Source of the DNA: Delphinus delphis
Taxonomy: Eukaryota > Chordata > Mammalia > Artiodactyla > Delphinidae
Direction: 5' to 3'
Assembly: GCF_949987515.2 (NCBI RefSeq)
Contig: NW_027192658.1
Coordinates: forward strand, 2,356,001-2,420,000
DNA: 64,000 nt
Numbering within the stretch: position 1 is the stretch's first letter; every line of letters starts with the position of its first letter. The notes under the pieces were generated by a model. That model was not told the origin of the DNA. It was given only the letters and a program-made list of their open reading frames with translations, and did not search any database. A program made the position numbers and the translations under genes. Below, one piece after another: positions 1-64,000 of the stretch.

Positions 1-514
1 TTACAGTACAAGTTCAACATCGCAGAAAGTGAAAAATGGATAAAGAACTTGTAGTATTTACTTACAAAGCAATATCACTCAGCAATGAAATCTGTGTCAT
101 CAGGCCCTTAACAGCACAATGAGTGGATTCAGGTATGATGATTCTAACTGAAATAAGTCACACAGAAAAAGAAACATCATAAGATATCAGTAATACACGG
201 AATGTAAACTTGGCTACACAGGAACTGAATTACAGAACAGAACAGGGTCTCAATTTTAGAAAACCAACTTATGCTTGCTTAAGGGGAAAGGTGAGTTGTG
301 GTGCTGCATAAAACCAGAGATTGAAATGAGCACAGATAAAGTTCCTTAAGTCAAATATGGAATAGACAAGAGCTACTCCTTGCTCAAAGAAATGGACTCA
401 ACACCGCATATTAAATGCCTAAGAATGTACCTGACTAGTAAGTATCTTAAAACCTATGGATTGCTATGTCTCTGAAAGAGAATCAAGCATGTGTACAGGG
501 GCATAAACGCAGCA

Positions 515-1050
515 GTGATAGGATTGGAGAGGTTCGGTGAGCAAATGAAGACCCTTTGAAGTCATATTGCATGGTACCCATTACACGGGTCTTAACTCTC
601 CAGGTTTAAGGTATTCTTCCTTCAGCTAAAACATGCATGTGGAACCTAGAGTATGATCAACCATGTGATCGGGAGACGTGTTCAAATATGTCTCAGTTTT
701 CGTACCCTGGTACTCGGGTGCAACATTCCAGACACTTTACTAACACTCTCCCGACTTGGAGAGTCAGTCCCTTTAACCTCCTGTTTGGCCCAGTTTGCAA
801 TTTCTGCGGAAGATGAACAGGAATAGCGAGAACCAATGAGAGGCTAGCTGGAGGTGTCTGGACGGGCAAATTTAACTCTCATTTTCCACCAGGAAGAGGA
901 AATAACCAAAGGCTCAGCGTGTCCTGCCGGAACCAGATTAGGGCCTGAAGCCATCCTGTGGTGTTGCGGCCAGGTCACAAGAAAGCGAGTTGAAGAAAGG
1001 AGCTCAGGGGCACTGTAATTCACAAACCTGCAGAGTTATAAATGACAGCT
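515..1050. repeat. Unassigned part of the satellite unit (reference unit)
   Basis: About 550 bases per unit that I cannot place in a repeat family. L1-like sequence clearly resumes near 1,150 and possibly near 1,050. It is moderately GC-rich compared with the L1-derived part. It carries GTACCCTGGTAC in many units, an AACCAATGAG (CCAAT) block at 831-840, and CTGCGGTGTTGCGGCCAG. Parts of it, such as the ACTTGGAGA and AACCAATGAGAG blocks, survive in the divergent units at 54,660-54,760, 56,400-56,500 and 58,150-58,250, so it belongs to the ancestral unit. Confidence 0.7.
831..1043 (+). promoter_or_regulatory. CCAAT-like and TATA-like motifs upstream of the palindrome (reference unit)
   Basis: AACCAATGAG at 831-840 and TTATAAAT at 1,036-1,043 lie about 350 and 150 bases before the palindrome, and the pair recurs in nearly every unit. 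TTATAAAT is kept in the divergent unit at 56,690 and is altered at 58,439. Motifs this short occur by chance; I list them only because they sit in register with the hairpin. No transcript evidence exists here. Confidence 0.25.
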
Positions 1051-1189
1051 ATCGTCCAAAAATAGACTGAAGTAAGGCTGCCAAGAGGACTTGAAAGCGG
1101 GGCAGAATTGCAGGAAACCGATTTCAGGAGGTAGACTGGAATTGCATTGAAAGCATAGGAAAAGAGGCAGAACGTCCACAATGATGCAC

Positions 1190-1261
1190 TTGGCCAAAAA
1201 GGGCGTATGCGTTTTTTCCTGAATATATTCAGGAAAAAACGCATACGCCCTTTTTGGCCAA
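1190..1261. repeat. 72-bp perfect palindrome of the satellite unit (reference copy)
   Basis: Two 36-base arms with no spacer, from TTGGCCAAAAAG to CTTTTTGGCCAA, with a central GAATATATTC. An RNA copy would form one continuous hairpin. It starts at 1190, 2769, 4349, 5928, 7509, 9090, 10670, 12250, 13830, 15409, 16987, 18565, 20143, 21723, 23303, 24882, 26462, 28042, 29620, 31200, 32779, 34357, 35935, 37513, 39093, 40673, 42252, 43832, 45412, 46990, 48569, 55104, 56844, 58593, 60173, 61753 and 63332. At least 16 of the 37 are perfect; most others have one to three mismatches. From memory, the outer bases and the overall layout resemble a short palindromic mariner-derived MITE common in cetartiodactyls, the kind linked to the bovine miR-2284/2285 family. 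That assignment is inference. Confidence 0.9.
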
Positions 1262-1293
1262 CCAAGCAAGCTTGCAAAGGAAATCTGCACTAC

Positions 1294-1700
1294 AATGAAG
1301 TCTCACTTCCCCCCGGTCAAAAGGGCCATCTGAAAAAAGTGTAAAATCCAGAAAGGCAGGACAGGCCATGGAGAACTGGGAGCCTTGTTATGCTGATGGG
1401 CGGGATGTAAATTGCCAACAACCACTCGGGAGAAGTTTATAGTGTTTCCTGAAACATCTAAAAAACAAAGCAACAGAACCTAGGGCACTTCCATTTATGG
1501 TCCTATAGCTTAGGGAAATTAAAATCAAAAAGACACAGCCACCCCAAAGTTTGGAACGGCTCTGTTTACAAGAACCTCGTTTACAGTACAAGTTCAACAT
1601 CGCAGAAAGTGAAAAATGGATAAAGAACTTGTAGTATTTACTTACAAAGCAATATCACTCAGCAATGAAATCTGTGTCATCAGGCCCTTAACAGCACAAT
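1294..1700 (+). pseudogene. LINE-1 ORF2 C-terminal remnant inside the satellite unit (reference unit)
   Basis: Read on +, this part of the unit still aligns with the C-terminal end of L1 ORF2p. The clearest versions are elsewhere: 57,022-57,279 encodes EPLWRSVWWFL, and 47,168-47,530 encodes EKWIKNLWYLRTMQYHSA, both easily recognised as the L1 tail region. The nucleotide order also follows the free-standing L1 at 49,361-49,800 in this window. In most homogeneous units the frame is broken by stops and indels, so no protein is expected. The same segment occurs in all units, about 100 to 510 bases after each palindrome start. Confidence 0.85.
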
Positions 1701-2098
1701 GAGTGGATTCAGGTATGATGATTCTAACTGAAATAAGTCACACAGAAAAAGAAACATCATAAGATATCAGTAATACACGGAATGTAAACTTGGCTACACA
1801 GGAACTGAATTACAGAACAGAACAGGGTCTCAATTTTAGAAAACCAACTTATGCTTGCTTAAGGGGAAAGGTGAGTTGTGGTGCTGCATAAAACCAGAGA
1901 TTGAAATGAGCACAGATAAAGTTCCTTAAGTCAAATATGGAATAGACAAGAGCTACTCCTTGCTCAACGAAATGGACTCAACACCGCATATTAAACGCCT
2001 AAGAATGTACCTGACTAGTAAGTATCTTAAAACCTATGGATTGCTATGACTCCGAAAGAGAATCAAGCATGTGTACAGGGGCATAAACGCAGCAGTGA
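1701..2098 (+). repeat. LINE-1 3' UTR-derived part of the satellite unit (reference unit)
   Basis: Contains the order of short blocks typical of mammalian L1 3' ends: GAAATAAGTCACACAG, then ACAGAACAGG, AAAACCAACTTATG, and TTAAGGGGAAAGG, followed by a degraded tract. In the long divergent units the similarity continues to an A-rich tail at about 56,030-56,053 and 57,780-57,795, the expected L1 3' terminus. In this short unit it stops early at the deletion junction. Confidence 0.8.
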
Positions 2099-2104
2099 TA
2101 GGAT
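2094..2104 (+). other. Deletion junction that separates short from long satellite units (reference unit)
   Basis: CAGTGA is followed after one T by AGGATTGG. In the long unit at 57,751-57,932 the same two landmarks are separated by about 168 bases (57,757-57,924). Every homogeneous unit in the window has the short version. The missing block held the last L1 bases, the A-rich tail and roughly 125 bases of flank. Confidence 0.8.
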
Positions 2105-2768
2105 TGGAGAGGTTCGGTGAGCAAATGAAGACCCTTTGAAGTCATATTGCATGGTACCCATTACACGGGTCTTAACTCTTCAGGTTTAAGGTATTCTTCC
2201 TTCAGCTAAAACATGCATGTGGAACCTAGAGTATGATCAACCATGTGATCGGGAGACGTGTTCAAATATGTCTCAGTTTTCGTACCTGGTACTCGGGTGC
2301 AACATTCCAGACGCTTTACTAACACTCTCCCGACTTGGAGAGTCAGCGCCTTTAACCTCCTGTTTGGCCCAGTTTGCAATTTCTGCGGAAGATGAACAGG
2401 AATAGCGAGAACCAATGAGAGACTAGCTGGAGGTGTCTGGACGGGCAAATTTAACTCTCATTTCCCACCAGGAAGAGGAAATAACCAAAGGCTCAGCATG
2501 CCGTGCCGGAACCAGATTACGGCCTGAAGCCATCCTGCGGTGTTGCGGCCAGCTCAAAAGAAAGCGAGTTGAAGAAAGGAGCTCAGGGGCACTGTAATTC
2601 ACAAACCTGCAGAGTTATAAATGACAGCTATCGTCCAAAAATAGACTGAAGTAAGGCTGCCAAGAGGACTTGAAAGCGGGGCAGAATTGCAGGAAACCGA
2701 TTTCAGGAGGTAGACTGGAATTGCATTGAAAGCATAGGAAAAGAGGCAGAACGTCCACAATGATGCAC

Positions 2769-4348
2769 TTGGCCAAAAAGGGCGTATGCGTTTTTTCCTG
2801 AATATATTCAGGAAAAAACGCATACGCCCTTTTTGGCCAAACAAGCAAGCTTGCAAAGGAAATCTGCACTACAATGAAGTCTCACTTCCCCCCGGTCAAA
2901 AGGGCCATCTGAAAAAAGTGTAAAATCCAGAAAGGCAGGACAGGCCATGGAGAACTGGGAGCCTTGTTATGCTGATGGGCGGGATGTAAATTGCCAACAA
3001 CCACTCGGGAGAAGTTTATGGTGTTTCCTGAAACATCTAAAAAACAAAGCAACAGAACCTAGGGCACTTCCACTTATGGTCCTATAGCTTAGAGAAATTA
3101 AAATCAAAAAGACACAGCCACCCCAAAGTTTGGAACATCTCTGTTTACAAGAACCTCGTTTACAGTACAAGTTCAACATCGCAGAAAGTGAAACATGGAT
3201 AAAGAACTTGTGGTATTTACTTACAAAGCAATATCACTCAGCAATGAAATCTGTGTCATCAGGCCCTTAGCAGCACAATGAGTGGATTCAGGTATGATGA
3301 TTCTAACTGAAATAAGTCACACAGAAAAAGAAACATCATAAGATATCAGTAATACACGGAATGTAAACTTGGCTACACAGGAACTGAATTACAGAACAGA
3401 ACAGGGTCTCAAATTTAGAAAACCAACTTATTCTTGCTTAAGGGTAAAGGTGAGTTGGGGTGCTGCATAAAACCAGAGATTGAAATGAGCACAGATAAAG
3501 TTCCTTAAGCCAAATATGGAATAGACAAGAGCTACTCCTTGCTCAATGAAATGGACTTAACACCCCATATTAAACGCCTAAGAATGTACCTGACTAGTAA
3601 GTATCTTAAAACCTATGGATTGCTATGTCTCCGAAAGAGAATCAAGCATGTGTACAGGGGCATAAACGCAGCAGTGATAGGATTGGAGAGGTTCGGTGAG
3701 CAAATGAAGACCCTTTGAAGTCATATTGCATGGTACCCATTACACGGGTTTCAACTACCCAGGTTTAAGGTATTCTTCCTTCAGCTAAAACATGCATGTG
3801 GAACCTAGAGTATGATCAACCATGTGATCGGGAGACGTGTTCAAATATGTCTCAGTTTTCGTACCCTGGTACTCGGGTGCAACATTCCAGACACTTTACT
3901 AACACTCTCCCGACTTGGAGAGTCAGTCCCTTTAACCTCCTGTTTGGCCCAGTTTGCAATTTCTGCGGAAGATGAACAGGAATAGCGAGAACCAATGAGA
4001 GGCTAGCTGGAGGTGTCTGGACGGGCAAATTTAACTCTCATTTTCCACCAGGAAGAGGAAATAACCAAAGGCTCAGCGTGTCCTGCCGGAACCAGATTAG
4101 GGCCTGAAGCCATCCTGTGGTGTTGCGGCCAGGTCACAAGAAAGCGAGTTGAAGAAAGGAGCTCAGGGGCACTGTAATTCACAAACCTGCAGAGTTATAA
4201 ATGACAGCTATCGTCCAAAAATAGACTGAAGTAAGGCTGCCAAGAGGACTTGAAAGCGGGGCAGAATTGCAGGAAACCGATTTCAGGAGGTAGACTGGAA
4301 TTGCATTGAAAGCATAGGAAAAGAGGCAGAACGTCCACAATGATGCAC
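2769..4348 (+). repeat. Satellite unit 2 (1,580 bp)
   Basis: Perfect palindrome followed by ACAAGC instead of CCAAGC. It carries AAACATGG near 3,192 and TTCTTGCTTAAGGGTAAAGG near 3,431. Duplicated as unit 4. Confidence 0.93.
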
Positions 4349-6917
4349 TTGGCCAAAAAGGGCGTATGCGTTTTTTCCTGAATATATTCAGGAAAAAACG
4401 CATACGCCCTTTTTGGCCAACCAAGCAAGCTTGCAAAGGAAATCTGCACTACAATGAAGTCTCACTTCCCCCCGGTCAAAAGGGCCATCTGAAAAAAGTG
4501 TAAAATCCAGAAAGGCAGGACAGGCCATGGAGAACTGGGAGCCTTGTTATGCTGATGGGCGGGATGTAAATTGCCAACAACCACTCGGGAGAAGTTTATA
4601 GTGTTTCCTGAAACATCTAAAAAACAAAGCAACAGAACCTAGGGCACTTCCATTTATGGTCCTATAGCTTAGGGAAATTAAAATCAAAAAGACACAGCCA
4701 CCCCAAAGTTTGGAACGGCTCTGTTTACAAGAACCTCGTTTACAGTACAAGTTCAACATCGCAGAAAGTGAAAAATGGATAAAGAACTTGTAGTATTTAC
4801 TTACAAAGCAATATCACTCAGCAATGAAATCTGTGTCATCAGGCCCTTAACAGCACAATGAGTGGATTCAGGTATGATGATTCTAACTGAAATAAGTCAC
4901 ACAGAAAAAGAAACATCATAAGATATCAGTAATACACGGAATGTAAACTTGGCTACACAGGAACTGAATTACAGAACAGAACAGGGTCTCAATTTTAGAA
5001 AACCAACTTATGCTTGCTTAAGGGGAAAGGTGAGTTGTGGTGCTGCATAAAACCAGAGATTGAAATGAGCACAGATAAAGTTCCTTAAGTCAAATATGGA
5101 ATAGACAAGAGCTACTCCTTGCTCAACGAAATGGACTCAACACCGCATATTAAACGCCTAAGAATGTACCTGACTAGTAAGTATCTTAAAACCTATGGAT
5201 TGCTATGACTCCGAAAGAGAATCAAGCATGTGTACAGGGGCATAAACGCAGCAGTGATAGGATTGGAGAGGTTCGGTGAGCAAATGAAGACCCTTTGAAG
5301 TCATATTGCATGGTACCCATTACACGGGTCTTAACTCTTCAGGTTTAAGGTATTCTTCCTTCAGCTAAAACATGCATGTGGAACCTAGAGTATGATCAAC
5401 CATGTGATCGGGAGACGTGTTCAAATATGTCTCAGTTTTCGTACCTGGTACTCGGGTGCAACATTCCAGACGCTTTACTAACACTCTCCCGACTTGGAGA
5501 GTCAGCGCCTTTAACCTCCTGTTTGGCCCAGTTTGCAATTTCTGCGGAAGATGAACAGGAATAGCGAGAACCAATGAGAGACTAGCTGGAGGTGTCTGGA
5601 CGGGCAAATTTAACTCTCATTTCCCACCAGGAAGAGGAAATAACCAAAGGCTCAGCATGCCGTGCCGGAACCAGATTACGGCCTGAAGCCATCCTGCGGT
5701 GTTGCGGCCAGCTCAAAAGAAAGCGAGTTGAAGAAAGGAGCTCAGGGGCACTGTAATTCACAAACCTGCAGAGTTATAAATGACAGCTATCGTCCAAAAA
5801 TAGACTGAAGTAAGGCTGCCAAGAGGACTTGAAAGCGGGGCAGAATTGCAGGAAACCGATTTCAGGAGGTAGACTGGAATTGCATTGAAAGCATAGGAAA
5901 AGAGGCAGAACGTCCACAATGATGCACTTGGCCAAAAAGGGCGTATGCGTTTTTTCCTGAATATATTCAGGAAAAAACGCATACGCCCTTTTTGGCCAAA
6001 CAAGCAAGCTTGCAAAGGAAATCTGCACTACAATGAAGTCTCACTTCCCCCCGGTCAAAAGGGCCATCTGAAAAAAGTGTAAAATCCAGAAAGGCAGGAC
6101 AGGCCATGGAGAACTGGGAGCCTTGTTATGCTGATGGGCGGGATGTAAATTGCCAACAACCACTCGGGAGAAGTTTATGGTGTTTCCTGAAACATCTAAA
6201 AAACAAAGCAACAGAACCTAGGGCACTTCCACTTATGGTCCTATAGCTTAGAGAAATTAAAATCAAAAAGACACAGCCACCCCAAAGTTTGGAACATCTC
6301 TGTTTACAAGAACCTCGTTTACAGTACAAGTTCAACATCGCAGAAAGTGAAACATGGATAAAGAACTTGTGGTATTTACTTACAAAGCAATATCACTCAG
6401 CAATGAAATCTGTGTCATCAGGCCCTTAGCAGCACAATGAGTGGATTCAGGTATGATGATTCTAACTGAAATAAGTCACACAGAAAAAGAAACATCATAA
6501 GATATCAGTAATACACGGAATGTAAACTTGGCTACACAGGAACTGAATTACAGAACAGAACAGGGTCTCAAATTTAGAAAACCAACTTATTCTTGCTTAA
6601 GGGTAAAGGTGAGTTGGGGTGCTGCATAAAACCAGAGATTGAAATGAGCACAGATAAAGTTCCTTAAGCCAAATATGGAATAGACAAGAGCTACTCCTTG
6701 CTCAATGAAATGGACTTAACACCCCATATTAAACGCCTAAGAATGTACCTGACTAGTAAGTATCTTAAAACCTATGGATTGCTATGTCTCCGAAAGAGAA
6801 TCAAGCATGTGTACAGGGGCATAAACGCAGCAGTGATAGGATTGGAGAGGTTCGGTGAGCAAATGAAGACCCTTTGAAGTCATATTGCATGGTACCCATT
6901 ACACGGGTTTCAACTAC
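3759..6917 (+). repeat. Two-unit (3,159-bp) duplication, copy 2
   Basis: Identical to 600-3,758 as far as I compared it. The match runs 301 bases further and ends at 7,219, where AATTAACC replaces AAATAACC at 4,060. Identity over more than 3 kb implies a very recent exchange, or an assembly duplication. Confidence 0.9.
4349..5927 (+). repeat. Satellite unit 3 (1,579 bp)
   Basis: Identical to unit 1 at an offset of 3,159 as far as compared. Confidence 0.93.
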
Positions 6918-7508
6918 CCAGGTTTAAGGTATTCTTCCTTCAGCTAAAACATGCATGTGGAACCTAGAGTATGATCAACCATGTGATCGGGAGACGTGTT
7001 CAAATATGTCTCAGTTTTCGTACCCTGGTACTCGGGTGCAACATTCCAGACACTTTACTAACACTCTCCCGACTTGGAGAGTCAGTCCCTTTAACCTCCT
7101 GTTTGGCCCAGTTTGCAATTTCTGCGGAAGATGAACAGGAATAGCGAGAACCAATGAGAGGCTAGCTGGAGGTGTCTGGACGGGCAAATTTAACTCTCAT
7201 TTTCCACCAGGAAGAGGAATTAACCAAAGGCTCAGCGTGTCCTGCCGGAACCAGATTAGGGCCTGAAGCCATCCTGTGGTGTTGCGGCCAGGTCACAAGA
7301 AAGCAAGTTGAAGAAAGGAGCTCAGGGGCACTGTAATTCACAAACCTGCAGAGTTATAAATGACAGCTATCGTCCAAAAATAGACTGAAGTAAGGCTGCC
7401 AAGAGGACTTGAAAGCGGGGCAGAATTGCAGGAAAACCGATTTCAGGAGGTAGACTGGAATTGCATTGAAAGCATAGGAAAAGAGGCAGAACGTCCACAA
7501 TGATGCAC
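5928..7508 (+). repeat. Satellite unit 4 (1,581 bp)
   Basis: Copy of unit 2 up to 7,218, then a different variant with the extra A at 7,433-7,436. The dimer exchange therefore ends inside this unit. Confidence 0.93.
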
Positions 7509-10500
7509 TTGGCCAAAAAGGGCGTATGCGTTTTTTCCTGAATATATTCAGGAAAAAACGCATACGCCCTTTTTGGCCAACCAAGCAAGCTTGCAAAGGA
7601 AATCTGCACTACAATGAAGTCTCACTTCCCCCCGGTCAAAAGGGCCATCTGAAAAAAGTGTAAAATCCAGAAAGGCAGGACAGGCCATGGAGAACTGGGA
7701 GCCTTGTTATGCTGATGGGCGGGATGTAAATTGCCAACAACCACTCGGGAGAAGTGTATGGTGTTTCCTGAAACATCTAAAAAACAAAGCAACAGAACCT
7801 AGGGCACTTCCACTTATGGTCCTATAGCTTAGGGAAATTAAAATCAAAAAGACACAGCCACCCCAAAGTTTGGAACGGCTCTGTTTACAAGAACCTCGTT
7901 TACAGTACAAGTTCAACATCGCAGAAAGTGAAAAATGGATAAAGAACTTGTGGTATTTACTTACAAAGCAATATCACTCAGCAATGAAATCTGTGTCATC
8001 AGGCCCTTAGCAGCACAATGAGTGGATTCAGGTATGATGATTCTAACTGAAATAAGTCACACAGAAAAAGAAACATCATAAGATATCAGTAATACACGGA
8101 ATGTAAACTTGGCTACACAGGAACTGAATTACAGAACAGAACAGGGTCTCAAATTTAGAAAACCAACTTATGCTTGCTTAAGGGGAAAGGTGAGTTGGGG
8201 TGCTGCATAAAACCAGAGATTGAAATGAGCACAGATAAAGTTCCTTAAGTCAAATATGGAATAGACAAGAGCTACTCCTTGCTCAATGAAATGGACTCAA
8301 CACCGCATATTAAACGCCTAAGAATGTACCTGACTAGTAAGTATCTTAAAACCTATGGATTGCTATGTCTCTGAAAGAGAATCAAGCATGTGTACAGGGG
8401 CATAAACGCAGCAGTGATAGGATTGGAGAGGTTCGGTGAGCAAATGAAGACCCTTTGAAGTCATATTGCATGGTACCCATTACACGGGTCTTAACTCTCC
8501 AGGTTTAAGATATTCTTCCTTCAGCTAAAACATGCATGTGGAACCTAGAGTATGATCAACCATGTGATCGGGAGACGTGTTCAAATATGTCTCAGTTTTC
8601 GTACCCTGGTACTCGGGTGCAACATTCCAGACACTTTACTAACACTCTCCCGACTTGGAGAGTCAGTCCCTTTAACCTCCTGTTTGGCCCAGTTTGCAAT
8701 TTCTGCGGAAGATGAACAGGAATAGCGAGAACCAATGAGAGGCTAGCTGGAGGTGTCTGGACGGGCAAATTTAACTCTCATTTTCCACCAGGAAGAGGAA
8801 TTAACCAAAGGCTCAGCGTGTCCTGCCGGAACCAGATTAGGGCCTGAAGCCATCCTGTGGTGTTGCGGCCAGGTCACAAGAAAGCAAGTTGAAGAAAGGA
8901 GCTCAGGGGCACTGTAATTCACAAACCTGCAGAGTTATAAATGACAGCTATCGTCCAAAAATAGACTGAAGTAAGGCTGCCAAGAGGACTTGAAAGCGGG
9001 GCAGAATTGCAGGAAAACCGATTTCAGGAGGTAGACTGGAATTGCATTGAAAGCATAGGAAAAGAGGCAGAACGTCCACAATGATGCACTTGGCCAAAAA
9101 GGGCGTATGCGTTTTTTCCTGAATATATTCAGGAAAAAACGCATACGCCCTTTTTGGCCAACCAAGCAAGCTTGCAAAGGAAATCTGCACTACAATGAAG
9201 TCTCACTTCCCCCCGGTCAAAAGGGCCATCTGAAAAAAGGGTAAAATCCAGAAAGGCAGGACAGGCCATGGAGAACTGGGAGCCTTGTTATGCTGATGGG
9301 CGGGATGTAAATTGCCAACAACCACTCGGGAGAAGTGTATGGTGTTTCCTGAAACATCTAAAAAACAAAGCAACAGAACCTAGGGCACTTCCACTTATGG
9401 TCCTATAGCTTAGGGAAATTAAAATCAAAAAGACACAGCCACCCCAAAGTTTGGAACGGCTCTGTTTACAAGAACCTCGTTTACAGTACAAGTTCAACAT
9501 CGCAGAAAGTGAAAAATGGATAAAGAACTTGTGGTATTTACTTACAAAGCAATATCACTCAGCAATGAAATCTGTGTCATCAGGCCCTTAGCAGCACAAT
9601 GAGTGGATTCAGGTATGATGATTCTAACTGAAATAAGTCACACAGAAAAAGAAACATCATAAGATATCAGTAATACACGGAATGTAAACTTGGCTACACA
9701 GGAACTGAATTACAGAACAGAACAGGGTCTCAAATTTAGAAAACCAACTTATGCTTGCTTAAGGGGAAAGGTGAGTTGGGGTGCTGCATAAAACCAGAGA
9801 TTGAAATGAGCACAGATAAAGTTCCTTAAGTCAAATATGGAATAGACAAGAGCTACTCCTTGCTCAACGAAATGGACTCAACACCCCATATTAAACGCCT
9901 AAGAATGTACCTGACTAGTAAGTATCTTAAAACCTATGGATTGCTATGTCTCTGAAAGAGAATCAAGCATGTGTACAGGGGCATAAATGCAGCAGTGATA
10001 GGATTGGAGAGGTTCGGTGAGCAAATGAAGACCCTTTGAAGTCATATTGCATGGTACCCATTACACGGGTCTTAACTCTCCAGGTTTAAGATATTCTTCC
10101 TTCAGCTAAAACATGCATGTGGAACCTAGAGTATGATCAACCATGTGATCGGGAGACGTGTTCAAATATGTCTCAGTTTTCGTACCCTGGTACTCGGGTG
10201 CAACATTCCAGACACTTTACTAACACTCTCCCGACTTGGAGAGTCAGTCCCTTTAACCTCCTGTTTGGCCCAGTTTGCAATTTCTGCGGAAGATGAACAG
10301 GAATAGCGAGAACCAATGAGAGGCTAGCTGGAGGTGTCTGGACGGGCAAATTTAACTCTCATTTTCCACCAGGAAGAGGAATTAACCAAAGGCTCAGCGT
10401 GTCCTGCCGGAACCAGATTAGGGCCTGAAGCCATCCTGTGGTGTTGCGGCCAGGTCACAAGAAAGCAAGTTGAAGAAAGGAGCTCAGGGGCACTGTAATT

Positions 10501-10560
10501 CACAAACCTGCAGAGTTATAAATGACAGCTATCGTCCAAAAATAGACTGAAGTAAGGCTG
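7219..10560 (+). repeat. Run of recently duplicated single units, period ~1,581
   Basis: The units in this stretch share variants absent from their neighbours: an extra A in AGGAAAACCG at 7,430-7,438 and 9,011-9,019, AAGCAAGTTG in place of AAGCGAGTTG (7,302; 8,883; 10,464), and GGAATTAACC. The extra A is missing again by 10,590, so the duplication run ends there. Here the exchange register was one unit rather than two or eleven. Confidence 0.75.
7509..9089 (+). repeat. Satellite unit 5 (1,581 bp)
   Basis: Perfect palindrome. Nearly identical to the start of unit 6, and carries the extra A at 9,014-9,017. Confidence 0.92.
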
Positions 10561-10669
10561 CCAAGAGGACTTGAAAGTGGGGCAGAATTGCAGGAAACCG
10601 ATTTCAGGAGGTAGACTGGAATTGCATTGAAAGCATAGGAAAAGAGGCAGAACGTCCACAATGATGCAC
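9090..10669 (+). repeat. Satellite unit 6 (1,580 bp)
   Basis: Perfect palindrome. It has AAAAAAGGGTAAAATCC near 9,234, where its neighbours have AAAAAAGTGTAAAATCC, and a private T in GCATAAATGC near 9,985. Confidence 0.92.
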
Positions 10670-12249
10670 TTGGCCAAAAAGGGCGTATGCGTTTTTTCCT
10701 GAATATATTCAGGAAAAAACGCATACGCCCTTTTTGGCCAACCAAGCAAGCTTGCAAAGGAAATCTGCACTACAATGAAGTCTCACTTCCCCCCGGTCAA
10801 AAGGGCCATCTGAAAAAAGTGTAAAATCCAGAAAGGCAGGACAGGCCATGGAGAACTGGGAGCCTTGTTATGCTGATGGGCGGGATGTAAATTGCCAACA
10901 ACCACCCGGGAGAAGTGTATGGTGTTTCCTGAAACATCTAAAAAACAAAGCAACAGAACCTAGGGCACTTCCACTTATGGTCCTATAGCTTAGGGAAATT
11001 AAAATCAAAAAGACACAGCCACCCCAAAGTTTGGAAAGCCTCTGTTTACAAGAACCTCGTTTACAGTACAAGTTCAACATCGCAGAAAGTGAAAAATGGA
11101 TAAAGAACTTGTGGTATTTACTTACAAAGCAATATCACTCAGCAATGAAATCTGTGTCATCAGGCCCTTAGCAGCACAATGAGTGGATTCAGGTATGATG
11201 ATTCTAACTGAAATAAGTCACACAGAAAAAGAAACATCATAAGATATCAGTAATACACGGAATGTAAACTTGGCTACACAGGAACTGAATTACAGAACAG
11301 AACAGGGTCTCAAATTTAGAAAACCAACTTATGCTTGCTTAAGGGGAAAGGTGAGTTGGGGTGCTGCATAAAACCAGAGATTGAAATGAGCACAGATAAA
11401 GTTCCTTAAGTCAAATATGGAATAGACAAGAGCTACTCCTTGCTCAACGAAATGGACTCAACACCGCATATTAAACGCCTAAGAATGTACCTGACTAGTA
11501 AGTATCTTAAAATCTATGGATTGCTATGTCTCCGAAAGAGAATCAAGCATGTGTACAGGGGCATAAACGCAGCAGTGATAGGATTGGAGAGGTTCGGTGA
11601 GCAAATGAAGACCCTTTGAAGTCATATTGCATGGTACCCATTCCACGGGTTTCAACTACCCAGGTTTAAGGTATTCTTCCTTCAGCTAAAACATGCATGT
11701 GGAACCTAGAGTATGATCAACCATGTGATCGGGAGACGTGTTCAAATATGTCTCAGTTTTCCTCCCCTGGTACTCGGGTGCAACATTCCAGACGCTTTAC
11801 TAACACTCTCCCGAATTGGAGAGTCAGTCCCTTTAACCTCCTGTTTGGCCCAGTTTGCAATTTCTGCGGAAGATGAACAGGAATAGCGAGAACCAATGAG
11901 AGGCTAGCTGGAAGTGTCTGGACGGGCAAATTTAACTCTCATTTCCCACCAGGAAGAGGAATTAACCAAAGGCTCAGTGTGCCGTGCCGGAACCAGATTA
12001 GGGCCTGAAGCCATCCTGCGGTGTTGCGGCCAGCTCAAAAGAAAGCGAGTTGAAGAAAGGAGCTCAGGGGCACTGTAATTCACAAACCTGCAGAGTTATA
12101 AATGACAGCTATCGTCCAAAAATAGACTGAAGTAAGGCTGCCAAGAGGACTTGAAATCGGGGCAGAATTGCAGGAACCCGATTTCAGGAGGTAGACTGGA
12201 ATTGCATTGAAAGCATAGGAAAAGAGGCAGAACGTCCACAATGATGCAC
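10670..12249 (+). repeat. Satellite unit 7 (1,580 bp)
   Basis: Perfect palindrome. Private CCACCCGGG near 10,902 and TTGGAAAGCC near 11,033. The next unit contains the left limit of the 11-unit repeat. Confidence 0.92.
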
Positions 12250-13829
12250 TTGGACAAAAAGGGCGTATGCGTTTTTTCCTGAATATATTCAGGAAAAAAC
12301 GCATACGCCCTTTTTGGCCAACCAAGCAAGCTTGCAAAGGAAATCTGCACTACAATGAAGTCTCACTTCCCCCCGGTCAAAAGGGCCATCTGAAAAAAGT
12401 GTAAAATCCAGAAAGGCAGGACAGGCCATGGAGAACTGGGAGCCTTGTTATGCTGATGGGCGGGATGTAAATTGCCAACAACCACTCGGGAGAAGTGTAT
12501 GGTGTTTCCTGAAACATCTAAAAAACAAAGCAACAGAACCTAGGGCACTTCCACTTATGGTCCTATAGCTTAGGGAAATTAAAATCAAAAAGACACAGCC
12601 ACCCCAAAGTTTGGAACGGCTCTGTTTACAAGAACCTCGTTTACAGTACAAGTTCAACATCGCAGAAAGTGAAAAATGGATAAAGAACTTGTGGTATTTA
12701 CTTACAAAGCAATATCACTCAGCAATGAAATCTATGTCATCAGGCCCTTAGCAGCACAATGAGTGGATTCAGGTATGATGATTCTAACTGAAATAAGTCA
12801 CACAGAAGAAGAAACATCATAAGATATCAGTAATACACGGAATGGAAACTTGGCTACACAGGAACTGAATTACAGAACAGAACAGGGTCTCAAATTTAGA
12901 AAACCAACTTATTCTTGCTTAAGGGGAAAGGTGAGTTGGGGTGCTGCATAAAACCAGAGATTGAAATGAGCACAGATAAAGTTCCTTAAGCCAAATATGG
13001 AATAGACAAGAGCTACTCCTTGCTCAACGAAATGGACTCAACACCCCATATTAAACGCCTAAGAATGTACCTGACTAGTAAGTATCTTAAAACCTATGGA
13101 TTGCTATGTCTCCGAAAGAGAATCAAGCATGTGTACAGGGGCATAAACGCAGCAGTGATAGGATTGGAGAGGTTCGGTGAGCAAATGAAGACCCTTTGAA
13201 GTCATATTGCATGGTACCCATTCCACGGGTTTCAACTACCCAGGTTTAAGGTATTCTTCCTTCAGCTAAAACATGCATGTGGAACCTAGAGTATGATCAA
13301 CCATGTGATCGGGAGACGTGTTCAAATATGTCTCAGTTTTCCTCCACTGGTACTCGGGTGCAACATTCCAGACGCTTTACTAACACTCTCCCCACTTGGA
13401 GAGTCAGTCCCTTTAACCTCCTGTTTGGCCCAGTTTGCAATTTCTGCGGAAGATGAACAGGAATAGCGACAACCAATGAGAGGCTAGCTGGAGGTGTCTG
13501 GACGGGCAAATTTAACTCTCATTTCCCACCAGGAAGAGGAATTAACCAAAGGCTCAGCATGCCGGGCCGGAACCAGATTAGGGCCTGAAGCCATCCTGCG
13601 GTGTTGCGGCCAGGTCACAAGAAAGCAAGTTGAAGAAAGGAGCTCAGGGGCTCTGTAATTCACAAACCTGCAGAGTTATAAATGACAGCTATCGTCCAAA
13701 AATAGACTGAAGTAAGGCTGCCAAGAGGACTTGAAAGCGGGGCAGAATTGCAGGAAACCGATTTCAGGAGGTAGACTGGAATTGCATTGAAAGCATAGGA
13801 AAAGAGGCAGAACGTCCACAATGATGCAC
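12250..13829 (+). repeat. Satellite unit 8 (1,580 bp), left end of repeat copy A
   Basis: The palindrome has an A for C at 12,254 (TTGGACAAAA), breaking one pair. From 12,300 onward the sequence is shared with unit 19. Confidence 0.92.
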
Positions 13830-15408
13830 TTGGCCAAAAAGGGCGTATGCGTTTTTTCCTGAATATATTCAGGAAAAAACGCATACGCCCTTTTTGGCCA
13901 ACCAAGCAAGCTTGCAAAGGAAATCTGCACTACAATGAAGTCTCACTTCCCCCCGGTCAAAAGGGCCATCTGAAAAAAGTGTAAAATCCAGAAAGGCAGG
14001 ACAGGCCATGGAGAACTGGGAACCTTGTTATGCTGATGGGCGGGATGTAAATTGCCAACAACCACTCGGGAGAAGTGTATGGTGTTTCCTGAAACATCTA
14101 AAAAACAAAGCAACAGAACCTAGGGCAATTCCACTTATGGTCCTATAGCTTAGGGAAATTAAAATCAAAAAGACACAGCCACCCCAAAGTTTGGAACGGC
14201 TCTGTTTACAAGAACCTCGTTTACAGTACAAGTTCAACATCGCAGAAAGTGAAAAATGGATAAAGAAGTTGTGGTATTTACTTACAAAGCAATATCACTC
14301 AGCAATGAAATCTGTGTCATCAGGCCCTTAGCAGCACAATGAGTGGATTCAGGTATGATGATTCTAACTGAAGTAAGTCACACAGAAAAAGAAACATCAT
14401 AAGATATCAGTAATACACGGAATGTAAACTTGGCTACACAGGGACTGAATTACAGAACAGAACAGGGTCTCAAATTTAGAAAACCAACTTATGCTTGCTT
14501 AAGGGGAAAGGTGAGTTGGGGTGCTGCATAAAACCAGAGATTGAAATGAGCACAGATAAAGTTCCTTAAGTCAAATATGGAATAGACAAGAGCTACTCCT
14601 TGCTCAACGAAATGGACTCAACACCGCATATTAAACGCCTAAGAATGTACCTGACTAGTAAGTATCTTAAAACCTATGGATTGCTATGTCTCCGAAAGAG
14701 AATCAAGCATGTGTACAGGGGCATAAACGCAGCAGTGATAGGATTGGAGAGGTTCGGTGAGCAAATGAAGACCCTTTGAAGTCATATTGCATGGTACCCA
14801 TTGTACGGGTCTTAACTCTCCAGGTTTAAGGTATTCTTCCTTCAGCTAAAACATGCATGTGGAACCCAAGTATGATCAACCATGTGAACGGGAGACGTGT
14901 TCAAATATGTCTCAGTTTTCCTCCCCTGGTACTCGGGTGCAACATTCCAGACGCTTTACTAACACTCTCCCCACTTGGAGAGTCAGCGCCTTTAACCTCC
15001 TGTTTGGCCCAGTTTGCAATTTCTGCGGAAGATGAACAGGAATAGCGAGAACCAATGAGAGACTAGTTGGAGGTGTCTGGACGGGCAAATTTAACTCTCA
15101 TTTCCCACCAGGAAGAGGAAATAACCAAAGGCTCAGCGTGTCCTGCCGGAACCAGATTAGGGCCTGAAGCCAGCCTGCGGTGTTGCGGCCAGGTCACAAT
15201 AAAGCAAGTTGAAGAAAGGAGCTCAGGGACACTGTAATTCACAAACCTGCAGAGTTAAAAATGACAGCTATCGTCCAAAAATAGACTGAAGTAAGGCTGC
15301 CAAGAGGACTTGAAAGCGGGGCAGAATTGCAGGAAACCGATTTCAGGAGGTAGACTGGAATTGCATTGAAAGCATAGGAAAATAGGCAGAACGTCCACAA
15401 TGATGCAC
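13830..15408 (+). repeat. Satellite unit 9 (1,579 bp)
   Basis: Perfect palindrome. Diagnostic GGGAACCTTG near 14,018, GAAGTAAGTC near 14,370 and TTGTACGGG near 14,801. Pairs with unit 20; the only difference I saw is at 14,506. Confidence 0.92.
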
Positions 15409-16986
15409 TTGGCCAAAAAGGGCGTATGCGTTTTTTCCTGAATATATTCAGGAAAAAACGCATACGCCCTTTTTGGCCAACCAAGCAAGCTTGCAAAGGA
15501 AATCTGCACTACAATGAAGTCTCACTTCCCCCCGGTCAAAAGGGCCATCTGAAAAAAGTGTAAAATCCAGAAAGGCAGGACAGGCCATGGAGAACTGGGA
15601 GCCTTGTTATGCTGATGGGCGGGATGTAAATTGCCAACAGACATTCGGGAGAAGTGTATGGTGTTTCCTGAAACATCTAAAAAACAAAGCAACAGAGCCT
15701 AGGGCACTGCCACTTATGGTCCTATAGCTTAGGGAAATTAAAATCAAAAACACAGCCACCCCAAAGTTTGGAAAGCCTCTGTTTACAAGAACCTCGTTTA
15801 CAGTACAAGTTCAACATCGCAGAAAGTGAAAAATGGATAAAGAACTTGTGGTATTTACTTACAAAGCAATATCACTCAGCAATGAAATCTATGTCATCAG
15901 GCCCTTAACAGCACAATGAGTGGATTCAGGTATGATGATTCTAACTGAAATAAGTCACACAGAAAAAGAAACATCATAAGATATCAGTAATACACGGAAT
16001 GTAAACTTGGCTACACAGGAACTGAATTACAGAACAGAACAGGGTCTCAAATTTAGAAAACCAACTTATGCTTGCTTAAGGGGAAAGGTGAGTTGTGGTG
16101 CTGCATAAAACCAGAGATTGAAATGAGCACAGATAAAGTTCCTTAAGTCAAATATGGAATAGACAAGAGCTACTCCTTGCTCAACGAAATGGACTCAACA
16201 CCGCATATTAAACGCCTAAGAATGTACCTGACTAGTAAGTATCTTAAAACCTATGGATTGCTATGACTCCAAAAGAGAATCAAGCATGTGTACAGGGGCA
16301 TAAACGCAGCAGTGATAGGATTGGAGAGGTTCGGTGAGCAAATGAAGACCCTTTGAAGTCATATTGCATGGTACCCATTCCACGGGTTTCAACTACCCAG
16401 GTTTAAGGTATTCTTCCTTCAGCTAAAACATGCATGTGGAACCTAGAGTATGATCAACCATGTGATCGGGAGACGTGTTCAAATATGTCTCAGTTTTCCT
16501 CCACTGGTACTCGGGTGCAACATTCCAGACGCTTTACTAACACTCTCCCCACTTGGAGAGTCAGTCCCTTTAACCTCCTGTTTGGCCCAGTTTGCAATTT
16601 CTGCGGAAGATGAACAGGAATAGCGACAACCAATGAGAGGCTACCTGGAGGTGTCTGGACGGGCAAATTTAACTCTCATTTCCCACCAGGAAGAGGAATT
16701 AACCAAAGGCTCAGCATGCCGGGCCGGAACCAGATTAGGGCCTGAAGCCATCCTGCGGTGTGGCGGCCAGGTCACAAGAAAGCGAGTTGAAGAAAGGAGC
16801 TCAGGGGCTCTGTAATTCACAAACCTGCAGAGTTATAAATGACAGCTATCGTCCAAAAATAGACTGAAGTAAGGCTGCCAAGAGGACTTGAAAGCGGGGC
16901 AGAATTGCAGGAAACCGATTTCAGGAGGTAGACTGGAATTGCATTGAAAGCATAGGAAAAGAGGCAGAACGTCCACAATGATGCAC
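15409..16986 (+). repeat. Satellite unit 10 (1,578 bp)
   Basis: Perfect palindrome. A two-base deletion gives ATCAAAAACACAGCC near 15,743; ACATTCGGG near 15,641. Pairs with unit 21, no difference seen. Confidence 0.92.
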
Positions 16987-18564
16987 TTGGCCAAAAAGGG
17001 CGTATGCGTTTTTTCCTGAATATATTCAGGAAAAAACGCATACGCCCTTTTTGGCCAACCAAGCAAGCTTGCAAAGGAAATCTGCACTACAATGAAGTCT
17101 CACTTCCCCACGGTCAAAAGGGCCATCTGAAAAAAGTGTAAAATCCAGAAAGGCAGGACAGGCCATGGAGAACTGGGAGCCTTGTTATGCTGATGGGCGG
17201 GATGTAAATTGCCAACAACCTCTCGGGAGAAGTGTATGGTGTTTCCTGAAACATCTAAAAAACAAAGCAACAGAGCCTATGGCACTGCCACTTATGGTCC
17301 TATAGCTTAGGGAAATTAAAATCAAAAAGACACAGCCACCCCAAAGTTTGGAATGGCTCTGTTTACAAGAACCTCGTTTACAGTACAAGTTCAACATCGC
17401 AGAAAGTGAAAAATGGATAAAGAAGTTGTGGTATTCACTTACAAAGCAATATCACTCAGCAATGAAATCTGTGTCATCAGGCCCTTAGCAGCACAATGAG
17501 TGGATTCAGGTATGATGATTCTAACTGAAATAAGTCACACAGAAAAAGAAACATCATAAGATATCAGTAATACACGGAATGTAAACTTGGCTACACAGGA
17601 ACTGAATTACAGAACAGAACAGGGTCTCAAATTTAGAAAACCAACTTATGCTTGCTTAAGGGTAAAGGTGAGTTGGGGTGCTGCATAAAACCAGAGATTG
17701 AAATGAGCACAGATAAAGTTCCTTAAGTCAAATATGGAATAGACAAGAGCTACTCCTTGCTCAACGAAATGGACTCAACACCGCATATTAAACGCCTAAG
17801 AACGTACCTGACTAGTAAGTATCTTAAAACCTATGGATTGCTATGTCTCCAAAAGAGAATCAAGCATGTGTACAGGGGCATAAACGCAGCAGTGAAAGGA
17901 TTGGAGAGGTTCTGTGAGCAAATGAAGACCCTTTGAAGTCATATTGCATGGTACCCCTTCCACGGGTTTCAACTACCCAGGTTTAAGGTATTCTTCCTTC
18001 AGCTAAAACATGCATGTGGAACCCAAGTATGATCAACCATGTGATTGGGAGACGTGTTCAAATATGTCTCAGTTTTCGTACCCTGGTACTTGGGTGCAAC
18101 ATTCCAGACACTTTACTAACACTCTCCCCACTTGGAGAGTCAGTCCCTTTAACCTCCTGTTTGGCCCAGTTTGCAATTTCTGTGGAAATGAACAGGAATA
18201 GCGAGAACCAATGAGAGACTAGCTGGAGGTGTCTGGATGGGCAAATTTAACTCTCATTTCCCACCAGGAAGAGGAAATAACCAAAGGCTCAGCGTGCCGG
18301 GCCGGACCCAGATTAGGGCCTGAAGACATCCTGCGGTGTTGCGGCCAGGTCACTAGAAAGCGAGTTAAAGAAAGGAGCTCAGGAGCACTGTAATTCACAA
18401 ACCTGCAGAGTTATAAATGACAGCTATCGTCCAAAAATAGACTGAAGTAAGGCTGCCAAGAGGACTTGAAAGCGGGGCAGAATTGCAGGAAACCGATTTC
18501 AGGAGGTAGACTGGAATTGCATTGAAAGCATAGGAAAAGAGGCAGAACGTCCACAATGATGCAC
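16987..18564 (+). repeat. Satellite unit 11 (1,578 bp)
   Basis: Perfect palindrome. It has CTTCCCCACGG near 17,102, AAGAACGTACC near 17,799, and a one-base deletion in GTGGAAATGAAC near 18,182. Pairs with unit 22. Confidence 0.92.
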
Positions 18565-20142
18565 TTGGCCAAGAAGGGCGTATGCGTTTTTTCCTGAATA
18601 TATTCAGGAAAAAACGCATACGCCCTTTTTGGCCAACCAAGCAAGCTTGCAAAGGAAATCTGCACTACAATGAAGTCTCACTTCTCCCCGGTCAAAAGGG
18701 CCATCTGAAAAAAGTGTAAAATCCAGAAAGGCAGGACAGGCCATGGAGAACTGGGAGCCTTGTTATGCTGATGGGCGGGATGTAAATTACCAACAGACAC
18801 TCAGGAAAAGTGTATGGTGTTTCCTGAAACATCTAAAAAACAAAGCAACAGAGCCTAGGGCATTGCCACTTATGGTCCTATAGCTTAGGGAAATTAAAAT
18901 CAAAAAGACACAGCCACCCCAAAGTTTGGGATGCCTCTGTTTACAAGAACCTCGTTTACAGTACAAGTTCAACATCGCAGAAATTGAAAAATGGATAAAG
19001 AAGTTGTGGTATTTACTTACAAAGCAATATCACTCAGCAATGAAATCTGTGTCATCAGGCCCTTAGCAGCACAATGAGTGGATTCAGGTATGATGATTCT
19101 AACTGAAATAAGTCACACAGAAAAAGAAACATCATAAGATATCAGTAATACACGGAATGGAAACTTGGCTACACAGGAACTGAATTACAGAACAGAACAG
19201 GGTCTCAAATTTAGAAAACCAACTTATGCTTGCTTAAGGGGAAAGGTGAGTTGGGGTGCTGCATAAAACCAGAGATTGAAATGAGCACAGATAAAGTTCC
19301 TTAAGCCAAATATGGAATAGACAAGAGCTACTCCTTGCTCAACGAAATGGACTCAACACCCCATATTAAACGCCTAAGAATGTACCTGACTAGTAAGTAT
19401 CTTAAAACCTATGGATTGCTATGTCTCTGAAAGAGAATCAAGCATGTGTACAGGGGCATAAACGCAGCAGTGATAGGATTGGAGAGGTTCGGTGAGCAAA
19501 TGAAGACCCTTTGAAGTCATATTGCATGGTACCCATTCCACGGGTTTCAACTACCCAGGTTTTAGGTATTCTTCCTCAGCTAAAAGATGCATGTGGAACC
19601 CAAGTATGATCAACTATGTGAACGGGAGACGTGTTCAAATATGTCTCAGTTTTCCTACCCTGGTACTCGGGTGCAACATTCCAGACGCTTTACTAACACT
19701 CTCCCCACTTGGAGAGTCAGCACCTTTAACCTCCTGTTTGGCCCAGTTTGCAATTTCTGCGGAAGATGAACAGGAATAGCGAGAACCAATGAGAGACTAG
19801 CTGGAGGTGTCTGGACGGGCAAATTTAACTCTCATTTCCCACCAGGAAGAGGAAATAACCAAAGGCTCAGCGTGCCGGGCCGGAACAAGATTAGGGCCTG
19901 AAGCCATCCTGCGGTGTTGCGGCCAGGTCACAAGAAAGCGAGTTGAAGAAAGGAGCTCAGGGGCACTGTAATTCACAAACCTGCAGAGTTATAAATGAGA
20001 GCTATCGTCCAAAAATAGACTGAAGTAAGGCTGCCAAGAGGACTTGAAAGCGGGGCAGAATTGCAGGAAACCGATTTCAGGAGGTAGACTGGAATTGCAT
20101 TGAAAGCATAGGAAAAGAGGCAGAACGTCCACAATGATGCAC
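18565..20142 (+). repeat. Satellite unit 12 (1,578 bp)
   Basis: The palindrome has G for A in GGCCAAGAAGGG. Variants CTTCTCCCCGG near 18,682 and ACTCAGGAAAAG near 18,799. Differs from unit 23 at 18,863 and 18,865. A one-base deletion gives TTCTTCCTCAGC near 19,569. Confidence 0.92.
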
Positions 20143-21722
20143 TTGGCCAAAAAGGGCGTATGCGTTTTTTCCTGAATATATTCAGGAAAAAACGCATACG
20201 CCCTTTTTGGCCAACCAAGCAAGCTTGCAAAGGAAATCTGCACTACAATGAAGTCTCACTTCCCCCCGGTCAAAAGGGCCATCTGAAAAAAGTGTAAAAT
20301 CCAGAAAGGCAGGACAGGCCATGGAGAACTGGGAGCCTTGTTATGCTGATGGGCGGGATGTAAATTGCCAACAACCACTCTGGAGAAGTGTATGGTGTTT
20401 CCTGAAACATCTAAAAAACAAAGCAACAGAACCTAGGGCACTTCCACTTATGGTCCTATAGCTTAGGGAAATTAAAATCAAAAAGCCACAGCCACCCCAA
20501 AGTTTGGAACGGCTCTCTTTACAAGAACCTCGTTTACAGTACAAGTTCAACATCGCAGAAAGTGAAAAATGGATAAAGAACTTGTGGTACTTACGTACAA
20601 TGCAGTATCACTCAGCAATGAAATCTATGTCATCAGGCCCGTAGCAGCATAATGAGTGGATTCAGGTACGATGATTCTAACTGAAATAAGTCACACAGAA
20701 AAAGAAACATCATAAGATATCACTAATACACGGAATGTAAACTTGGCTACACAGGAACTGAATTACAGAACAGAACAGGGTCTCAAATTTAGAAAACCAA
20801 CTTATGCTTGCTTAAGGGGAAAGGTGAGTTGGGGTGCTGCATAAAACCAGAGATTGAAATGAGCACAGATAAAGTTCCTTAAGCCAGATATGGAATAGAC
20901 AAGAGCTACTCCTTGCTCAACGAAATGGACTCAACACCCCATATTAAACGCCTAAGAATGTACCTGACTAGTAAGTATCTTAAAACCTATGGATTGCTAT
21001 GTCTCCGAAGGAGAATCAAGCATGTGTACAGGGGCATAAACGCAGCAGTGATAGGATTGGAGAGGTTCGGTGAGCAAATGAAGACCCTTTGAAGTCATAT
21101 TGCATGGTACCCATTACACGGGTTTCAACTACCCAGGTTTTAGGTATTCTTCCTTCAGCTAAAACATGCATGTGGAACCTAGAGTATGATCAACCATGTG
21201 ATCGGGAGACGTGTTCAAATATGTCTCAGTTTTCCTCCCCTGGTACTCGGGTGCAACATTCCAGACTCTTTACTAACACTCTCCCCACTTGGAGAGTGAG
21301 CGCCTTTAACCTCCTGTTTGGCACAGTTTGCAATTTCTGCGGAAGATGAACAGGAATGGCGAGAACCAATGAGAGGCTAGCTGGAGGTGTCTGGACGGGC
21401 AAATTTAACTCTCATTTCCCACCAGGAAGAGGAAATAACCAAAGGATCAGCGTGCCGTAGTGGAACCAGATTAGGGCCTGAAGCCATCCTGCGGTGTTGC
21501 GGCCAGCTCAAAAGAAAGCGAGTTGAAGAAAGGAGCTCAGGGGCACTGTAATTCACAAACCTGCAGAGTTATAAATGACAGCTATCGTCCAAAAATAGAC
21601 TGAAGTAAGGCTGCCAAGAGGACTTGAAAGCGGAGCAGAATTGCAGGAAACCGATTTCAGGAGGTAGACTGGAATTGCATTGAAAGCATAGGAAAAGAGG
21701 CAGAATGTCCACAATGATGCAC
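20143..21722 (+). repeat. Satellite unit 13 (1,580 bp)
   Basis: Perfect palindrome. Carries GGTACTTACGTACAATGC near 20,586, which is closer to the L1 original than the GGTATTTACTTACAAAGC of most units, so it may be an older variant. Pairs with unit 24. Confidence 0.92.
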
Positions 21723-23302
21723 TTGGCCAAAAAGGGCGTATGCGTTTTTTCCTGAATATATTCAGGAAAAAAACGCATACGCCCTTTTTGGCCAACCAAG
21801 CAAGCTTGCAAAGGAAATCTGCACTACAATGAAGTCTCACTTCCCCCCGGTCAAAAGGGCCATCTGAAAAAAGTGTAAAATCCAGAAAGGCAGGACAGGC
21901 CATGGAGAACTGGGAGCCTTGTTATGCTGATGGGCGGGATGTAAATTGCCAACAACCACTCGGGAGAAGTGTATGGTGTTTCCTGAAACATCTAAAAAAC
22001 AAAGGAACAGAGCCTAGGGCACTGCCACTTATGGTCCTATAGCTTAGGGAAATTAAAATCAAAAAGACACAGCCACCCCAAAGTTTGGAACGGCTCTGTT
22101 TACAAGAACCTCGTTTACAGTACAAGTTCAACATCGCAGAAAGTGAAAAATGGATAAAGAAGTTGTGGTATTTACTTACAAAGCAATATCACTCAGCAAT
22201 GAAATCTGTGTCATCAGGCCCTTAGCAGCACAATGAGTGGATTCAGGTATGATGATTCTAACTGAAATAAGTCACACAGAAAAAGAAACATCATAAGATA
22301 TCAGTAATACACGGAATGGAAACTTGACTACACAGGAACTGAATTACAGAACAGAACAGGGTCTCAAATTTAGAAAACCAACTTATGCTTGCTTAAGGGG
22401 AAAGGTGAGTTGGGGTGCTGCATAAAACCAGAGATTGAAATGAGCACAGATAAAGTTCCTTAAGCCAAATATGGAATAGACAAGAGCTACTCCTTGCTCA
22501 ACGAAATGGACTCAACAACCCATATTAAATGCCTAAGAATGTACCTGACTAGTAAATATCTTAAAACCTATGGATTGCTATGTCTCCGAAAGAGAATCAA
22601 GCATGTGTACAGGGGCATAAACGCAGCAGTGATAGGATTGGAGAGGTTCGGTGAGCAAATGAAGACCCTTTGAAGTCATATTGCATGGTACCCATTCCAC
22701 GGGTTTCAAATACACAGGTTTAAGGTGTTCTTCCTTCAGCTAAAAGATGCATGTGGAACCCAAGTATGATCAACTATGTGAACGGGAGACGTGTTCAAAT
22801 ATGTCTCAGTTTTCCTACCCTGGTACTCAGGTGCAACATTCCAGATGCTTTACTAACAGTCTCCCCACTTGGAGAGTCAGCACCTTTAACCTCCTGTTTG
22901 GCCCAGTTTGCAATTTCTGCGGAAGATGAACAGGAATAGCGAGAACCAATGAGAGACTAGCTGGAGGTGTCTCGACGGGCAAATTTAACTCTCATTTCCC
23001 ACCAGGAAGAGGAATTAACCAAAGGCTCAGCGTGCCGTACCGGAACCAGATTAGGGCCTGAAGCCATCCTGCGGTGTTGCGGCCAGGTCACAAGAAAGCG
23101 AGTTGAAGAAAGGAGCTCAGGGGCACTGTAATTCAAAAACCTGCAGAGTTATAAATGACAGCTATCGTCCAAAAATATACTGAAGTAAGGCTGCCAAGAG
23201 GACTTGAAAGCGGGGCAGAATTGCAGGAAACCGATTTCAGGAGGTAGACTGGAATTGCATTGAAAGCACATGAAGAGAGTCAGAAACTCGACAATGATGC
23301 AC
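21723..23302 (+). repeat. Satellite unit 14 (1,580 bp)
   Basis: The palindrome is 73 bases: the right arm has seven A where the left has six T. This shifts the antisense open frame into a 116-codon one, which is one reason I do not believe that frame is a gene. Pairs with unit 25. Confidence 0.92.
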
Positions 23303-24881
23303 TTGGCCAAAAAGGGCGTATGTGTTTTTTCCTGAATATATTCAGGAAAAAACGCATACGCACTTTTTGGCCAACCAAGCAAGCTTGCAAAGGAAATCTG
23401 CACTACAATGAAGTCTCACTTCCACCCGGTCAAAAGGACCATCTGAAAAAAGTGTAAAATCCAGAAAGGCACGACAGGCCATGGAGAACTGGGAGCCTTC
23501 TTATGCTGATGGGCGGGATGTAAATTGCCAACAGCCACTCTGGAGAAGTGTATGGTGTTTCCTGAAACATCTAAAAAACAAAGCAACAGACCCTAGGGCA
23601 CTTCCACTTATGGTCCTATAGCTTAGGGAAATTAAAATCAAAAAGACACAGCCACCCCAATGTTTGGGACGGCTCTGTTTACAAGAACCTCGTTTACGGT
23701 ACAAGTTCAATATCGCAGAAAGTGAAAAATGGATAAAGAACCTGTGGTACTTACGTACAATGCAATATCACACAGCAATGAAATCTATGTCATAAGGCCA
23801 GTAGCATCACAATGAGTGGATTCAGGTACGATGATTCTAACTGAAATAAGTCACACAGAAAAAGAAACATCATAAGATATCACTAATACACGGAATGTAA
23901 ACTTGGCTACACAGGAACTGCATTCCAAAACAGAACAGGGTCTCAAATTTAGAAAACCAACTTATGCTTGCTTAAGGGGAAAGGTGAGTTGGGGTGCTGC
24001 ATAAAACCAGAGATTGAAATGAGCACAGATAAAGTTCCTTAAGCCAAATATGGAATAGACAAGAGCTACTCCTTGCTCAACGAAATGGACTCAAAACCCC
24101 ATATTAAACCTCTAAGAATGTACCTGACTAGTAAGTATCTTAAAACCTATGGATTGCTATGTCTCCAAAAGAGAATCAAGCATGTGTACAGGGGCATAAA
24201 CGCAGCAGTGATAGGATTGGAGAGGTTCGGTGAGCAAATGAAGACCCTTTGAAGTCATATTGCATGGTACCCATTCCACGGGTCTCAACTCTCCAGGTTT
24301 AAGGTATTCTTCTTCAGCTAAAACATGCATGTGGAACCCAGAGTATGATCAACCATGTGATCGGGAGACGTGTTCAAATATGTCTCAGTTTTCCTCCCCT
24401 GGTACTCGGGTGCAACATTCCAGACGCTTTACTAACACTCTCCCGACTTGGAGAGTCAGTCCCTTTAACCTCCTGTTTGGCCCAGTTTGCAATTTCTGCG
24501 GAAGGTGAACAGGAATAGCGAGAACCAATGAGAGGTTAGCTGGAGGTGTCTGGACGGGCAAATTTAACTCTCATTTCCCACCAGGAAGAGGAATTAACCA
24601 AAGGCTCAGCGTGCCGTGCCGGAACCAGATTAGGGCCTGAAGCCATCCTGCGGTGTTGCGGCCAGCTCACAAGGAAGCGAGTTGAAGAAAGGAGCTCAGG
24701 GGCACTGTAATTCACAAACCTGCAGAGTTATAAATGACAGCTATCGTCCAAAAATAGACTGAAGTAAGGCTGCCAAGAGGAATTGAAAGCGGGGCAGAAT
24801 TGCAGGAAACCGATTTCAGGAGGTAGACTGGAATTGCATTGAAAGCATAAGAAAAGAGGCAGAACGTCCACAATGATGCAC
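23303..24881 (+). repeat. Satellite unit 15 (1,579 bp), archaic-variant class
   Basis: The palindrome arms have two mismatches (TATGTG on the left, CGCACTTTTT on the right). The sequence just before it (GCACATGAAGAGAG at 23,267 and CTCGACAATG at 23,287) resembles the divergent long units at 56,800-56,840 more than ordinary units. Differs from unit 26 at 23,548 and 24,782. Unit 34 is a third member of the class. Confidence 0.9.
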
Positions 24882-26461
24882 TTGGCCAAAAAGGGTGTAT
24901 GCGTTTTTTCCTGAATATATTCAAGAAAAAACGCATACGCCCATTTTGGCCAACCAAGCAAGCTTGCAAAGGAAATCTGCACTACAATGAAGTCTCACTT
25001 CCCCCCGGTCAAAAGGGCCATCTGAAAAAAGTGTAAAATCCAGAAAGGCAGGACAGGCCATGGAGAACTGGGAGCCTTGTTATGCTGATGGGCGGGATGT
25101 AAATTGCCAACAGACACTCGGGAGAAGTGTATGGTGTTTCCTGAAACATCTAAAAAACAAAGCAACAGAGCCTAGGGCACTGCCACTTATGGTCCTATAG
25201 CTTAGGGAAATTAAAATCAAAAAGACACAGCCACCCCAAAGTTTGGAACGGCTCTGTTTACAAGAACCTCGTTTACAGTACAAGTTCAACATCGCAGAAA
25301 GTGAAAAATGGATAAAGAAGTTGTGGTATTTACTTACAAAGCAATATCACTCAGCAATGAAATCTGTGTCATCAGGCCCTTAGCAGCACAATGAGTGGAT
25401 TCAGGTATGATGATTCTAACTGAAATAAGTCACACAGAAAAAGAAACATCATAAGATATCAGTAATACACAGAATGTATACTTGGCTACACAGGAACTGA
25501 ATTACAGAACAGAACAGGGTCTCAAATTTAGAAAACCAACTTATGCTTGCTTAAGGGGAAAGGTGAGTTGGGGTGCTGCATAAAACCAGAGATTGAAATG
25601 AGCACAGATAAAGTTCCTTAAGCCAAATATGGAATAGACAAGAGCTACTCCTTGCTCAACGTAATGGACTCAACACCCCATATTAAACGCCTAAGAATGT
25701 ACCTGACTTGTAAGTATCTTAAAACCTATGGATTGCTATGTCTCCGAAAGAGAATCAAGCATGTGTACAGGGGCATAAACACAGCAGTGATAGGATTGGA
25801 GAGGTTCGGTGAGCAAATGAAGACCCTTTGAAGTCATATTGCATGGTACCCATTCCACGGGTTTCAACTACCCAGGTTTAAGGTATTCTTCCTTCAGCTA
25901 AAACATGCATGTGGAACCTAGCATATGATCAACCATGTGATCGGGAGACGTGTTCAAATATGTCTCAGTTTTCGTACCCTCGTACTCTGGTGCAACATTC
26001 CAGACGCTTTACTAACACTCTCCCGACTTGGAGAGTCAGTCCCTTTAACCTCCTGTTTGGCCCAGTTTGCAATTTCTGCGGAAGATGAACAGGAATAGCG
26101 AGAACCAATGAGAGACTAGCTGGAGGTGTCTGGACGGGCAAATTTAACTCTCATTTCCCACCAGGAAGAGGAATTAACCAAAGGCTCAGCGTGCCGTGCC
26201 GGAACCAGATTAGGGCCTGAAGCCATCCTGCGGTGTTGCGGCCAGGTCACAAGAAAGCGAGTTGAAGAAAGGAGCTCAGGGGCACTGTAATTCACAAACC
26301 TGCAGAGTTATAAATGACAGCTATCGTCCAAAAATAGACTGAAGTAAGGCTGCCAAGAGGACTTGAAAGCGGGGCAGAATTGCAGGAAACCGATTTCAGG
26401 AGCTAGACTGCAATTGCATTGAAAGCATAGGAAAAGAGGCAGAACGTCCACAATGATGCAC
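24882..26461 (+). repeat. Satellite unit 16 (1,580 bp)
   Basis: Three mismatches in the palindrome (GGGTGTATG, TTCAAGAAA, CCCATTTT); the last is private to this copy. Carries GTATACTTGG near 25,477 and GACTTGTAAG near 25,705. Differs from unit 27 at 24,943, 25,218 and 25,923. Confidence 0.92.
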
Positions 26462-28041
26462 TTGGCCAAAAAGTGCGTATGCGTTTTTTCCTGAATATAT
26501 TCAGGAAAAAACGCATACGCCCTTTTTGGCCAACCAAGCAAGCTTGCAAAGGAAATCTGCACTACAATGAAGTCTCACTTCCCCCCGGTCAAAAGGGCCA
26601 TCTGAAAAAAGTGTAAAGTCCAGAAAGGCAGGACAGGCCATGGAGAACTGGGAGCCTTGTTATGCTGATGGGCGGGATGTAAATTGCCAACAACCACTCG
26701 GGAGAAATGTATGGTGTTTCCGGAAACATGTAAAAAACAAAGCAACAGAACCTAGGGCACTTCCACTTATGGTCCTATAGCTTAGGGAAATTAAAATCAA
26801 AAAGACACAGCCACCCCAAAATTTGGAACGGCTCTGTTTACAAGAACCTCGTTTACAGTACAAGTTCAACATCGCAGAAAGTGAAAAATGGAGAAAGAAG
26901 TTGTGGTATTTACTTACAAAGCAATATCACTCAGCAATGAAATCTGTGTCATCAGGCCCGTAGCAGCACAATGAGTGGATTCAGGTATGATGATTCTAAC
27001 TGAAATAAGTCACACAGAAAAAGAAACATCATAAGATATCAGTAATACACGGAATGTAAACTTGGCTACACAGGAACTGAATTGCAGAACAGAACAGGGT
27101 CTCAAATTTAGAAAACCAACTTATGCTTGCTTAAGGGGAAAGGTGAGTTGGGGTGCTGCATAAAACCAGAGATTGAAATGAGCACAGATAAAGTTCCTTA
27201 AGCCAAATATGGAATAGACAAGAGCTACTCCTTGCTCAACAAAATGGACTCAACACCCCATATTAAACGCCTAAGAATGTACCTGACTAGTAAGTATCTT
27301 AAAACCTATGGATTGCTATGTCTCCAAAAGAGAATCAAGCATGTGTACAGGGGCATAAACGCAGCAGTGATAGGATTGGAGAGGTTCGGTGAGCAAATGA
27401 AGACCCTTTGAAGTCATATTGCATGGTACCCATTCCACGGGTCTCAACTCTCCAGGTTTAAGGTATTCTTCCTTCAGCTAAAACATGCATGTGGAACCCA
27501 GAGTATGATCAACCATGTGATCGGGAGACGTGTTCAAATATGTCTCAGTTTTCGTACCCTGGTACTCGGGTGCAACATTCCAGACACTTTACTAACACTC
27601 TCCCCACTTGGAGAGTCAGTCCCTTTAACCTCCTGTTTGGCCCAGTTTGCAATTTCTGTGGAAGATGAACAGGAATAGCGAGAACCAATGAGACACTAGC
27701 TGGTGGTGTCTGGATGGGCAAATTTAACTCTCATTTCCCACCAGGAAGAGGAATTAACCAAAGGCTCAGCGTGCCGTGCCGGAACCAGATTAGGGCCTGA
27801 AGCCATCCTGCGGTGTTGCGGCCAGCTCAAAAGAAAGCGAGTTAAAGAAAGGAGTTCAGGGGCACTGTAATTCACAAACCTGCAGAGTTATAAATGACAG
27901 CTATCGTCCAAAAATAGACTGAAGTAAGGCTGCCAAGAGGACTTGAAAGCGGGGCAGAATTGCAGGAAACCGATTTCAGGAGGTAGACTGGAATTGCATT
28001 GAAAGCATAGGAAAAGAGGCAGAACGTCCACAATGATGCAC
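26462..28041 (+). repeat. Satellite unit 17 (1,580 bp)
   Basis: Palindrome AAGTGCG gives one mismatch. Variants GTGTAAAGTCC near 26,611, CCGGAAACATG near 26,720 and GGAGAAAGAAG near 26,890. Pairs with unit 28. Confidence 0.92.
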
Positions 28042-29619
28042 TTGGCCAAAAAGGGCATATGCGTTTTTTCCTGAATATATTCAGGAAAAAACGCATACGC
28101 CCTTTTTGGCCAAACAAGCAAGCTTGCAAAGGAAATCTGCACTACAATGAAGTCTCACTTCCCCCCGGTCAAAAGGGCCATCTGAAAAAAGTGTAAAATC
28201 CATAAAGGCAACAGGCCATTGAGAACTGGGAGCCTTGTTATGCTGATGGGCGGGATGTAAATTGCCAACAACCACTCGGGAGAAGTGTATGGTGTTTCCT
28301 GAAACATCTAAAAAACAAAGCAACAGAACCTAGGGCACTTCCACTTATGGTCCTATAGCTTAGGGAAATTAAAATCGAAAAGACACAGCCACCCCAAAGT
28401 TTGGAACGGCTCTGTTTACAAGAACCTCGTTTACAGTACAAGTTCAACATCGCAGAAAGTGAAAAATGGATAAAGAACTTGTGGTACTTACGTACAATGC
28501 AGTATCACTCAGCAATGAAATCTATGTCATCAGGCCCGTAGCAGCATAATGAGTGGATTCAGGTACGATGATTCTAACTGAAATAAGTCACACAGAAAAA
28601 GAAACATCATAAGATATCACTAATACATGGAATGTAAACTTGGCTACACAGGAACTGAATTACAGAACAGAACAGGGACTCAAATTTAGAAAACCAACTT
28701 ATGCTTGCTTAAGGGGAAAGGTGAGTTGGGGTGCTGCATAAAACCAGAGATTGAAATGAGCACAGATAAAGTTCCTTAAGCCAAATATGGAATAGACAAG
28801 AGCTACTCCTTGCTCAACGAAATGGACTCAACACCCCATATTAAATGCCTAAGAATGTACCTGACTAGTAAGTATCTTAAAACCTATGGATTGCTATGCC
28901 TCCAAAAGAGAATAAAGCATGTGTACAGGGGCATAAACGCAGCAGTGATAGGATTGGAGAGGTTCGGTGAGCAAATGAAGACCCTTTGAAGACATATTGC
29001 ATGGTACCCATTACACGGGTCTCAACTCTCCAGGTTTAAGGTATTCTTCCTTCAGCTAAAACATGCATGTGGAACCCAGAGTATGATCAACTATGTGAAT
29101 GGGAGACGTGTTCAAATATATCTCAGTTTTCCTCCCCTGGTACTCGGGTGCAACATTCCAGACGCTTTACTAACACTCTCCCCACTTGGAGAGTCAGCAC
29201 CTTTAACCTCCTGTTTGGCCCAGTTTGCAATTTCTGCGGAAGATGAACAGGAATAGCGAGAACCAATGAGAGACTAGCTGGAGGTGTCTGGACGGGCAAA
29301 TTTAACTCTCATTTCCCACCAGGAAGAGGAATTAACCAAAGGCTCAGCGTGCCATACCAGAACCAGATTAGGGCCTGAAGCCATCCTGCGGTGTTGCGGC
29401 CAGCTCACAAGAAAGCGAGTTGAAGAAAGGAGCTCAGGGGCACTGTAATTCACAAACCTGCAGAGTTATAAATGACAGCTATCGTCCAAAAATACACTGA
29501 AGTAAGGCTGCCAAGAGGACTTGAAAGCGGGGCAGAATTGCAGGAAACCGATTTCAGGAGGTAGACTGGAATTGCATTGAAAGCATAGGAAAAGAGGCAG
29601 AACGTCCACAATGATGCAC
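28042..29619 (+). repeat. Satellite unit 18 (1,578 bp)
   Basis: Palindrome GGGCATATG gives one mismatch. A two-base deletion and substitutions give CATAAAGGCAACAGG near 28,201. Like unit 13 it has the L1-like TTACGTACAATGC near 28,489. Pairs with unit 29. Confidence 0.92.
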
Positions 29620-31199
29620 TTGGCCAAAAAGGGCGTATGCGTTTTTTCCTGAATATATTCAGGAAAAAGCGCATACGCCCTTTTTGGCCAACCAAGCAAG
29701 CTTGCAAAGGAAATCTGCACTACAATGAAGTCTCACTTCCCCCCGGTCAAAAGGGCCATCTGAAAAAAGTGTAAAATCCAGAAAGGCAGGACAGGCCATG
29801 GAGAACTGGGAGCCTTGTTATGCTGATGGGCGGGATGTAAATTGCCAACAACCACTCGGGAGAAGTGTATGGTGTTTCCTGAAACATCTAAAAAACAAAG
29901 CAACAGAACCTAGGGCACTTCCACTTATGGTCCTATAGCTTAGGGAAATTAAAATCAAAAAGACACAGCCACCCCAAAGTTTGGAACGGCTCTGTTTACA
30001 AGAACCTCGTTTACAGTACAAGTTCAACATCGCAGAAAGTGAAAAATGGATAAAGAACTTGTGGTATTTACTTACAAAGCAATATCACTCAGCAATGAAA
30101 TCTATGTCATCAGGCCCTTAGCAGCACAATGAGTGGATTCAGGTATGATGATTCTAACTGAAATAAGTCACACAGAAGAAGAAACATCATAAGATATCAG
30201 TAATACACGGAATGGAAACTTGGCTACACAGGAACTGAATTACAGAACAGAACAGGGTCTCAAATTTAGAAAACCAACTTATTCTTGCTTAAGGGGAAAG
30301 GTGAGTTGGGGTGCTGCATAAAACCAGAGATTGAAATGAGCACAGATAAAGTTCCTTAAGCCAAATATGGAATAGACAAGAGCTACTCCTTGCTCAACGA
30401 AATGGACTCAACACCCCATATTAAACGCCTAAGAATGTACCTGACTAGTAAGTATCTTAAAACCTATGGATTGCTATGTCTCCGAAAGAGAATCAAGCAT
30501 GTGTACAGGGGCATAAACGCAGCAGTGATAGGATTGGAGAGGTTCGGTGAGCAAATGAAGACCCTTTGAAGTCATATTGCATGGTACCCATTCCACGGGT
30601 TTCAACTACCCAGGTTTAAGGTATTCTTCCTTCAGCTAAAACATGCATGTGGAACCTAGAGTATGATCAACCATGTGATCGGGAGACGTGTTCAAATATG
30701 TCTCAGTTTTCCTCCACTGGTACTCGGGTGCAACATTCCAGACGCTTTACTAACACTCTCCCCACTTGGAGAGTCAGTCCCTTTAACCTCCTGTTTGGCC
30801 CAGTTTGCAATTTCTGCGGAAGATGAACAGGAATAGCGACAACCAATGAGAGGCTAGCTGGAGGTGTCTGGACGGGCAAATTTAACTCTCATTTCCCACC
30901 AGGAAGAGGAATTAACCAAAGGCTCAGCATGCCGGGCCGGAACCAGATTAGGGCCTGAAGCCATCCTGCGGTGTTGCGGCCAGGTCACAAGAAAGCAAGT
31001 TGAAGAAAGGAGCTCAGGGGCTCTGTAATTCACAAACCTGCAGAGTTATAAATGACAGCTATCGTCCAAAAATAGACTGAAGTAAGGCTGCCAAGAGGAC
31101 TTGAAAGCGGGGCAGAATTGCAGGAAACCGATTTCAGGAGGTAGACTGGAATTGCATTGAAAGCATAGGAAAAGAGGCAGAACGTCCACAATGATGCAC
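29620..31199 (+). repeat. Satellite unit 19 (1,580 bp), junction of repeat copies A and B
   Basis: The palindrome has GAAAAAGCGC (G at 29,669). That base marks the left limit of copy B and is shared with unit 30, as expected if an exchange joined the two copies inside this unit. Confidence 0.92.
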
Positions 31200-32778
31200 T
31201 TGGCCAAAAAGGGCGTATGCGTTTTTTCCTGAATATATTCAGGAAAAAACGCATACGCCCTTTTTGGCCAACCAAGCAAGCTTGCAAAGGAAATCTGCAC
31301 TACAATGAAGTCTCACTTCCCCCCGGTCAAAAGGGCCATCTGAAAAAAGTGTAAAATCCAGAAAGGCAGGACAGGCCATGGAGAACTGGGAACCTTGTTA
31401 TGCTGATGGGCGGGATGTAAATTGCCAACAACCACTCGGGAGAAGTGTATGGTGTTTCCTGAAACATCTAAAAAACAAAGCAACAGAACCTAGGGCAATT
31501 CCACTTATGGTCCTATAGCTTAGGGAAATTAAAATCAAAAAGACACAGCCACCCCAAAGTTTGGAACGGCTCTGTTTACAAGAACCTCGTTTACAGTACA
31601 AGTTCAACATCGCAGAAAGTGAAAAATGGATAAAGAAGTTGTGGTATTTACTTACAAAGCAATATCACTCAGCAATGAAATCTGTGTCATCAGGCCCTTA
31701 GCAGCACAATGAGTGGATTCAGGTATGATGATTCTAACTGAAGTAAGTCACACAGAAAAAGAAACATCATAAGATATCAGTAATACACGGAATGTAAACT
31801 TGGCTACACAGGGACTGAATTACAGAACAGAACAGGGTCTCAAATTTAGAAAACCAACTTATGCTTGCTTAAGGGTAAAGGTGAGTTGGGGTGCTGCATA
31901 AAACCAGAGATTGAAATGAGCACAGATAAAGTTCCTTAAGTCAAATATGGAATAGACAAGAGCTACTCCTTGCTCAACGAAATGGACTCAACACCGCATA
32001 TTAAACGCCTAAGAATGTACCTGACTAGTAAGTATCTTAAAACCTATGGATTGCTATGTCTCCGAAAGAGAATCAAGCATGTGTACAGGGGCATAAACGC
32101 AGCAGTGATAGGATTGGAGAGGTTCGGTGAGCAAATGAAGACCCTTTGAAGTCATATTGCATGGTACCCATTGTACGGGTCTTAACTCTCCAGGTTTAAG
32201 GTATTCTTCCTTCAGCTAAAACATGCATGTGGAACCCAAGTATGATCAACCATGTGAACGGGAGACGTGTTCAAATATGTCTCAGTTTTCCTCCCCTGGT
32301 ACTCGGGTGCAACATTCCAGACGCTTTACTAACACTCTCCCCACTTGGAGAGTCAGCGCCTTTAACCTCCTGTTTGGCCCAGTTTGCAATTTCTGCGGAA
32401 GATGAACAGGAATAGCGAGAACCAATGAGAGACTAGTTGGAGGTGTCTGGACGGGCAAATTTAACTCTCATTTCCCACCAGGAAGAGGAAATAACCAAAG
32501 GCTCAGCGTGTCCTGCCGGAACCAGATTAGGGCCTGAAGCCAGCCTGCGGTGTTGCGGCCAGGTCACAATAAAGCAAGTTGAAGAAAGGAGCTCAGGGAC
32601 ACTGTAATTCACAAACCTGCAGAGTTAAAAATGACAGCTATCGTCCAAAAATAGACTGAAGTAAGGCTGCCAAGAGGACTTGAAAGCGGGGCAGAATTGC
32701 AGGAAACCGATTTCAGGAGGTAGACTGGAATTGCATTGAAAGCATAGGAAAATAGGCAGAACGTCCACAATGATGCAC
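31200..32778 (+). repeat. Satellite unit 20 (1,579 bp)
   Basis: Copy of unit 9. AAGGGTAAAG at 31,871-31,880 where unit 9 has AAGGGGAAAG. Perfect palindrome. Confidence 0.92.
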
Positions 32779-34356
32779 TTGGCCAAAAAGGGCGTATGCG
32801 TTTTTTCCTGAATATATTCAGGAAAAAACGCATACGCCCTTTTTGGCCAACCAAGCAAGCTTGCAAAGGAAATCTGCACTACAATGAAGTCTCACTTCCC
32901 CCCGGTCAAAAGGGCCATCTGAAAAAAGTGTAAAATCCAGAAAGGCAGGACAGGCCATGGAGAACTGGGAGCCTTGTTATGCTGATGGGCGGGATGTAAA
33001 TTGCCAACAGACATTCGGGAGAAGTGTATGGTGTTTCCTGAAACATCTAAAAAACAAAGCAACAGAGCCTAGGGCACTGCCACTTATGGTCCTATAGCTT
33101 AGGGAAATTAAAATCAAAAACACAGCCACCCCAAAGTTTGGAAAGCCTCTGTTTACAAGAACCTCGTTTACAGTACAAGTTCAACATCGCAGAAAGTGAA
33201 AAATGGATAAAGAACTTGTGGTATTTACTTACAAAGCAATATCACTCAGCAATGAAATCTATGTCATCAGGCCCTTAACAGCACAATGAGTGGATTCAGG
33301 TATGATGATTCTAACTGAAATAAGTCACACAGAAAAAGAAACATCATAAGATATCAGTAATACACGGAATGTAAACTTGGCTACACAGGAACTGAATTAC
33401 AGAACAGAACAGGGTCTCAAATTTAGAAAACCAACTTATGCTTGCTTAAGGGGAAAGGTGAGTTGTGGTGCTGCATAAAACCAGAGATTGAAATGAGCAC
33501 AGATAAAGTTCCTTAAGTCAAATATGGAATAGACAAGAGCTACTCCTTGCTCAACGAAATGGACTCAACACCGCATATTAAACGCCTAAGAATGTACCTG
33601 ACTAGTAAGTATCTTAAAACCTATGGATTGCTATGACTCCAAAAGAGAATCAAGCATGTGTACAGGGGCATAAACGCAGCAGTGATAGGATTGGAGAGGT
33701 TCGGTGAGCAAATGAAGACCCTTTGAAGTCATATTGCATGGTACCCATTCCACGGGTTTCAACTACCCAGGTTTAAGGTATTCTTCCTTCAGCTAAAACA
33801 TGCATGTGGAACCTAGAGTATGATCAACCATGTGATCGGGAGACGTGTTCAAATATGTCTCAGTTTTCCTCCACTGGTACTCGGGTGCAACATTCCAGAC
33901 GCTTTACTAACACTCTCCCCACTTGGAGAGTCAGTCCCTTTAACCTCCTGTTTGGCCCAGTTTGCAATTTCTGCGGAAGATGAACAGGAATAGCGACAAC
34001 CAATGAGAGGCTACCTGGAGGTGTCTGGACGGGCAAATTTAACTCTCATTTCCCACCAGGAAGAGGAATTAACCAAAGGCTCAGCATGCCGGGCCGGAAC
34101 CAGATTAGGGCCTGAAGCCATCCTGCGGTGTGGCGGCCAGGTCACAAGAAAGCGAGTTGAAGAAAGGAGCTCAGGGGCTCTGTAATTCACAAACCTGCAG
34201 AGTTATAAATGACAGCTATCGTCCAAAAATAGACTGAAGTAAGGCTGCCAAGAGGACTTGAAAGCGGGGCAGAATTGCAGGAAACCGATTTCAGGAGGTA
34301 GACTGGAATTGCATTGAAAGCATAGGAAAAGAGGCAGAACGTCCACAATGATGCAC
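32779..34356 (+). repeat. Satellite unit 21 (1,578 bp)
   Basis: Copy of unit 10, including its two-base deletion near 33,113. Perfect palindrome. Confidence 0.92.
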
Positions 34357-35934
34357 TTGGCCAAAAAGGGCGTATGCGTTTTTTCCTGAATATATTCAGG
34401 AAAAAACGCATACGCCCTTTTTGGCCAACCAAGCAAGCTTGCAAAGGAAATCTGCACTACAATGAAGTCTCACTTCCCCACGGTCAAAAGGGCCATCTGA
34501 AAAAAGTGTAAAATCCAGAAAGGCAGGACAGGCCATGGAGAACTGGGAGCCTTGTTATGCTGATGGGCGGGATGTAAATTGCCAACAACCTCTCGGGAGA
34601 AGTGTATGGTGTTTCCTGAAACATCTAAAAAACAAAGCAACAGAGCCTATGGCACTGCCACTTATGGTCCTATAGCTTAGGGAAATTAAAATCAAAAAGA
34701 CACAGCCACCCCAAAGTTTGGAATGGCTCTGTTTACAAGAACCTCGTTTACAGTACAAGTTCAACATCGCAGAAAGTGAAAAATGGATAAAGAAGTTGTG
34801 GTATTCACTTACAAAGCAATATCACTCAGCAATGAAATCTGTGTCATCAGGCCCTTAGCAGCACAATGAGTGGATTCAGGTATGATGATTCTAACTGAAA
34901 TAAGTCACACAGAAAAAGAAACATCATAAGATATCAGTAATACACGGAATGTAAACTTGGCTACACAGGAACTGAATTACAGAACAGAACAGGGTCTCAA
35001 ATTTAGAAAACCAACTTATGCTTGCTTAAGGGTAAAGGTGAGTTGGGGTGCTGCATAAAACCAGAGATTGAAATGAGCACAGATAAAGTTCCTTAAGTCA
35101 AATATGGAATAGACAAGAGCTACTCCTTGCTCAACGAAATGGACTCAACACCGCATATTAAACGCCTAAGAACGTACCTGACTAGTAAGTATCTTAAAAC
35201 CTATGGATTGCTATGTCTCCAAAAGAGAATCAAGCATGTGTACAGGGGCATAAACGCAGCAGTGAAAGGATTGGAGAGGTTCTGTGAGCAAATGAAGACC
35301 CTTTGAAGTCATATTGCATGGTACCCCTTCCACGGGTTTCAACTACCCAGGTTTAAGGTATTCTTCCTTCAGCTAAAACATGCATGTGGAACCCAAGTAT
35401 GATCAACCATGTGATTGGGAGACGTGTTCAAATATGTCTCAGTTTTCGTACCCTGGTACTTGGGTGCAACATTCCAGACACTTTACTAACACTCTCCCCA
35501 CTTGGAGAGTCAGTCCCTTTAACCTCCTGTTTGGCCCAGTTTGCAATTTCTGTGGAAATGAACAGGAATAGCGAGAACCAATGAGAGACTAGCTGGAGGT
35601 GTCTGGATGGGCAAATTTAACTCTCATTTCCCACCAGGAAGAGGAAATAACCAAAGGCTCAGCGTGCCGGGCCGGACCCAGATTAGGGCCTGAAGACATC
35701 CTGCGGTGTTGCGGCCAGGTCACTAGAAAGCGAGTTAAAGAAAGGAGCTCAGGAGCACTGTAATTCACAAACCTGCAGAGTTATAAATGACAGCTATCGT
35801 CCAAAAATAGACTGAAGTAAGGCTGCCAAGAGGACTTGAAAGCGGGGCAGAATTGCAGGAAACCGATTTCAGGAGGTAGACTGGAATTGCATTGAAAGCA
35901 TAGGAAAAGAGGCAGAACGTCCACAATGATGCAC
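34357..35934 (+). repeat. Satellite unit 22 (1,578 bp)
   Basis: Copy of unit 11 with the same deletion near 35,552. Perfect palindrome. Confidence 0.92.
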
Positions 35935-37512
35935 TTGGCCAAGAAGGGCGTATGCGTTTTTTCCTGAATATATTCAGGAAAAAACGCATACGCCCTTTTT
36001 GGCCAACCAAGCAAGCTTGCAAAGGAAATCTGCACTACAATGAAGTCTCACTTCTCCCCGGTCAAAAGGGCCATCTGAAAAAAGTGTAAAATCCAGAAAG
36101 GCAGGACAGGCCATGGAGAACTGGGAGCCTTGTTATGCTGATGGGCGGGATGTAAATTACCAACAGACACTCAGGAAAAGTGTATGGTGTTTCCTGAAAC
36201 ATCTAAAAAACAAAGCAACAGAGCCTAGGGCACTTCCACTTATGGTCCTATAGCTTAGGGAAATTAAAATCAAAAAGACACAGCCACCCCAAAGTTTGGG
36301 ATGCCTCTGTTTACAAGAACCTCGTTTACAGTACAAGTTCAACATCGCAGAAATTGAAAAATGGATAAAGAAGTTGTGGTATTTACTTACAAAGCAATAT
36401 CACTCAGCAATGAAATCTGTGTCATCAGGCCCTTAGCAGCACAATGAGTGGATTCAGGTATGATGATTCTAACTGAAATAAGTCACACAGAAAAAGAAAC
36501 ATCATAAGATATCAGTAATACACGGAATGGAAACTTGGCTACACAGGAACTGAATTACAGAACAGAACAGGGTCTCAAATTTAGAAAACCAACTTATGCT
36601 TGCTTAAGGGGAAAGGTGAGTTGGGGTGCTGCATAAAACCAGAGATTGAAATGAGCACAGATAAAGTTCCTTAAGCCAAATATGGAATAGACAAGAGCTA
36701 CTCCTTGCTCAACGAAATGGACTCAACACCCCATATTAAACGCCTAAGAATGTACCTGACTAGTAAGTATCTTAAAACCTATGGATTGCTATGTCTCTGA
36801 AAGAGAATCAAGCATGTGTACAGGGGCATAAACGCAGCAGTGATAGGATTGGAGAGGTTCGGTGAGCAAATGAAGACCCTTTGAAGTCATATTGCATGGT
36901 ACCCATTCCACGGGTTTCAACTACCCAGGTTTTAGGTATTCTTCCTCAGCTAAAAGATGCATGTGGAACCCAAGTATGATCAACTATGTGAACGGGAGAC
37001 GTGTTCAAATATGTCTCAGTTTTCCTACCCTGGTACTCGGGTGCAACATTCCAGACGCTTTACTAACACTCTCCCCACTTGGAGAGTCAGCACCTTTAAC
37101 CTCCTGTTTGGCCCAGTTTGCAATTTCTGCGGAAGATGAACAGGAATAGCGAGAACCAATGAGAGACTAGCTGGAGGTGTCTGGACGGGCAAATTTAACT
37201 CTCATTTCCCACCAGGAAGAGGAAATAACCAAAGGCTCAGCGTGCCGGGCCGGAACAAGATTAGGGCCTGAAGCCATCCTGCGGTGTTGCGGCCAGGTCA
37301 CAAGAAAGCGAGTTGAAGAAAGGAGCTCAGGGGCACTGTAATTCACAAACCTGCAGAGTTATAAATGAGAGCTATCGTCCAAAAATAGACTGAAGTAAGG
37401 CTGCCAAGAGGACTTGAAAGCGGGGCAGAATTGCAGGAAACCGATTTCAGGAGGTAGACTGGAATTGCATTGAAAGCATAGGAAAAGAGGCAGAACGTCC
37501 ACAATGATGCAC
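35935..37512 (+). repeat. Satellite unit 23 (1,578 bp)
   Basis: Copy of unit 12. It has CACTTCCACT at 36,231-36,240 where unit 12 has CATTGCCACT. Two changes three bases apart suggest a small conversion from another unit. Confidence 0.92.
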
Positions 37513-39092
37513 TTGGCCAAAAAGGGCGTATGCGTTTTTTCCTGAATATATTCAGGAAAAAACGCATACGCCCTTTTTGGCCAACCAAGCAAGCTTGCAA
37601 AGGAAATCTGCACTACAATGAAGTCTCACTTCCCCCCGGTCAAAAGGGCCATCTGAAAAAAGTGTAAAATCCAGAAAGGCAGGACAGGCCATGGAGAACT
37701 GGGAGCCTTGTTATGCTGATGGGCGGGATGTAAATTGCCAACAACCACTCTGGAGAAGTGTATGGTGTTTCCTGAAACATCTAAAAAACAAAGCAACAGA
37801 ACCTAGGGCACTTCCACTTATGGTCCTATAGCTTAGGGAAATTAAAATCAAAAAGCCACAGCCACCCCAAAGTTTGGAACGGCTCTCTTTACAAGAACCT
37901 CGTTTACAGTACAAGTTCAACATCGCAGAAAGTGAAAAATGGATAAAGAACTTGTGGTACTTACGTACAATGCAGTATCACTCAGCAATGAAATCTATGT
38001 CATCAGGCCCGTAGCAGCATAATGAGTGGATTCAGGTACGATGATTCTAACTGAAATAAGTCACACAGAAAAAGAAACATCATAAGATATCACTAATACA
38101 CGGAATGTAAACTTGGCTACACAGGAACTGAATTACAGAACAGAACAGGGTCTCAAATTTAGAAAACCAACTTATGCTTGCTTAAGGGGAAAGGTGAGTT
38201 GGGGTGCTGCATAAAACCAGAGATTGAAATGAGCACAGATAAAGTTCCTTAAGCCAGATATGGAATAGACAAGAGCTACTCCTTGCTCAACGAAATGGAC
38301 TCAACACCCCATATTAAACGCCTAAGAATGTACCTGACTAGTAAGTATCTTAAAACCTATGGATTGCTATGTCTCCGAAGGAGAATCAAGCATGTGTACA
38401 GGGGCATAAACGCAGCAGTGATAGGATTGGAGAGGTTCGGTGAGCAAATGAAGACCCTTTGAAGTCATATTGCATGGTACCCATTACACGGGTTTCAACT
38501 ACCCAGGTTTTAGGTATTCTTCCTTCAGCTAAAACATGCATGTGGAACCTAGAGTATGATCAACCATGTGATCGGGAGACGTGTTCAAATATGTCTCAGT
38601 TTTCCTCCCCTGGTACTCGGGTGCAACATTCCAGACTCTTTACTAACACTCTCCCCACTTGGAGAGTGAGCGCCTTTAACCTCCTGTTTGGCACAGTTTG
38701 CAATTTCTGCGGAAGATGAACAGGAATGGCGAGAACCAATGAGAGGCTAGCTGGAGGTGTCTGGACGGGCAAATTTAACTCTCATTTCCCACCAGGAAGA
38801 GGAAATAACCAAAGGATCAGCGTGCCGTAGTGGAACCAGATTAGGGCCTGAAGCCATCCTGCGGTGTTGCGGCCAGCTCAAAAGAAAGCGAGTTGAAGAA
38901 AGGAGCTCAGGGGCACTGTAATTCACAAACCTGCAGAGTTATAAATGACAGCTATCGTCCAAAAATAGACTGAAGTAAGGCTGCCAAGAGGACTTGAAAG
39001 CGGAGCAGAATTGCAGGAAACCGATTTCAGGAGGTAGACTGGAATTGCATTGAAAGCATAGGAAAAGAGGCAGAATGTCCACAATGATGCAC
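37513..39092 (+). repeat. Satellite unit 24 (1,580 bp)
   Basis: Copy of unit 13 with no difference seen. Perfect palindrome. Confidence 0.92.
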
Positions 39093-40672
39093 TTGGCCAA
39101 AAAGGGCGTATGCGTTTTTTCCTGAATATATTCAGGAAAAAAACGCATACGCCCTTTTTGGCCAACCAAGCAAGCTTGCAAAGGAAATCTGCACTACAAT
39201 GAAGTCTCACTTCCCCCCGGTCAAAAGGGCCATCTGAAAAAAGTGTAAAATCCAGAAAGGCAGGACAGGCCATGGAGAACTGGGAGCCTTGTTATGCTGA
39301 TGGGCGGGATGTAAATTGCCAACAACCACTCGGGAGAAGTGTATGGTGTTTCCTGAAACATCTAAAAAACAAAGGAACAGAGCCTAGGGCACTGCCACTT
39401 ATGGTCCTATAGCTTAGGGAAATTAAAATCAAAAAGACACAGCCACCCCAAAGTTTGGAACGGCTCTGTTTACAAGAACCTCGTTTACAGTACAAGTTCA
39501 ACATCGCAGAAAGTGAAAAATGGATAAAGAAGTTGTGGTATTTACTTACAAAGCAATATCACTCAGCAATGAAATCTGTGTCATCAGGCCCTTAGCAGCA
39601 CAATGAGTGGATTCAGGTATGATGATTCTAACTGAAATAAGTCACACAGAAAAAGAAACATCATAAGATATCAGTAATACACGGAATGGAAACTTGACTA
39701 CACAGGAACTGAATTACAGAACAGAACAGGGTCTCAAATTTAGAAAACCAACTTATGCTTGCTTAAGGGGAAAGGTGAGTTGGGGTGCTGCATAAAACCA
39801 GAGATTGAAATGAGCACAGATAAAGTTCCTTAAGCCAAATATGGAATAGACAAGAGCTACTCCTTGCTCAACGAAATGGACTCAACAACCCATATTAAAT
39901 GCCTAAGAATGTACCTGACTAGTAAATATCTTAAAACCTATGGATTGCTATGTCTCCGAAAGAGAATCAAGCATGTGTACAGGGGCATAAACGCAGCAGT
40001 GATAGGATTGGAGAGGTTCGGTGAGCAAATGAAGACCCTTTGAAGTCATATTGCATGGTACCCATTCCACGGGTTTCAAATACACAGGTTTAAGGTGTTC
40101 TTCCTTCAGCTAAAAGATGCATGTGGAACCCAAGTATGATCAACTATGTGAACGGGAGACGTGTTCAAATATGTCTCAGTTTTCCTACCCTGGTACTCAG
40201 GTGCAACATTCCAGATGCTTTACTAACAGTCTCCCCACTTGGAGAGTCAGCACCTTTAACCTCCTGTTTGGCCCAGTTTGCAATTTCTGCGGAAGATGAA
40301 CAGGAATAGCGAGAACCAATGAGAGACTAGCTGGAGGTGTCTCGACGGGCAAATTTAACTCTCATTTCCCACCAGGAAGAGGAATTAACCAAAGGCTCAG
40401 CGTGCCGTACCGGAACCAGATTAGGGCCTGAAGCCATCCTGCGGTGTTGCGGCCAGGTCACAAGAAAGCGAGTTGAAGAAAGGAGCTCAGGGGCACTGTA
40501 ATTCAAAAACCTGCAGAGTTATAAATGACAGCTATCGTCCAAAAATATACTGAAGTAAGGCTGCCAAGAGGACTTGAAAGCGGGGCAGAATTGCAGGAAA
40601 CCGATTTCAGGAGGTAGACTGGAATTGCATTGAAAGCACATGAAGAGAGTCAGAAACTCGACAATGATGCAC
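39093..40672 (+). repeat. Satellite unit 25 (1,580 bp)
   Basis: Copy of unit 14, including the 73-base palindrome. Confidence 0.92.
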
Positions 40673-42251
40673 TTGGCCAAAAAGGGCGTATGTGTTTTTT
40701 CCTGAATATATTCAGGAAAAAACGCATACGCACTTTTTGGCCAACCAAGCAAGCTTGCAAAGGAAATCTGCACTACAATGAAGTCTCACTTCCACCCGGT
40801 CAAAAGGACCATCTGAAAAAAGTGTAAAATCCAGAAAGGCACGACAGGCCATGGAGAACTGGGAGCCTTCTTATGCTGATGGGCGGGATGTAAATTGCCA
40901 ACAGCCACTCTGGAGAACTGTATGGTGTTTCCTGAAACATCTAAAAAACAAAGCAACAGACCCTAGGGCACTTCCACTTATGGTCCTATAGCTTAGGGAA
41001 ATTAAAATCAAAAAGACACAGCCACCCCAATGTTTGGGACGGCTCTGTTTACAAGAACCTCGTTTACGGTACAAGTTCAATATCGCAGAAAGTGAAAAAT
41101 GGATAAAGAACCTGTGGTACTTACGTACAATGCAATATCACACAGCAATGAAATCTATGTCATAAGGCCAGTAGCATCACAATGAGTGGATTCAGGTACG
41201 ATGATTCTAACTGAAATAAGTCACACAGAAAAAGAAACATCATAAGATATCACTAATACACGGAATGTAAACTTGGCTACACAGGAACTGCATTCCAAAA
41301 CAGAACAGGGTCTCAAATTTAGAAAACCAACTTATGCTTGCTTAAGGGGAAAGGTGAGTTGGGGTGCTGCATAAAACCAGAGATTGAAATGAGCACAGAT
41401 AAAGTTCCTTAAGCCAAATATGGAATAGACAAGAGCTACTCCTTGCTCAACGAAATGGACTCAAAACCCCATATTAAACCTCTAAGAATGTACCTGACTA
41501 GTAAGTATCTTAAAACCTATGGATTGCTATGTCTCCAAAAGAGAATCAAGCATGTGTACAGGGGCATAAACGCAGCAGTGATAGGATTGGAGAGGTTCGG
41601 TGAGCAAATGAAGACCCTTTGAAGTCATATTGCATGGTACCCATTCCACGGGTCTCAACTCTCCAGGTTTAAGGTATTCTTCTTCAGCTAAAACATGCAT
41701 GTGGAACCCAGAGTATGATCAACCATGTGATCGGGAGACGTGTTCAAATATGTCTCAGTTTTCCTCCCCTGGTACTCGGGTGCAACATTCCAGACGCTTT
41801 ACTAACACTCTCCCGACTTGGAGAGTCAGTCCCTTTAACCTCCTGTTTGGCCCAGTTTGCAATTTCTGCGGAAGGTGAACAGGAATAGCGAGAACCAATG
41901 AGAGGTTAGCTGGAGGTGTCTGGACGGGCAAATTTAACTCTCATTTCCCACCAGGAAGAGGAATTAACCAAAGGCTCAGCGTGCCGTGCCGGAACCAGAT
42001 TAGGGCCTGAAGCCATCCTGCGGTGTTGCGGCCAGCTCACAAGGAAGCGAGTTGAAGAAAGGAGCTCAGGGGCACTGTAATTCACAAACCTGCAGAGTTA
42101 TAAATGACAGCTATCGTCCAAAAATAGACTGAAGTAAGGCTGCCAAGAGGACTTGAAAGCGGGGCAGAATTGCAGGAAACCGATTTCAGGAGGTAGACTG
42201 GAATTGCATTGAAAGCATAAGAAAAGAGGCAGAACGTCCACAATGATGCAC
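40673..42251 (+). repeat. Satellite unit 26 (1,579 bp), archaic-variant class
   Basis: Copy of unit 15. The C at 40,918 is private to this copy, since units 15 and 34 both have G. Confidence 0.9.
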
Positions 42252-43831
42252 TTGGCCAAAAAGGGTGTATGCGTTTTTTCCTGAATATATTCAAGAAAAA
42301 ACGCATACGCCCTTTTTGGCCAACCAAGCAAGCTTGCAAAGGAAATCTGCACTACAATGAAGTCTCACTTCCCCCCGGTCAAAAGGGCCATCTGAAAAAA
42401 GTGTAAAATCCAGAAAGGCAGGACAGGCCATGGAGAACTGGGAGCCTTGTTATGCTGATGGGCGGGATGTAAATTGCCAACAGACACTCGGGAGAAGTGT
42501 ATGGTGTTTCCTGAAACATCTAAAAAACAAAGCAACAGAGCCTAGGGCACTGCCACTTATGGTCCTATAGCTTAGGGAAATTAAAATAAAAAAGACACAG
42601 CCACCCCAAAGTTTGGAACGGCTCTGTTTACAAGAACCTCGTTTACAGTACAAGTTCAACATCGCAGAAAGTGAAAAATGGATAAAGAAGTTGTGGTATT
42701 TACTTACAAAGCAATATCACTCAGCAATGAAATCTGTGTCATCAGGCCCTTAGCAGCACAATGAGTGGATTCAGGTATGATGATTCTAACTGAAATAAGT
42801 CACACAGAAAAAGAAACATCATAAGATATCAGTAATACACAGAATGTATACTTGGCTACACAGGAACTGAATTACAGAACAGAACAGGGTCTCAAATTTA
42901 GAAAACCAACTTATGCTTGCTTAAGGGGAAAGGTGAGTTGGGGTGCTGCATAAAACCAGAGATTGAAATGAGCACAGATAAAGTTCCTTAAGCCAAATAT
43001 GGAATAGACAAGAGCTACTCCTTGCTCAACGTAATGGACTCAACACCCCATATTAAACGCCTAAGAATGTACCTGACTTGTAAGTATCTTAAAACCTATG
43101 GATTGCTATGTCTCCGAAAGAGAATCAAGCATGTGTACAGGGGCATAAACACAGCAGTGATAGGATTGGAGAGGTTCGGTGAGCAAATGAAGACCCTTTG
43201 AAGTCATATTGCATGGTACCCATTCCACGGGTTTCAACTACCCAGGTTTAAGGTATTCTTCCTTCAGCTAAAACATGCATGTGGAACCTAGCGTATGATC
43301 AACCATGTGATCGGGAGACGTGTTCAAATATGTCTCAGTTTTCGTACCCTCGTACTCTGGTGCAACATTCCAGACGCTTTACTAACACTCTCCCGACTTG
43401 GAGAGTCAGTCCCTTTAACCTCCTGTTTGGCCCAGTTTGCAATTTCTGCGGAAGATGAACAGGAATAGCGAGAACCAATGAGAGACTAGCTGGAGGTGTC
43501 TGGACGGGCAAATTTAACTCTCATTTCCCACCAGGAAGAGGAATTAACCAAAGGCTCAGCGTGCCGTGCCGGAACCAGATTAGGGCCTGAAGCCATCCTG
43601 CGGTGTTGCGGCCAGGTCACAAGAAAGCGAGTTGAAGAAAGGAGCTCAGGGGCACTGTAATTCACAAACCTGCAGAGTTATAAATGACAGCTATCGTCCA
43701 AAAATAGACTGAAGTAAGGCTGCCAAGAGGACTTGAAAGCGGGGCAGAATTGCAGGAAACCGATTTCAGGAGCTAGACTGCAATTGCATTGAAAGCATAG
43801 GAAAAGAGGCAGAACGTCCACAATGATGCAC
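42252..43831 (+). repeat. Satellite unit 27 (1,580 bp)
   Basis: Copy of unit 16 with only two palindrome mismatches. The A at 42,588 is private; units 16 and 35 have C. Confidence 0.92.
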
Positions 43832-45411
43832 TTGGCCAAAAAGTGCGTATGCGTTTTTTCCTGAATATATTCAGGAAAAAACGCATACGCCCTTTTTGGC
43901 CAACCAAGCAAGCTTGCAAAGGAAATCTGCACTACAATGAAGTCTCACTTCCCCCCGGTCAAAAGGGCCATCTGAAAAAAGTGTAAAGTCCAGAAAGGCA
44001 GGACAGGCCATGGAGAACTGGGAGCCTTGTTATGCTGATGGGCGGGATGTAAATTGCCAACAACCACTCGGGAGAAATGTATGGTGTTTCCGGAAACATG
44101 TAAAAAACAAAGCAACAGAACCTAGGGCACTTCCACTTATGGTCCTATAGCTTAGGGAAATTAAAATCAAAAAGACACAGCCACCCCAAAATTTGGAACG
44201 GCTCTGTTTACAAGAACCTCGTTTACAGTACAAGTTCAACATCGCAGAAAGTGAAAAATGGAGAAAGAAGTTGTGGTATTTACTTACAAAGCAATATCAC
44301 TCAGCAATGAAATCTGTGTCATCAGGCCCGTAGCAGCACAATGAGTGGATTCAGGTATGATGATTCTAACTGAAATAAGTCACACAGAAAAAGAAACATC
44401 ATAAGATATCAGTAATACACGGAATGTAAACTTGGCTACACAGGAACTGAATTGCAGAACAGAACAGGGTCTCAAATTTAGAAAACCAACTTATGCTTGC
44501 TTAAGGGGAAAGGTGAGTTGGGGTGCTGCATAAAACCAGAGATTGAAATGAGCACAGATAAAGTTCCTTAAGCCAAATATGGAATAGACAAGAGCTACTC
44601 CTTGCTCAACAAAATGGACTCAACACCCCATATTAAACGCCTAAGAATGTACCTGACTAGTAAGTATCTTAAAACCTATGGATTGCTATGTCTCCAAAAG
44701 AGAATCAAGCATGTGTACAGGGGCATAAACGCAGCAGTGATAGGATTGGAGAGGTTCGGTGAGCAAATGAAGACCCTTTGAAGTCATATTGCATGGTACC
44801 CATTCCACGGGTCTCAACTCTCCAGGTTTAAGGTATTCTTCCTTCAGCTAAAACATGCATGTGGAACCCAGAGTATGATCAACCATGTGATCGGGAGACG
44901 TGTTCAAATATGTCTCAGTTTTCGTACCCTGGTACTCGGGTGCAACATTCCAGACACTTTACTAACACTCTCCCCACTTGGAGAGTCAGTCCCTTTAACC
45001 TCCTGTTTGGCCCAGTTTGCAATTTCTGTGGAAGATGAACAGGAATAGCGAGAACCAATGAGACACTAGCTGGTGGTGTCTGGATGGGCAAATTTAACTC
45101 TCATTTCCCACCAGGAAGAGGAATTAACCAAAGGCTCAGCGTGCCGTGCCGGAACCAGATTAGGGCCTGAAGCCATCCTGCGGTGTTGCGGCCAGCTCAA
45201 AAGAAAGCGAGTTAAAGAAAGGAGTTCAGGGGCACTGTAATTCACAAACCTGCAGAGTTATAAATGACAGCTATCGTCCAAAAATAGACTGAAGTAAGGC
45301 TGCCAAGAGGACTTGAAAGCGGGGCAGAATTGCAGGAAACCGATTTCAGGAGGTAGACTGGAATTGCATTGAAAGCATAGGAAAAGAGGCAGAACGTCCA
45401 CAATGATGCAC
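43832..45411 (+). repeat. Satellite unit 28 (1,580 bp)
   Basis: Copy of unit 17, no difference seen. Confidence 0.92.
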
Positions 45412-46989
45412 TTGGCCAAAAAGGGCATATGCGTTTTTTCCTGAATATATTCAGGAAAAAACGCATACGCCCTTTTTGGCCAAACAAGCAAGCTTGCAAA
45501 GGAAATCTGCACTACAATGAAGTCTCACTTCCCCCCGGTCAAAAGGGCCATCTGAAAAAAGTGTAAAATCCATAAAGGCAACAGGCCATTGAGAACTGGG
45601 AGCCTTGTTATGCTGATGGGCGGGATGTAAATTGCCAACAACCACTCGGGAGAAGTGTATGGTGTTTCCTGAAACATCTAAAAAACAAAGCAACAGAACC
45701 TAGGGCACTTCCACTTATGGTCCTATAGCTTAGGGAAATTAAAATCGAAAAGACACAGCCACCCCAAAGTTTGGAACGGCTCTGTTTACAAGAACCTCGT
45801 TTACAGTACAAGTTCAACATCGCAGAAAGTGAAAAATGGATAAAGAACTTGTGGTACTTACGTACAATGCAGTATCACTCAGCAATGAAATCTATGTCAT
45901 CAGGCCCGTAGCAGCATAATGAGTGGATTCAGGTACGATGATTCTAACTGAAATAAGTCACACAGAAAAAGAAACATCATAAGATATCACTAATACATGG
46001 AATGTAAACTTGGCTACACAGGAACTGAATTACAGAACAGAACAGGGACTCAAATTTAGAAAACCAACTTATGCTTGCTTAAGGGGAAAGGTGAGTTGGG
46101 GTGCTGCATAAAACCAGAGATTGAAATGAGCACAGATAAAGTTCCTTAAGCCAAATATGGAATAGACAAGAGCTACTCCTTGCTCAACGAAATGGACTCA
46201 ACACCCCATATTAAATGCCTAAGAATGTACCTGACTAGTAAGTATCTTAAAACCTATGGATTGCTATGCCTCCAAAAGAGAATAAAGCATGTGTACAGGG
46301 GCATAAACGCAGCAGTGATAGGATTGGAGAGGTTCGGTGAGCAAATGAAGACCCTTTGAAGACATATTGCATGGTACCCATTACACGGGTCTCAACTCTC
46401 CAGGTTTAAGGTATTCTTCCTTCAGCTAAAACATGCATGTGGAACCCAGAGTATGATCAACTATGTGAATGGGAGACGTGTTCAAATATATCTCAGTTTT
46501 CCTCCCCTGGTACTCGGGTGCAACATTCCAGACGCTTTACTAACACTCTCCCCACTTGGAGAGTCAGCACCTTTAACCTCCTGTTTGGCCCAGTTTGCAA
46601 TTTCTGCGGAAGATGAACAGGAATAGCGAGAACCAATGAGAGACTAGCTGGAGGTGTCTGGACGGGCAAATTTAACTCTCATTTCCCACCAGGAAGAGGA
46701 ATTAACCAAAGGCTCAGCGTGCCATACCAGAACCAGATTAGGGCCTGAAGCCATCCTGCGGTGTTGCGGCCAGCTCACAAGAAAGCGAGTTGAAGAAAGG
46801 AGCTCAGGGGCACTGTAATTCACAAACCTGCAGAGTTATAAATGACAGCTATCGTCCAAAAATACACTGAAGTAAGGCTGCCAAGAGGACTTGAAAGCGG
46901 GGCAGAATTGCAGGAAACCGATTTCAGGAGGTAGACTGGAATTGCATTGAAAGCATAGGAAAAGAGGCAGAACGTCCACAATGATGCAC
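45412..46989 (+). repeat. Satellite unit 29 (1,578 bp)
   Basis: Copy of unit 18, no difference seen. Confidence 0.92.
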
Positions 46990-48568
46990 TTGGCCAAAAA
47001 GGGCGTATGCGTTTTTTCCTGAATATATTCAGGAAAAAGCGCATACGCCCTTTTTGGCCAACCAAGCAAGCTTGCAAAGGAAATCTGCACTACAATGAAG
47101 TCTCACTTCCCCCCGGTCAAAAGGGCCATCTGAAAAAAGTGTAAAATCCAGAAAGGCAGGACAGGCCATGGAGAACTGGGAGCCTTGTTATGCTGATGGG
47201 CGGGATGTAAATTGCCAACAACCACTGGGGAGAAGTGGATGGTGTTTCCTGAAACATCTAAAAAACAAAGCAACAGAGCCTAGGGCACTTCCACATATAG
47301 TCTTATTGCTTAGGGAAATTAAAATCAAAAAGACACAGCCACCCCAAAGTTTGGGACGCCTCTGTTTACAAGAACCTCGTTTACTGTACAAGTTCAATAT
47401 CACAGAAATTGAAAAATGGATAAAGAACTTGTGGTACTTACGTACAATGCAATATCACTCAGCAAAAAATCTATGTCATCAGGCCCATAGCAGCATAATG
47501 AGTGGATTCAGGTACGATGATTCTAACTGAAATAAGTCACACAGAAAAAGAAACATCAAAAGATATCACTAATACACGGAATGTAAACTTGGCTACACAG
47601 GAACTGAATTAAAGAACAGAACAGGGTCTCAAATTTAGAAAACCAACTTATGCTTGCTTAAGGGTAAAGGTGAGTTGGGGTGCTGCATAAAACCAGAGAT
47701 TGAAATGAGCACAGATAAAGTTCCTTAAGCCAAATATGGAATAGACAAGAGCTACTCCTTGCTCAACGAAATGGACTCAACACCGCATATTAAACGCCTA
47801 AGAATGTACCTGACTAGTAAGTATCTTAAAACCTATGGATTGCTATGTCTCCGAAAGAGAATCAAGCATGTGTACAGGGGCATAAATGCAGCAGTGATAG
47901 GATTGGAGAGGTTCGGTGAGCAAATGAAGACCCTTTGAAGTCATATTGCATGGTACCCATTCCACGGGTTTCAACTACCCAGGTTTTAGGTATTCTTCCT
48001 TCAGCTAAAACATGCATGTGGAACCCAGAGTATGATCAACCATGTGATCGGGAGACGTGTTCAAATATGTCTCAGTTTTCCTACCCTGGTACTCGGGTGC
48101 AACATTCCAGACGCTTTACTAACACTCTCCCGACTTGGACAGTCAGTGCCTTTAACCTCCTGTTTGGCCCAGTTTGCAATTTCTGCGGAAGATGAACAGG
48201 AATAGGGAGAACCAATGAGAGACTAGCTGGAGGTGTCTGGACGGGCAAATTTAACTCTCATTTCCCACTAGGAAGAGGAATTAACCAAAGGCTCAGCGTG
48301 CCGTGGCGGAAACAGATTAGGGCCTGAAGCCATCCTGCGGTGTTGCGGCCAGCTCACAAGAAAGTGAGTTGAAGAAAGGAGCTCAGGGGCTCTGTAATTC
48401 ACAAACCTGCAGAGTTATAAATGACAGCTATCGTCCAAAAATATACTGAAGTAAGGCTGCCAAGAGGACTTGAAAGCGGGGCAGAATTGCAGGAAACCGA
48501 TTTCAGGAGGTAGACTGGAATTGCATTGAAAGCGTAGGAAAAGAGGCAGAACGTCCACAATGATGCAC
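46990..48568 (+). repeat. Satellite unit 30 (1,579 bp), right end of repeat copy B
   Basis: Matches unit 19 until 47,226, then departs (ACTGGGGAG near 47,224, CATATAGTCTTATTG near 47,293). From 47,168 to 47,530 it keeps an unbroken 120-codon + frame that reads through the L1 ORF2 remnant, the longest such frame in the arrays. I take it as a fossil, not a gene. Confidence 0.9.
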
Positions 48569-49360
48569 TTTGCCAAAAGGGCATATGCGTTTTTTCCTGA
48601 ATATATTCAGGAAAAAACGCATACGCCCTTTTTGGCCAATCAAGCAAGCTTGCAAAGGAAATCTGCACTACAATGAAGTCTCACTTCCCCCAGGTCAAAA
48701 GGGCCTTCAGAATAAAGTGTAAAATCCAGAAAGGCAGGACAGGCCATGGAGAACTGGGAGCCTTGTTATGCTGATGGGCGGGATGAAAATTGCCAACAGA
48801 CACTCAGGAGAAGTGTATGGTGTTTCCTGAAACATCTAAAAAACAAAGCAACAGAGCCTAGGGCACTTCCACTTATGGTCCTATAGCTTAGGGAAATTAA
48901 TATCAAAAAGACACAGCCACCCCAAAATTTGGGACGGCTCTTTTTACAGGAATCTCTTCTACGGCACAAGTTAAATATCCCAGAGAGCAAATAATGGATA
49001 AAGAAGTTGCGGTACTTCTGTACAACAGAATACCACTCAGCAATGAAATCTATGTCACCAGGCCCGTACCAGCATAATGAGTGGATTGAGGCACGATGAT
49101 TCTAAGTGAAATAAGTCACACAGAAAAAGAAACATCATAAGGTATCACTAATACACGGAATGTGAACTTGGCTACACATGAACTGAATTACAAAACAGAA
49201 CAGGGTCTCAAGTTTAGAAAACCAACTTATGCCTGCTTAAGGGGGAAGGTGAGTTGGGGTGCTGCATAAAAGCAGAGTTTGCAATTAGCACAGATACCGT
49301 TCCATAAGCCAAATATGTAATAGACAAGAGCTACCCCTTGCTCAACGAAATGGATTCAAC
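48569..49360 (+). repeat. Satellite unit 31 (truncated, array edge)
   Basis: The most divergent unit of array 1. The palindrome is 71 bases with several mismatches (TTTGCCAAAAGG). After 48,950 there are many substitutions, several toward the L1 original (ATGGATAAAGAAG, GTACAAC). The unit is cut at 49,360, inside the L1 3' UTR-derived part. Confidence 0.88.
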
Positions 49361-50050
49361 AATGAGGTATCACCTCACACCTGGTAGAATAGGCATCATT
49401 GAAAATCTACAAACAAAAAATGCTGGAAAGGGTGTGGAGAAAAGGAACCCTCTTCCACTATTGTTGGGAATATAAATTGATACAGTCATTATGGAGAACA
49501 ATATGGAATTTCTTAAGAAACTAACAATAGAATTACCATAGGATACAGCAATCCCAGTACTGGACATATACCCAGACAAAACCATAAATCAAAAAGAGTC
49601 ATTCACCGCAATGTTCATTGCATCACTATTTACAATATCGAGGTAATGGAAGCAACCTAAATGCCCACAGACAGACGAATGCATAAAGCTGTGGTACATA
49701 TATAAAATGGAATATTACTCAGCCATGAAAAGGAATGAAATTGGGTCATTTGTAGAGACGTCGATGGATCTAGAGACTGTCATACAGAGTGAAGTAAGTC
49801 AGAAAGAGAAAAACAAATCTTGTATATTAATGCATATATGTGGAACCTAGAAAAACTGTACAGATTAACCATTTTGCAAGGCATAAACAGAGCAACAGAT
49901 GTAGACAACAAACGTATGGACAACAAGGGGGGAAAGCTGTTGGGGGGGTGGTGGTGGGAGGAGTTGAGAGACTGGGATTGGCATGTATACATTTATATGT
50001 ATAAAATAGATAACCAATAAGAACCTGCTGTATAAAAATATAAAATAAAA
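49361..50050 (+). mobile_element. 5'-truncated LINE-1 3' end
   Basis: Starts abruptly in the ORF2 C-terminal region (CAATGAGGTATCACC) and runs through TGGGAATATAAATTG, GAATATTACTCAGCC and the 3' UTR (GGGATTGGCATGTATAC, TAAGAACCTGCTGTAT) into an A-rich tail. The 3' UTR resembles cetartiodactyl L1 families as I remember them. The ORF2 part (to about 49,850) has several in-frame stops, so it is a pseudogene. No target-site duplication was found against the satellite edge, so I cannot say whether it inserted here or merely borders the array. Confidence 0.9.
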
Positions 50051-50240
50051 TTCAAAATTAAAAAGAAGTAAAATTTAAAAAATAAAACAGAAAAAACAAT
50101 TATTCCCTGCACATACATGTATTTATATGAATAAATTATTTCCATGCTTATATCTGTAAATACAAAAAAGAGGAATAAAATCTACCTTGAACCAAAAACG
50201 AAAAAGAGAAAAAAAACACAGAACCCACCAGTTCCACAGA
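50051..50240. other. AT-rich stretch after the LINE-1, nothing recognised
   Basis: Low-complexity A-rich sequence with runs such as AAAATTTAAAAAATAAAAC. It may be a diverged L1 tail or ordinary flank. Confidence 0.5.
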
Positions 50241-51590
50241 GGAAAACCGTATCAGGGCACTTGCTCCAGTTGTAAACAATTCTGAAGTTGGTCAGTGGTG
50301 GGGAATCGTCTCCCATTCAGCCAGCAGCCCCCACGCAACAAGCGTCCTCATTGCAAAGCTGGGGCACCGTGCCGAGGCATCTGTGAGTAAACGTGAGCTG
50401 AGCCCCAGGCCAGTTGCTGCTGAACTATTCCCACCCGTCCCAGGTAAAACACCTGAATATATACAAGGACTTGAAAGCCTAGAGGAAGGGCCATAGAGCC
50501 ACACGAGTGACAGCATGCCGGCCGACTTGGTGCCTGCAGGCCAGCCAGGATGGTCCTGGCCCTGGGTGCTCTTCTGGAAGATTTCCATTTCCCTGCCTGA
50601 GATACCCGTCCTGTCCCTGCCCCCACTGCTTTTTTCCTTCCTCACCTCTGCCCAGGGAGAAATTCCAGCAGCAGGTATGTGTGACACATTCTCTTCTTTA
50701 GCAGGTGGCAGCCTGGCAACTGCTGCAGAAAGTCCAGCAGAGCCCCACTCACACTGGGCCACCCACAAAGCCGTGGCCTCTCACTCCCTCCCACCAGCCC
50801 AGCCCCGAGACTGCTGACAGGGCAGAGAAAATGGCGTCAGGCATGGCTGCAGGGGCTCTTGCTGCCTGGAGTGGTATTTATATTGATCTCAACCCAGGCA
50901 CACCTGGGGAGGGCTGGCCGGCACAGTAAGGCTGCCCAGGTCAGCCAATCATCACCCCTCAGGGGCTCACAGTTGCAGAAAATGGAACTTGCTGAACCGG
51001 CCAGGTCCAAGGAACAGGTGTGGGCTCCTGAGAGTCAGGATAGACAAGGGGCTGCAGCTTTGGCTTGTTTTCTAATCATTTTATCTGGCCCATGAGTGGG
51101 AGACAACTTCAAGAAAACCCTCTCCTAATGAGAGGAACCCAGGAGTCAGGGAGAGGAGGGGTGGGTGGTGGTTGGAGACAGAGGCCTGGTGCCCCGGGTG
51201 CAGTGGAAGTCTCTGGAAGACCAGGTGGAGGGAGGCCTCACGGAGTGATGCCCAGGGTCACAGACCTGTCGCAGCTGCTGTTTGTTAGTTCAAGTCCTGC
51301 TCTGAGGTGCTCTGTGTCAGCTCTGAGCGACAGGTGAGCTGGGGGTGCTCTGCAATGAGGGCTATGTGCACGGTTCCTGTGTGCCCAGCCCTGCCACGGT
51401 ACCTGCAAGGGTAGCTCTGTATCCTGGGAGGGGCCTGACCACGAGAGCCCCGTGGGCTGGGGTGGGGGTGGGGTACCTGCCCAGGTGAGCTCCATATTCT
51501 GGGATTGGTCTGACCACGAGAGCCCCATGGGCTGCTGGGGACCTGGTAAAGGATGTCAGGACAGTCAGTGAAGCCACCGAGGATATACCT
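50241..51590. other. GC-rich unassigned stretch
   Basis: Composition differs sharply from both satellite and L1. Open frames exist (for example 158 codons on - at 50,292-50,768), but I recognise none and see no supporting splice or start context. It precedes the retroviral remnant and could be retroviral LTR, leader or gag decay, or plain genomic DNA. I found no direct repeat of it on the far side of the pol remnant. Confidence 0.4.
51398..51545 (+). repeat. 74-bp tandem duplication, two copies
   Basis: GGTACCTG recurs at 51,398 and 51,472, and each copy contains CTGACCACGAGAGCCCC followed by GTGGGCTG or ATGGGCTG. The copies differ at several bases, so it is old. The second is slightly shortened at its end. 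Confidence 0.75.
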
Positions 51591-52560
51591 CCAGTTGCTC
51601 CTAATTCCTACACCCTGCTGGTCATTCTACCAACCACCAGGACATGGTATTCTGTATTAGTCTTCAATGATGCCTTCTTTTGTATTCCATTAGTCCCAGA
51701 GTCACAAGAAATTTTGGCTTGTGAGTGGCAGGACTCCACATACAACTAAAACAATACTTCCGGGCCGTCTGGCCCCAAGGGTGCAAAAATTCCCACACCA
51801 TCTTTGGGGAAAGCTTAGCTAAAGACCTAAAAGTTCTACCTCTGGAAAAGGAAACCCTCCTTCAATATGCAGACGACATTCTGATCACCAGCCCTACTAA
51901 GGAGGCCTCTGAACTACCAAGCCAATAAAGGATAGAAGTTGTCCAAGAAAAAGCTCAAATATCACAGACTGCGGTGACCTGCCTGGGCTTCATTCTCACA
52001 GAAGGTCAGAGAAGCCCATCCCAGGAAAGGGAAGAAACCATTTTCAGCCTTACCCCTTTCTAAAACTAGAAGACAGCTTAGGGGTTCCTGGGGAGGCCAG
52101 GGTTTGCTGCTTCTGGATCCCTAACTACAGTCTACTAGCTGGGCCTCTATATGAAACACTGAAAGGAAAAGATGATGATCCTTTTGAATAGAATCCAGAA
52201 GTGGCCTTTCAAGAATGGAAAGAGCAGTCAATTCAGACCCTTGCCCTGGAACTCCCTAATTTAGCTAAACCCTTTGACCTTTACATTCCCGGTGAAAGGT
52301 GAATCGCCATTGGAGAATTAGTGCAAAAACTGGGACCACTTGAAATGGAACAATGCAAGAATGCCATCCAGGTAGGATAAACTACGGTCACTAAGGGGCT
52401 TGGCCCACTGCCACATCTGGCCAAGATACTGGCGGTATCTAAAAACCTGGAAATCAGCAGCCCAAAAGGCCACCTCCCTCCTAAGGGAAAAGGACCCCAC
52501 GTGGTGATCCTAACCACCAACCATGCCCTGAAGTTGCAGGGTTCGCTCTGTAGGCACACC
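51590..52560 (+). pseudogene. Endogenous retrovirus pol remnant (class I, gammaretrovirus-like)
   Basis: A decayed reverse transcriptase followed by the connection and start of the RNase H region. A DAFF segment is encoded at 51,669-51,680 and the polymerase YADD motif at 51,866-51,877. They lie in different frames, so at least one frameshift separates them. Stops interrupt both flanks (for example the TAA ending the frame at 51,926-51,928, and a TAG near 52,188). Downstream, similarity to the thumb and connection continues to about 52,560. No gag, protease or intact envelope was recognised. It cannot make an active polymerase. Family assignment rests on motif spacing and residue context and is from memory. 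Confidence 0.75.
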
Positions 52561-53370
52561 GACCTCGAGTGAGGAGGCCCTCCAACTCCAACATCCAGAG
52601 AGATAACCGGGGGCAACAGGGCACCATGACGACTCGTGTGAACATCACTTGACCTGGAGTTTCTCTCATAAAACAACAAGAGTGTGTCCCAAAAGAGTAG
52701 ACTACTGCTTGCAGGACTTACTGCACCCAGAGGGGAGCTAATAATCTTGGCGGGGGAACAGTATACCACACTGTCACCATAGAAAAGCCTACAGACACCG
52801 TGATGATGGTGGCCAATAAGACCGGCTGGACTCCTGTTTACTTCAAAAGGCTGTTGACTCAGTAGCCATCATGGTCCTTGGTCACCACTGACCCTGGACT
52901 GTCTGGGAGTTGAGCGGGCAGGGCTCTGACACCTGGTGCTGTTTGTACGTTAATTCAGGGGCCTAACTGAAGAAAGCGCAGACTACTGGTCAGAGCATCT
53001 AGGCTGGCAGAGACGGTCAGCCTAAGGTGGCCGAACAAATGTGGGGCAGGGTGAAACCGGCCCCCACAGCGTCTCTGCACATCTCTTTCCTGGACCCTTA
53101 AAGGTCATTAGAATCTATAACACTTCCAATGCTGGTGCTCAGGTGGACGAGCAGGGAGGCAGGGGTCCTGGGGACAATCAACGTCACCGGGAGGCTGCTG
53201 GGGAGAAGCTCTGACCCTCGCCCCAGGGTATGAGGGCTCCCAACTCAGCACTCAGCAGTTACAGAAGAAGGGTCTGCACCCTCAGCACTCCAAGAATGAG
53301 GAACGGGACAAAAGGCAGAGGAGGGGTTTGTCCCCAGCAAAGCCCATTAAAAATCCCTGGGAGATAAAAA
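52561..53370. other. Probable further retroviral decay, unassigned
   Basis: Follows directly on the pol remnant with no sign of a boundary and no recognisable domain. Stops are frequent in all + frames. I see no satellite or L1 similarity. Confidence 0.35.
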
Positions 53371-53804
53371 TAGAATCTGGGCAATAAAGTCAAGTCTAAC
53401 CTTTTTTATCCTTTGTGCTTTGTCTAATTTCACGTGCTCCTAGGGTCCCGCATGCAGAGGTTCCACACCCGGCACTTCAGACCAGATTTCCTAGTGCAGA
53501 ATGGCTGGGTCGACACCTCAGCTCCTGGGGCCCAGTGCAGACTCCATGATATAGAGCCTGAGCTACAGCCAACCCGGCCCTCGAGAGCTCCGCCGCCTCC
53601 CTCCCTGCCACTGACTCTGACAGGATCTCTACACAGCAGCCCAGCCCACAGCCCACGGGGTAGTGCATGCTCTCACCTCTCCATTCTCTGATCAAAATAT
53701 AAAGTTTCCTTTGCTTGTGAACCAAACTCAGTCTCGATCTGTTGGCCCCAATGACACTGGGCAGGGGGACACTTGTTGGGGTCCACTCTGGAGGATCAGT
53801 AACA
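53371..53804 (+). mobile_element. Possible retroviral LTR fragment
   Basis: An AATAAA signal at 53,383-53,388, then a GC-rich part, then AAAGTTTCCTTTGC and GAACCAAACTCAGTCTCG, ending near CAGTAACA at 53,797-53,804. This order resembles the R/U5 end of class I LTRs in cetartiodactyls as I remember them. No matching LTR was found upstream of the pol remnant, so it may be a 3' LTR whose partner is lost, or unrelated. Confidence 0.35.
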
Positions 53805-54124
53805 GAAATTGAGACTATTGTAACCTCAATGAACAGATGTGTGAGCCAAACTGTAGTTAACATAGAACAGTGTATAAGGCTCGGGTAAAATAAGATGTTT
53901 TTAACACTTCCATTTGATATTTCCATCACTTTTTATAAGCAAGTTCAGTGAAAAGGTTTGTCTTATTTGTCAGGTCAATATTAGAGAAACGAAGTGATTT
54001 CTTTCCAAGGATGTACAGCTAATAATCTTGGTTAAACCTTCAATCTTGTTTTAAATGCTTTTCCATTGAAAATGATACCTCTCTTTCAGCTCCCCCATTT
54101 CTGAGAAGTATAAAATCTTATAAT
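53805..54124. other. Unassigned single-copy-looking sequence
   Basis: AT-rich, with no repeat, motif or frame recognised. Confidence 0.4.
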
Positions 54125-54300
54125 TTATTATTACCAAAGGGGAAAGGTGGGAGGAGGGATAAATTAACAGTTTGGAATGAACACATACACACTGCTATGT
54201 ATAAAATAGATCATCAACAAGGAACTACTGTATAGCACAGGGAACTACACTCAACATTTTGCAATAACCTATAAGGGGAAATAATCTGAAAAAGAATAGA
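54125..54300 (+). mobile_element. LINE-1 3' UTR fragment
   Basis: TTACCAAAGGGGAAAGG, ACACACTGCTATGTATAAA, TACTGTATAGCACAGGGAA and AATCTGAAAAAGAATA in that order are classic mammalian L1 3' UTR blocks. It is closer to ordinary L1 than the L1-derived half of the satellite is. It may be an independent insertion, or the L1 part of a still older satellite unit, since satellite-like sequence starts about 220 bases later. Confidence 0.75.
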
Positions 54301-54524
54301 TATTTTTATTGACATCATCTATCAATGACAGTTAAAGTGTAGCCTAAGGGAAGCTGGTGGTGAGTGCTTCTGACCCTGAAGACTTCAATCATCTAAAGTT
54401 TGGACTCTGCCTACTTCCCAAGGCCCTTAATGAACATATGTGTAGCCATAGCTTAAAAACTTCCCCAGTTTGGGTTTCGGGGAGACACTGATTTTGAAAA
54501 AGCCCTGGTGTTCTCCTTACATGA
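54301..54524. other. Unassigned sequence before the divergent satellite
   Basis: In position it would correspond to the L1 tail and deleted block of a long unit, but I could not align it with 56,000-56,250. Nothing else recognised. Confidence 0.35.
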
Positions 54525-55103
54525 ATGGGACTCTTCCTACTGCTAAAACATGTCTGTCACACCCAGAGGATGGTATACCGTCTGATCGGGAAGAGTTTGG
54601 AAAAGGCATCTCATCTCCTCATCTCCTGGTGCTCGGGTTCACCCCTCCAGCGTCTTTACTAACAGTCTCCCCACTTGGAGATGTCAGCACTGTCAACATC
54701 CTGTTGCATACAGTTTTGAATTTGTCCAGAGGATGAAGCGGAAGGATGAGGAACAATGAGAGACAAGTCCTAGGTGTTCAGACAGGCACATGTCACTCTA
54801 ATTTCCAATCAGGAAGACGAATTGACCAAAGGCTAGGGTTGCCCATGGAAACAGTATAGGGCTTGAGGAAATCCCGCTGCTTTGTGGCCAGTTCCCATAA
54901 ACACGAGTTGAACAATGGAACTCAGGGGCAGTAAAATTCACAAAACTGCAGAGTTGAAAATATCCATCACTGAAAAATGTCTTGAGGAAAGTCAGAGAAA
55001 AGGACTTGTAAGCAAGGGAGAATGGCAGGAAAGGGATTTGAGGAGGTAGAAAGGACTCGCCATTAAGCACAAGAAAAGGAGCTGAACATTGCCAACATTG
55101 CAG
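54525..55103 (+). repeat. Divergent satellite unit, partial (left edge)
   Basis: Matches the unassigned part of the unit through landmarks CTTCCTACTGCTAAAACATG, CTCCCCACTTGGAGA, ACAATGAGAGAC and CTGCAGAGTT. By eye about one base in four or five differs from the array 1 consensus. The sequence just before the next palindrome, AAGAAAAGGAGCTGAACAT, is close to the L1 ORF2 stretch that normally lies there. Confidence 0.8.
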
Positions 55104-56843
55104 TTGGCCAAAAAGGGTGTATGCGTTCTTTTCTGTATATATTCAAGAAAAGGGCATACACTTTTTTAGCCAACCAAACAGGTGGGCACTGGAAGTCAAT
55201 ACTACAAAACATATCACTTCGCATCAGTCAGAAGAGCCATCCTCATAAAGCGTAAACAACAGAAATGCAGGACAGGGCAACGAGAAGAGGGAGCCCTGTG
55301 AGACTTATAGTGGAAATGTATATTGCCAACGGCCATTCTGGAGAAGTGTATTGTGTTTACTAAAGCATCTAAAAAATGAGCTACAGAGCATAGGGCACTT
55401 GCACTCATGGGCGTATATCTTGGGAAAAACAAAAATCGAGAGGACACAGGCACCCCAATGTTTACCCCCTCTCTGTTTAAAAGATCCTCGACTAGGATAT
55501 AACTTAAATGTCTCTGGAGGGGAAAAATGGATAGAGATGTGGTACTTAGGTAGAGTGGAATATTATTCAGCCTGGAAATCAATGAAATATGGCCAGTTGT
55601 AACAACTCCGGAGGAGTTACGTATGATCATTCTAAGTGACAGAATTCAAAAAGAAAAAGACACATATCATAAGATATCACTTAAAGGTGGAATCCAAAAT
55701 GGCTACACATGAAATAAATTACAAAACAAAAACATAGTCAAATATGTAGAAAACACGCATAAGGCTGCTAAACGGGAAAGGTGGGGAGGGGTGAGGCATC
55801 ATCCAGGAGGTTGAAATTAGCAAAGATACCATTCCAAATACCAAACTGATAATCAACAAGGCCTACACGGTAGCTAAAAGAACTGCACTCAGCACACTCA
55901 AGTCACCGGAAAAGAATATATACGACTGGTAAGAATCTGAAAAAGAATTTATTGATGCCTCTCTGTACGCGAATCAAGTGGATGTACAGCAGCAAGAAAC
56001 AGAGCTTTGAAAATCAGCTGTAACCAATATAGTAATAAATTGAAAAAAATAAACGACAGAGAGACAGAGAAAACCTCTTACAACTTTTCCTCAGGGACGG
56101 TGATGCAACATGGATTGAACACATCTAGACCCACAGCAGGATGAGACATAAGGCTGGAAACTGTTTGCGCTAAGAGAAATGTGAGGTTGGGTGAGGAAAT
56201 GCACACCCTTTAAAGTAATACTACCTGGTACCCATTCAATGGGTCCCAAATCTGCAGGTTCAAGGGATCTTCCTACAGCTAAAACATGCATGGAAAACCC
56301 AGAGGACTGTACACCATGTGATCGGGAGATGTGTCTAAAATGCACCTCATTTATCCTCTCCTGGTGCTCCTGTTCACCATTCCAGCCACGCTACTTAGAA
56401 TCTCCCCACTTGGAGAATCAGCACATTTAAACTTCTGTTTCACACATTTTGCAAATTGTGAGGAGGATGAACGGGAAGAGGGGGAACCAATGAGAGAAGA
56501 GTTGTAGGGGTTTGGACGGGCACATATCACTCTAATTTCCCATTAAGAATAAGAATTAAAGAAAGGCTCAGCCTGCCTCGCCGGAGCCAAAATAGGGCCT
56601 GAAGCAATCCTGCGGGTTTGAGGCCAGCTCACAAAAGAGCAACTTAAAAAATGGAGCTCAGGGTCACTGCAATTCACAAACCTGCAGAGTTATAAATGAA
56701 AACTAACGTCCAAAAATATGTTGAGGTAAGGCAAAGAAGAGGATCTGAATGCAAGACAGAATTGCAAGAAACAGATTTCAAGAGATAGATTGGACTCGTC
56801 TTTAACGCACATGAAAAGCGGCAGAATTTCGACAATGATGCAG
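55104..56843 (+). repeat. Divergent long satellite unit (1,740 bp)
   Basis: Palindrome to palindrome 1,740 bases. The palindrome (55,104-55,173) is eroded, and the base before it is G and pairs with the C after it. After the L1-derived half, the L1 3' terminus survives (GTACAGCAGCAAGAAAC near 55,984, A-rich tail 56,030-56,053), followed by a block, about 56,054-56,190, that ordinary units lack. This block recurs in the next unit, so it belonged to the ancestral repeat. Confidence 0.85.
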
Positions 56844-58504
56844 TTGGCCCAAAAGGGCGTATGCGTTTTTTCCTGATTATATCCAGGAAAAAACGCATAC
56901 GCACTTTATGGGCAACGAAGCAAGCAAGCAATGCAAATGTGCACAACAAAGAAGTCTCACTTCCCACCGGTCAAAAGGGTCATCCTAAAAAATTGTAAAA
57001 ACCAGAAATGCAGGACAGGCCATGGAGAACAGGGAGCCTTTATACGCTGATGGGCAGTGTGTGAACTGCCGAGAGCCACTCTGGAGAAGTGTATGGTGGT
57101 TCCTAAATCATCTAAAAAACAGAGCTACAGAGCATAGGACACTTCCAATCATGGGAGTATATCTAGGGAAGTCTAAAAATCAACAAGACACAAGCACACC
57201 ACAGTTTAGGGCTACTCTGTTTACAAGAACCTCAACTTCAGTACACCTTAAATATCCCAGGAAAGAGAACAATGGATAAAGAAGATGTGGTACTTATGTA
57301 CAATGGAATATCTCTTCACCATGAAATCAATGTAATAAGGCTAGTAGAAGGATAAAGAGTGGATTTAGGTCCGATAATACTACTTGAAATAAGTCAAACA
57401 GAAAAAGAAACATATCATAAGATATCACTTATAGAGGGAGGGTAAATATGGCTGCACAAGAAATGAATTACAGAACAGAACAGTGTCTCACATTTAGAAA
57501 ACACACTTATGTCAGCTTAAGGGGAAAGGAGAGGTGGGGTGATGCATAAAACCAGAGTTTGAAATTAGCACAGATACCGTTCAATAAACCAAATAGGTAT
57601 TAGACAAGATCTACACCTTGCTCAATGAACTGGCCTCAACACACCCTATACACCGCAGAGAAATATATCTGAGGAATAAGAATCTTAAAACCCATGTATT
57701 GATATATCTCCATAAGGGAATCAAGTGTGTGCAGAGCGGCACAAACACAGCAGTGAAAAGGAGCTAAACCCCATTATAGAAATAAATTTTAAAAACAAAA
57801 TGCTGAAACAATGAAAGAGAGAAAAATTCTTACAAAATTCGCTCAGGGGCTGTGATGCAACCTGGATTGACCACATATAAACCCACAGCCGGATAAGACA
57901 TAAGGCTGGACACTTGGGGCTGACAGGATTGGTGAGCTTTGGTGAGCAACTGCCGAAAGTTTAATGCAATACTTCATGCTACTCAGTCCAAGGGTCCCAA
58001 CACTCCAGGTTGAAGGGAATCTTCCTACAGCTAAACCATGCTTGGGAAACCCAGCGACTGGTATACCATATGATCGGGAAAGGTTTCTAAAACGCACCTC
58101 ATTTTTCCTCTCCTGGGGCTCCGGATCGACATTCCAGCCGCTTTACTAACAACATCCCCACATGGAGTCAATGCCTTTAAGTTCTGGTATCGCACAGTCT
58201 GCAGTTAGTGCAGAGGATGAATGGGAATAGGGGGAACCAGTGAGAAACTAGCTGTAGCGGTTTCAATGGGCACATGTCACTCTAATATCACATCAGTAAG
58301 AAGAATTAACCAAAGGCACAGCAAGGTGCCCCAGAAGAAAAATAGGGCTTCAAGGAATCCTGTGGTTACGGGGCAATACCACAAAAATAAGAGCTAAAAA
58401 ATGGAGCTAAGGGCCACTGCAATTCAAAAACCTGCAGAGTTATAAAGGCCAACTATTTTTAAAAATATATTGAGGTAAGGCTATGAAGAGGCATTGAAAG
58501 AAAG
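56844..58504 (+). repeat. Divergent long satellite unit (1,749-bp spacing), joined to array 2
   Basis: The palindrome at 56,844-56,915 is recognisable with several mismatches and a pairing G/C flank. The L1 ORF2 remnant reads EPLWRSVWWFL within a frame at 57,022-57,279. The ~168-base block missing from short units lies at 57,757-57,924 (GATGCAACCTGGATTGA, GATAAGACATAAGGCTGG). At about 58,504 the sequence changes within a few bases to the homogeneous type. Confidence 0.85.
57757..57924. repeat. Block lost from short satellite units
   Basis: Flanked by CAGTGA and AGGATTGG, which are nearly adjacent in every short unit. The block starts with the last L1 3' UTR bases and an A-rich tail (AAATAAATTTTAAAAAC), then continues with non-L1 sequence that matches 56,060-56,170 in the neighbouring long unit. 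Its loss accounts for nearly all of the long-to-short length difference. Confidence 0.8.
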
Positions 58505-58592
58505 GCAGAATTGCAGGAAACCGATTTCAGGAGGTAGACTGGAATTGCATTGAAAGCATATGAAGAGAGTCAGAAACTCGACAATGATGCAC

Positions 58593-60172
58593 TTGGCCAA
58601 AAAGGGCGTATGTGTTTTTTCCTGAATATATTCAGGAAAAAACGCATACGCACTTTTTGGCCAACCAAGCAAGCTTGCAAAGGAAATCTGCACTACAATG
58701 AAGTCTCACTTCCACCCGGTCAAAAGGGCCATCTGAAAAAAGTGTAAAATCCAGAAAGGCACGACAGGCCATGGAGAACTGGGAGCCTTCTTATGCTGAT
58801 GGGCGGGATGTAAATTGCCAACAGCCACTCTGGAGAAGTGTATGGTGTTTCCTGAAACATCTAAAAAATAAAGCAACAGACCCTAGGGCACTTCCACTTA
58901 TGGTCCTATAGCTTAGGGAAATTAAAATCAAAAAGACACAGCCACCCCAAAGTTTGGGACGGCTCTGTTTACAAGAACCTCGTTTACGGTACAAGTTCAA
59001 TATCGCAGAAAGTGAAAAATGGATAAAGAACCTGTGGTACTTACGTACAATGCAATATCACACAGCAATGAAATCAATGTCATAAGGCCAGTAGCATCAC
59101 AATGAGTGGATTCAGGTACGATGATTCTAACTGAAATAAGTCACACAGAAAAAGAAACATCATAAGATATCACTAATACACGGAATGTAAACTTGGCTAC
59201 ACAGGAACTGCATTCCAAAACAGAACAGGGTCTCAAATTTAGAAAACCAACTTATGCTTGCTTAAGGGGAAAGGTGAGTTGGGGTGCTGCATAAAACCAG
59301 AGATTGAAATGAGCACAGATAAAGTTCCTTAAGCCAAATATGGAATAGACAAGAGCTACTCCTTGCTCAACGAAATGGACTCAAAACCCCATATTAAACG
59401 TCTAAGAATGTACCTGACTAGTAAGTATCTTAAAACCTATGGATTGCTATGTCTCCAAAAGAGAATCAAGCATGTGTACAGGGGCATAAACGCAGCAGTG
59501 ATAGGATTGGAGAGGTTCGGTGAGCAAATGAAGACCCTTTGAAGTCATATTGCATGGTACCCATTACACGGGTCTCAACTCTCCAGGTTTAAGGTATTCT
59601 TCCTTCAGCTAAAACATGCATGTGGAACCCAGAGTATGATCAACCATGTGATCGGGAGACGTGTTCAAATATGTCTCAGTTTTCCTCCCCTGGTACTCGG
59701 GTGCAACATTCCAGACGCTTTACTAACACTCTCCCGACTTGGAGAGTCAGTCCCTTTAACCTCCTGTTTGGCCCAGTTTGCAATTTCTGCGGAAGGTGAA
59801 CAGGAATAGCGAGAACCAATGAGAGAATAGCTGGAGGTGTCTGGACGGGCAAATTTAACTCTCATTTCCCACCAGGAAGAGGAATTAACCAAAGGCTCAG
59901 CGTGCCGTGCCGGAACCAGATTAGGGCCTGAAGCCATCCTGCGGTGTTGCGGCCAGCTCACAAGGAAGCGAGTTGAAGAAAGGAGCTCAGGGGCACTGTA
60001 ATTCACAAACCTGCAGAGTTATAAATGACAGCTATCGTCCAAAAATAGACTGAAGTAAGGCTGCCAAGAGGACTTGAAAGCGGGGCAGAATTGCAGGAAA
60101 CCGATTTCAGGAGGTAGACTGGAATTGCATTGAAAGCATAAGAAAAGAGGCAGAACGTCCACAATGATGCAC
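58593..60172 (+). repeat. Satellite unit 34 (1,580 bp), archaic-variant class
   Basis: Relative of units 15 and 26 with the same two palindrome mismatches. The first unit of array 2; its own lead-in (58,505-58,592) is already homogeneous in type. Confidence 0.9.
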
Positions 60173-61752
60173 TTGGCCAAAAAGGGTGTATGCGTTTTTT
60201 CCTGAATATATTCAAGAAAAAACGCATACGCCCTTTTTGGCCAACCAAGCAAGCTTGCAAAGGAAATCTGCACTACAATGAAGTCTCACTTCCCCCCGGT
60301 CAAAAGGGCCATCTGAAAAAAGTGTAAAATCCAGAAAGGCAGGACAGGCCATGGAGAACTGGGAGCCTTGTTATGCTGATGGGCGGGATGTAAATTGCCA
60401 ACAGACACTCGGGAAAAGTGTATGGTGTTTCCTGAAACATCTAAAAAACAAAGCAACAGAGCCTAGGGCACTGCCACTTATGGTCCTATAGCTTAGGGAA
60501 ATTAAAATCAAAAAGACACAGCCACCCCAAAGTTTGGAACGGCTCTGTTTACAAGAACCTCGTTTACAGTACAAGTTCAACATCGCAGAAAGTGAAAAAT
60601 GGATAAAGAAGTTGTGGTATTTACTTACAAAGCAATATCACTCAGCAATGAAATCTGTGTCATCAGGCCCTTAGCAGCACAATGAGTGGATTCAGGTATG
60701 ATGATTCTAACTGAAATAAGTCACACAGAAAAAGAAACATCATAAGATATCAGTAATACACAGAATGTATACTTGGCTACACAGGAACTGAATTACAGAA
60801 CAGAACAGGGTCTCAAATTTAGAAAAACAACTTATGCTTGCTTAAGGGGAAAGGTGAGTTGGGGTGCTGCATAAAACCAGAGATTGAAATGAGCACAGAT
60901 AAAGTTCCTTAAGCCAAATATGGAATAGACAAGAGCTACTCCTTGCTCAACAAAATGGACTCAACACCCCATATTAAACGCCTAAGAATGTACCTGACTA
61001 GTAAGTATCTTAAAACCTAGGGATTGCTATGTCTCCGAAAGAGAATCAAGCATGTGTACAGGGGCATAAACACAGCAGTGATAGGATTGGAGAGGTTCGG
61101 TGAGCAAATGAAGACCCTTTGAAGTCATATTGCATGGTACCCATTCCACGGGTTTCAACTACCCAGGTTTAAGGTATTCTTCCTTCAGCTAAAACATGCA
61201 TGTGGAACCTAGCGTATGATCAACCATGTGATCGGGAGACGTGTTCAAATATGTCTCAGTTTTCGTACCCTCGTACTCTGGTGCAACATTCCAGACGCTT
61301 TACTAACACTCTCCCGACTTGGAGAGTCAGTCCCTTTAACCTCCTGTTTGGCCCAGTTTGCAATTTCTGCGGAAGATGAACAGGAATAGCGAGAACCAAT
61401 GAGAGAGTAGCTGGAGGTGTCTGGACGGGCAAATTTAACTCTCATTTCCCACCAGGAAGAGGAATTAACCAAAGGCTCAGCGTGCCGTGCCGGAACCAGA
61501 TTAGGGCCTGAAGCCATCCTGCGGTGTTGCGGCCAGCTCACAAGAAAGCGAGTTGAAGAAAGGAGCTCAGGGGCACTGTAATTCACAAACCTGCAAAGTT
61601 ATAAATGACAGCTATCGTCCAAAAATAGACTGAAGTAAGGCTGCCAAGAGGACTTGAAAGCGGGGCAGAATTGCAGGAAACCGATTTCAGGAGCTAGACT
61701 GGAATTGCATTGAAAGCATAGGAAAAGAGGCAGAACGTCCACAATGATGCAC
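60173..61752 (+). repeat. Satellite unit 35 (1,580 bp)
   Basis: Relative of units 16 and 27. Used here as an outgroup: it sides with copy B at three sites and with copy A at one. Confidence 0.9.
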
Positions 61753-63331
61753 TTGGCCAAAAAGTGCGTATGCGTTTTTTCCTGAATATATTCAGGAAAA
61801 AACGCATACGCCCTTTTTGGCCAACCAAGCAAGCTTGCAAAGGAAATCTGCACTACAATGAAGTCTCACTTCCCCCCGGTCAAAAGGGCCATCTGAAAAA
61901 AGTGTAAAGTCCAGAAAGGCAGGACAGGCCATGGAGAACTGGGAGCCTTGTTATGCTGATGGGCGGGATGTAAATTGCCAACAACCACTCGGGAGAAGTG
62001 TATGGTGTTTCCGGAAACATGTAAAAAACAAAGCAACAGAACCTAGGGCACTTCCACTTATGGTCCTATAGCTTAGGGAAATTAAAATCAAAAAGACACA
62101 GCCACCCCAAAATTTGGAACGGCTCTGTTTACAAGAACCTCGTTTACAGTACAAGTTCAACATCGCAGAAAGTGAAAAATGGAGAAAGAAGTTGTGGTAT
62201 TTACTTACAAAGCAATATCACTCAGCAATGAAATCTGTGTCATCAGGCCCGTAGCAGCACAATGAGTGGATTCAGGTATGATGATTCTAACTGAAATAAG
62301 TCACACAGAAAAAGAAACATCATAAGATATCAGTAATACACGGAATGTAAACTTGGCTACACAGGAACTGAATTGCAGAACAGAACAGGGTCTCAAATTT
62401 GGAAAACCAACTTATGCTTGCTTAAGGGGAAAGGTGAGTTGGGGTGCTGCATAAAACCAGAGATTGAAATGAGCACAGATAAAGTTCCTTAAGCCAAATA
62501 TGGAATAGACAAGAGCTACTCCTTGCTCAACAAAATGGACTCAACACCCCATATTAAACGCCTAAGAATGTACCTGACTAGTAAGTATCTTAAAACCTAT
62601 GGATTGCTATGTCTCCAAAAGAGAATCAAGCATGTGTACAGGGGCATAAACGCAGCAGTGATAGGATTGGAGAGGTTCGGTGAGCAAATGAAGACCCTTT
62701 GAAGTCATATTGCATAGTACCCATTCCACGGGTCTCAACTCTCCAGGTTTAAGGTATTCTTCCTTCAGCTAAAACATGCATGTGGAACCCAGAGTATGAT
62801 CAACCATGTGATCGGGAGACGTGTTCAAATATGTCTCAGTTTTCGTACCCTGGTACTCGGGTGCAACATTCCAGACACTTTACTAACACTCTCCCCACTT
62901 GGAGAGTCAGTCCCTTTAACCTCCTGTTTGGCCCAGTTTGCAATTTCTGTGGAAGATGAACAGGAATAACGAGAACCAATGAGAGACTAGCTGGTGGTGT
63001 CTGGATGGGCAAATTTAACTCTCATTTCCCACCAGGAAGAGGAATTAACCAAAGGCTCAGCGTGCCGTGCCAGAACCAGATTAGAGCCTGAAGACATCCT
63101 GCGGTGTTGCGGCCAGCTCAAAAGAAAGCGAGTTGAAGAAAGGAGCTCGGGGCACTGTAATTCACAAACCTGCAGAGTTATAAATGACAGCTATCGTCCA
63201 AAAATATACTGAAGTAAGGCTGCCAAGAGGACTTGAAAGCGGGGCAGAATTGCAGGAAACCGATTTCAGGAGGTAGACTGGAATTGCATTGAAAGCATAG
63301 GAAAAGAGGCAGAACGTCCACAATGATGCAC
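61753..63331 (+). repeat. Satellite unit 36 (1,579 bp)
   Basis: Relative of units 17 and 28 (AAGTGCG palindrome arm, CCGGAAACATG). A one-base deletion gives GAGCTCGGGGC near 63,143. After about 63,060 it departs from the higher-order repeat. Confidence 0.9.
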
Positions 63332-64000
63332 TTGGCCAAAAAGGGCGTATGCGTTTTTTCCTGAATATATTCAGGAAAAAACGCATACGCCCTTTTTGGC
63401 CAACCAAGCAAGCTTGCAAAGGAAATCTGCACTACAATGAAGTCTCACTTCCCCCCGGTCAAAAGGTCCATCTGAAAAAAGTGTAAAATCCAGAAAGGCA
63501 GGACAGGCCATGGAGAACTGGGAGCCTTGTTATGCTGATGGGCGGGATGTAAATTGCCAACAGACACTCAGGAGAAGTGTATGGTGTTTCCTGAAACATC
63601 TAAAAACAAAGCAACAGACCCTAGGGCACTTGCACTTATGGTCCTATAGCTTAGGAAAATTAAAATCAAAAAGACACAGCCACCCCAAAGTTTGGGACGC
63701 CTCCGTTTCCAAGAACCTCGTTTACCGTACAAGTTCAATATCACAGAAAGTGAAAAATGGATAAAGAACTTGTGGTACTTACGTACAACGCAGTATCACT
63801 CAGCAATGAAATCTATGTCATCAGGCCCATAGCAGCATAATGAGTGGATTCAGGTACGATGATTCTAACTGAAATAATTCACACAGAAAAAGAAACATCA
63901 TAAGATATCACTAATACACGGAATGTAAACTTGGCTACACAGGAACTGCATTCCAAAACAGAACAGGGTCTCAAATTTAGAAAACCAACTTATGCTTGGT
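63332..64000 (+). repeat. Satellite unit 37 (partial, window edge)
   Basis: Perfect palindrome at 63,332-63,403. The following sequence is not that of units 18 or 29 (no CATAAAGGCAAC); it has CAGACACTCAGG like units 12 and 31, so the register of the 11-unit repeat is lost here. Confidence 0.9.

Follow-up and report, generated by a model that had tools for sequence, protein, structure and literature searches.

A palindrome apparently nested in the LINE-1 sequence of a dolphin satellite as the probable remnant of a mariner-derived MITE

The common cetacean satellite is described as L1-derived, from the 3′ end of the element, in passages of PMC9659126 that cite Kapitonov, Holmquist & Jurka (1998), and its L1 derivation is also stated, from the same 1998 source, in a passage of PMC8909793. 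In Messor ants, a satellite contains the mariner Mboumar together with the MITE-like IRE-130, according to passages of PMC2581405 and PMC9659126. The mariner element Mariner1_BT has been reported from ruminants, toothed whales (Odontoceti) and leaf-nosed bats, with more than 700 copies in Tursiops at a mean divergence of 7.6% (PMC3517439). Among the titles, abstract openings and passages retrieved, we found no literature on a mariner or MITE in the cetacean satellite. In addition, a search on the palindrome described below, or on its 12-base arm end, returned no related paper, as judged from titles and listings.

Here we analysed a window of 64,000 nucleotides of Delphinus delphis DNA, most of which is satellite. 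The units of this satellite carry a palindrome of ~72 nt. Our results suggest that this palindrome is probably what is left of a short mariner-derived MITE that was palindromic over nearly its whole length and that would have entered the 3′ part of an old LINE-1, to be amplified with it afterwards. If true, a major whale satellite is a two-step composite of a retrotransposon tail and a nested DNA-transposon miniature. The L1 origin of the satellite was already known, and what is added here is a modest but sound refinement of the picture of that satellite.

The satellite array and its palindrome

Most of the window is made up of 1,580-bp units, together with two long and divergent units, here called A and B. 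BLAST of one unit against the window located tandem units in two blocks, one spanning bases 4-49,361 and the other running from 58,550 to the window end, at a spacing of 1,578-1,581 bp. The first block (1..49361, + strand) is an array of 1,580-bp units that share the palindrome, and part of it forms a higher-order repeat of 11 units and 17,370 bp. In the second block (58550..64000, + strand) the 1,580-bp array picks up again after unit B. Between the two blocks, adjoining a non-satellite stretch, lie the longer diverged units A (1,740 bp, centre at 55,139) and B (1,749 bp, centre at 56,879). The array is absent from the output of Tandem Repeats Finder, for which the longest period handled was 500.

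The 33 full short units are 95.9-99.1% identical to their 1,580-bp consensus, which we call D. Pairwise agreement is 73% between A and D, 78% between B and D and 74% between A and B, so that the three differ mutually by 22-27%. A stretch of 160-170 nt in A and B (57754..57921, + strand, in B) is absent from the 1,580-bp units, and this absence removes the L1 3′ end. The part of unit B beyond the L1 3′ end (57789..58549, + strand) was assigned by exclusion, and Rfam alone was searched with it. With tandem units of ~1.58-1.75 kb (D 1,580, A 1,740 and B 1,749 bp), in keeping with the published lengths, and with likeness to the L1 3′ end, the array fits the delphinid form of the common cetacean satellite. 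The killer whale unit of this satellite is 1,579 bp long. The CENP-B box (TTCGNNNNANNCGGG) has no match with one mismatch or fewer in the 64,000 bases, and a CENP-B box satellite was rejected for this window. A microRNA or tRNA gene was rejected as well, with no Rfam match at the gathering score and no tRNA.

The palindrome is present in 37 of the 37 units whose palindrome site falls inside the window. In D it is perfect over 72 nt (36/36 pairs), with arms of 36 nt each that are symmetric up to the centre, and in the 35 units other than A and B it is perfect or near-perfect. The copies in unit A (55104..55173, no strand assigned, 70 nt) and unit B (56844..56915, no strand assigned, 72 nt; ~56,840-56,926 including the presumed outer ends) are imperfect, B having six differences from D and A having more. 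Alignment, arm comparison and folding identify the copy in A as a likely mariner-derived MITE, and the copy in B is likely one too. The terminal inverted repeats of a mariner MITE are present as the perfect 36-nt arms in D and as imperfect arms in A and B. The four copies that were folded as single-stranded DNA all gave z-scores of -5.2 to -14.8, with 0 of 200 shuffles as good. Thus the palindrome that the preliminary description saw in the divergent units is real in both A and B, where it folds better than shuffles. The strings quoted there are also present, with GCACATGAAAAG at 56,807, CAATGCAAATG at 56,929 and GTTGGCCAAAAAG at 55,103; AGAAAAGGAGCTGAACAT starts at 55,072, one base before the place given earlier.

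LINE-1 sequence on both sides of the palindrome

The flanks of the palindrome were compared with a 639-nt stretch of L1 as reference. An L1 copy in the window itself (49,362-50,012) agrees with this reference at 422 of 488 aligned positions; it starts right of the junction and therefore checks the right part of the reference only. The left part was checked by protein: in translation it is the ORF2 tail that occurs in database proteins and, in the human version, in PDB chains. With the palindrome removed, A, B and D all align to L1 continuously through the join (3/3 sequences aligned), at which 87-90 nt are added. The best placement of the 40-nt left flank in the reference is 84-120 for A, 87-119 for B and 84-119 for D, and L1 resumes on the right side at 127, 122 and 125, respectively, with 3-7 L1 bases skipped at the join.

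In unit A, the left ORF2 stretch lies at 55065..55099 (+ strand, reference 84-120, frame KHKKRS*T), and the ORF2 tail and 3′ UTR on the right side occupy 55190..56041 (+ strand, ends approximate). In unit B, the left stretch (CACATGAAAAG..., frame HMKSGRISTMM) lies at 56808..56839 (+ strand), and on the right the ORF2 tail and the 3′ UTR follow, with the 3′ end of L1 at ~57,788 (56927..57788, + strand, approximate). The LINE-1 sequence, ORF2 tail followed by 3′ UTR, is thus ordered across both palindrome sides, the left one over ~38 nt only. The earlier claim that the bases before and after the palindrome follow one ORF2 stretch is borne out by these placements. L1 similarity also runs across the palindrome as described, with order and frame kept on both sides, the skipped L1 bases unaccounted for and the left side limited to the same ~38 nt.

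The strength of the left match differs among the units. Among 2000 shuffles of the 40-nt left flank, the score was reached in the expected region of the reference by none for A, by 11 for B and by 9 for D, and anywhere in the reference by 1, 78 and 102. For the 100-nt left flank, the corresponding numbers are 0, 223 and 8 of 1000 in the expected region, which leaves A and D significant and puts B at chance, and 3, 596 and 17 of 1000 anywhere. Further left than CACATG, no significant L1 signal was found (235-826 of 1000 shuffles as good), and the left-side L1 similarity is demonstrable over ~38 nt only. At the protein level, the best in-frame match of the left flank is to residues 25-36 of the ORF2 tail peptide in 5/5 flanks (25-32 in A; 26-34 with a gap in B). 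An example is KHMKRVRNSTMM against the tail peptide KHMKRCSTSLII, and the frame is the same in all flanks. Shuffles reached the score against KHMKRCSTSLII 6 times for A, 48 for B, 5 for D and once for each of two minority short units out of 2000, and against two variant peptides 2 to 248 times out of 2000; the tested flanks are homologous copies, so that these tests are not independent. The peptide KHMK.CSTSLIIREMQ is known in database proteins, and a motif of that form occurs in 46 of 119 new hits among the matches listed.

A left match of just ~38 nt, with nothing significant beyond it, is what one might see if the L1 were 5′-truncated at or near the palindrome, that is, if it had inserted next to a MITE already in place, so that the similarity on the left were due to chance. 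We consider this very improbable, because the best L1 placement of the left flank is contiguous in 3/3 sequences and because frame and residues fit in 5/5 flanks, homologous rather than independent copies as they are. Since L1 is ordered and in frame on both sides, the palindrome would most simply be nested within L1 sequence.

Mariner affinity of the arms and the insertion site

The inverted-repeat end GGTTGGCCAAAAAG is presumably the end of Mariner1_BT, and we assume that the miR-2284/2285 hairpins are derived from the same element. A literature search pairing miR-2284 with mariner found no paper. The palindrome arms were compared with a presumed Mariner1_BT arm, with MADE1 as printed by Rfam, and with bovine miR-2284/2285 rows of a table in PMC6203363. 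In some of the rows of this table the letters belong to other names, and the names used here are the row names. The score of the bta-miR-2284w row was reached by 3 (D left), 6 (B left) and 1 (B right) of 1000 shuffles, and by 528 and 454 of 1000 for the A arms, which are no better than chance. For the 2285l 3p row, the numbers are 2, 15 and 2 for the same D and B arms and 17 and 14 for the A arms. The 2284e row is weaker (39, 62 and 6 for the D and B arms, with A at chance at 723 and 692), and one further miR row gave 5, 19 and 0 for the D and B arms and 77 and 183 for the A arms, all per 1000 shuffles.

The score of the presumed Mariner1_BT arm was reached by 0-2 of 1000 shuffles in 5/5 arms. 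The 19-mer GGTTGGCCAAAAAGTTCGT has 38 matches with three mismatches or fewer in the window, against a chance mean of 0.02. All of them fall within palindromes and together they cover 35/35 short units, with A and B lacking a match. Both arms share the same changes relative to the presumed Mariner1_BT arm, so that the source may be another mariner family. Alternatively, a full-length Mariner1_BT could have inserted and lost its middle later, and the presence of the element in toothed whales, given in a passage of PMC3517439, would agree with this. The arms, however, are palindromic to the centre with no sequence between them (36/36 pairs in D), and they exceed the inverted repeats of 28-30 bp given for mariner in a passage of PMC6082228 and of 32 bp given for Mboumar in a passage of PMC2581405. 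Loss of the middle from a full-length element is thus quite unlikely in our estimate, and insertion of a MITE is the reading that we prefer.

MADE1 is a human mariner MITE from which mir-548 derives, and it resembles the palindrome in being a palindromic mariner MITE. In sequence alone, however, it is no better than shuffles in 4/5 arms (score reached by 69-398 of 1000), and only the A right arm matches it beyond chance (21 of 1000). The Rfam family mir-548 (RF01061) scored 36.4 bits (E 1.2e-4), far under its gathering score of 90, and as other hairpin families score alike, this value mostly reflects the hairpin. MADE1/mir-548 was therefore rejected as the source. Pattern scans of viral and genome contigs in DNA databases gave no match to L1 or MITE, and a plasmid search gave no match to L1 or MITE DNA. 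Two weak Listeria-phage hits, covering 40% of the palindrome query at E 0.06, were taken as chance.

A TA duplication at the junction, for which the preliminary description had proposed to look, was not found: in A, B and D the left dinucleotide is TG and the right one CA, on a reading of the junction that assumes element ends like those presumed for Mariner1_BT (TTGGG before TTGGCC). L1 presumably carries TA at the matching place, ATCATTAGAG. TG and CA are each one transition away from TA, and it is possible that they represent a decayed TA in units that differ by 22-27%. Because a TA duplication was sought and not found, we do not class the palindrome as a proven mariner MITE. The likeness to a mariner MITE proposed earlier thus stands for the B and D arms, which resemble the miR-2284/2285 rows and the presumed Mariner1_BT repeat, and fails for a readable TA duplication. 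The identity of the palindrome as a mariner MITE is likely.

Conservation, possible history and comparison with known systems

Among the 1,509 windows of 72 nt in a MAFFT alignment of A, B and D, only those that begin at consensus positions 164-180 lack any D-specific change, and the palindrome is the one at 164. Counting sites at which A and B are identical, D-specific changes occur at 142 of 1,094 elsewhere, against 0 of 55 in the palindrome (P ~5e-4); this test is post hoc, its P values are uncorrected, and the zero count is alignment-dependent. At a mirrored site in the right arm, the state is A-C in both A and B and C-C in D, and A is gapped there in MAFFT. When this site is aligned by hand, one D-specific change is counted (P ~0.004) and the palindrome windows are still the lowest. 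This single change is the one that makes the palindrome perfect. A further D-specific base lies just left of the palindrome core (GCAC vs GCAG).

Changes specific to the other units are not rarer in the palindrome (B-specific, 5 vs 6.4 expected; A-specific, 10 vs 10.0). Its identity is 66/72 between B and D, reached by 19 of 1,509 windows, and 60 between A and D, reached by 15 windows; the A-B value of 55 is ordinary, as 446 windows reach it. Among the 33 full 1,580-bp units, 10 of 72 columns are variable in the palindrome vs 255 of 1,508 outside, and the mean minor frequency is 0.0097 vs 0.0189. Current purifying selection on the palindrome was rejected, as there is no clear depletion of variable sites. 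The CpG observed/expected ratio is 1.28 in D and 1.20 in B inside the palindrome (4 CpGs) vs 0.41 and 0.35 outside, and 0.40 inside the palindrome of A. A mirrored G/T site reads GGG/GTG (left/right arm) in A, B and 3 short units; among the 35 short units it reads GGG/GGG in 27 and GTG/GGG in 3, with 2 not scored. These data hint that arm correction or constraint acted at an earlier time in the short-unit lineage, and they give no hint of constraint now.

Some of these features would also suit a palindrome that arose in the satellite itself, in or beside L1, by fold-back copying of one arm or by selection for a symmetric protein site. It is perfect over 72 nt in the 1,580-bp consensus and has the fewest lineage-specific changes there, its arms share their changes relative to the presumed Mariner1_BT arm, and no TA duplication is seen. 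Such an origin is nonetheless unlikely, since the arms of D and B match miR-2284/2285 rows better than most shuffles do and since L1 is ordered on both sides with 87-90 nt added, as an insertion would give. If the palindrome is a MITE remnant, its perfect symmetry, few D-specific changes, CpG ratio and mirrored G/T site are hints of a role in the satellite. We see a small chance that it was not a passive passenger, forming hairpins or cruciforms with arms that correct each other, and that it helped start or sustain the amplification of the satellite. If the composite origin of the satellite is true, the 72-nt perfect palindrome would be a concrete candidate for the cause of the amplification or homogeneity of the units.

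According to the order of events that we propose, a short mariner-derived MITE, perhaps moved by a Mariner1_BT-type transposase, would have landed in the 3′ portion of an ancient LINE-1, close to ORF2 residue 1,100 (human numbering, chain 9k6g). A segment of ~1.75 kb, made up of the L1 tail with the MITE and ~700 bp of other sequence, would then have been amplified in tandem to give the common cetacean satellite. In the lineage of 1,580-bp units, 160-170 bp that include the L1 3′ end may have been lost, and a higher-order repeat of 11 units may have been amplified on top of the 1,580-bp array. The palindrome sits at one and the same place in L1 in every unit seen, the most diverged included, and therefore the insertion predates the split of A, B and D. 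If true, the palindrome serves as a history marker, as its insertion must predate the split of all carrier units. The series of L1, MITE insertion and tandem amplification suggested in the preliminary description is upheld in that the insertion came before the units split (37/37), and its placing before the first amplification is what we infer, as are the mariner identity of the element and transposition as its entry route. An early array could also have been swept by one insertion-bearing unit.

Compared with Mariner1_BT and its presumed short hairpin relatives, the palindrome shares the layout and the host group and would share the presumed inverted-repeat end GGTTGGCCAAAAAG. It differs by several subterminal changes common to both arms, by having no TA duplication and by being only ~72-90 nt long. 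The array shares with the common cetacean satellite its unit length of 1,580 bp and its L1 3′ end content, whereas the passages of PMC9659126 and PMC8909793 on that satellite speak of L1 only and leave an embedded palindrome or MITE unmentioned. Like the Messor ant satellite, as described in passages on it, the dolphin array would hold a mariner-type element within a satellite. In the ants, several transposon copies were found in the satellite, whereas here the element is carried by every unit seen.

Periodicity and a minority type of short unit

The satellite array at 1-49,361, built of 1,580-bp units, carries a higher-order repeat. Units that lie 11 apart (17,370 bp) differ from each other by a median of only 0.25%, against medians of 2.7-3.2% at lags of 1-10 and 12-15 units. 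Among the short units, those with palindrome centres at 23,338, 40,708 and 58,628 form a distinct 1,580-bp type, 3.2-4.1% from the consensus. In this type, the left flank, which is the L1 ORF2 stretch on the left side of the ~72-nt palindrome, is nearer to L1 than it is in the majority units and reads CACATGAAGAG or CATATGAAGAG.

A mirrored site in the palindrome arms

The same three units are also set apart at a mirrored site, present in both arms of the palindrome, where the states are swapped between two trios of units. Their state is GGG/GTG, the same as in the two divergent long units (centres 55,139 and 56,879), and that of the units centred at 26,497, 43,867 and 61,788 is GTG/GGG. Within each trio, the members either stand at the 11-unit spacing or are most alike one another.

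Sequence around and beyond the satellite units

Past the L1 end, each long unit continues for a further ~700 bp (57,789-58,549 in the unit centred at 56,879), a stretch whose comparison covered Rfam only. The non-satellite stretch holds an old remnant of a retroviral-type reverse transcriptase at 51,725-51,925 (Pfam RVT_1, E 3e-7).

Two L1 pieces lie outside the units. The first, at 49,362-50,012, is a real 5'-truncated L1 3' end and abuts a broken satellite unit that ends at unit position 842; its first bases are ATG AGG TAT CAC, so that on the L1 sequence it begins ~20 bases rightward of the point where the palindrome sits. The second, at 54,139-54,328, is a piece of L1 3' UTR located just ahead of 54,522, where diverged satellite sequence first appears. 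It matches an L1 UTR reference at 147 of 182 aligned positions, and might be either an independent L1 or what is left of the locus that founded the satellite.
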